A DNA stretch of 30,217 nt from the IMG/VR virus record IMGVR_UViG_3300010885_009766, positions 1 through 30,217 of that record; one strand, written 5' to 3'. A model generated the notes under the pieces. The model did no database searches. It had not been told where the DNA came from and saw nothing but the letters and a program-made list of their open reading frames with translations. This document shows positions 1-30,217 of the stretch, piece by piece (within the stretch, counting starts at the first letter, position 1; every line of letters begins with the position of its first letter). Position numbers and translations under genes: made by a program. The DNA comes from a virus.

Positions 1-14
1 ATAAATCCATTCAT
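1..14 (-). CDS. 5' end of a further late gene (partial)
   Basis: Only the first few codons of a further minus-strand gene lie in the window. A GAGG Shine-Dalgarno site just upstream (in GTGAGGATAGA, overlapping the stop of the preceding gene) serves either an ATG at 14 or an ATG at 10. The same 11-base leader precedes the gene starting at 2097, where the spacing matches the ATG at 10 better. Nothing can be said about the product. Its place after the holin-like and membrane-protein genes would suit a lysis gene, but that is inference from position only. Confidence 0.35.
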
Positions 15-20
15 CTATCC

Positions 21-479
21 TCACACTAGGTTATAGTGAACCGCAAACCATATTGCCCATGCTGCCATTGCAAGCAGTATCATACTGAGAACAATGGTAA
101 ATCCTACTTCAATCATATACTCTATTCGTTCTGCGCGTTCAATTGCAGCGATCTTCATCTCTTTCCTAATACGCACGACATCACGCTGGATCTGTTCCCA
201 AGCGCGTACACCATATACTTGAACTATTTGTGACTTAACATCACGCTCAATTTTCTCCGCTTCCATTTTGGCAGCAAAGGCTTCGATAGCACGGGCTTCC
301 GCAGACCCACCTTTACGCCAACCCTTTGGCTGCGCTGCTATCTGGGTGAGGTGAGCCACCCCATTCATAATGTCGGAGAGTTCTTTAGCTACCGAGACAA
401 GCTCTTTGCCTACGCCAATCGCAGTCTTAACAGTGGCAGCAGTTGCCTTGATCGTAGCTAAGACTGTTAACGGGTCCAT
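21..479 (-). CDS. Conserved phage protein with C-terminal membrane anchor
   Basis: A 152-residue protein. The N-terminal third has mild hydrophobic and amphipathic stretches (MDPLTVLATIKATAATVK). The middle is charged and helical, with an A-A-K-hydrophobic-E-A-E-K-I-E-R-D pattern and an A-W-E-x-I motif near residue 94. A strong hydrophobic segment at about residues 126-147 is followed by only a few residues, so the protein is probably held in the inner membrane by its C-terminus. I recognise the layout as a widespread but functionally unassigned family found near holin and fibre genes of aquatic podoviruses. It starts 3 nt after the holin-like gene with a GAGG site upstream. A role in lysis or in membrane passage of DNA is possible but only inferred from position. 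Confidence 0.75.
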   Translation of the reverse strand: MDPLTVLATIKATAATVKTAIGVGKELVSVAKELSDIMNGVAHLTQIAAQPKGWRKGGSAEARAIEAFAAKMEAEKIERDVKSQIVQVYGVRAWEQIQRDVVRIRKEMKIAAIERAERIEYMIEVGFTIVLSMILLAMAAWAIWFAVHYNLV

Positions 480-482
480 TCA

Positions 483-665
483 TTACTCGCCTCTGGCTTC
501 CTTAATGGCAAGATAGATACGGATAACAAGCAAAAATAAACCACCCGCAAGAGTAAGTAGTTGCAGATACTCATGCATATGGATGACCCACAAGGGCATA
601 GTAATAGCACCAGAGGCTACCACTGAATCTATAACCACTCGTGTGTCATCGGTTGTCATAGTCAT
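483..665 (-). CDS. Holin-like small membrane protein
   Basis: A 60-residue protein with a polar N-terminus (MTMTTDDTRVV), a weakly hydrophobic segment at about 15-30, a clear transmembrane segment at about 33-54 (rich in L, V and I, with a GG pair) and a short charged C-terminus (KEARGE). Size, topology and position right after the fibre-associated genes match class II holins such as T7 gp17.5, which make holes in the inner membrane at lysis. The ATG overlaps the previous stop in an ATGA, which implies translational coupling. A second in-frame ATG two codons later could give a dual start, as holins sometimes have, but no antiholin function is shown. No endolysin is visible in the window. Confidence 0.6.
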   Translation of the reverse strand: MTMTTDDTRVVIDSVVASGAITMPLWVIHMHEYLQLLTLAGGLFLLVIRIYLAIKEARGE

Positions 666-1588
666 AGCTCCGCAGTAGAAAGTGCAGTTGACACTTCAGC
701 CATTGCTGTTCCTGCACTAGCAACAACTTGATGGTTAAATCCAAATTCAAATATATTTATGGCTGTTCTACTTGAGACGTTAGTTGAAGTTATAGCTGTA
801 TACGTTATTGTTGGAGCAACCCTCATTGCAACATTAAAATTTACTGGAACATTGTAAACTTTTGTTGCGGCAGCAGCACCATTATCTGTAGCGCAAGCCC
901 TAGATTGCTGATAATACCGCTGACACAGCATCAATTCCTGCCCATACAGCCGCCGTTCAAATGGCGTGGCAACAGTGCCAGCCTCAAGTTGCACATTGCC
1001 AATCTGCCATGTGCCAGATGTCTGTGCGCCAACCGTAAACAGGATTTCAATGCCTGTCGTAGCGGCGGCAGGGACAGAAATGTTAGCCGTATACTGCGTC
1101 AGGGTTGAAGTGACCGTAAACGTACCAGTTGCAATCTGGGTCTTTGTTGGTGTCCCGATTGTGCCAAAGGTATCAGCGGTAGTGGTAGCATATGAAGCTG
1201 TCCAAGTTACAGTGGTAAGCAGACTGTTGGCTATATTTACAGACAAAGTGCATGTTTGCCCCGCAAGGTCATACGAGTTCAACTGTTCAATGCGCTGACC
1301 AATGCCAACAGCAGTAACAGATGCCGCGCCAGTGACTTGCAACAAGTTCTTGTTGTTACTAGCCCCAGCCACTTGTGCCGCAGTGACGTTTGCCCCAGTG
1401 GAATAAACAAACCACCGATCAACACATGGATAGCCAGTAGATATTGTTGGGACGGTTGTCCCTGCTGTCACAGTTGCGGAGGTGGCGCGTTGAGCAATAT
1501 ACATGTTCCCATTAATGATGCGGTTGCGCATACCAAGAGGACCACCATCAAAGGCCAGCATTGAGTTTGATACTTGTGTCAGTGCCAT
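662..1588 (-). CDS. Tail fibre/receptor-binding-type protein
   Basis: A 308-residue protein of mostly beta-strand, Thr/Ala/Ser-rich sequence. The N-terminus carries a G-M-R-N-R-I-I-N-G-N-M motif followed by Q-R and, near residue 57, a D-R-W motif. A W-Q-I-G-N-V-Q-L-E-x-G-x-x-x-T-P-F-E-R-R motif at about 194-213 precedes L-C-Q-R-Y-Y. This arrangement is common in virion-associated phage proteins with a jelly-roll, carbohydrate-binding-like domain, and is often annotated as tail fibre or minor tail protein. A role in host-surface binding beside the main fibre is inferred. A GGG site lies about 8 nt upstream of the ATG, and the stop overlaps the holin-like gene. Confidence 0.7.
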   Translation of the reverse strand: MALTQVSNSMLAFDGGPLGMRNRIINGNMYIAQRATSATVTAGTTVPTISTGYPCVDRWFVYSTGANVTAAQVAGASNNKNLLQVTGAASVTAVGIGQRIEQLNSYDLAGQTCTLSVNIANSLLTTVTWTASYATTTADTFGTIGTPTKTQIATGTFTVTSTLTQYTANISVPAAATTGIEILFTVGAQTSGTWQIGNVQLEAGTVATPFERRLYGQELMLCQRYYQQSRACATDNGAAAATKVYNVPVNFNVAMRVAPTITYTAITSTNVSSRTAINIFEFGFNHQVVASAGTAMAEVSTALSTAEL

Positions 1589-1592
1589 GATG

Positions 1593-1868
1593 TTATCCCT
1601 TTACAATGTTTACAAGGCGGCTGTTAGGTTCAAGCGCAATGAACCCATGCCACTGACCTACTTCCCAATCCAATACAGCACCAGTAGTTGCAATAGTTTC
1701 CCATGCACCATCAGGTCCAAAGGCGCGCACAGATCCTCGCGCTACAATGCTGATATGGATGTCATGCTCACCGTGTACATGTAACGGCAATTCATCACCG
1801 ACATCATCAAAATCGTAGATAACTCCAGTCAGCTTGCCGATAGCAAGTGGGCGGTCATGCAATGACAT
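1593..1868 (-). CDS. Small single-domain cupin protein
   Basis: A 91-residue protein that is almost entirely one cupin barrel. Motif 1 is visible as H30-x-H32 with H35 and H38 following and G45 closing it (LPLHVHGEHDIHISIVARG). Motif 2 is G63...E-V-G71-Q-W-H74...P-N82. The three-His metal site is thus plausible (H30, H32 or H35, H74), but the usual motif-1 Glu has no clear equivalent. Such mini-cupins recur in the tail regions of aquatic phages and their role is unknown; a structural sugar-binding or metal-binding role is as likely as an enzyme. Its ATG lies 14 nt inside the preceding gene, so it is probably translationally coupled to it. Confidence 0.75.
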   Translation of the reverse strand: MSLHDRPLAIGKLTGVIYDFDDVGDELPLHVHGEHDIHISIVARGSVRAFGPDGAWETIATTGAVLDWEVGQWHGFIALEPNSRLVNIVKG

Positions 1869-2097
1869 TTGGGCCTACCTGTGCAATTTGAATGACAGGC
1901 TCAACTGTAATAGGTAACACAGGTGGCTCAACATCAGTGATCACCCAGTCTGGATAATTCCACCGTGCAAACATGCCGTCAGGGATAGTAGGCACAGGCA
2001 TATCTGTCCAGAACGCAGGGATGCCAGCACCGTCTGCAACTTCCTGAGTTGCATTGGTTGAGTAGGCAGTGAGTGAACTAAATCCATACAACGTCAT
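1855..2097 (-). CDS. Short tail-associated protein, possible fibre chaperone
   Basis: An 80-residue protein directly downstream of the fibre gene, with a good Shine-Dalgarno site (GTGAGGATAGACC before the ATG). Its centre has the pattern I-P-A-F-W-T-x(5)-P-x(4)-G-M-F-A-R-W-N-x(3)-W-V-I-T, reminiscent of the short tail-fibre-assembly-type proteins encoded after phage fibres. The C-terminus is Pro/Val-rich. I do not recognise a named family with certainty, and assembly function is inferred from position and the aromatic motif. Confidence 0.55.
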   Translation of the reverse strand: MTLYGFSSLTAYSTNATQEVADGAGIPAFWTDMPVPTIPDGMFARWNYPDWVITDVEPPVLPITVEPVIQIAQVGPNVIA

Positions 2098-2106
2098 GGT
2101 CTATCC

Positions 2107-4767
2107 TCACGTTTTAATCAGGTAGTTTATGGGTACGCTATTGCCAAAATATGGGGATGACCGCGAACCAGTTGCGTATGTATTCAATCTAGGAACAACA
2201 AACTGTGTAGATGTTGTGTAACTGTAAATATCGCACAAATATGATCCAACTCCAGTTGGTGGGGTTCCATAGAAACGAGTTCCAGTTGAAGGAGTTGCAT
2301 AGATAGAAACAGTTCCAAGACCTAAATTTGGGATTGGAACCCAAGTAAGAAGGTCTGTACTAAAACTCTGACTTGAAACATACGCATTTGCATTTCCGCG
2401 CACTTTCCCAAGCTGACCTACAGTTGTAAGACTATTTGCAACCTGTGTCCAAGAACCTGAAGCACCTGTAGTGCTTGTATAAATTTGATTTGAAGAAGCG
2501 GAAGCGTTCCACGCCGTTAAGATAAACCTACCATTAGCATAACCAATGCCACTAAGTTGATTGTTAATTGTCGCAACACTGTTAATGTTTGCCGTGATGT
2601 CTGTCCAAGTAGCTCCATCTACAGAATGTTTCACCAAGTTTGTACCGTCACTGCGGTAAGCAAAATACACGAACCCGCCAGAATACCCAGCAACTCCACC
2701 ATAATTATAATTAATTGATGCGGATGTCAAAGAAACAGTATCGCCTGTCGTCCAAGTAATACCATCCGCAGAATATATAGCACGGACGTTTGTAGATATT
2801 TGTACGCCGCATGAAATAGCAGTTTGAGGGTTCCAAACAAGAAATGCAACATGACGGTTTGATGTGCCGCCATACGCCACTTCAAAAGGATAAACTTGTT
2901 GGTTAACTGACGCAATACTATATGTACGCGCTGTATATGTTACTCCATCAGGAGTTGTTTGATATTGCCAAACATTGTTTGCACTAGGCTGGGTGCTAAT
3001 TACATATACAGAGGTTCCATAACTTACTGCGTTGCCAAAGCCATAGGTATAAATATTACACCCTGTTCGCAAAGTCCAAGTCGACCCGTCTGTGCTAGTA
3101 GCCGCTCCATTTGCTACGGTTGCAGTTGTGGACGCAGCAGTTCCAGAGCGAAACAAAAGACTGTTAGCTTCAAAAATTTTATGTTGGTTAGAAGTTGATA
3201 TATACCCAGTAAGAGCATTACCAAGCGTGTTCACTGGAGCAACAGGTGTACCAATAGCAGCAGCAAGGGTCGCGTATGATGTGCGGGTATAGGTTGACCC
3301 ATCACACAACAGATAGCCCGTCTTGCTAGACGCAATGCTTGTAAGGATTTCGCCAGTTTCCAATCCAACTGTTGCCCAAGTGTCATCGCCGCGCAAAAAG
3401 GTGCTTGCACTTGGCGTTCCTGTTGCACTTAGTTTTGCAAGGGTGACATTGGCATCCAAGATCTTGGCGGTTGTAACAGCATTGGTTGCAATCTTTGCGG
3501 CAATTACAGTTCCATCAGAAGGCACGCCAATAGATAAGGGCTGTGTAAACACTACTTCCACATTGCCAGTCCCGGAGGGTGGAGCTGTTGAAAATGTTAG
3601 AGTTGTTGAGCTTACGCTATATGTAGCTTTAGATTGATAAACACCGCTTACATAAACATAGGTGTTGTTTTCAGTAATTGGATCTGAAGAAAGCGTAAAT
3701 GCTGTTTGTGATCCAGTGCCGTTAAACGCATCTACAACAACATTGGTTGAGCCAAGGCCAGAGGTAGATGCAAACCATTGATTTGTTTCAAAGTCAGCAA
3801 CAAAGGTTGTCTGGGTATACTGCGAGCCAATGCTTGCGCTTGTTACACCGTTAATTGTGTTAGAGCCAGAACGAGCAATTGTTACTCCATTGGCATCAGC
3901 AGTCCATTTAACAATTGCAATCTTAAAGCCATCAACGACAGTGCTAATCTCTGGCAGAGTAATTGTTACCGCGCCAGCGGTTGTTGTAACCCGCAGCAGA
4001 TCACCAGCGTCTGCAAGGACCACCGTATAGTTAGCACTCTTATCTTGCACAGCCGAGTACAAGCCAGAGGCAAGAGTAGCAGCAGCAGATGCAGCAGAAG
4101 ACGCTGACGATGCAGCACTTGATGCTGAGCTTGTAGCTGAGTTAGATGAGTTTGTTGCGCTAGTAGAAGACGCAGAGGCAGAGGATGCAGACGCAGAGGC
4201 AGAAGATGCCGCAGCAGTGGCAGACGCAGCAGCCGCAGCAGCTTGGCTTTCTAAGGCTGTAATGGTTAATGTTGAGCTTACCGGGTTCCCAGTTGCGTCG
4301 AATGCTAGAACCTTAGTTGCGCGTGTAGCTGCTACAGGCAGGATCATGTTAAGAGTGCCGCCATCTTCAACGGCTTCAAGATCATACACTGGTGCTTTGA
4401 GTGTCCGCTTGTTCTCTTCAGCAATCTGCTGGATCATAATGATCTCACCATCAAGCTGCTCATTTAGAGATGCAGCCGAGAGATCACCCGCAGTAACAAA
4501 GTCTGTCGTACGTTGAATAGTCCGCGCACCGACAATCGTAATCTGGTCTGCGTTAGTCGCAGCTACTACCAGAGTAACGCTACCAGTGCCATTTGCGCTG
4601 CTAACTGTTACAGTGTAATCAGTTGTCAATATCAGCTTGGTTGAGTTTTTATAGACCGCAATGTCAGTTTGACTGATCACTGGGAACGTAAAAGCATACG
4701 GCCCTACCCCTGCGGAACCAGAGTAGACCTTGCGCCGTGTTACCGCTGTGATGTTATAGTCAGCCAT
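2107..4767 (-). CDS. Tail fibre, T7 gp17-type N-terminus with propeller-like insert
   Basis: An 886-residue fibre. Residues 1-130 resemble the T7 gp17 N-terminal attachment domain: Y-x-F-T-F-P near 24-29, then an L-N-E-Q-L-D-x-E-I-I-M-I-Q-Q-I-A helix at 101-116. Residues 172-235 are an Ala/Ser-only linker. Residues 341-409 look like a second copy of the N-terminal beta fold. Residues 471-510 match the start of a phage tail-collar domain (G-Y-L-L-C-D-G-S, Y-A-T-L-A-A-A-I-G-T). Six Asp-box-like repeats (S-x-D-G-x-T-W) follow at about 558, 606, 666, 715, 765 and 803. The last 30 residues, F-V-V-P-R-L to N-Y-L-I-K-T, look like the end of a collar domain. Role: host recognition, attached to the gp11/gp12-type tail. 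A GAGG site lies 7 nt before the ATG. Confidence 0.88.
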   Translation of the reverse strand: MADYNITAVTRRKVYSGSAGVGPYAFTFPVISQTDIAVYKNSTKLILTTDYTVTVSSANGTGSVTLVVAATNADQITIVGARTIQRTTDFVTAGDLSAASLNEQLDGEIIMIQQIAEENKRTLKAPVYDLEAVEDGGTLNMILPVAATRATKVLAFDATGNPVSSTLTITALESQAAAAAASATAAASSASASASSASASSTSATNSSNSATSSASSAASSASSAASAAATLASGLYSAVQDKSANYTVVLADAGDLLRVTTTAGAVTITLPEISTVVDGFKIAIVKWTADANGVTIARSGSNTINGVTSASIGSQYTQTTFVADFETNQWFASTSGLGSTNVVVDAFNGTGSQTAFTLSSDPITENNTYVYVSGVYQSKATYSVSSTTLTFSTAPPSGTGNVEVVFTQPLSIGVPSDGTVIAAKIATNAVTTAKILDANVTLAKLSATGTPSASTFLRGDDTWATVGLETGEILTSIASSKTGYLLCDGSTYTRTSYATLAAAIGTPVAPVNTLGNALTGYISTSNQHKIFEANSLLFRSGTAASTTATVANGAATSTDGSTWTLRTGCNIYTYGFGNAVSYGTSVYVISTQPSANNVWQYQTTPDGVTYTARTYSIASVNQQVYPFEVAYGGTSNRHVAFLVWNPQTAISCGVQISTNVRAIYSADGITWTTGDTVSLTSASINYNYGGVAGYSGGFVYFAYRSDGTNLVKHSVDGATWTDITANINSVATINNQLSGIGYANGRFILTAWNASASSNQIYTSTTGASGSWTQVANSLTTVGQLGKVRGNANAYVSSQSFSTDLLTWVPIPNLGLGTVSIYATPSTGTRFYGTPPTGVGSYLCDIYSYTTSTQFVVPRLNTYATGSRSSPYFGNSVPINYLIKT

Positions 4768-4785
4768 TGAAGCACCTCATACCTT

Positions 4786-4814
4786 CTTATACAGCAAAGT
4801 GTTGTTTCGTTCAA
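4786..4814 (-). promoter_or_regulatory. Sigma-70-like promoter upstream of the fibre gene
   Basis: Read on the minus strand: TTGAAC, 17 nt, TATAAG (five of six in the -10), ending about 18 nt before the fibre ATG. It sits in the only gap between the second gp16-like gene and the fibre gene and could give the fibre and accessory tail genes their own transcript. Prediction by eye only. Confidence 0.45.
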
Positions 4815-4819
4815 ACTTG

Positions 4820-7369
4820 CTATCTTACATATTGGCTTGGCGGGAAGAGGAACGATTTGCCCTGCTCACGCTTTGCTATCTCTTCCATTCTAGATAGGTA
4901 GCCAGGATTCATTGACTCTTGCAAACGATAGGTAATCATGTAGTCCAGTGCCATTCGAGTGTAGAACAGGTTGGCAAACGGCGTATTGTTAATTACCACT
5001 TTATAGGCATTTGCAGCAAGGTTCTCATCTTTACCAGTGATAGCTTGAGACTTTGCCTTGCCAAAAAGATCAAGAACGCTTTCTACTGTACCCGCTGTGG
5101 GGCCGAGCATTGAACTTAATGGAGTATTGCCATAGCGATTCTTCATTTCTCCAAACATAAAGTCGCCGAGGATACCAGCACCACCGCCTTGCAGCATTGA
5201 GGCTTGCAACATCTTGGCATAATCAGCGGCAGATTCAGGCTTCTCAGTGTACCGACCACGCAGAAGATCTTTGGCATTGTATGCTGCATACCCGAACAAA
5301 GTTGACAAGATGAATGATTGCGCCAGACCGCCCATCTCACCATTCCCGTTTTTAAGAGCATCCATAAGCCCAGCAGATGGGTCAGCACCTCTGCCATATA
5401 TTTCACGGCCTAAAACTTTTTGGACATAGGCAACTGGAAATGATTTGAACTGTCCAATAAAGCGCAACAATTCTCCTACTGGTGTGCCGGGTTGCGTACC
5501 CTGTTGGAGAATAGATCGAGTTTTTGCATCAGGTTGAAGCACTGCAAAGTCAGCGCGATCATGAAAGTATGAGCCAAACTGTGTCTTAATCTCATCTTTC
5601 AATTCATTAATGGCGCGTGGAGATACCTTGCCACCAGTGTCTGTAATGTATTTTGCAAACATTTCATCTGGCAAATCTTTGACTGCTGACGGCAAAAGAT
5701 ATTGGCGACCATCTACTGCTTTAGTGGCGGTTGAGCGGATGATCTCCCAGCGACCAGCGTCTATACCATAAAGACTATAAACACGCTGCATATCGGGAGA
5801 TAGCTTTTCAAATGGCAGATCTTTTGAAAGAGCAGAGATATGAGACATCATGCGGATAGTGGATGAACGAAGAGTATCAGTCCACCAAGTCAACCCATTT
5901 AGTTTGTAAAAGACCTGTTGCAGTGTTGTCATTGCGCCCGGCAGATTATCCTCGCCAGCATACCGCGCACCAGAAATTGCACCGCGCTGAGAATCCATAA
6001 ACACGCCAAGGCCAGCATCGACTACCGCAAAGTCTTTTCCTTTTTGACCAGACCCAAGGCTAACAATGGATTCTGCAAGAGCCGCAAATGGACTATGCCC
6101 TTGATACGCCATCTCAGTCATGACAGTTGCAAGATCTGTTATTGAGGAAATAACAGCACCACCAAGTTTTGATGTTGACTCTATAACACGAATGCCAGAA
6201 CCAATTTTAGCCATCTGGCCATCAATAGGGATACGAGATGTCCCATCAACTTGTGCAAAAACATTGCCGAGATAGCCGTTTGGCTTAGTTGCTTCTCTAA
6301 AAGCACGAAGTTTTTCTGGTTCACCCTTTAACGACATGCCAAGATATTCAACAATGCGGTTAAAATTATCGCTAGGATTAGGGCCAAGTTTGCTCATCAA
6401 CCCAATGTTTTGAGCGGCAGTATCCATTGAGTGTAGAACTGCATCAGCAATAGTTCCAACGCCATACTCTCGGTGGTAGTCAAACCAGTTGTCAGCGTCT
6501 TTAAAATGCAGCACCCGCTCTTGGCTGGCCTTCTTGGCAAGGTTTGCAGTGCCGCCTTTAAAGCCAGTGACTTCCTCTTTATATTTGAGATGAACTCCGC
6601 TGACAAAGTTATCATAGATCTTGCCGAGGATTTCTTTTGGATCTGCTCCGTCCTCAAACGTGCGAGCCATGTCCAGCTTTTCGATAATGCCACTGACCCA
6701 AGTGTCTTTTCCAGCGCGACGAATCTTGTCTGAACTATGTGACTGACGCACAATGTAGCCAACTTGCTTGTCAACTGCGCCGCCATTATCATTATATTTC
6801 ATGCGGATTGTTTCTTGCCATTTGTTAATGACTTCCGCAGTTTTCATAACTTCTGGTAGCCCTTTAAATGGAGCAGCCGCCGGGTTATCAATTGTCTCTA
6901 ACGCACGGGAGATGTCGCGATCAAACTCACCAGATGTAAGGATATGCAATGTCCCTGCATTGTCTAAGTCAGCAATCATCCCACGGCCCCATTCGTTGAG
7001 CAGTGTATGTTGCCGAGCAGCAATGCTATCACGAGACCCTACTTTGACGGCATTGACACCACTAAGCATGGATTCCAATCCAAGTTCTGGCTTGTCGGCA
7101 AAGTTCGCTTTAATGTATTCAAGTGCTTCCGTGCGCTTGATAAACGAGATTGCAGCATTGCGCTTCTCGATCTTGGCAGCACGAATCAATTGCTTGGCAA
7201 GTTCACTAGCGGCATCGCGAATGGCAACGTCTACCGTATCAAGAGTGTTCTTGGCACGAGCAATCTTTTCGCGCTTCTGCACTTCCTCAAAGATCATCTC
7301 AGCTTCATCAGTGCTGAGTTTGCGGCCTACTGCTGTTTCAACTTCAAGCAGACAATCTGTAATAGCCAT
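4820..7369 (-). CDS. Internal virion protein, gp16-like C-terminal part
   Basis: An 849-residue, largely helical protein. The N-terminal 100 residues are charged coiled-coil-like sequence (EEVQKREKIARAKNTLDTV). The middle has long amphipathic helices and Gly-rich hydrophobic stretches around 395-420 and 680-710 that could be membrane-active. Size and order, after gp15-like and another gp16-like gene and before the fibre, match the ejected internal core protein of T7-type phages, which helps move DNA across the cell envelope. It starts 2 nt after the previous stop with a GAAGGGG site, so it is made separately. No transglycosylase motif is evident. Its length plus the 572-residue upstream protein is close to T7 gp16 (about 1318), suggesting a split gp16. 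Confidence 0.72.
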   Translation of the reverse strand: MAITDCLLEVETAVGRKLSTDEAEMIFEEVQKREKIARAKNTLDTVDVAIRDAASELAKQLIRAAKIEKRNAAISFIKRTEALEYIKANFADKPELGLESMLSGVNAVKVGSRDSIAARQHTLLNEWGRGMIADLDNAGTLHILTSGEFDRDISRALETIDNPAAAPFKGLPEVMKTAEVINKWQETIRMKYNDNGGAVDKQVGYIVRQSHSSDKIRRAGKDTWVSGIIEKLDMARTFEDGADPKEILGKIYDNFVSGVHLKYKEEVTGFKGGTANLAKKASQERVLHFKDADNWFDYHREYGVGTIADAVLHSMDTAAQNIGLMSKLGPNPSDNFNRIVEYLGMSLKGEPEKLRAFREATKPNGYLGNVFAQVDGTSRIPIDGQMAKIGSGIRVIESTSKLGGAVISSITDLATVMTEMAYQGHSPFAALAESIVSLGSGQKGKDFAVVDAGLGVFMDSQRGAISGARYAGEDNLPGAMTTLQQVFYKLNGLTWWTDTLRSSTIRMMSHISALSKDLPFEKLSPDMQRVYSLYGIDAGRWEIIRSTATKAVDGRQYLLPSAVKDLPDEMFAKYITDTGGKVSPRAINELKDEIKTQFGSYFHDRADFAVLQPDAKTRSILQQGTQPGTPVGELLRFIGQFKSFPVAYVQKVLGREIYGRGADPSAGLMDALKNGNGEMGGLAQSFILSTLFGYAAYNAKDLLRGRYTEKPESAADYAKMLQASMLQGGGAGILGDFMFGEMKNRYGNTPLSSMLGPTAGTVESVLDLFGKAKSQAITGKDENLAANAYKVVINNTPFANLFYTRMALDYMITYRLQESMNPGYLSRMEEIAKREQGKSFLFPPSQYVR

Positions 7370-7371
7370 TG

Positions 7372-9090
7372 TTAGCCCCTTCTAATCGAACAAGTAGCAG
7401 CAGCTTCAATGCCTTTAGATATATCTTCAGCGTCTTTGACCAGCAAATTATAGCCTTCAATATCTTTAGCCAGTTCCTTTTCAATGCCAAGAGTAGCAGC
7501 AAGACTATCTGCCTTTTGTATATGATACTCGATGTCTGCATCAACAGCGGCTATATCGTCTACTTTAACAGACTTTTCTTCAAGATATTTAGTTGCAGCA
7601 ATAGATGATTCCTGATCAGACAAGCGGTATCTGCCAGGTTTATATGACTGCCTGATTGCCTCTTGCAGCCGAGTTAGATCCTCTGGTGCAGTTTGCTTCA
7701 TCATGCTGGTATCGGTAAACCGATTGATGTGTGATACGTCAAACGACACATGATCAGGTGAGTGCTTGGCAGCAGAAACAAACTCTGGCGATGCGTTATC
7801 AACCAATGCCCACTTCATCTCGTCATTGACCATGATAGGCACAGCAGAATAGTTGCCGTCCTGTAATGCCAAAATGGAATCTGTTGCCTTTAAAGCAGCA
7901 CGTTCGTTGTCAAACAGGAATACGTTGCCGCTAGTATCTCTGGCTGGCTGCTCTGGAAACTCACGGCGTAGAATGAACTGCCCATCAGACTGCTTGGCAA
8001 TCTCCATGCGCTCATCACTGCGCCGCTCAATAGTCTTTTGAATCCGTTCTGCTTCTTCAAACGTAGCAAAAACAGTCGGCGCACCATCGTTCTTTAACGC
8101 AATAGCAGTTGTACGGTTGCCATTGGTCACATTAGCAGATGGGCCAAATGCGCCGAGTTGCAAGAACGGAGCAGGGTCGGTTGGATTGATTGGCAACTTG
8201 ACTTCAGTAAATGGTGTCATTGAAGTGCTACTTAACAGACGATCTTTTAACGGGGCAAACTTTGGATCGAGATGCAGGATAGCTTCAACATCAATCTCTT
8301 TGCCGCTCATAGCCTGCGAGATGGCGGTCTTTAACGCTTGTTGCCGAGTAGTAGGATCGAGCATATTGAGCGTTTCGCTCATCTTGCCAGTGGGTTTAGA
8401 GGTGTAGGCTGATCCCCCACGAGATAAAGCGTCTCCGATAGCCCCTGCACCCATGTGCAAGCCACCACCAAACAACCCACCAAAAGCCAGGTTCTCAATA
8501 GAGTTAGACATTTTATAGTCGGCTTGCTCATAGATAGCCGCACCAGCAACAAATGGTTCAATGACAGCCGCGCCAACTGCACCTTCCATTACGCCTACAC
8601 GACCACGCACCATCGCACGACCGACAGCACCGCCAGCATTTTCAAGCAAAGCAGAATATCTAGCTTCTCCAACAACTGGAATAAAAGCAGATGCTATGTT
8701 CAATGGATCAATTAATGACGCGCCTAATGCAGTTGCAAGTTTTGCCGTTGTTGGAAAGAATCCATCAGGACTGCGAGATAGAGTATCTTGAATCCTAATT
8801 TCATTTTGTTTGCGCTTGATTAGGATGTCTAAGGCGGATTGCCTAATTCCTTCTTCTGGAACCTCCAGATCAAACCCATATTGCTTGATCTTTTCCTTGG
8901 CATCAGAGGACGCAATAAGTGGCGAATCCTCATTACGGTAAGCAGCAAACAATTCGGCAGCACGATAGATAGATGGCACAGGGCTGCGGAGCAAAGTTTC
9001 CTCTGCCGTCAAGCCAAGCGCAGTTGATAGAGCCGTAGGCTGCTCTTCAAAGTATGACTGTCTATCAGATAATGCGCCGATGATTGGCAT
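7372..9090 (-). CDS. Internal virion protein, gp16-like N-terminal part
   Basis: A 572-residue protein. After a charged N-terminus, residues of about 115-225 form a series of small-residue and hydrophobic segments (A-L-G-A-S-L-I-D-P-L-N-I-A, then G-A-V-G-A-A-V-I-E, then A-F-G-G-L-F-G-G-G) typical of the hydrophobic core of gp16-class ejection proteins. The C-terminal half is polar and ends in a helical, acidic stretch. It overlaps the gp15-like stop as TAATG. I see no lytic transglycosylase signature (no clear E-S motif), unlike T7 gp16. It most likely sits in the internal core or is ejected with the genome, but an independent virion protein is also possible. Confidence 0.65.
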   Translation of the reverse strand: MPIIGALSDRQSYFEEQPTALSTALGLTAEETLLRSPVPSIYRAAELFAAYRNEDSPLIASSDAKEKIKQYGFDLEVPEEGIRQSALDILIKRKQNEIRIQDTLSRSPDGFFPTTAKLATALGASLIDPLNIASAFIPVVGEARYSALLENAGGAVGRAMVRGRVGVMEGAVGAAVIEPFVAGAAIYEQADYKMSNSIENLAFGGLFGGGLHMGAGAIGDALSRGGSAYTSKPTGKMSETLNMLDPTTRQQALKTAISQAMSGKEIDVEAILHLDPKFAPLKDRLLSSTSMTPFTEVKLPINPTDPAPFLQLGAFGPSANVTNGNRTTAIALKNDGAPTVFATFEEAERIQKTIERRSDERMEIAKQSDGQFILRREFPEQPARDTSGNVFLFDNERAALKATDSILALQDGNYSAVPIMVNDEMKWALVDNASPEFVSAAKHSPDHVSFDVSHINRFTDTSMMKQTAPEDLTRLQEAIRQSYKPGRYRLSDQESSIAATKYLEEKSVKVDDIAAVDADIEYHIQKADSLAATLGIEKELAKDIEGYNLLVKDAEDISKGIEAAATCSIRRG

Positions 9091-11444
9091 TAGTTCATCC
9101 TTGGCAGTGGTGGATTTGGGGTCGTTTGTCTGCCACCAGAGAACATAGGCCGAGTAATCGGATTAGAAAGATCTTCCCAACCCATTTCGAAGAAACTACC
9201 ATCCGCCCGTCGAACGCCAGCCCCTGTACCATCAATCAAACGAAGTCCAAAACGATCATCAGGGATGTTTACCCATCTGCCAAATTCGCGCAAACTTCTG
9301 ATATAAATATCTTTCTTTTCAGCCTCACTCATATTGGTAGCCTGAGCCATAGCTGACGGGGGAACCTTAATGTCATAGTTCTTCAGATAAAACTTCAATT
9401 CGTTTGCTGTCTGAGCAATTACATCTGGATTTTTAACACTTAATGGAACACGAAATGTGTCATGAAACGAGTATTGACTACCAAGTATTTCTTTATAAGC
9501 CTGGTCAACAGCGTCTTTTGGTGACTTTGCATTAGACATTACATACCCAGCAGCAAGGGTTTTAATCGCCCCTTTCCACTGTTCTGCAACGGCTGGCCCA
9601 TCAGCATAGGCAGCAACGGATGACTCAAATGGTTTCATTACTCTCTCTAATGCAACGTTGATTCCTTTAGAGGTCTCATGATTTTCAGAAAGAAATTGTT
9701 TAAGTGCCTTTGTATTTTCTGTTCCGCTCAATTCAGCTAATTTTATCGCAGCAGAGTTCTGTCCAAAACTTTGCATAGTCGCAATGATAGGAGCAGCAGC
9801 AGGAAGGCTAGGTTGTAACTGTTTCATAACGTCAGGCCACATAGAACCCCAACGCGTGGATTCGCTTTGCAACCAAGAAGCAATATTTTGACCGCCTTTT
9901 TTTAATTCCCACTCAGCCACAACACCATCGACAACACCCTTGGGCAAGATCTTGACTTCATGCTCACTAAGTCCAAGACCCATCTGCACTGACTTCATAG
10001 TGTTGCCATACTTTTCCCATGAAGTAGTGCGCTGAACTTCACTTACACCTTCCTTCTGAGTTTCAGCAAAAGCGGCTTTAACTTCTGGAAGATTAGCAGC
10101 AAACGTAGCTGGATCATCAGCAAGCATCTTGTCGCGTGCCGTTGCAACTGCATCAAACCGTTTCAATGCAGCAAGTCTTTTTGCAGTTTCGCCAAATGGG
10201 GAAGAATCTAATTCATCTTTAAGACGTTTGCGTTCTGCATTTAGTTCTGTTGCGGGTTTATATTTATATTCCAACCATGATTCATATGTTTCACGGGAAA
10301 TTTTGATTTTATCAATCAACTCTTCTCCAGCGAGTGGGTTATTTTTAAATATCTTTCTGATCTCATCATCTGATTTCACAACACCAGGTGTAATTGTTTT
10401 TCCTGATGTTAATGCTGCATCATAATTCGCAGGGATTTGACGCAATTCTGCTTGCTGCTGTACTAAATCGCGTTTAGGTTGTGCTTCAAATTCATTTATA
10501 GCACTAGTTAGTGCCTTCTTAATGGTAAGTGCTTCATCTTTATTCGCTGTAAAAAATGCTTCATATTGCCTATTTTGAATCCCTTCAAGGATAGGTTTTA
10601 ATTCATCTTCAGATTTAGCAGTGACAATCTTGTCTATGACAAAACTTTTAAACTCAGCTTGCGCCCATACAGGAAGATTCTTCATTGCCTCTTTGCGAGC
10701 AGCTTTTGGCAAACTATTGAATTGATTTTCTGCTTTAGCATAAGCATCGTCAATCTGCTGTTGCACAGTGTAAATTGCTGCATTGCCACTAATTGTTGGC
10801 CCCTGCAAGAACTGGTCACCATTTGCCATAATGTTCTTGACAGTGTTGCGGTATGTCTCTTCACCAGCCTCAAGAGCCTTTGCGCCCTGAGCAGCAATAG
10901 CGTCAGCAGTGGCCTTCTTGGATGCAGCAAGGAACATCTTGTTGCCGTGCAGCGCAAGATCAGCCTCGACGCTACGAGCCATCACTGGGTCAAACTCTTT
11001 CAGTGCGCCAGAGTAGCCTTTAGCAAGAGCATTAACGCGAGGGATCACATCATTGGCTGATACCCTACCAGCGGCGATGTCATTCTGGATGCGGCCCATT
11101 TCAAGTTCAGCATCAACTGCTACGTTCTTTGCAGCGATACGAGTTGCCGCCTGGTTCGCGGCCTTTCCAAAATAGGTACGGGAATCACCGATAGGTGCAA
11201 CTGGCTGATTGAGTTTACGCGCCTCAGCAATCTGCTCTGGAGTTGGAGCGTTCTCAGCACCATACTTCTCACCTTCAGCCGTAGCAGCAACAGCCGCTTC
11301 TTTGAAGAATGATTCAGACATCTTGTCTAAGACATGGCTAATAGTATCAAGACCGCGTGTAGCCTCACCACGGCTAGGAAAATCTAACCCGCGGATCCCG
11401 CCAGCAACTTCAACACCAACATTCTGATACCGAGGCAATGCCAT
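9090..11444 (-). CDS. Internal virion protein, gp15-like
   Basis: A 784-residue, mostly alpha-helical, Ala/Lys/Glu-rich protein with no membrane segment. T7 gp15 has 747 residues and the same place in the gene order, between gp14 and gp16. Long helices from about 50 to 420 fit a tubular hairpin-helix protein. The N-terminus (MALPRYQNVGVEVAGG) resembles the short beta start of many gp15-like proteins. It would form the middle layer of the internal core and be ejected to help build the trans-envelope channel. The ATG follows an AGGA site, 12 nt after the gp14-like gene. Confidence 0.75.
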   Translation of the reverse strand: MALPRYQNVGVEVAGGIRGLDFPSRGEATRGLDTISHVLDKMSESFFKEAAVAATAEGEKYGAENAPTPEQIAEARKLNQPVAPIGDSRTYFGKAANQAATRIAAKNVAVDAELEMGRIQNDIAAGRVSANDVIPRVNALAKGYSGALKEFDPVMARSVEADLALHGNKMFLAASKKATADAIAAQGAKALEAGEETYRNTVKNIMANGDQFLQGPTISGNAAIYTVQQQIDDAYAKAENQFNSLPKAARKEAMKNLPVWAQAEFKSFVIDKIVTAKSEDELKPILEGIQNRQYEAFFTANKDEALTIKKALTSAINEFEAQPKRDLVQQQAELRQIPANYDAALTSGKTITPGVVKSDDEIRKIFKNNPLAGEELIDKIKISRETYESWLEYKYKPATELNAERKRLKDELDSSPFGETAKRLAALKRFDAVATARDKMLADDPATFAANLPEVKAAFAETQKEGVSEVQRTTSWEKYGNTMKSVQMGLGLSEHEVKILPKGVVDGVVAEWELKKGGQNIASWLQSESTRWGSMWPDVMKQLQPSLPAAAPIIATMQSFGQNSAAIKLAELSGTENTKALKQFLSENHETSKGINVALERVMKPFESSVAAYADGPAVAEQWKGAIKTLAAGYVMSNAKSPKDAVDQAYKEILGSQYSFHDTFRVPLSVKNPDVIAQTANELKFYLKNYDIKVPPSAMAQATNMSEAEKKDIYIRSLREFGRWVNIPDDRFGLRLIDGTGAGVRRADGSFFEMGWEDLSNPITRPMFSGGRQTTPNPPLPRMN

Positions 11445-11456
11445 TTGTATATCCTA

Positions 11457-12071
11457 TTATGCACGAGCCATTGGCGAAGCGAAGCCCATAGCAGCCGGGT
11501 TAGCACTTCCAAATACATCTAGCGCATTAGATGGCGCAACTGATGCAGCACCAAATGGCGCACCGCCAATAGCTGATGCTGACATCAGGCCAGAGAAGAT
11601 GCCGCCAACACCCTTAGCGATACCAGCAGTGTAGGCTTGTTGACCCATCATGCGGTAGATGCCAGCCTGTGCAACACCCTGCTCACGAGCCAAGGCAGCG
11701 TTAGTAGCAGTCATGTTGAACTCACCAAAGCCCTGACCAAATGCATAGGATGTAAGGTCGCTTGCCGAGCCAGAGAACGGATCGACCGAACCAGCACCAG
11801 CACGAGCAGCAATAGCAGCGGCAGTCATGTTAGTCCTTTGCAGAACAGCCACACCCTGCTGCTTGTATTTTAGTTCTTCAGCCTGTGCGCGAAGCTGAGC
11901 CTGTTTAGCCTGAGCATCGTACATAGCTTGCTGCTGGTTACCACTAGCAAATGCTCCAACAGCGGAGGCTATGGAGGCTATAGATCCAACTGCGCTCATA
12001 ATCCCTGATGTAGCAGCGATTGCCGAGCCAGAGACCCCTATTGCGCCAAGAAGTGGTGCTGCTAAAAACAT
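11457..12071 (-). CDS. Internal virion protein, gp14-like
   Basis: A 204-residue protein with a Gly/Ala/Ser-rich hydrophobic N-terminus (about 1-45) that could insert in a membrane. A coiled-coil segment near 48-80 (QQQAMYDAQAKQAQLRAQAE) and more Ala/Gly-rich sequence follow. T7 gp14 (196 residues) has the same size, hydrophobic character and position between gp12 and gp15; it is ejected first and forms a pore in the outer membrane. The gene starts as TAGTATG right after the gp12-like stop. Confidence 0.75.
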   Translation of the reverse strand: MFLAAPLLGAIGVSGSAIAATSGIMSAVGSIASIASAVGAFASGNQQQAMYDAQAKQAQLRAQAEELKYKQQGVAVLQRTNMTAAAIAARAGAGSVDPFSGSASDLTSYAFGQGFGEFNMTATNAALAREQGVAQAGIYRMMGQQAYTAGIAKGVGGIFSGLMSASAIGGAPFGAASVAPSNALDVFGSANPAAMGFASPMARA

Positions 12072-12072
12072 A

Positions 12073-14052
12073 CTATTGCCCCACGCTAACTTTGTAATCC
12101 AAGAAGAGGAGCGTCATCTTCAATGGAATAGGTTGAGTGATAGTGATCGAGCCATCATAGTCGAAGCCAAGCAGCGGTCCAACAGTCTTGAGACCAGTGT
12201 ATTCAGCCACTGGAGAATCAAAAACTGCGCTATCGAATTTCCTGAACTGGACCTCTTGCCCGGCAATAGACGCAGATTGAGTCTTGTAGAACTCAGCGTT
12301 CACTTCAATGATGCGCTTCTTAAATCCACGCAAGTTTCCGCTTTGCAGCCGAGGCTCAACTGGCATGGTGGTAATTTCAACATCGTAGTTTAAACCTACT
12401 TGGTAACTGGTCGTAGATGAGCGACTAAATGTTACAACACCAGAGCTATTGGCTACCGAGTCAGGCAACACCACGCCATCAGCAATGACCTTACATGTCT
12501 TTGCCGCAAGGTTAGCAGCCGTAACAGATGCTGCTGCGCCACCAGTGACTGCATTATCCAATGTCAAAGTGTTATCAAACCGCTCTACAAAGTATCTAGT
12601 GACTGAGTTAATAGTTCGTTGCACAATCACATAGATCGTATCTACATCCACGCCGACTGACTTAAATAGGCCATCAGTGATAAACTCACTCGGCGCAATG
12701 ACTTGCTGTGAGCGCAACATGGAGAAGCACACAATCGACCCATCATCGCCATTAACTAGTAGAAGTTGATCTGATTCGTCCGTAGAAGTGGCCCGGCGAA
12801 TAGCAATATCAGTTGGACCTTTGAGTAGATGTGATGACAGCAACGAAATCTTGTTAGAGACGTAAGCTAACTGGGAGTCTGTAAAGACAAACTCATTCAA
12901 TGCCTTGCCCTGCCTCTGGACAAAGAGCGTACCTGAATCCAAACCCTGCGGCCTGATTTCTTTCTTACAGCCATTTAGCGTTGCAATCTTAACAAAGAAG
13001 TTGCTCGGCGTGATAGGGTCCATTAGGTTCTGGGGTACATAGAACTCAGCACCAGTGGTAAAGAACTGCAAATCACGGCCAGAATAGCAATGCACAATTG
13101 AGTTTAACTGAGACGTATCGACCGTTGCCTCAACTGCATCATCGTCTAGGACAGTACCTGGATCAAAATTAAAGTAGTCCCCAACACGACTACCCCATAC
13201 AGTAGCAGGACGAGACTTAGAACCACCAAAGAATAGACGGCCTTGGTGGAATGTAACAGAACGAGGATAGCCTCGTGTAGCGGACCAAACAACTTCATAT
13301 CCACTTTCTATTTCCCACGCTCCAGAAGCGTATGCTGTGGTTTTGTTAAAAGGAATTTCTGTTTGTGCCGTAACTACAGTTGTAGAAACAAAGCTAATGA
13401 TACGAGCACGACCATACCCATTCGCATCTTTAATCTGAATATATTGGTTAACACTTGCAGCAGAAAATGTTGCAACACCAGCAGTTATGTCAACAGTTCC
13501 ATCTTTAGCACTAACTGTTAGTGTTGTTGCTCCAGCAGTTAGCGTCTGTGTGAACGCATGATAGGGATAATTGTCGATAGTTAATGCGCTGAACGTCCAA
13601 GATGCATCAGTTGCACCACGAACTAATTTCTGTGGAGGCAGATCTTCATGCACTAAGATAAGCGTATCAGCTGACTGCGCCCAATTAAGAGTTGGCAATA
13701 TAGCAGATGTAAGGGTTGTTGCAGCAATATAGTCTAGTCCAGTTGCATTAATGTTTGTAACCAATGCACCATTTTTAAACACATGTATGCGTTGATTGGT
13801 AATAGCAAACATATAACTATCTGAGACGCTGAACTCAAATGGAACTAAAATAGCTCCATCAGAAGCATTAGCTGGCAAATTGTGTAAATATTTGAGACCG
13901 GGACGGCGACGAACTCCACCCTGTGGAATCACCGTGACATTGGTAGCCTTCTTCAAAGCAGAGTAATACTGGGCCAGATCAATACGACCGCGAATAAGCG
14001 GATCGACTTCACCAACCGAGAAATTAGTCTGGATCTGAATAAGGCGGGACAT
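12073..14052 (-). CDS. Tail nozzle protein, T7 gp12-like (tail tubular protein B)
   Basis: A 659-residue beta-rich protein. The N-terminus has a strongly recognisable start: Q-T-N-F-S-V-G-E-V-D-P-L-I-R-G-R-I-D-L (about 8-26), then V-I-P-Q-G-G-V-R-R-R-P-G at about 41-52. These are hallmarks of the podoviral gp12/nozzle family. Later motifs include P-R-S-V-T-F-H-Q-G-R-L-F-F-G-G near 260. T7 gp12 is 794 residues, so this is a compact version. It forms the distal tail tube below the gp11-type adaptor and overlaps its stop codon (TAATG), as expected for partners made in fixed ratio. Confidence 0.9.
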   Translation of the reverse strand: MSRLIQIQTNFSVGEVDPLIRGRIDLAQYYSALKKATNVTVIPQGGVRRRPGLKYLHNLPANASDGAILVPFEFSVSDSYMFAITNQRIHVFKNGALVTNINATGLDYIAATTLTSAILPTLNWAQSADTLILVHEDLPPQKLVRGATDASWTFSALTIDNYPYHAFTQTLTAGATTLTVSAKDGTVDITAGVATFSAASVNQYIQIKDANGYGRARIISFVSTTVVTAQTEIPFNKTTAYASGAWEIESGYEVVWSATRGYPRSVTFHQGRLFFGGSKSRPATVWGSRVGDYFNFDPGTVLDDDAVEATVDTSQLNSIVHCYSGRDLQFFTTGAEFYVPQNLMDPITPSNFFVKIATLNGCKKEIRPQGLDSGTLFVQRQGKALNEFVFTDSQLAYVSNKISLLSSHLLKGPTDIAIRRATSTDESDQLLLVNGDDGSIVCFSMLRSQQVIAPSEFITDGLFKSVGVDVDTIYVIVQRTINSVTRYFVERFDNTLTLDNAVTGGAAASVTAANLAAKTCKVIADGVVLPDSVANSSGVVTFSRSSTTSYQVGLNYDVEITTMPVEPRLQSGNLRGFKKRIIEVNAEFYKTQSASIAGQEVQFRKFDSAVFDSPVAEYTGLKTVGPLLGFDYDGSITITQPIPLKMTLLFLDYKVSVGQ

Positions 14053-14666
14053 TAGAACCTCACGCCAGTAAGACTAAAGTCCTCTATCATTTGATTAGGC
14101 TGGTTAGCACCATCAATGTTCATGGCTTGGCGAAGATAACCACCGCGACCGTTTTCTTGAGGTGTGCCAACAGCAATGGCTTGCCAATACTGACCCTTGG
14201 TAAACTGGTCAGTTACTGGTTCTGCGAAGTGCCAAGCGAGATAGTACTTCAAGATCTGAACGAAATACGAAGGAAGCCTATCTTCTGGCGTGTCGAACTG
14301 ATAATCCGCGTAACATGCTTCATAGTTCGTCAGCACTTTATCCTCGAACACTTCCCATTGGGTAACAGGACGCGCACCGTAGGATGGTGAGTTGAACAAA
14401 GCACGAGGGCCGATGATCATGTCGCCGGGCAATTGATACTCATACCGCCATTCAGAGACGGGAGTGTTCAGAGTGCGAGCGAGTTGGACTTTTTTGAAAC
14501 TGAATGACCACGGATACAGGGTCAGAACAAGAATCTTGATGTCATTGTAAAGGCGATCTGCAATCTGAGCAGAGTCAGAGCCATCACTAAACGACGAAAC
14601 TGGGGCAGCCCCCAGCATAAGTAAAGCATCGTTACAGATTGTCAGCTTGGAATCGCCCGATGCCAT
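14052..14666 (-). CDS. Head-tail adaptor, T7 gp11-like (tail tubular protein A)
   Basis: A 204-residue protein (T7 gp11 has 196). The N-terminus (I-C-N-D-A-L-x-x-L-G, then D-G-S-D-S-A-Q-I) and the W-R-Y-E-Y-Q-L-P-G-D segment near 68-77 are typical of the gp11/gp4-type adaptor ring that joins portal to nozzle. The C-terminal half has the expected Y-x-A-W-H-F-A-E-P helix. It lies directly before the gp12-like gene with an overlapping start, and a GAGG site precedes its ATG. Confidence 0.88.
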   Translation of the reverse strand: MASGDSKLTICNDALLMLGAAPVSSFSDGSDSAQIADRLYNDIKILVLTLYPWSFSFKKVQLARTLNTPVSEWRYEYQLPGDMIIGPRALFNSPSYGARPVTQWEVFEDKVLTNYEACYADYQFDTPEDRLPSYFVQILKYYLAWHFAEPVTDQFTKGQYWQAIAVGTPQENGRGGYLRQAMNIDGANQPNQMIEDFSLTGVRF

Positions 14667-14687
14667 TGGTCACCTCATAAGGGGAAA

Positions 14688-14713
14688 GAGTAGGGAGATT
14701 TCGCCCCCTACTC
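14688..14713 (-). terminator. Stem-loop terminator after the decoration gene
   Basis: On the minus strand GAGTAGGGGG pairs with CTCCCTACTC around a CGAAAT loop (eight perfect pairs, then a G-U and a G-C), followed by TTTCCCC. The inner G-U works only in the minus-strand RNA, which supports that direction. The U run is short, so readthrough into the adaptor gene is likely; partial terminators after the major capsid gene are common in podoviruses. Confidence 0.6.
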
Positions 14714-14723
14714 CTGTAGCATA

Positions 14724-14996
14724 TTAGTCGGTGTCGGTAGCGGAAACGGTCGTGCCATCCGCAATGTCAACCACACCACTCGAATTGCTGTTCACATATG
14801 TGATAACCAGCGAAGGAGTTGTGCTGTCGTACACGAAGATAACATCGCCAACTTTCAGCAACGTCGAAAGCGAATCGAAGTAGCCAGAAGTGTTGATCGT
14901 TGCCTGAGTATCAGCCGACTTGTAGCTGTACAAAGAAGGCGCATTGCCTGCCTTGTTAGCTGCGATGGTATTCCAACCAGTCGATGAAAATGCCAT
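14724..14996 (-). CDS. Small head-associated protein, probable decoration/cement protein
   Basis: A 90-residue, beta-rich, Ser/Thr-rich protein made directly after the major capsid protein, with a strong GGGAG site. It begins M-A-F-S-S-T-G-W-N and has a central L-K-V-G-D-V-I-F-V-Y motif followed by short strands and a D-x-D end, as in a small beta-barrel. The family is common after capsid genes of podoviruses. Position and composition suggest a capsid decoration or cement protein comparable to BPP-1 Bbp16, although similarity to it cannot be confirmed by eye. Confidence 0.6.
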   Translation of the reverse strand: MAFSSTGWNTIAANKAGNAPSLYSYKSADTQATINTSGYFDSLSTLLKVGDVIFVYDSTTPSLVITYVNSNSSGVVDIADGTTVSATDTD

Positions 14997-15012
14997 TGTT
15001 CAAATCTCCCTA

Positions 15013-15855
15013 TCAGGATTCGCGGCAGGTGATTTTGACGATACCTTCATCGTCAATGGCAACCGCACCAGCAGAGAACATGCTGTTCACGAGGAACGAA
15101 GTCTTTTCTGGAACGTAGTTGATCTCGGTCTTCTGAGCCATACCGATACCCATGCCGACTGCATCCTTGTGGAAAGCGTAGCAAGTACGATCCAACGAGC
15201 CGTCAATTGGCAGACCGCCTTCAGCGCGATCACCGAGGGTGACGAACTTGAAGCCGAGGAAGGTATCAATAGAACCAGACACCAGAGCCTGAACCGAGTT
15301 GAAGTCGGTCGAGGTAGTCTGAGTTTCACCGAGCAGACCTTCAAGACCAGCAGCCGAGATAATCATCACACGGCCTTCAGCAGGAACATTGTTCTGATCA
15401 AGCAGCTTCTTGGCGCGGCGAAGTTTAGCAACGTTCAGGTTCGAGTCGGTTGCGCCGATGTCGTTCGAGACGGTCAGCGAAGTCGAAGAAGCAGACAGAG
15501 CGTCGAGGACCAACTGATCCATACGGCGACCGATTGCGTTCGAGACAACCATTACGAGTTCACGGCGTTCGTCGAAGTTTACTTTAGCCTGATGGAAAAT
15601 GTCGCTATATTCAGCAGCATTGTAGTCAGACAAAGTAGCAGTAACCTGAGAATAGGTCACATTCAGCGGGGTTACATCAGTCTGGGGTACACGGATTGTA
15701 GCAGAACCCTTGCCGATTTTTGGGAACTTAACGGTAGAACCTTCAACACCGTTGCGCTCGCGGACCAAACCACCCAAGGAACGCATCCCTTGGAAAGCCT
15801 GTTTTACTTCCGCGTCGAACAGCGTAACAAAGGCGTTTGAGATGCCCTGAGCCAT
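15013..15855 (-). CDS. Major capsid protein
   Basis: A 280-residue protein in the expected place, directly after the scaffold and before the decoration gene. It carries typical capsid features: an N-terminal helix (FDAEVKQAFQGMRSLGGLV), a beta-rich E-loop-like region (about 38-70), a spine helix with R-R-x-D-Q-L-V-L-D-A-L near 130-140, a second long helix (AKLRRAKKLLDQ at about 163-174) and an A-domain-like C-terminus with A-V-G-M-G-I-G. HK97 fold is inferred from family knowledge. It has its own promoter candidate and an AAGGAG site 7 nt before the ATG, which fits high expression. It is shorter than T7 gp10A (345). Confidence 0.88.
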   Translation of the reverse strand: MAQGISNAFVTLFDAEVKQAFQGMRSLGGLVRERNGVEGSTVKFPKIGKGSATIRVPQTDVTPLNVTYSQVTATLSDYNAAEYSDIFHQAKVNFDERRELVMVVSNAIGRRMDQLVLDALSASSTSLTVSNDIGATDSNLNVAKLRRAKKLLDQNNVPAEGRVMIISAAGLEGLLGETQTTSTDFNSVQALVSGSIDTFLGFKFVTLGDRAEGGLPIDGSLDRTCYAFHKDAVGMGIGMAQKTEINYVPEKTSFLVNSMFSAGAVAIDDEGIVKITCRES

Positions 15856-15971
15856 CTGTATCTCCTTGAGTTGTTAATCGCTTTACGGTTAAACGCCGAG
15901 GTTGTCCTAGTGGGCCGCGACTTGAGTGTAAGATCTCCACCTCTTATGCCCGGCTATGTAGGATAGTTATC

Positions 15972-16011
15972 AGGCAGACAGAATATAATCCCATCTGCCT
16001 AATTTTGTCAA
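15972..16011 (-). promoter_or_regulatory. Promoter for the capsid gene with flanking inverted repeat
   Basis: Minus strand: a perfect TTGACA (16006-16011), 18 nt, and TATATT (15982-15987). It lies just after the scaffold stop codon in the 157-bp gap before the capsid ATG. A 7-bp inverted repeat, AGGCAGA (15972-15978) and TCTGCCT (15994-16000), flanks the -10 box, so a protein or an RNA structure could act there. The rest of the gap (15856-15971) holds only the capsid leader and its Shine-Dalgarno site. Confidence 0.6.
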
Positions 16012-16012
16012 A

Positions 16013-16813
16013 TCAACCAAATGCTTTCTGGAAAAGCGTCTCGACTTGGCGGGTATAGTTCTTGTCTTTACCATACCGTTCATCGCCGACCATCGCATAA
16101 AGGTCATCTTTGGACGGCATACCATCAGATGCAGCCACACCAGATGTCGGGATAGACATTTCCCCTGATGCCTGACGGATCTTGTTCATTGCAGACACAA
16201 AGTCAGCACTGGTCGATGCACGGGCAATAGCATTGGTCTCTGATTCACTCAGGACTGTGCGGGACAATTTGCCGAGCCACTGGTTGTTGGCCTGAATAAT
16301 GTCATTAGCGCGTGGACCTAACTTCTTAACCTCGGCCTCACGATTTACTTTAACATTGTCAAACGCTGCACCAGCTTCTTCCAGATAGATCTTGGCAAGC
16401 TCTTCAAATGATTCTTGAGAGATTCCAAGCTCTTTAGATTTGCTGACATACTTCTGGAGAAGGTCATCACCCTCTTCAACACCGATAGACGTAAAGACTT
16501 CCAGATCGTATTTGCCATCTGCTGGAGCCTTATGCTTGCCCTGCGACATTTTAGTCCGCAGTTCCTTGTAAGCAGTTGCCAACTTCTCAACATCTGGGCC
16601 TTCCTTTTCGTCCCAAAACTGTTCTGGGAAAAAGTCTGGGCGTACCCATTCCTCTTCTTCTGTCTCTGTAGTGTCCTCTGCGGTAGGCGCGTTAGGATCT
16701 ACTTCTTTGTGGGAAACAGTTACCTCATCAGGCTTTGCTTCCTCGGTAGTTGCCGTTAACAGGCTCTGGTTGTCGCTGTCATCAGCGGCCTGAGTTGTCT
16801 GTTCTTCTGTCAT
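16013..16813 (-). CDS. Scaffold / capsid assembly protein
   Basis: A 266-residue, very acidic protein (an E/D/T-rich first 70 residues, with a run TEEEE) followed by helical, Lys-rich segments (KELRTKMSQGKHKAPADGKYDLE) and a basic helical tail. This is the usual build of podoviral scaffold proteins such as T7 gp9 (307 residues), which line the procapsid and leave before packaging. It sits between portal and capsid genes and its ATG overlaps the previous stop (ATGA). Confidence 0.82.
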   Translation of the reverse strand: MTEEQTTQAADDSDNQSLLTATTEEAKPDEVTVSHKEVDPNAPTAEDTTETEEEEWVRPDFFPEQFWDEKEGPDVEKLATAYKELRTKMSQGKHKAPADGKYDLEVFTSIGVEEGDDLLQKYVSKSKELGISQESFEELAKIYLEEAGAAFDNVKVNREAEVKKLGPRANDIIQANNQWLGKLSRTVLSESETNAIARASTSADFVSAMNKIRQASGEMSIPTSGVAASDGMPSKDDLYAMVGDERYGKDKNYTRQVETLFQKAFG

Positions 16814-17070
16814 TTAGTCCTCGCTCGTTTGATACGCTCTTCAATGTTGCGGACAATCGAGTTCTGGCCTTCACGAGCAAATCCATGCGATGCTTCCTCG
16901 CCGGGATACCATGATGGCTGCTCAATTGTACGCGCTCGAAGATCGGCTAATACCTTCCGACCTTCATCAGACCCAAAAACGTGAGCGTATATAGCGTCTA
17001 GGTCCGATTGCTTGTTGATCCCACCGTCGACTGGCTGGGCAAAGTCGTTGATAACATCCCAATTATTCAT
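16810..17070 (-). CDS. Bbp19-like small protein between portal and scaffold
   Basis: An 86-residue protein with the family pattern F-G-S-D-E-G-R-K-V-L-A-D-L (about 32-44), a middle W-Y-P-G-E, then R-E-G-Q-N-S-I-V-R-N-I-E-E-R-I near the C-terminus. The same G-x-x-V-L-x-x-L / E-G-x-x-x-x-x-x-x-I spacing is seen in the short proteins related to Bordetella phage BPP-1 Bbp19. Function is not known; the site between portal and scaffold suggests a capsid-assembly or virion role. A GGAG site lies 9 nt upstream, and the start is 1 nt after the portal stop. Confidence 0.7.
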   Translation of the reverse strand: MNNWDVINDFAQPVDGGINKQSDLDAIYAHVFGSDEGRKVLADLRARTIEQPSWYPGEEASHGFAREGQNSIVRNIEERIKRARTK

Positions 17071-17071
17071 G

Positions 17072-18640
17072 TTACATCGCTCCTTGTGGCGGCATCCCTT
17101 GCTCTGGAGCCTGACCCTGTTGCATTGCCTGTGCTTGCTGCGCCAGTTGCTGCATTTGCTGCATCATCATTTGTCGTTCTTCTGGTGAGGTGAGAAGAGA
17201 AGTAGGGACACCCAGACGATTAGCAATAAAGTCAATAACCGCATCCTTTTTAAGAGCCAACTGAGCCTCTGGCCCCATACCCCCAACGACTTGCATGAAT
17301 TGCAGGACATCGTTCACTTCATCCATGTTCTGCGCCTGAGCCAATGGTGAGATCGGCACAACCTTAACTTCCTGACCGTTAACTTTCAGAGGCATGTCAA
17401 TCAACCCCTGATCATCCATGATAAACAGGACACGGTTGATGATTGGAATCATGGCTTCCGTGATCAAGCGACCAAACGCCGAGCCAAGGTTCTGACTCAA
17501 CTCCTTCATGCGCTGCACAATCTCGGTAGCCGACCGAGCAGACATGTTATCTGGCGGCAGACTATCATCCAGCAGCGTCTTTTTGATGTTCATCCGCAGA
17601 TCAGGGATAATGATGTTGCTGACGTTGAAGTCTGCTGCGCGAGGAAGAGGCTGGAGGCTAGGACCAGTTGGACCACCGTTACGCGCCACAGGAATGATAG
17701 CACCCGGCTGAATACGGATGGTCTGAGGGTTTAAAACGCCATCATCTGCCGCTGTATATACGCCAGCAATAGCCAAAGATGCGTTCTTCAGCACCAATTC
17801 CAGCACCTTATTAAGCGTCTTGATGTCAGGCATGGCAGAAAGCAAAGGCCCACGACCGTAAACTTCACCAGAGACCTTCATGAATCGCGCAACGATCCAA
17901 GGACTGATCTTCATCGTGCGATAGACCAGTTCCTCTTTGCTCTTTTCGTGGATCACATGGTAGCAGTACACGCCAAGATCCTTGTTATAGACCGTAGCCT
18001 CCAACAGATTGATCTCGTCGGTGGGTTTACGCTGGATCTGATCCTTCAACACCGCTGGTATCTTGGCATCAGTCCACTGACGGTCGATAACCTCGCCTTT
18101 AATCCGTAATTTACGGTAAACATTGTCTACCGAACCATGCGGACCCTCTTCCAGAGCCACAAGATACTGCGGAACTGGGGTAAAGCGGATAGGTGCAGTC
18201 TCATCGCCGGGCTGAATGAGCATAACAGCAGTACCGACAGCCAGATCCAGCAGGAACTCTGACATTGCCAGATCGAAATTGGTCTGCCGCATGATGTTGA
18301 ACATGCGTTCAGTGTAGTTGTCTAATATAATCTGGACTTCTGAGGTGCGTTCAGTAGGGATAGCGGTCCCTGCTTGCAGTCTGCACCACACACGATATGG
18401 AGGGAACAACCCTGATTGAATCCTGTTCGCAAATCTCTGCGTAGAATCAATAGCAGTCGAATCATAGACCTTCTGCATTTTATTCTGACCAGGCGTACCA
18501 CCTTCATAATTGCCATCGTACAGGTTCCGCTGTGGGAGAGCATACTCATAGCACTCCTGATAGATTGCTCGCCATTCATCCTTGCGAGCATTAGCCAGCG
18601 TGGACCGCTTAATGACTTCTTCAACCTTCATTCGTGCCAT
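17072..18640 (-). CDS. Portal (head-tail connector) protein, T7 gp8-like
   Basis: A 522-residue protein (T7 gp8 has 536). Family signatures include the N-terminal R-x-x-W-x-x-x-Y-x-x-x-x-x-Y-x-L-P segment (about 22-37), the G-x-x-x-M-Q-K-V-Y-D-S-T motif near 50-61, a Y-G-R-G-P near 259-263 and a long C-terminal helix with an extreme Gln/Met-rich tail (M-M-M-Q-Q-M-Q-Q-L-A-Q-Q-A). It forms the dodecameric DNA channel, docking the terminase for packaging and the gp11-like adaptor later. An AAGGAA site precedes the ATG. Confidence 0.92.
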   Translation of the reverse strand: MARMKVEEVIKRSTLANARKDEWRAIYQECYEYALPQRNLYDGNYEGGTPGQNKMQKVYDSTAIDSTQRFANRIQSGLFPPYRVWCRLQAGTAIPTERTSEVQIILDNYTERMFNIMRQTNFDLAMSEFLLDLAVGTAVMLIQPGDETAPIRFTPVPQYLVALEEGPHGSVDNVYRKLRIKGEVIDRQWTDAKIPAVLKDQIQRKPTDEINLLEATVYNKDLGVYCYHVIHEKSKEELVYRTMKISPWIVARFMKVSGEVYGRGPLLSAMPDIKTLNKVLELVLKNASLAIAGVYTAADDGVLNPQTIRIQPGAIIPVARNGGPTGPSLQPLPRAADFNVSNIIIPDLRMNIKKTLLDDSLPPDNMSARSATEIVQRMKELSQNLGSAFGRLITEAMIPIINRVLFIMDDQGLIDMPLKVNGQEVKVVPISPLAQAQNMDEVNDVLQFMQVVGGMGPEAQLALKKDAVIDFIANRLGVPTSLLTSPEERQMMMQQMQQLAQQAQAMQQGQAPEQGMPPQGAM

Positions 18641-18651
18641 GAATATATTCC

Positions 18652-18792
18652 TTATTTGGCTTTCTGCTTCTGGGCCTTACCAGCGGCAGACAGAGCCATA
18701 GCAATTGCTTGTTTCTGTGGGTAACCCTTTTTCATTTCAGCCTTGATATTTGCTGAAACAACCTTTTGAGAAGAACCTTTTTTAAGAGGCAT
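18652..18792 (-). CDS. Short Lys-rich phage protein (46 aa)
   Basis: [17 protein letters not shown] at the start and [15 protein letters not shown] near the end. This start-and-end pattern belongs to a family of about 40-50 residues, found in many phage packaging and virion clusters and known only as a domain of unknown function. The ATG lies inside the last codons of the preceding gene (GTTATGCC), an 11-nt overlap, so it is probably coupled. The helical Ala/Lys/Gln half could bind nucleic acid, but there is no evidence for this. Confidence 0.75.
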
Positions 18793-18931
18793 AACCCATC
18801 TCCTGCTTTTTCACTGGCATACCCATCATGTCAGCACCAGTTGGATTAGATTCCATAGGCATCGAGTCTTTCTTCTTTGCCTTCATCTTCTTCTTCACCA
18901 TTGCGTTGAACGGTTTAGCTTGCTTCGCCAT
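18782..18931 (-). CDS. Short Lys/Met-rich protein (49 aa)
   Basis: Starts [21 protein letters not shown] and has a Met-rich second half (D-M-M-G-M-P-V). It starts 2 nt after the previous stop and overlaps the next small gene, in line with the tight run of tiny genes ahead of the portal. The coding claim rests on the uninterrupted frame, overlap spacing and basic composition like its neighbours. Function unknown. Confidence 0.6.
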
Positions 18932-18933
18932 GA

Positions 18934-19239
18934 TCAGTCCTTCATCTTCTTGAGTCGTTCGGACAAACGCTTTGCTTTCGCCTTAGCATCTGCGGTGGAT
19001 GATGCACCCCATGCCCTGAGAGAGAGCAGTTTGCGTGTCGGATTGCCCTTCTCGTCGTAGTCTGGGCCATCATTGCCAGCCATACGAGCCAAGAAACTAG
19101 CCTTCCTACCAAGATCTGCCCTTCCTGCTGGCGCACCTTTGACGGGAGCCTTCAGGTTAGAACCTTCAGTGCGCTTGAAGTAGGCGCGACCAGCGGCGTT
19201 AAGGCCACCTTTCGGATCTTGATACTTCTTCGCAACCAT
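18934..19239 (-). CDS. Conserved basic phage protein (KGGLNAAGRAYFKRTEG family)
   Basis: A 101-residue basic protein with a highly recognisable N-terminal motif, P-K-G-G-L-N-A-A-G-R-A-Y-F-K-R-T-E-G (about 9-26). Then come R-K-A-S-F-L-A-R-M-A-G (44-54) and a helical Lys/Arg-rich end after S-L-R-A-W-G-A-S-S. This family is widespread in phages and some bacteria and carries only a domain-of-unknown-function label. The charge suggests contact with DNA or with an acidic partner such as the scaffold, which is inference. It overlaps the previous gene by 1 nt. Confidence 0.75.
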   Translation of the reverse strand: MVAKKYQDPKGGLNAAGRAYFKRTEGSNLKAPVKGAPAGRADLGRKASFLARMAGNDGPDYDEKGNPTRKLLSLRAWGASSTADAKAKAKRLSERLKKMKD

Positions 19240-19463
19240 TAGGAAGGTCCGAGTGTAGTCCCCAGACCCTGCTCTGCATTAGTGCGCTCAGGGCTAAGGA
19301 GTGCTTGCATACCGCCACGGCTCTGTGCAACACGACGAGCCTGCAACTGCTTCTGCTGATCAGCCTCTTTCTTGTCGAGAGAAGCCTGTTGTTCAGCCAT
19401 CAGTGCTTCCTGTTTAGACGTATCCTGCACTGGCATTTTCGGTTTGGAAAAAAGACCGCCCAT
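19239..19463 (-). CDS. Small Gln/Lys-rich virion-cluster protein (74 aa)
   Basis: Starting at the ATG at 19463 (overlap TAATG with the stop of the GNAT-like gene) gives M-G-G-L-F-S-K-P-K-M-P and a 74-residue protein with a coiled-coil-like centre (EALMAEQQASLDKKEADQQK). The frame is open 11 codons further upstream, but the coupled ATG and the M-G-G-L-F start, usual for this kind of protein, favour the shorter form. Function unknown. Confidence 0.65.
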   Translation of the reverse strand: MGGLFSKPKMPVQDTSKQEALMAEQQASLDKKEADQQKQLQARRVAQSRGGMQALLSPERTNAEQGLGTTLGPS

Positions 19464-19954
19464 TATTTGACCCTCGAATAAAAGATGCAATCGCACCCGT
19501 CTGGAGTGTATTTGCGGACCAATCCTTCAAATTCGAAGCCAATAGTCCGCGCCCATTTAACAGCCGAAACATTATCACAGCGCACTACTATCTGCAATCT
19601 GTGCCAAATCAGGTTGTTTTCTAAACTATTAATAGACTTTCTAGATAATTTAGTTAACTTTATGGGGTTTTTCTTGAAGGTTGGTATATCGCCCATCATC
19701 CACAACTCATGGACACCAGGCCAGATCTGCATTTCACCAAAAGAAATAACGGGCTTGCCGAGAAGAAGGATAGTTGCGGAGTGTCCATTGTCGGCATAGT
19801 GTTGCACTGTCTGGGCAAAGTTTGGTGTATGCTTGATTGTCTTTTGCTGACCAGCATCAAGATCCATCAGGTGCAGATGTCCCCAGTGAAACGGCACTGC
19901 CTTGCAATCATCTGGTAGAATTTGGTTGAGATGTTCGATAAAGTTAAAAGACAT
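19463..19954 (-). CDS. GNAT-fold, T7 gp13-like internal virion/assembly protein
   Basis: A 163-residue protein with a GNAT-like plan. A helical start leads to a strand-rich middle (S-A-T-I-L-L-L-G-K-P-V-I-S-F-G-E), then the typical acetyltransferase C-terminus: N-x-S-A-V-K-W-A-R-T-I-G-F-E-F-E-G near 128-145 and Y-T-P-D-G-C-D-C-I-F-Y-S-R at the end. T7 gp13 (138 residues) and its relatives share this fold but probably do not act as enzymes. The canonical acetyl-CoA loop (R/Q-x-x-G-x-G/A) is not evident here, so a structural or assembly role is more likely. Its start overlaps the large terminase by 11 nt. Confidence 0.7.
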   Translation of the reverse strand: MSFNFIEHLNQILPDDCKAVPFHWGHLHLMDLDAGQQKTIKHTPNFAQTVQHYADNGHSATILLLGKPVISFGEMQIWPGVHELWMMGDIPTFKKNPIKLTKLSRKSINSLENNLIWHRLQIVVRCDNVSAVKWARTIGFEFEGLVRKYTPDGCDCIFYSRVK

Positions 19955-21485
19955 TGAAATCCAACGGGGCTATAACCTGGTGTTTAGGATGATGAGCAGT
20001 ATGACCACGGGTAAGGTGGCGAAATTCCCCTCCACCAAGCATGAGATAACCGTATGCATCACCAACGTGCGAGTGCTCATTTTTATTAGGGGCGTCTCGA
20101 AAACGATCTGTGCCGCCTCCAACCCCAACGCGCTTAAAGTGATACCCGCCCCCAAGGGCTTTTCTAACCCGAACACACGCTGAGTCCACCTGTAGTCCGG
20201 GCTTGCCGTCGATCAGGCGTTGCATTGGAGCAGCACCAGCCTCGCGTCGAACCATGAAGTCGTTGCTTTGGGTGGGCTGGGCGTTGAGGCCAAGGCTTTT
20301 CAAGTGCTGGAACGCAGTCACTTCAAAGATTCCGTCTCGTGCAATACCAGCAGGATCACCCCAGATGAAGATCTGAGCCTTTGGATAGCGGCTGTTTACG
20401 TCACCGATAAGGATCTGGGCAAAGCGTTCCAAGCCCATGTCGAAAGATACGATTTCGTGCAGGATGTTCCACCTACCAGTTTGCAACCGCTGCCCAAAAA
20501 CAGCAGCAGGAGTGAGACCAAAATCAAGGCCAATATGTAGTGGTAAGTCTGGTCTATAATCAATCTTATCTTGGACCATTTGAGAGTCCAGATATTCCTG
20601 CCAAACAGCTTTTCCTTCTTGAACGTAAACAAACTGACCTCCTACATAACACCTGATCCAGTCAAGATTCTTGCCGCCAAGCTGCTGCTCATAGTACCCA
20701 TTGACTAGATTGTTGATGTTCTCGGCAACAGGATTGATCAGCCAGTGTTTGCCAGCAGCAGGAATAGCCTCTGGAGCATCGTGCATCACCTCGATCATGC
20801 CTGGTGGCTGCTTGAAGAACGTCCACTTGTATTTGCCTTGGACAGTCTCCTTCTCGCTCAGTCGATACCACCAGTGGTCTGAATCCATTGGATTAGTATC
20901 AGCCCAGATCCCACGCCAAGGAGCACCACCATTAGCTCTAGTGGGATAGCGACCAACGCGGTGAGTAAGCCCTTGGACAACAGCCAGCGGTAGTTCACGC
21001 GCTTCATTGATCCATGCTCCCGTGAGTTCCAGTGACAGCAGTTTACGCACATCTTTGGGCTGGTCGAGGGCTAGAAAGATTACTTCGCAGTCAAGACCGG
21101 GGATTCCTTCGCGTGTCGGCAACCTCAAATGATGGGTAATAGGGGGCGACCAGCGCATTGGACCCCAGATATTCTCTGGAAAGATCTCATTCCATGTCTT
21201 GATTGTCGTAGTTCTGAGTTCAGGATAGCTGTTTCGCACGATCACAAAGCGGGAATATCGCACATTGTCGATAGGGCTTGGCGGTTGTTTAATAGCTCGA
21301 AGGATTATCTCGGCGGCGCAAGCATAAGACTTACCAGAACCCACAGGGCCGAGCAGACCACGAAAGAAACTATCATCTCCGAGGAACTTCCAGACAGTGG
21401 GAGACTTGGAAAAATCGAAGTTGAGTCCATCAATGGCTGGTTCCTCAGTCGGCTTCCTCTTTGCTGACGCGCCTTTGATCTTCAT
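19944..21485 (-). CDS. terL: Terminase large subunit
   Basis: A 513-residue packaging motor. The ATPase Walker A is G-P-V-G-S-G-K-S at 46-53. A candidate Walker B/coupling segment is L-T-G-A-W-I-N-E-A-R-E-L at 154-165, and R-V-G-R-Y-P follows at 176-181. The RNase H-like nuclease part shows three spaced acidic sites: D321 in G-L-D-F-G, D377 in W-G-D-P-A-G and D476 in H-V-G-D-A-Y-G-Y. Both halves thus look intact. It overlaps the small terminase as ATGA. Confidence 0.95.
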   Translation of the reverse strand: MKIKGASAKRKPTEEPAIDGLNFDFSKSPTVWKFLGDDSFFRGLLGPVGSGKSYACAAEIILRAIKQPPSPIDNVRYSRFVIVRNSYPELRTTTIKTWNEIFPENIWGPMRWSPPITHHLRLPTREGIPGLDCEVIFLALDQPKDVRKLLSLELTGAWINEARELPLAVVQGLTHRVGRYPTRANGGAPWRGIWADTNPMDSDHWWYRLSEKETVQGKYKWTFFKQPPGMIEVMHDAPEAIPAAGKHWLINPVAENINNLVNGYYEQQLGGKNLDWIRCYVGGQFVYVQEGKAVWQEYLDSQMVQDKIDYRPDLPLHIGLDFGLTPAAVFGQRLQTGRWNILHEIVSFDMGLERFAQILIGDVNSRYPKAQIFIWGDPAGIARDGIFEVTAFQHLKSLGLNAQPTQSNDFMVRREAGAAPMQRLIDGKPGLQVDSACVRVRKALGGGYHFKRVGVGGGTDRFRDAPNKNEHSHVGDAYGYLMLGGGEFRHLTRGHTAHHPKHQVIAPLDFNVF

Positions 21486-21955
21486 GCCACCTCCTCTTTT
21501 TGCTTTTGATTATCTTCAGCCGAAAGATCGAGGATTGGAGTGCCAATGCCTCCAACGACCTCTTCTTCATCGTCCTCTTCGATAACTTCTTTGACTTCAT
21601 AACTCGTCACCGCTGGGCCATGCAGATTAATACCAATGATAGACGGCCTATTCTCATCCTGCACTACCTCCATCAAGCCATAGTGCTTGGCAAGAGTATT
21701 CAAAGCCCTCATCTTGTCGTGCATCTCTATCTCGATCTGATTACCATGCATCGTCGGCGTAACCTTCACCTTCTTGATAGCAGCCTTAACATGGCTAGCA
21801 AGATCCTCAGAAGGCCGTACAGACACATTGCCAGCATTATCCCACCAAAGTACGTCCGTAATAGAAGAAGCCGCTACAGCCTCTAATTCTTGCAGCACAG
21901 CATCACGCTTTGGAGTAGCAATATCCCTACGGATAGAACGCATTGATCTACGCAT
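21482..21955 (-). CDS. terS: Terminase small subunit, lacking the usual N-terminal HTH
   Basis: A 157-residue protein directly before and overlapping terL. It matches the C-terminal half of Terminase_2-type small subunits: L-Q-E-L-E-A-V-A-A-S-S-I-T-D-V near 21-35, A-I-K-K-V-K-V-T-x-x-x-x-G-N-Q-I-E-I-E near 58-77, and D-K-M-R-A-L-N-T-L-A-K-H-Y-G-L at 80-94, then a very acidic tail (EEDDEEE). The N-terminal helix-turn-helix that normally recognises the packaging site is missing. An in-frame TAA lies two codons upstream of the ATG, and no other open frame with an HTH is seen there. Role: start of packaging with TerL; how it recognises DNA is unclear. Confidence 0.75.
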   Translation of the reverse strand: MRRSMRSIRRDIATPKRDAVLQELEAVAASSITDVLWWDNAGNVSVRPSEDLASHVKAAIKKVKVTPTMHGNQIEIEMHDKMRALNTLAKHYGLMEVVQDENRPSIIGINLHGPAVTSYEVKEVIEEDDEEEVVGGIGTPILDLSAEDNQKQKEEVA

Positions 21956-21986
21956 GGAGCCTTAACCTCTTAAATTCAATAAAACA

Positions 21987-22015
21987 TAGATAAGCCTTCT
22001 ACAGAAACTTGTCAA
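21987..22015 (-). promoter_or_regulatory. Late promoter upstream of the terminase genes
   Basis: Minus strand: perfect TTGACA (22010-22015), 17 nt, TATCTA (21987-21992, a weak -10). It lies 31 nt before the small-terminase ATG, in AT-rich sequence, and is the only promoter-like site upstream of the packaging and virion operon. Confidence 0.5.
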
Positions 22016-22184
22016 AAAATATACTGAGTTAACTAAATGTTGATGCAGATCTCAAATTTCCCCTGCACAAGCACTGTGGATTGAATTTATGAAAATGGAA
22101 AAAATATTGAGGGGGAGACCCCGAGAGGAACGGGCAGGGGTGGGGGGCGGGTGTCCCCTCTCTGTGTGACGCGTCCTGTGTAAT
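22016..22184. other. Gene-free segment with a G-rich, structure-forming tract
   Basis: Part of the only gene-free stretch above 300 bp (21956-22323). An AT-rich part (22016-22110) is followed by GGGG-GAGA-CCCC (22111-22122), a perfect 4-bp hairpin with a GNRA-type loop. Then comes a strong G-quadruplex motif on the plus strand, G3-CA-G4-T-G6-C-G3 (22132-22151). GAGAGG (22123-22128) and CCTCTC (22157-22162) could close a larger stem around it. Read on the minus strand, the GGGGTCTCCCC hairpin is followed by CTCAATATTTTTT, so it may also end the rep-like transcript. Packaging-site, origin and terminator roles all remain possible. Confidence 0.6.
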
Positions 22185-22332
22185 GGGATGGATGCATTAT
22201 ATATGGTGCACATTGCATTTTATATTGTGCATTTGTTTCAGATTGTTGGACCCATTTGGTGGGATGAATGCATTATATATTGGGCATTTTATTTAATGCA
22301 TTGGGCATTTTATATTGTGCATTTTATATTGG
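22185..22332. repeat. Iteron-like AT-rich direct repeats (candidate origin)
   Basis: Seen directly: (a) a 20-bp exact repeat, GCATTTTATATTGTGCATTT, at 22215-22234 and 22305-22324, 90 bp apart. (b) Two tandem 21-bp units, 22280-22300 and 22301-22321, 18 of 21 identical, beginning TTGGGCATTTTAT. (c) Two tandem 14-bp units, 22305-22318 and 22319-22332, 13 of 14 identical. (d) GGGATG-R-ATGCATTATATAT at 22185 and 22261. (e) Three ATGCAT palindromes (22192, 22268, 22296). Iterons of about 21 bp beside a Rep-like gene are the plasmid-type origin arrangement. The rep-like stop codon (22324-22326) lies inside the array. Confidence 0.7.
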
Positions 22333-23004
22333 GAACACGACCGACATCGACGTTGGAACCGTGCCAGTGCGTGCCAGATTAGCCCGGATAAATGCCAGCG
22401 TATCGATCGACACTTGTTCCGGCGTTAGACCATTATCAGCTAATCGATTGGCTGTGGTTTGATTGTTTGAATAAATCGCATTAGAACCGAATTGATTGAT
22501 TGCTCTATTAAATGAATTGAACAATTGCCTACCCTTTAAATCCCTATCTTTATGAGTCGGATTGCCCTTGTTTTCCCCTATCTTGATTGCCTCTTTCTCT
22601 TTTGGTTCTTGTGACCAATTGAACGGTTCGGCTTCTCTGATTTGTTCTCCGGTCGCTAATGGTGTTTGTTTGCCTTCATAGAGTATCTGGTATCGATTGG
22701 TTAACCACTTACTCACTTGTCCATCATACCATCCCGGCTTTAAGAGTCGCACCAATCCGAAGCTTTCCAGTCTTTTAATACTGGCCATGATTCCGTTGCG
22801 CCCAATCCCGGCGCATCTTTCGATTGTTTCATGCGTTGGCCAGCAGACCCCGGAATAATTGGTATAAAAGCACAAAGTGGTTAGGACGCGCCAATCAACC
22901 AAGCTTAAATCGCATTCAAGCGCATGCTTAGGAATAACCGAATATCGGCGCAAATCATCCGGAAGCACAATCTTTTTTGCATTTTTTTTGTCTAATGTTT
23001 TCAT
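22324..23004 (-). CDS. Winged-helix Rep-like / regulator protein
   Basis: A 226-residue protein. Residues of about 33-110 form a winged helix: W-R-V-L-T-T-L-C-F-Y, then C-W-P-T-H-E-T-I-E-R-C-A-G-I-G-R-N-G-I-M-A-S recognition helix, then K-R-L-E-S-F-G-L-V-R-L and a wing ending N-R-Y-Q-I-L-Y. This resembles the HTH_36 type found in plasmid and phage replication initiators and some regulators. The C-terminal half is polar, with N-Q and K-E rich stretches and a final helix. It has its own promoter with a palindrome and ends inside an iteron-like array, which favours an initiator or autoregulator. No strong Shine-Dalgarno site precedes the ATG. A pure transcription regulator is the alternative. 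Confidence 0.65.
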   Translation of the reverse strand: MKTLDKKNAKKIVLPDDLRRYSVIPKHALECDLSLVDWRVLTTLCFYTNYSGVCWPTHETIERCAGIGRNGIMASIKRLESFGLVRLLKPGWYDGQVSKWLTNRYQILYEGKQTPLATGEQIREAEPFNWSQEPKEKEAIKIGENKGNPTHKDRDLKGRQLFNSFNRAINQFGSNAIYSNNQTTANRLADNGLTPEQVSIDTLAFIRANLARTGTVPTSMSVVFPI

Positions 23005-23011
23005 GGTGTTA

Positions 23012-23040
23012 GTTATAAATCATGCAACGATTCGAATCAA
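23012..23040 (-). promoter_or_regulatory. Promoter of the rep-like gene with palindromic operator
   Basis: Minus strand: TTGATT (23035-23040), 17 nt, TATAAC (23012-23017). The perfect 10-bp palindrome GATTCGAATC (23029-23038) covers the end of the -35 box and the spacer, a usual place for an autorepressor. A second inverted repeat (AATTCA 23040-23045, TGAATT 23054-23059, eight-T loop) adjoins it. The winged-helix protein is the natural candidate to bind here. Confidence 0.5.
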
Positions 23041-23065
23041 ATTCATTTTTTTTTGAATTATCCTA

Positions 23066-23094
23066 TTGACAGCCCAATCATCTTAAACAATTAT
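23066..23094 (+). promoter_or_regulatory. Promoter of the Gp88-like cassette
   Basis: Perfect TTGACA (23066-23071), 17 nt, AATTAT (23089-23094; four of six). It lies 37 nt before the ATG of the Gp88-like gene, which also has a GGAG site 8 nt upstream. It is divergent from the rep-like promoter, with only about 25 bp between the two -35 boxes. Confidence 0.5.
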
Positions 23095-23131
23095 TGAACA
23101 ATCGAAACACCAACCACCCGGAGATTCTACC

Positions 23132-23923
23132 ATGTCCATCATTTACGATTTATCCAAAGTAAATCCTGCCCTTGTTGCTCAAATTCATGCATCGCCTAAA
23201 TATACAAAATGGTTTTCCGAAAAACCTGATCAGATGCTTCGCTTGGACGGTTCAACCAAGGTGATAAAGGGCAACAAGCTTGGATATCGTACCGCCATTT
23301 TGTATCTGTCACCTAGCAATATATCGGGACAACAATTATGCCCTAATGCCAAGCTTGCAGGATGCGAAGAGGCATGTCTTAACACTAGTGGTCGTGGTGC
23401 TATGAATGGCGTGCAAATGTCGCGATTGCGTAAAGCTTTATTCTGGCAACAGTATCGTGATGAAGCTATTGCTTTGATCATGCATGAAATAAAACTAGCA
23501 GAAGCACAAGCGGCGCGTGAAGGTTGGATATTGCTTGTTCGGTTGAACGGGACAAGTGACATCCGGTGGGAAAATTATGGCATTATCCAAGCTTTTCCGA
23601 ATGTGCAATTCTACGACTACACCAAGCTTGCTAATCGCAAAAACATTCCAGCCAATTATGATTTGACGTTTAGCTATTCTGGAATTGCATCGTTTCAATC
23701 AACCGTTCTAAAAGCATTGGCCACTAATCAGCGCATGGCGGTAGTGTTTCGCCACCGTTCCAATGTGCAAAGCATGCTTTCCAATGGCGATGCATTCCTA
23801 GGCCTAACCGTAGTGGACGGCGACGATACAGATATTAGACACTTGGACCCGCAAGCTAGTGTCGTTGCGCTCTATGCTAAAGGCAAGGCAAAGACTGACC
23901 AATCTGGATTTGTTGTAAACTAA
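23132..23923 (+). CDS. Gp88/DUF7227-like protein with conserved Cys motif
   Basis: A 263-residue protein with several blocks I recognise from the Gp88/DUF7227-type phage proteins of unknown function: L-S-P-S-N-I-S-G (59-66), C70-P-N-A-K-L-A-G-C78-E-E-A-C82-L-N-T-S-G-R-G, R-L-N-G-T-S-D-I-R-W-E (137-147), F-Y-D-Y-T-K (160-165), L-T-F-S-Y-S (178-183) and V-V-D-G-D-D-T-D-I-R-H-L-D-P (227-240). The C-x7-C-x3-C spacing could hold a metal or iron-sulfur cluster but is not the standard radical-SAM motif. Conserved polar blocks at strand ends hint at an alpha/beta barrel enzyme. It is first in a three-gene plus-strand cassette with its own promoter and terminator. The reaction, if any, is unknown. Confidence 0.75.
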   Translation: MSIIYDLSKVNPALVAQIHASPKYTKWFSEKPDQMLRLDGSTKVIKGNKLGYRTAILYLSPSNISGQQLCPNAKLAGCEEACLNTSGRGAMNGVQMSRLRKALFWQQYRDEAIALIMHEIKLAEAQAAREGWILLVRLNGTSDIRWENYGIIQAFPNVQFYDYTKLANRKNIPANYDLTFSYSGIASFQSTVLKALATNQRMAVVFRHRSNVQSMLSNGDAFLGLTVVDGDDTDIRHLDPQASVVALYAKGKAKTDQSGFVVN

Positions 23924-23935
23924 TAGGGGGTTACC

Positions 23936-24022
23936 ATGACACACTGGATTTATGACATCTTGGAAATGATAGGGATTGCGTCATTCGTTACGTTTATCAT
24001 GATGCTAGCAATAGCATTTTAA
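23936..24022 (+). CDS. 28-residue single-span membrane peptide
   Basis: A short open frame: MTHWIYDILEMIGIASFVTFIMMLAIAF. It is preceded by TAATAGGGGGTTACC directly before the ATG, nearly identical to the leader of the next gene (TAATAGGGGGTTAAC). An AGGGGG Shine-Dalgarno site is therefore present at good spacing, which is the main reason to call it real. About 17 of the last 20 residues are hydrophobic, giving one transmembrane helix with no charged tail. It could be a small toxin-like or regulatory membrane peptide, or a partner of the flanking proteins. Confidence 0.6.
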   Translation: MTHWIYDILEMIGIASFVTFIMMLAIAF

Positions 24023-24034
24023 TAGGGGGTTAAC

Positions 24035-24589
24035 ATGTATTTAGAAGCAAACCAAGTGCCAGCACACTTGCGCGCAGGATATACTGGCAAAAAGTTTCAA
24101 GCTCTCCCGCAAGAAACTGTTACCGTGCCACGTGACGCGGGGCTGTGGTCGGGCGGAACGCGGGACACGTATACGGCTATAGAACTAGCAACCGGACGCG
24201 TTGCGGAAGCATCCGACAACATGTCAGCACCCTGGAATGAGGCGCGCCAGGATAGGATAATACCCCTTAAATCCGGCTATGCCGTTGTTAGGCATAGTTT
24301 CTTTTGCGGCAACGATATGGGATTAACTTTCTATGTGCATCCGGATGATATCGTTAAACTGTTACCAGATAACGCGGGTTTAGGCCTAACCGATATCGAA
24401 CTTAAATTTCTAGCCGTTACGCGTGGGATAAAAAGCGGCTACCGGGCTGAATATTTTAGCCGGATGAAATTAAACCAAGCCGATATAGACAGCTATAAAG
24501 CTAAATTTACAGCTATGGGCCTGTTAAATAAGGCCGGGGCCATAACCGTTAAGGGCAAAAACGCGTGTGAGAATATCCGGCCATACTAG
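24035..24589 (+). CDS. Unknown phage protein with C-terminal winged-helix-like region
   Basis: A 184-residue protein. The N-terminal half has V-P-A-H-L-R-A-G-Y-T-G-K-K-F-Q (about 8-22) and L-W-S-G-G-T-R-D-T-Y (37-46), a pattern I recall from uncharacterised phage proteins. A central W-N-E-A and G-Y-A-V-V-R-H-S-F-F-C-G segment follows. From about residue 117, L-T-D-I-E-L-K-F-L, a helix, L-N-Q-A-D-I-D-S-Y and G-L-L-N-K-A-G-A-I-T-V-K-G-K resemble a winged helix. It is last in the cassette, with the duplicated AGGGGG leader. It could bind DNA or RNA; the function is unknown. Confidence 0.7.
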   Translation: MYLEANQVPAHLRAGYTGKKFQALPQETVTVPRDAGLWSGGTRDTYTAIELATGRVAEASDNMSAPWNEARQDRIIPLKSGYAVVRHSFFCGNDMGLTFYVHPDDIVKLLPDNAGLGLTDIELKFLAVTRGIKSGYRAEYFSRMKLNQADIDSYKAKFTAMGLLNKAGAITVKGKNACENIRPY

Positions 24590-24615
24590 GAAAGCACAAC
24601 GTTGCGATGAAACTA

Positions 24616-24641
24616 AGGGGCCGCAAAGCCCCTCTTTTTTT
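24616..24641 (+). terminator. Intrinsic terminator of the Gp88-like cassette
   Basis: AGGGGC (24616-24621) pairs with GCCCCT (24628-24633) around a CGCAAA loop, followed by CTTTTTTTA. It lies 27 nt after the last stop codon of the cassette, between convergent operons. The rest of 24642-24711 shows no gene. Confidence 0.85.
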
Positions 24642-24711
24642 ATCTGCTACCCTGATATCAATGAGGCTAGACTTGCCAGCGTGTGACCGTCTTTGTGCGT
24701 TTAAACCACAC

Positions 24712-24954
24712 TCAAAAAGGGATGTCGTCCCCATCGAGTGCGTCCTTAGCAGAAACAAGGGGCTTGGCAGGGGATCGTGCCGCGTCCTTTAGGTTAACGA
24801 ACCCGCCAAAGTATTTAGAGCCGTCCTCATTCTCGTTAATGAATCCGCTCAACCAATACTCTACCCCATTGACGTTAACAGAACCAAGATAGGGCGGCGA
24901 CTTTTCAGTCTTTGGCTTGGTGTTTTTCCGCAATGCGAATGTATTCTCTTTCAT
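24712..24954 (-). CDS. Small protein with SSB-type C-terminal tip
   Basis: An 80-residue protein. The body has alternating strand-like segments (Y-L-G-S-V-N-V-N-G-V-E-Y-W-L-S-G-F-I, then K-Y-F-G-G-F-V-N-L) consistent with a small beta barrel. The last residues are A-L-D-G-D-D-I-P-F, nearly identical to the acidic D-D-D-I-P-F tip with which bacterial SSB recruits partner proteins. It closes the replication operon, which supports a single-strand-binding or SSB-mimic role. It is less than half the length of typical SSB (about 170), so a full OB fold would be minimal. A GGGTAACT leader precedes the ATG. Confidence 0.6.
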   Translation of the reverse strand: MKENTFALRKNTKPKTEKSPPYLGSVNVNGVEYWLSGFINENEDGSKYFGGFVNLKDAARSPAKPLVSAKDALDGDDIPF

Positions 24955-24955
24955 G

Positions 24956-25327
24956 TTAGTTACCCTTTGCTATTGTTGCTAGTCGATTAAAACGCTCGAC
25001 TACCCGCGCTCGTTCTTCTGCCGTCAGGACTGGCATGGTTTTAAACCTATCCTTAGACGGCTTGAATTGATCATCGTATTGTTCGGGCCATTCGGTCGGG
25101 ACCATGTAAGCCCGGTCCTGGCGCATACAACTAGCTAGGAACGCGGCCCTTTTCATCAACCCAACCTGTTTAAAATACCGATACCATTCTCTACCCTGCG
25201 GCCCATTGGTAATCACGTGGCCTAATGATCCGTCTGGATTTTTTGTGGCATACATGTGGTTGAGAGCAGCCAAAGCCCAAGGGTCTAGTTGTTCGTGGAC
25301 TGGTTTTTCTTGAACTCGGAAAGCCAT
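24956..25327 (-). CDS. Unknown protein of the replication operon (123 aa)
   Basis: A 123-residue protein with no family I recognise. Visible are a D-P-W-A-L-A-A-L-N-H helix near 15-24, an R-E-W-Y-R-Y-F-K-Q-V-G-L segment at about 46-57, a Trp-Pro-Glu-Gln stretch and an Arg/Glu-rich C-terminal helix (TAEERARVVERFNRLA). Its start overlaps the O-like gene by 43 nt and has a GGAGG site about 10 nt upstream. Placed between the O-like and SSB-tail genes, it probably helps replication, perhaps as a loader accessory, but this is from position only. Confidence 0.65.
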   Translation of the reverse strand: MAFRVQEKPVHEQLDPWALAALNHMYATKNPDGSLGHVITNGPQGREWYRYFKQVGLMKRAAFLASCMRQDRAYMVPTEWPEQYDDQFKPSKDRFKTMPVLTAEERARVVERFNRLATIAKGN

Positions 25328-26043
25328 TTTTTCGATTCCTCCATGTAGTGATTACGTTCATCGTCTGTAGTTACCCGTTGGCGATTTGAATTGTCCACCG
25401 GGATTTGATCTAACCACCGTTCAGCATTGAGCCAAGTGGTGGCATGCGGAATATATTTTTCCTCAGAAGGGAAGTCCTTGCTGCGCTTCCACTGGCTTAG
25501 TCCATCCATGATGGTAGAGGGTAGGGTCTTGGCGATAGCTTTACTCCATGCCTTCACTGCCAAGCCTCTTCCTACTCTCCTTGGGTATTCATTCCAAAAC
25601 AAATCAAAACCATCGACAGATGGTGACCTCTTTTTAGTATGTTTTTTTATCTGTTCTGTATCTGTATCTGTATCTGTATCTGGTCGTGTTTCAATCACCG
25701 TTTCACTAACGTTACTGGAACGTTCCCTGAAACGTTTCACTCTGTCAGTAGAACTATCTGATTTGTATTGTCTTTTTTCCCATGAGTGTATGGCGTAGTG
25801 CATCCCGTCAACACCACCGCTCACCTTGTCGAGCAACCCTGCGCTAGACAACCGCTGAAGCACCGTCTGGCAACCGTCTGGTGTCATGCGTAAAGCGAAA
25901 GCGATGTCACTGATTGACCTCGGCAGACCGTCTTGCTTGGCGCAAAGGCAGAGTAGATTGACCCATGATTTGAACATGTCACCGTCAAGCATCTGGACCT
26001 TTGGGTCATCCAGTGCCTCATGATAGAACCTGAACCATTGCAT
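25285..26043 (-). CDS. Phage replication protein, O-like
   Basis: A 252-residue protein. The N-terminal 85 residues form a winged helix (MQWFRFYHEALDDPKVQMLD, then I-S-D-I-A-F-A-L-R-M-T-P-D-G and L-Q-R-L-S-S-A-G-L-L). A Thr-Asp linker (residues of about 121-129, encoded by a hexanucleotide repeat) precedes a C-terminal module with F-D-L-F-W-N-E-Y-P-R-R-V-G-R-G-x-A, then Y-I-P-H-A-T-T-W-L-N-A-E-R-W-L-D. This is the common end of phage O-like initiators and helicase-loader proteins. It would bind the origin and bring in the host replicative helicase. Its Shine-Dalgarno site sits in a hairpin, suggesting translational control. Confidence 0.78.
   Translation of the reverse strand: MQWFRFYHEALDDPKVQMLDGDMFKSWVNLLCLCAKQDGLPRSISDIAFALRMTPDGCQTVLQRLSSAGLLDKVSGGVDGMHYAIHSWEKRQYKSDSSTDRVKRFRERSSNVSETVIETRPDTDTDTDTEQIKKHTKKRSPSVDGFDLFWNEYPRRVGRGLAVKAWSKAIAKTLPSTIMDGLSQWKRSKDFPSEEKYIPHATTWLNAERWLDQIPVDNSNRQRVTTDDERNHYMEESKKWLSEFKKNQSTNN
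25655..25682. repeat. (TCTGTA)n hexanucleotide microsatellite in the O-like gene
   Basis: Four full and one partial TCTGTA units in a row on the plus strand, encoding the Thr-Asp repeat of the O-like linker on the minus strand. Gain or loss of a unit keeps the frame and changes the linker by two residues. Confidence 0.9.
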
Positions 26044-26054
26044 AATTTATTTAT

Positions 26055-26161
26055 CCTCTCTTGTGACGAGAGGCAGAACCAGATATAACAATCCAGTTCA
26101 GCCCAACGCCTCACTCGTTGTGGCTCAGAGGCCATCCCTGAGTAGTGCCGGGGGTGGCCTC
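26055..26161 (-). promoter_or_regulatory. Structured leader of the O-like gene
   Basis: The 123-nt gap before the O-like gene (26044-26166) holds no gene but three dyads. The first (26128-26138 with 26151-26161) is 11 bp with one T-G pair in plus-strand reading, or a C-A mismatch in the minus RNA, and a 12-nt loop. The second is CAACG/CGTTG (26104-26108, 26116-26120). The third is CCTCTC/GAGAGG (26055-26060, 26068-26073), 6 bp with a 7-nt loop. The last one encloses the GAGAGG Shine-Dalgarno site 11 nt before the ATG. It could lower translation until opened; the long dyad could also be a protein site or part of an origin. Confidence 0.6.
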
Positions 26162-26166
26162 GTCCT

Positions 26167-26673
26167 TTATGCATACCTCTTTTCTACGCCTCGATCAAGT
26201 TTATCTTGATACCTCCTGCACCCGTGGAGGATGGTGGTATGGTCTTTGTTGCCCATGTAGCCAGCTATCCGAGGGTAGGACCAGCCAAGATCATGGCGCA
26301 GATGCCAGTAGATTTCATGGCGGCAGTCAGGCAGATTCCCATACCGAAACTCAGCCCTAACATCCTTTGGTGAGTATCCCCACTTCTCGCAACCGCGCAG
26401 CACAATCGACCGCGCCTGTTCCATGACGTTTACAGGAGGTGCGTCACTGGTCAGATACCAGATGTCTCGGTCGTATGTCCGCAGTGGTGGATTAGTGGCT
26501 AGCATACGGCGCAACCGTTCACGCCTATCGCCATGCTTTGTGATCTCGATTGGTTTCTTGCTGATCGAATCAACGACCTCGATCCCCGCTTTGGTCTTGT
26601 GCATAACCTGTGGACAGGGACGAAATTTATTTCGTATGTCTTTGTATCTGTTGATAAAATCTAGGTCATTCAT
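26167..26673 (-). CDS. DnaA domain IV-like DNA-binding protein
   Basis: A 168-residue protein. Its C-terminal part (about 117-156) matches the DNA-binding domain IV of DnaA: C-R-H-E-I-Y-W-H-L-R-H-D-L-G, then S-Y-P-R-I-A-G-Y-M-G-N-K-D-H-T-T-I-L-H-G-C-R. The D-H-T-T at 144-147 is the DnaA-box signature. There is no ATPase domain, so it cannot act as DnaA by itself. It may bind an origin, compete with host DnaA at its boxes or regulate the operon. The N-terminal 100 residues are unlike anything I recognise. It overlaps the rusA-like gene by 8 nt, so the two are coupled. Confidence 0.75.
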   Translation of the reverse strand: MNDLDFINRYKDIRNKFRPCPQVMHKTKAGIEVVDSISKKPIEITKHGDRRERLRRMLATNPPLRTYDRDIWYLTSDAPPVNVMEQARSIVLRGCEKWGYSPKDVRAEFRYGNLPDCRHEIYWHLRHDLGWSYPRIAGYMGNKDHTTILHGCRRYQDKLDRGVEKRYA

Positions 26674-27016
26674 TATTCACTCCAGTTATTTCTATGGTGA
26701 TGTTCTGACCGACACCATCCCACTCAGCTACTATTCTGTCGCACAGACTATCATCATCGACTAGCCCGGCAGCGACAATCAGATCATGTAAGGGCTTCAA
26801 TAAATTGTCAAGGTCACGGCGGCGTTTATCTTTCCGCTGGATCTTGAAGTGGATATGATAGTGGCCCTCGACCCTATCGCCTGTCTGCAAGTGCAGCTTC
26901 AGGGTCTGGTCGATCAGCCATGTCCGATACAGTGCAGACTTGATCACGCCTCGACCAGGAACTGCTCTCCAAATTGCATTGGCTGATGGTGGATAATGGT
27001 CCAAAATTATTATCAT
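26666..27016 (-). CDS. rusA: RusA-family Holliday junction resolvase
   Basis: A 116-residue protein from the ATG at 27016, chosen because a GGAG site lies 6 nt upstream; upstream codons would run into a terminator. RusA marks are the N-terminal P-P-S-A-N (9-13), the catalytic block K-R-R-R-D68-L-D70-N-L-L-K-P-L-H-D78 and G-L-V-D-D-D-S (84-90), giving the acidic metal-binding residues of the family. RusA resolves four-way junctions and branched replication intermediates, fitting the ERF annealing protein on the facing operon and clearing DNA for packaging. It lies directly after an intrinsic terminator, so its expression may depend on readthrough. Confidence 0.9.
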   Translation of the reverse strand: MIIILDHYPPSANAIWRAVPGRGVIKSALYRTWLIDQTLKLHLQTGDRVEGHYHIHFKIQRKDKRRRDLDNLLKPLHDLIVAAGLVDDDSLCDRIVAEWDGVGQNITIEITGVNNE

Positions 27017-27025
27017 GGTGTCTCC

Positions 27026-27057
27026 AAAAAAAAGAGGCCAGCACATCGGCCAGCCTC
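27026..27057 (-). terminator. Terminator/attenuator between regulator and rusA
   Basis: Minus-strand RNA: GAGGCUGGC pairs with GCUGGCCUC (9 bp, two adjacent G-U pairs) around CGAUGU, followed by eight U. On the plus strand the same positions are mismatched, so the direction is clear. It ends the regulator transcript 9 nt before the rusA ATG. The Shine-Dalgarno site follows the U run directly, so downstream replication genes would need readthrough or antitermination. Confidence 0.85.
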
Positions 27058-27091
27058 AGTTAAGTAGGGAGGAACGCTTGCGCGAACCCCG

Positions 27092-27310
27092 TTACTTTAC
27101 CCATTTATAGCTGTTATACAAGAGCATTAAATCATGGGCTGTGATCTCAATGCCCTTGCTAGCGCACAGGTTGATCAACTCAGGCCAGTATTTTACTGGA
27201 ACTTTGTTTTGAAAGCACATCATATTGACTGAGTGCAACTTGCAACCCAATGATTCCGCGACGAATTTCCGAGTGCCGACTTTGTTAAACAGCGTTTCGA
27301 TATGTGACAT
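27092..27310 (-). CDS. Cro/CI-type HTH regulator
   Basis: A 72-residue protein. A helix-turn-helix lies at about 13-36 (T-R-K-F-V-A-E-S-L-G-C-K-L-H-S-V-N-M-M), then V-P-V-K-Y-W-P-E-L-I-N-L-C and G-I-E-I-T-A-H-D-L. This follows the pattern of small Cro-like phage repressors. It is the first gene of the leftward operon and faces the rightward early operon across a promoter region with overlapping -35 boxes and a palindrome. It is therefore the likely switch protein, repressing one or both. A GGAG site lies 6 nt before the ATG. Confidence 0.8.
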   Translation of the reverse strand: MSHIETLFNKVGTRKFVAESLGCKLHSVNMMCFQNKVPVKYWPELINLCASKGIEITAHDLMLLYNSYKWVK

Positions 27311-27333
27311 GTGGATCTCCTTTTCTTTTTTTT

Positions 27334-27361
27334 ATTTAACACTTCAATTTCTAGTTGACAA
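27334..27361 (-). promoter_or_regulatory. Leftward promoter of the regulator/replication operon
   Basis: Minus strand: TTGTCA (27356-27361; five of six), 16 nt, TTAAAT (27334-27339; four of six), ending 23 nt before the regulator ATG. Its -35 overlaps the -35 of the rightward promoter, so both can hardly be used at once. Confidence 0.45.
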
Positions 27362-27391
27362 GCCTTAAATTAATTTTTATCGTATGCATAC
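27355..27391 (+). promoter_or_regulatory. Rightward early promoter with palindromic operator
   Basis: Perfect TTGACA (27355-27360), 17 nt, TATCGT (27378-27383). The perfect 10-bp palindrome GTATGCATAC (27382-27391) covers the end of the -10 and the likely start site, a usual Cro/CI operator place. The first early gene follows with an AGGAGG site. Confidence 0.6.
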
Positions 27392-27409
27392 AAACAACAG
27401 GAGGACGTT

Positions 27410-27598
27410 ATGTACGAGACAAATTTAATTAGCATCGCAATGGCGGCAGAGAACCTCAAGACTCACGCAGAACTGATCTACTGGCACGTTCCGAGTGCCG
27501 ACTATCATCGCAAAAATATGCACGAAGATCTCAACAAACTGGCAAAGCTGATGGGCTACATCGTCATCACGAAGGAGCAAGACAATGTCAATGCTTGA
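27410..27598 (+). CDS. Early protein of unknown function (62 aa)
   Basis: The first gene of the rightward operon, with the strongest Shine-Dalgarno site in the window (AGGAGG, 6 nt before the ATG). It is 62 residues, helical, with a His/Tyr/Trp-rich centre (AELIYWHVPSADYHRK). I do not recognise a family. First genes of early operons often code host takeover or anti-defence proteins, which is a guess from position. Confidence 0.65.
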   Translation: MYETNLISIAMAAENLKTHAELIYWHVPSADYHRKNMHEDLNKLAKLMGYIVITKEQDNVNA

Positions 27599-27767
27599 AA
27601 TGGAGGGACTGCTGCACGACATGATCGAGTCGGTCTTGGCATACGCACACGATAAATCACCAGAAAATTTTGACGATATGCTGATGACTGCCAGACATTG
27701 CTCGCAGGAATTTGCTTTTCATATCAATGAGATGGACGAAATGGAGGACGATAATGCAAGCCGCTAA
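27585..27767 (+). CDS. Early acidic protein of unknown function (60 aa)
   Basis: A 60-residue, strongly acidic helical protein (ends NEMDEMEDDN, with E and D throughout). It overlaps the first early gene by 14 nt and has an AAGGAG site 6 nt before the ATG. The ERF gene starts inside its last codons. Small acidic early proteins may act as DNA mimics, but the sequence gives no direct sign of that. Confidence 0.6.
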   Translation: MSMLEMEGLLHDMIESVLAYAHDKSPENFDDMLMTARHCSQEFAFHINEMDEMEDDNASR

Positions 27768-28332
27768 TATCCACCAGCGCATTGCCAAGGTAATGCAGAC
27801 CATCTCCTACATACAAAAAGAAAAGAAGGCAGGGATGCGCTACACCATTGTGTCCCATGATGCCGTGACTGCTAAGGTCAGAGGCCCACTGCTAGAGGCT
27901 GGCATCCACTACTACCCTAAGACCGTCAGCCACGTTCAGAACGGGAATCGCACACAGTGCGAGATGGTTGTGCGCTTTGTTAACATCGACGATCCATCCG
28001 ACTACATCGATGTTGAGACTTTCGGATTCGGCATTGACGATCAGGATAAAGGACCGGGCAAGGCGATGTCCTACGCGGTCAAGTATGCCCTGCTGAAATG
28101 CCTCGGCCTTGAGACTGGCGACGATCCAGATCTAGAGCAGGACGTGCAGCACAAGCAGGACGTGCGCCCTTGGTCACAGATCGAGACCATGCTTGCCAAT
28201 GCTACTGATCCTGATCTGCTGAAGTCCGTTAAGACCATGCTGCGTGATGAAGCTGGTTACTGGCCAGCAGACTATCGCGCTAAGTTCAATGCTGCCTATG
28301 CAGTCCGTTCACAGGAGTTGTCCGATGTCTAA
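27754..28332 (+). CDS. erf: ERF-family single-strand annealing protein
   Basis: 192 residues from the ATG at 27754, preceded by GGAGG at 7 nt. ERF blocks visible are I-x-x-R-I-A-K-V-M near 6-14, a strand-rich middle with R-Y-T-I-V-S-H-D-A-V (29-38), and the family hallmark G-x-G-I-D-D-Q-D-K-G-P-G-K-A-M-S-Y-A-V-K-Y-A-L-L-K-C-L-G-L-x-T-G-D-D-P-D at 91-126. ERF proteins form rings that anneal complementary single strands, used in phage recombination and end joining. The C-terminal 60 residues are a variable helical tail. The Gp157-like gene starts 8 nt before the stop. Confidence 0.92.
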   Translation: MQAANIHQRIAKVMQTISYIQKEKKAGMRYTIVSHDAVTAKVRGPLLEAGIHYYPKTVSHVQNGNRTQCEMVVRFVNIDDPSDYIDVETFGFGIDDQDKGPGKAMSYAVKYALLKCLGLETGDDPDLEQDVQHKQDVRPWSQIETMLANATDPDLLKSVKTMLRDEAGYWPADYRAKFNAAYAVRSQELSDV

Positions 28333-28816
28333 TTTCCATGTCGCTATGCTCGAAACAAAGATCCGTTCTCTGCTCGTAGAATACCCAGAACTCAATGACG
28401 ATGAAGAGTTCAAGATGAATGTGCTGGAGGGAGAGACAGACTTCCACCGCATCCTTACAAGCCTCGTCCGTAAGGCGCAGTTCGCTGCTGCGATAGCCAC
28501 TGGTATAGCCGAGGAAACAAGGCGGCTTGGCGACCGTAAGAGAAGGTATGAGAGGCAGGAAGATTTCAACCGAGCCTTGATCAAGGAGGTGATGGAGATT
28601 GCCGAGATCCGTAAGGCTGAACTGCCACTGGCCACACTTGTTATTAGCAATAAGTCAGCATCAGTTATCATCACTGACGAGACCCTGTTGCCTGATAACC
28701 TGGTGCGGATTAAGCGCGAGCCTAACAAGACCGAGATTAAGAAGGCATTGGAATCTGGGCCTGTTGCTGGTGCAGTGCTATCGAATGGCGGCACAACATT
28801 GGTGATTCGCTCATGA
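28325..28816 (+). CDS. Siphovirus Gp157-like protein
   Basis: 163 residues from the ATG at 28325 (GGAG 8 nt upstream, overlapping ERF). The long N-terminal helical part has E-E-T-R-R-L-G-D-R-K-R-R-Y-E-R (about 62-76). It is followed by P-L-A-T-L-V-I-S-N-K-S-A-S-V-I-I-T-D (104-121), L-L-P-D-N-L-V-R-I-K-R-E-P-N-K-T-E-I-K-K-A-L-E-S-G and a final strand pair with G-A-V-L-S-N-G-G-T-T-L-V-I-R. This matches the Gp157 family, often found beside annealing or SSB proteins and of unproven function. A helper role for ERF is likely from this pairing. Confidence 0.85.
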   Translation: MSNFHVAMLETKIRSLLVEYPELNDDEEFKMNVLEGETDFHRILTSLVRKAQFAAAIATGIAEETRRLGDRKRRYERQEDFNRALIKEVMEIAEIRKAELPLATLVISNKSASVIITDETLLPDNLVRIKREPNKTEIKKALESGPVAGAVLSNGGTTLVIRS

Positions 28817-29148
28817 CCGGGTTCAGGAGCAAGCGCATGGCGACAGACCCTTGGATCAATCATGACATTCATAGGTCTGTGCAAGCACCACCTACCCCGC
28901 CACTGCAATTCAAGTCTGAGGTATTCAAAGAGGTGAAGCCAGTGAAGCCATACCCTACCCGCGAGAGGCTGCTTGAACTGTTTACCTTGGAGGATGGGAT
29001 GCTGAAACGCATCAAGCCGCATCACCGTGAACGTGCTGACGGTGTTGTCGGTTGGATCAACCCAATGAGGGGCGACAGATACGTCAGGATTGATGGCAAG
29101 AACTGCAACATTGAGCGGCTTGTTAGCATATTTAAGGGTGAAGAGTGA
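28813..29148 (+). CDS. Unknown protein with HNH-accessory-like C-terminus (111 aa)
   Basis: The ATGA overlap with the Gp157-like stop sets the start. The N-terminal half is Pro/Lys-rich and probably unfolded. The C-terminal half has L-L-E-L-F-T-L-E-D-G-M-L-K-R-I (about 53-67) and V-G-W-I-N-x(5)-R-Y-V-R-I-D-G-K-N-C-N-I-E-R-L-V-S-I. This resembles the beta-hairpin DNA-binding segment that precedes the nuclease core in phage HNH proteins, but no H-N-H core follows. It may be a DNA-binding remnant or an independent small domain. Confidence 0.6.
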   Translation: MTGFRSKRMATDPWINHDIHRSVQAPPTPPLQFKSEVFKEVKPVKPYPTRERLLELFTLEDGMLKRIKPHHRERADGVVGWINPMRGDRYVRIDGKNCNIERLVSIFKGEE

Positions 29149-29462
29149 TGGCACAAGATCTAGCAGAACAATACAGGCTAGCAGGGAAAGAGTGGGTCGA
29201 TGTTGATAGTGCTGCCTCTCTGTCGGAGGAACTAAAGACACCGATTCTTAACCAGAGGATGCTAGCACTGGATGAATCCCTCGCAATGAACAAGCGGGAG
29301 ATGATCGTCAAAGCATCAGACGAGTGGCACAAATATATAAGCGAGATGGTCGAGGCTAGGACTAAGGCGAACCTACTCAAGGTCAAGATGGAATGGATCA
29401 AGATGCGGTATGCCCAGCAGCAATCTGAAGAAGCAACACGCAGGTCGGAGATGAGACTATGA
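29148..29462 (+). CDS. Conserved helical phage protein (104 aa)
   Basis: A GTG (29145) and an ATG (29148) lie side by side; the ATG forms a TGATG overlap and is preferred. The protein is helical throughout and charged, with A-S-D-E-W-H-K-Y-I-S-E-M-V-E-A-R-T-K-A-N-L-L-K-V-K (about 56-80) and a Q-Q-S-E-E-A-T-R-R-S-E-M-R end. The W-x-x-Y-I-x-x-M-x-x-A-R-x-x-A-N pattern recurs in uncharacterised early proteins of podoviruses. A coiled-coil adaptor role is possible; none is known. Confidence 0.68.
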   Translation: MAQDLAEQYRLAGKEWVDVDSAASLSEELKTPILNQRMLALDESLAMNKREMIVKASDEWHKYISEMVEARTKANLLKVKMEWIKMRYAQQQSEEATRRSEMRL

Positions 29463-29731
29463 TTAAGTTAGAAACAATGGGCGACAAGGACCGTGAACTG
29501 GCAATGGCATTTGACCAGGATGTTACGCAAGCTATGTATGATGCAGTGGATACAAGCAACGAACTAGAGATCAACCTCCAAAAATTTGAGGGAATTATTC
29601 TGACAGTCTTGGTCATCAATGCAGTCAGTTGGTATCAGACCATTGGTGGCGTGGATAAGGAAGAGTTCATGTCGGCTATCTCTCATATCTATGACGGGTT
29701 CGATAGTGACCAGACGATCATTAAGCACTAA
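29459..29731 (+). CDS. Early protein of unknown function (90 aa)
   Basis: A 90-residue acidic, helical protein linked by an ATGA overlap and with GGAG upstream. It has D-T-S-N-E-L-E-I-N near 31-39, then a moderately hydrophobic helix (ILTVLVINAVSWYQTI) and an acidic C-terminal segment. No family recognised. Confidence 0.6.
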   Translation: MIKLETMGDKDRELAMAFDQDVTQAMYDAVDTSNELEINLQKFEGIILTVLVINAVSWYQTIGGVDKEEFMSAISHIYDGFDSDQTIIKH

Positions 29732-30047
29732 GCGCAGACTGGAGTTATTCAATGATCATAGAGGGATCTGCCATATATGCTCTGGGAAAATACAAGTTGG
29801 TGAGGCTTGGGAAGTTGAGCATGTCATACCATTTGCAATGGGAGGTGAGGATGGCGGGGATAACCTCGCCCCTGCTCATATCAAATGTCATTCGGTCAAA
29901 ACAAAAGAGGATGTTCGGAATGTTGCCAAAGCAAAACGACGAGAAGCAAAGCACCTTGGAATCAAAGCAGACAGAGGGCCAGCAATCCCCGGCAGTAAGC
30001 GGTCAGGCTGGAAGCGCAAACTCGATGGAACCATTGTCAGACGCTGA
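29706..30047 (+). CDS. HNH endonuclease
   Basis: 113 residues if started at GTG 29706, giving T-R-R-S-L-S-T-K-R-R after the first Met, the usual start of this HNH type. An ATG at 29691 adds five residues but lacks a Shine-Dalgarno site. The core shows C22-H-I-C25, then E-V-E38-H39-V-I-P, G-G-D-N53-L-A-P-A-H58 and K-C61-H62, so the two His, the Asn and a zinc-binding Cys pair are present. The C-terminus is Lys/Arg-rich with P-G-S-K-R-S-G-W-K-R-K-L-D-G-T. It probably cuts or nicks DNA, perhaps in host DNA breakdown, packaging or homing. It overlaps the previous gene by 26 nt. Confidence 0.85.
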   Translation: MTRRSLSTKRRLELFNDHRGICHICSGKIQVGEAWEVEHVIPFAMGGEDGGDNLAPAHIKCHSVKTKEDVRNVAKAKRREAKHLGIKADRGPAIPGSKRSGWKRKLDGTIVRR

Positions 30048-30108
30048 GGCCAGAGAGATCGAGGCACTGACAAGGTGGATCTATTCAAGTGGAAACAATG
30101 GAGATTGA
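30025..30108 (+). CDS. Possible 27-residue acidic peptide
   Basis: ATG at 30025 inside the end of the HNH gene with GGAAG about 9 nt upstream, giving a short peptide (MEPLSDAEAREIEALTRWIY and seven more residues). It fills the gap between the HNH stop and the next ATG exactly, and its amphipathic acidic helix looks protein-like. The case is the spacing and the otherwise unexplained 60 bp; it may be spurious. Confidence 0.4.
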   Translation: MEPLSDAEAREIEALTRWIYSSGNNGD

Positions 30109-30111
30109 GTG

Positions 30112-30217
30112 ATGGACATTGTTGAACGGTTGCAGGAAGACAAGGCAGAGTTGGTTGAAGCCCTGATCGACATGCGAAACCATATCAACAAGCGGGATTG
30201 GGATGAGAACGTATCAA
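30112..30217 (+). CDS. Early operon gene, partial (runs off the window)
   Basis: The ATG at 30112 lies 3 nt after the preceding stop with GGAG 9 nt upstream. The visible part is a charged helix: MDIVERLQEDKAELVEALID and then M-R-N-H-I-N-K-R-D-W-D-E-N. No family can be named from 35 residues. Confidence 0.55.
   Translation, partial: MDIVERLQEDKAELVEALIDMRNHINKRDWDENVS

Follow-up and report, generated by a model that had tools for sequence, protein, structure and literature searches.

A repeat array and a C/G-rich box behind a lambda-O-like initiator gene as the probable replication origin of a podophage

Why does a phage genome carry a dense bank of nested direct repeats at the very end of a gene for a putative replication initiator? 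The locus lies in a 30,217-bp IMG/VR record, here called the window, and its features are collected in Table 1. A preliminary description took the repeats for a plasmid-like iteron origin, which next to a T7-type virion module would have been unusual. As judged by sequence, the window phage is a podovirus and a relative of Methylophilales phage MEP301 (MW452941), to whose TerL its own is 65% identical. The interpretation that we favor is that the array, together with a conserved box that follows it, probably serves this podophage as its replication origin, at the 3' end of a lambda-O-like initiator gene and just beyond it. What we infer is the function as an origin, the identity of the binding protein and the part played by the box, whereas the region itself is real, conserved, functional-looking and non-coding, and its layout is a variation on a known theme.

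Table 1. Features of the window around the repeat array (strand "." means that no strand is assigned).
Feature	Positions	Strand	Remarks
Terminase large subunit gene (terL)	19944..21485	-	used for collecting relatives
Terminase small subunit gene (terS)	21482..21955	-	
Sigma-70-like promoter before terS	21987..22015	-	TTGACA-17-TATCTA, read from sequence
C-run/G-run/A-T-run box, ~50 bp	22097..22147	-	minus strand CCCCCCACCCC...CTCTCGGGGTCTCCCCCTCAATATTTTTTCC; linked to rep family-wide
Spacer, array core to C/G box	22148..22188	.	
Whole repeat array	22184..22333	.	150 bp
GGGATG-R-ATGCATTATATAT pair	22185-22204 and 22261-22280		
Constant array core	22189..22253	.	last TGCM spacings 14-7-14 and GGGTCCAACAATCT spacer
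20-bp exact repeat GCATTTTATATTGTGCATTT	22215-22234 and 22305-22324		
Variable array part	22254..22333	.	14-bp units and 7-bp half units; overlaps rep 3' end
21-bp tandem	22279-22323		TRF score 69
14-bp tandem	22300-22333		TRF score 61
rep-like gene	22324..23004	-	226 aa; winged-helix (HTH_36), lambda-O/replication-initiation-like; stop codon in array
GP88-family protein (PF17338)	23132-23923	+	neighbor of rep in opposite orientation; conserved in L002 and L003
SSB	24712-24954		phage-encoded
Second O-like/primosomal replication initiation protein	25285-26043	-	phrog_270, E 1.6e-27; repeated DTDTDTDTE stretch
Bacterial DnaA domain IV protein	26167-26673	-	168 residues; DnaA-box-binding HTH, DHTT motif kept, no AAA+ part

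The repeats are real. All of the nested direct repeats named in the preliminary description (the 20-bp exact repeat, the 21-bp and 14-bp tandems and the GGGATG-R pair) were found again, and the 150-bp array contains 30 repeated 9-mers; 2,000 dinucleotide shuffles gave 1.8 on average and never more than 16. Among 3,007 sampled 150-bp windows this number was matched by a single one, itself located inside the array. The basic unit is 14 bp long (minus strand, AATGCAnnATATAA) and is interrupted by 7-bp half units. The 21-bp period that was thought to place the repeats on the same face of the helix does exist, but it consists of 14+7 bp, and the helical phase holds for part of the array only. The TAA stop codon of rep (22324-22326, minus strand) lies inside the array, as claimed, where it is part of a repeat unit, and the final bases of the gene are themselves repeat units.

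Three further contigs (L002, L003 and L004) carry rep, the array and terS, and a DNA scan for the array core identified no members beyond these three phages and the window. Common to all four is a 3' core with TGCM spacings of 14-41-14-7-14; the units on the rep side vary by phage, with none in L004 and seven more spacings in L002 and L003, in both of which the rep reading frame extends further into the array. The 65-bp core block is 95-100% identical and the C/G box 94-100% identical in these phages, while the intervening 41 bp come in two types with only 52% identity between them. Since the core and the box are conserved around this divergent stretch, they appear to be two non-coding islands kept under selection. 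Both terS and the array core are highly conserved in the window clade, and rep is not, its winged-helix half having a DNA identity of 65% between phages with the same array core. The core is thus kept while this half of Rep changes, and the absence of visible co-variation between array and Rep may be taken as weak evidence against a tight pairing of the two.

The protein encoded by rep is a member of a phage-wide family of winged-helix, lambda-O-like initiators, in agreement with its first description as a winged-helix Rep-like protein. The window Rep matches phrog_391 ("replication initiation O-like," E 4.5e-8), and across the family HTH_36 and phrog_270 ("replication initiation protein") were each recovered in 42 of 42 aligned members and the O-like phrog_391 in 41. 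AlphaFold2 predicts a winged helix with confidence (mean pLDDT 83). A fold search of the PDB with this model retrieved generic winged helices, initiator domains among them (4pt7/4pql, Z 6.6-6.7), and was set aside as an identification of Rep because such matches are not diagnostic; among the phage HTH proteins retrieved from BFVD was the Min27 O protein. Pfam scans gave no RepA_N hit for Rep, and its resemblance to RepA_N initiators is one of winged-helix fold only. The assignment of an initiator function rests on the replication-initiation profiles and on the genome context. The rep gene has terS on one side and the gene for the GP88-family protein on the other, no P- or DnaC-type helicase-loader gene lies directly downstream, and an O-like/primosomal protein is encoded 2.3 kb away.

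Behind the rep stop codon lies a second element, absent from the preliminary description, in the form of a C-run, a G-run and AAAATTTT. Its consensus is GGCACCCCTTGCCCCCC-N-CCCC ... GGGGGTGTCACACAAAATTTT, found shortly after the rep stop. TerL-based searches yielded 80 viral and 28 bacterial-genome loci, in many of which the order rep, gap, terS, terL is kept. The box is present in 48 of the 51 TerL-selected loci with rep, in 40 by a strict pattern and in eight by inspection (L021, L026, L088, L069, L068, L081, L090 and L095), and was not found in the other three (L062, L079 and L096). A search of 2.9 million viral contigs with the DNA pattern of the box alone matched at least 120 stretches. 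Among the matches listed and the earlier loci, 107 of the 108 distinct boxes with an upstream ORF had a Rep-family gene at most 400 nt upstream, and the genes downstream of the box belonged to 26 unlinked groups. The box still stands behind rep where terS is 1.8-3.4 kb distant (L051, L060, L077 and L089). In MEP301, gp55 (annotated as hypothetical; 34057-34662 of L011, minus strand) is a member of this Rep family and is likewise followed by the C/G box, but unlike in the window the slot has no 14-bp array, and the box lies about 2 kb from terS. A hairpin formed by the C-run and the G-run was rejected, as it had no covariation support. On the plus strand of the box region (22097-22165), four G runs lie close together (GGGCAGGGGTGGGGGGCGGG) and may form a G-quadruplex.

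What fills the slot between rep and the box differs across the family. Most members have a short spacer there, and direct-repeat arrays were seen in the window clade and in L090 only, so that the array is dispensable for the function of the family. Exact TTATCCACA DnaA boxes were found seven times in the slots, at 71 times their density elsewhere in the loci, and 18 DnaA boxes were counted when one mismatch was allowed, compared with at most seven in shuffles. The sister clade with the exact DnaA box consists of L018, L020, L129, L164, L174, L178 and L230, together with L021, and several members of this clade have a second DnaA box, which is inverted and imperfect. The word CGTTTGC is also overrepresented, occurring in 13 of 80 slots as against no more than 7 in shuffles, and some members have a GCAAAC-N4-GTTTGC palindrome behind the rep stop; a general palindrome at this place was rejected, the inverted repeats over 78 slots being no stronger than in shuffles (p 0.55). 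In L090, seven 11-bp DnaA-box-like units of the CTGTTGATAAG type start with the rep stop and end short of the box, with the same layout as the window array and a different sequence. The window slot itself contains no DnaA box within two mismatches, and a reading of its array as DnaA boxes was therefore rejected. CTGTGGATAAG arrays also occur in other contigs (L263-L271), but these are from unrelated phages that have neither this Rep nor this TerL, which leaves L090 as a single case within the family. Four of these unrelated phages (L263, L268, L270 and L271) have long tandem arrays of TGTGGATAA DnaA boxes, which are likely to be the origins of another phage group, and three of the four also encode a GP88 relative.

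DnaA boxes and iteron-like arrays beside an initiator gene mark replication origins, as in lambda (PMC7466680) and in the RepA_N replicons (PMC7145576). An array slot that holds DnaA boxes or a DnaA-box-like array in relatives, next to a box that is linked to rep, fits an origin, and to this extent the idea of an iteron origin beside the rep-like gene is upheld; the epithet "plasmid-like" is not. The lambdoid origin, which has four iterons in lambda and six in Stx phages (PMC7466680), is similar in that an O-like winged-helix initiator (here by profile) goes together with AT-rich direct repeats that are tied to the initiator gene and vary in copy number between relatives. It differs in that the iterons of lambda occupy the middle of O, whereas the window array overlaps only the last codons of rep and otherwise lies downstream of its 3' end. 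Further differences are the 14-bp unit of the window array with its half steps, the C/G box behind the array, the lack of an adjoining P-type gene and the putative nature of binding by Rep. The RepA_N replicons (pSK41, pTZ2162 and the PLE satellite RepA; PMC7145576) share with the window a winged-helix initiator domain and semi-palindromic direct repeats that converge on an A/T tract, the window repeat being TGCA-AT-TGCA. The similarity in fold to the 4pt7/4pql domains is however weak and common to many winged helices, and the family member L199 has no match among 72,556 plasmid records.

If the array and the box are indeed an origin, the initiator, either Rep or a DnaA-type protein, would bind to the repeats, and melting would follow, either in the AT-rich tract of repeats or in the A/T runs at the flanks. 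Host helicase and polymerase would then be loaded, perhaps with the aid of the phage-made second O-like protein and the SSB. The array would serve as the window clade's own protein-binding part, and the C/G box as the part that almost the entire family has in common. A polymerase gene is missing from MEP301, which is supposed to use the polymerase of its host (PMC8024684). The DnaA-domain-IV protein, which is 95% identical in L012, is possibly a DnaA-like factor of the phage or a decoy. This protein and the second O-like protein could also be the real initiators, which counts against our reading. The GC skew proved uninformative: its cumulative curve rises almost all round the genome with no switch at the array, and the near-monotone rise makes a minimum at the box trivial. 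The suggestion that the array might be a second origin found no support, as the window showed neither a further array of this kind nor a further C/G box.

We also considered the possibility that the region is a packaging site, with the repeats as binding sites for the small terminase and the box as a pac or cos cleavage site near terS. It is true that cos and pac regions resemble C/G-rich boxes with repeats upstream of terS, that the gene following in the window clade is terS, highly conserved along with the array core, and that two of the TerL-selected contigs (L016 and L028) start inside the box at different points. Such starts may reflect either a preferred end or breakage of the assembly at homopolymer runs. 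However, the box tracks rep rather than terS, from which it lies 73-3,389 bp away, and it was internal and at scattered positions in 16 records of 27.5-36.1 kb, the near-complete ones fetched having no end repeats. The box thus seems unlike a fixed genome end, which speaks against a fixed cos end in spite of L016 and L028. The MEP301 assembly is a circle, which its authors interpreted as a sign of permutation or of terminal repeats (PMC8024684), and the DnaA boxes in the slots would be left unexplained, so that we regard a packaging site as unlikely.

Nor do we think it at all likely that the region is regulatory, the array being a bank of operators and the box a signal for termination or pausing that separates the rep transcript from the late operon. 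Repeat banks are typical of phage repressors, and a promoter between the box and terS is conserved in the window, L003 and L004, although a promoter scan that required a final T in the -10 element did not list it. On the other hand, no T-run directly follows a hairpin, there was no minus-strand terminator call at the box, the box has no covariation, the genes behind it are unrelated, and DnaA boxes are unexpected as operators of a late promoter. Rfam and tRNA scans gave no matches. A functionless minisatellite grown by slippage from a short repeat would account for the differing copy number on the rep side in four near relatives and for the intrusion of units into rep, but is very unlikely given the fixed spacing of the core, its high identity beside a divergent stretch, and the presence of a different array in the same slot of L090.

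A broader reading of the probable origin, which we put forward with considerable doubt, is that a whole group of podoviruses shares one origin type, composed of an O-like initiator gene, an exchangeable binding module and the invariant box as the true start site. The module would be the 14-bp TGCA array, DnaA boxes or a CGTTTGC-type motif, and the box would possibly be structured (G-quadruplex-prone) or nicked, rather than a place of simple melting. We can only tentatively suggest that such an origin type in this large and almost uncultured group is undescribed. If true, it would provide a sequence signature of replication origins for a widespread, nearly uncultured phage group, assign a function to proteins annotated as hypothetical, such as MEP301 gp55, and imply that the binding module is swapped between clades while the initiator gene and the core box are retained.

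A plasmid-like lifestyle, by contrast, is not supported. A search of 72,556 plasmid records at E 1e-3 with the Rep family member L199 as the query gave no match, and no partition protein or integrase was found among the approximately 30 window proteins scanned, in a record that may lack a few kb. We have therefore abandoned the plasmid-prophage reading. Nor is a T7-like virion module combined with host-dependent replication genes peculiar to the window, as MEP301 has this layout too (PMC8024684).

Follow-up and report, generated by a model that had tools for sequence, protein, structure and literature searches.

We have found that a slot of small genes, flanked by a replication gene on one side and an SSB-like gene on the other, exchanges its cargo among sister phages, and that Gp88, the largest product it encodes in the phage studied here, is probably a compact and divergent enzyme of the radical SAM type. 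The DNA analysed (the window) is a viral stretch of 30,217 nucleotides, the IMG/VR record IMGVR_UViG_3300010885_009766, in which three plus-strand genes for proteins of 263, 28 and 184 amino acids are set between minus-strand genes. The radical-SAM reading of Gp88 appears to be new within the literature searched. In some sister phages the same slot holds the anti-restriction protein ArdC, which suggests that the slot may serve takeover or counter-defence.

Results

The left border of the slot is a replication-initiator-like gene (HTH_36; 22,324 to 23,004, minus strand), which was assigned from Pfam and PHROG matches, is syntenic in the sister phages and lies on the minus strand in all 14 loci compared. 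The right border is an SSB-like gene (24,712 to 24,954, minus strand; PHROG match), syntenic in the loci L003, L267, L274 and L281. Between them, on the plus strand, a promoter-like sequence TTGACA-17-AATTAT (23,066 to 23,094), matching the consensus at 10 of 12 positions, is followed by the genes for Gp88 (23,132 to 23,923), a hydrophobic, predicted membrane peptide (23,936 to 24,022) and a third protein (24,035 to 24,589), and an intrinsic terminator, AGGGGCCGCAAAGCCCCT-CTTTTTTT (24,616 to 24,640), closes the slot. TTGACA has the same position in L003, L038 and L267, which are the closest relatives; across ten sister loci checked, the hexamer occurs at a variable distance of at most 200 bases from the left border gene in eight and is absent from that range in L274 and L289. 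As a class, promoter-like matches show no excess over chance in the window (7 observed, 7.6 expected). The terminator is letter-identical in L003 and L267, the only two of the 42 listed sister slots with the exact sequence; its exact stem is absent from the other 40. This framing of the slot applies to the nearer sister phages alone. Both inner gene junctions share the same arrangement of stop codon, 12-base leader and next start codon, with the leader TAGGGGGTTACC in the first copy (23,921 to 23,938) and the same sequence in the second (24,020 to 24,037), both on the plus strand. The search pattern TAATAGGGGGTTAMCATG has exactly two copies, where 0.02 would be expected from shuffles, a figure that has to be read in the knowledge that the pattern was derived from the very two copies it then matched. 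The first-pass annotation had seen here a three-gene cassette between a TTGACA site and a terminator, with shared translation leaders and the look of a moron, and this anatomy is confirmed: the cassette is real, its leaders match at both inner junctions, and its own promoter-like site and terminator are retained in the closest relatives (L003 and L267, and for TTGACA also L038). According to the available part of a study of cluster K mycobacteriophages (PMC3203893), start-associated sequences in those phages are also short G-rich repeats directly 5' of start codons, with a function termed undetermined there; the leader in the window differs from them in sequence and has only two copies, in one slot. 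A DNA search of window positions 5000 to 25,000 against phages gave no match. Elsewhere in the window, next to a replication-initiator-like gene, a 168-residue protein (26,167 to 26,673, minus strand) contains the C-terminal DNA-binding domain of DnaA (PF08299, E 3.9e-8).

Accessory slots with exchangeable content are already known. To compare this one between phages we used the terminase gene as anchor, and the best 80 sister loci of IMG/VR together with L003, L267 and L269-L272 made up a list of 86 loci, 60 of which carry one or more of the flank and cargo genes searched for. At least 700 bases were readable past the left border gene in 42 of the listed sister loci, giving 43 slots with the window. 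The slot is truncated in L273, L275, L278 and L286; in L273, from the same contig as L038, a Gp88 gene begins at the contig edge, and this locus was left out of the slot count. Strings of small plus-strand genes with ribosome-binding sites were counted in 11 of these 43 listed slots (the window, L003, L267, L274, L277, L279, L280, L281, L284, L287 and L289), which are ten distinct gene-filled slots because L279 and L280 are identical there. Among these ten, Gp88 fills three (the window, L003 and L274) and ArdC four (L277, L279/L280, L284 and L289). The peptide family is present in four, with Gp88 in the window and L003 and without it in L267 and L281, and the third gene is found in the window only. 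L274 and L284 carry other membrane micro-ORFs, of 57 and 34 codons, and L287 other small genes. Profiles run over all 43 listed slots detected Gp88 in three, the peptide in four and the third gene in one. ArdC was called by PF08401 and PF18818 in L277 and L280 and by BLASTP to L277 in L284 (95%) and L289 (44%), and a tblastn search with ArdC over all 86 listed sister loci matched only L277, L279, L280, L284 and L289. The exchange can be followed in L267. Its available terminase stretch, 156 of 513 residues, shows 100% identity with the window, and its terminase small subunit 96%. Between the borders these two phages have the peptide alone in common (93%); the slot of L267 has neither Gp88 nor the third gene, and the 15.8-kb record of this phage contains no GP88 match. 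The remaining 32 of the 43 listed slots, which belong to more distant phages (terminase identity 67-75%), were set aside by eye as having no comparable gene string, and their plus-strand frames mostly look like shadows of minus-strand genes; in L340 a different gene string begins 1.4 kb away.

The window Gp88 belongs to the Pfam family PF17338 (GP88), which it matches with an E value of 2.8e-39 and 135.8 bits at a curated cut-off of 24.4, and it also matches phrog_1617 (E 5e-63). Neither library gives this family a function label, and the superfamily is proposed in the present work. The family had been called undescribed, which is correct for its function and incorrect for the family itself, as Gp88 is already in Pfam and PHROGs. 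The further label of a DUF7227-like protein did not hold: the window protein has no match to that Pfam family, and the matches of two remote Gp88 members are weak (E 0.034 and 0.44; 14.2 and 10.5 bits), below its cut-off of 27. Within the literature searched we found no paper on PF17338, DUF7227, DUF5131 or "Gene product 88" in connection with phages, and the gp88 in the available part of PMC11797047 is just a gene number in cluster K phages. Of 50,697 phage records, 265 contain Gp88; mycobacteriophages account for 235 of these, and the rest are phages of Pelagibacter, Roseobacter, Rhizobium, Xanthomonas and further hosts. In IMG/VR the family is found in at least 587 places. It is rare in bacterial genomes; 6 of 299 genomes of one phylum matched, four of these six matches being DUF5131 proteins. 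In L001 the Gp88 string is followed downstream by a gene for a GcrA-like cell-cycle regulator (2859 to 3329; PF07750, E 4.5e-12), presumably a hint at an alphaproteobacterial host. A viral structure library contains Gp88-like domains within proteins of 995-1211 amino acids of uncultured phages, and such fusions might reveal partners of Gp88.

Conservation was examined in 133 loci with a Gp88 gene, which reduced to 103 non-redundant ones after grouping at 90% likeness or more; three loci with Gp88 cut by a contig end were dropped, and third-gene loci without Gp88 had been excluded beforehand. The residues C70, C78, C82, R137, N139, T141, D143, E147, D162, Y163, D231 and D234 are invariant in all 103. 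Because the loci were retrieved with short peptide patterns, most of which fall within the YDYTK, NGT-D and AKG blocks, residues such as D162 and Y163 were partly selected. The cysteines lie outside the main patterns; one of six patterns in one early search covered them. Their spacing is x7,x3 in 91 of the 103 loci, x6,x3 in 11 and x5,x2 in one. The Cys, RLNGTSDI, FYDYTK and VDGDD blocks reported earlier are all present in the first gene, and conservation of the cysteines, on which the earlier reading of the gene had been made to depend, is complete in this sample. Two remote members from a search of another phylum, L263 (1492 to 2214) and L266 (1459 to 2304, minus strand), have a C-x6-C-x3-C-Y-A motif and an additional C-x2-C-x2-C near the C-terminal end. 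Judged from their sequences, these motifs may be compatible with an Fe-S protein; neither member matches a radical SAM family in NCBIfam or a solved structure.

The structure model of Gp88 has a pLDDT of 89.1 and a pTM of 0.87. In it, a strand of residues 52-56 leads into the cysteine loop, followed by helices, a strand of residues 133-137 and the NGTSD block. The three cysteines, C-x7-C-x3-C (codons at 23,339 to 23,377, plus strand), are thus located in the model in the loop after beta-strand 1, as in the radical SAM superfamily, and this loop is the part of the model with the lowest confidence (mean of 52 for residues 81-90). The RLNGTSDI block (23,540 to 23,563, plus strand) comes after beta-strand 2, and the FYDYTK block (23,609 to 23,626, plus strand), which doubled as a search pattern, forms beta-strand 3. 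The GGE motif of radical SAM enzymes lies after strand 2, and we take the position of RLNGTSDI to correspond to it. When solved structures were structurally re-aligned to the model, rows 1-22 of 50 were all radical SAM enzymes, as were 28 of the 50 overall, the label of some rows being our assumption. The Z scores of these first 22 rows are 4.9-6.3, so that the best is 6.3 and none reaches 8. The radical SAM rows include NifB, QueE, spore photoproduct lyase, a viperin-like protein, EpeE and TYW1, and also SkfB, TigE, BlsE, DesII, RlmN and lysine aminomutase. QueE, NifB and the viperin-like protein are the best re-aligned solved structures; Gp88 differs from them in its cysteine spacing and has no significant sequence match to them, nor to any other solved structure. 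Foldseek alone returned no significant match (nothing below E 0.056), and about three of its first 50 rows are radical SAM enzymes. The Pfam model Radical_SAM (PF04055) matched none of 29 Gp88 members up to E 10, although most weak matches are removed by the filters of that search. The canonical cysteine spacing of radical SAM enzymes is C-x3-C-x2-C, with known exceptions, and C-x7-C-x3-C deviates from it. The earlier suggestion of a metal- or cluster-dependent alpha/beta barrel is supported by the predicted barrel, the re-alignment and the invariant cysteines.

A further connection leads from Gp88 to DUF5131, which we take to be PF07505 with the older phage name Gp37/Gp68. Of four DUF5131 proteins scanned, two exceed the curated cut-off of the Pfam GP88 model (24.4 bits), L145 with 32.5 and L168 with 30.2, and all 14 weak GP88 matches inspected in two phyla (L167-L170 and L253-L262; seven further ones were left out) are of the DUF5131 type. 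All three of the three DUF5131 proteins compared with TIGR04471, "radical SAM mobile pair protein A", matched it with E values of 2.9e-27 to 1.4e-10, in every case far under the cut-off of that family (95.6 of 355 bits). Both DUF5131/TIGR04471 and Gp88 have an early three-cysteine motif, then N-x-x-SD and then TK-x(3)-R, in the same order; they differ in that DUF5131 reads G-C-x6-C-x2-C-Y-A and Gp88 reads C-x7-C-x3-C-L and ends with AKGKAK..D..GF. The window Gp88 matches neither the DUF5131 nor the TIGR04471 model, the cross-match being found only in the reverse direction. With our own GP88 profiles DUF5131 scored no higher than shuffled sequences, and a profile-profile comparison of the two families gave E 0.54; with 145 representatives P was 0.017, the reversed control giving 0.47. 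Direct sequence proof of homology by our own profiles failed, and only the broader Pfam model bridges the families. The gene table of one paper, in the part available, calls Gp37Gp68 an ssDNA-annealing protein.

The 28-residue peptide is a real gene, since its homologues have the same length and its non-synonymous changes are fewer than the synonymous ones (pN 0.20-0.29 against pS 0.46-0.92 in three pairs). Its relatives lie in L267 (3001 to 3087) and in the slot of L281, and by eye L058 has a look-alike at +505 from Gp88. A membrane micro-ORF was found within 1.5 kb of Gp88 in 43 of the 103 loci; the excess is only mild because small ORFs of all kinds are denser there, and we rejected such micro-ORFs as a general partner of Gp88. 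The third protein, with a beta-rich N-terminal and a helical C-terminal part in a low-confidence model (mean pLDDT 69.8), has no family in Pfam or PHROGs, no solved relative and no useful fold match; weak STING-like and immunoglobulin fold rows are not believed. The winged-helix end ascribed to it turned out weaker than claimed, amounting to sub-threshold Pfam matches (E 0.15 and 0.25) and the poorly predicted helical tail. Relatives of the third gene are found in L002/L061, an 11-kb fragment, and in a phage record of 485 kb; neither record has a Gp88 match.

Discussion

Could the three genes of the window act jointly as one three-part system? Such a unit is suggested by the matching leaders and 12-base spacing at both junctions and by the peptide adjoining the third gene, with Gp88 upstream, in both the window and L001. 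The distribution speaks against it. Near Gp88, the third-gene profile was found in just 2 of the 103 non-redundant loci and the peptide profile likewise in 2 (3 of 133 with redundancy), the third gene is missing from the slot of L003, the slot of L267 holds the peptide without either of the other two, and the 485-kb phage record, which contains a relative of the third gene, has no Gp88 match. We consequently rejected the three-part system, which we regard as highly improbable, and with it the earlier view of the trio as one functional unit, for which rare joint occurrence of the two larger proteins had been named beforehand as a refuting outcome; the third gene is an occasional passenger of the slot. 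Nor does Gp88 have any other constant partner, as the commonest same-strand neighbour cluster accompanies it in 15 of the 103 loci; one scanned member of that cluster is a relative of Phage_L5_gp82 (PF25735). As to Gp88 itself, the protein might instead be a TIM-barrel-like hydrolase or binding protein in which the three cysteines hold zinc or another structural metal. The PDB list of Foldseek is headed by a phosphodiesterase and glycosidases, all of them weak, a zinc site would suit three cysteines together with many invariant Asp and Lys residues, and the canonical radical SAM spacing is missing. We nevertheless consider such a protein unlikely, in view of the placement of the cysteine loop after beta-strand 1, the unbroken run of radical SAM enzymes at the head of the re-alignment and the cross-family tie to DUF5131 and TIGR04471. 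A divergent radical-SAM-type enzyme remains the probable identity of Gp88, and such an enzyme would be expected to bind an Fe-S cluster and to perform AdoMet chemistry.

More questions are raised by the purpose of the slot. An anti-defence role had been proposed for the cassette, and an anti-defence gene is plausible at this position, given that ArdC, classed as anti-restriction by Pfam and PHROGs, fills four of the ten distinct gene-filled slots among the listed loci. ArdC and Gp88 are separate protein families by Pfam, and the available part of a paper on polyvalent proteins (PMC5512222) includes ArdC and mentions neither gp88 nor radical SAM. The presence of ArdC in the same slot is the sole functional pointer, to which the membrane peptide and the third gene add none. 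Is it possible, then, that the cargo consists of neutral genes or of accessory genes for nucleotide metabolism or replication, and that the alternation with ArdC reflects small early genes gathering in one place? The slot does lie between replication genes, only a minority of the scanned cargo genes hit a family with a known function, and of the four slots with ArdC three are closely related at the DNA level (82-90% identity). Against this stand the anti-restriction class of ArdC and the conservation of Gp88 in phages with hosts as different as Mycobacterium, Pelagibacter, Rhizobium and Xanthomonas, a distribution that speaks for a function under selection. We hold this explanation to be possible, if somewhat doubtful, and find a slot for takeover or counter-defence moderately favoured as part of the following model.

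According to this model, a podovirus-like phage lineage carries an exchangeable slot for presumed early genes, framed by a promoter and a terminator, in which sister phages have substituted one short series of small genes for another. Expression of the slot is likely to be early, because it sits among replication genes, and the reading as takeover or counter-defence early in infection is suggested because some sister phages place ArdC there. Gp88, the present main gene, would most likely be a compact radical-SAM-type enzyme built as a partial (beta/alpha) barrel. Its three invariant cysteines may bind an Fe-S cluster beside AdoMet, and radical chemistry may thereby be initiated on a substrate from the host or the phage. 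The 28-residue peptide is retained with or without Gp88, and the third gene only occasionally travels along. A bolder version, to which we give a small chance, is that Gp88 founds a large, unrecognised branch of radical-SAM-type enzymes that modify a host or phage molecule early in order to escape defence; the enzyme would be carried in an exchangeable slot next to a membrane micropeptide, which can stay behind when the enzyme is replaced. The tiny membrane peptide emerges in any case as a recurring part of the slot. Such a slot lists candidate early-takeover genes by their position and not by their sequence, and the combination of predicted Fe-S/AdoMet chemistry with a defined slot would make Gp88 a target for experiment.
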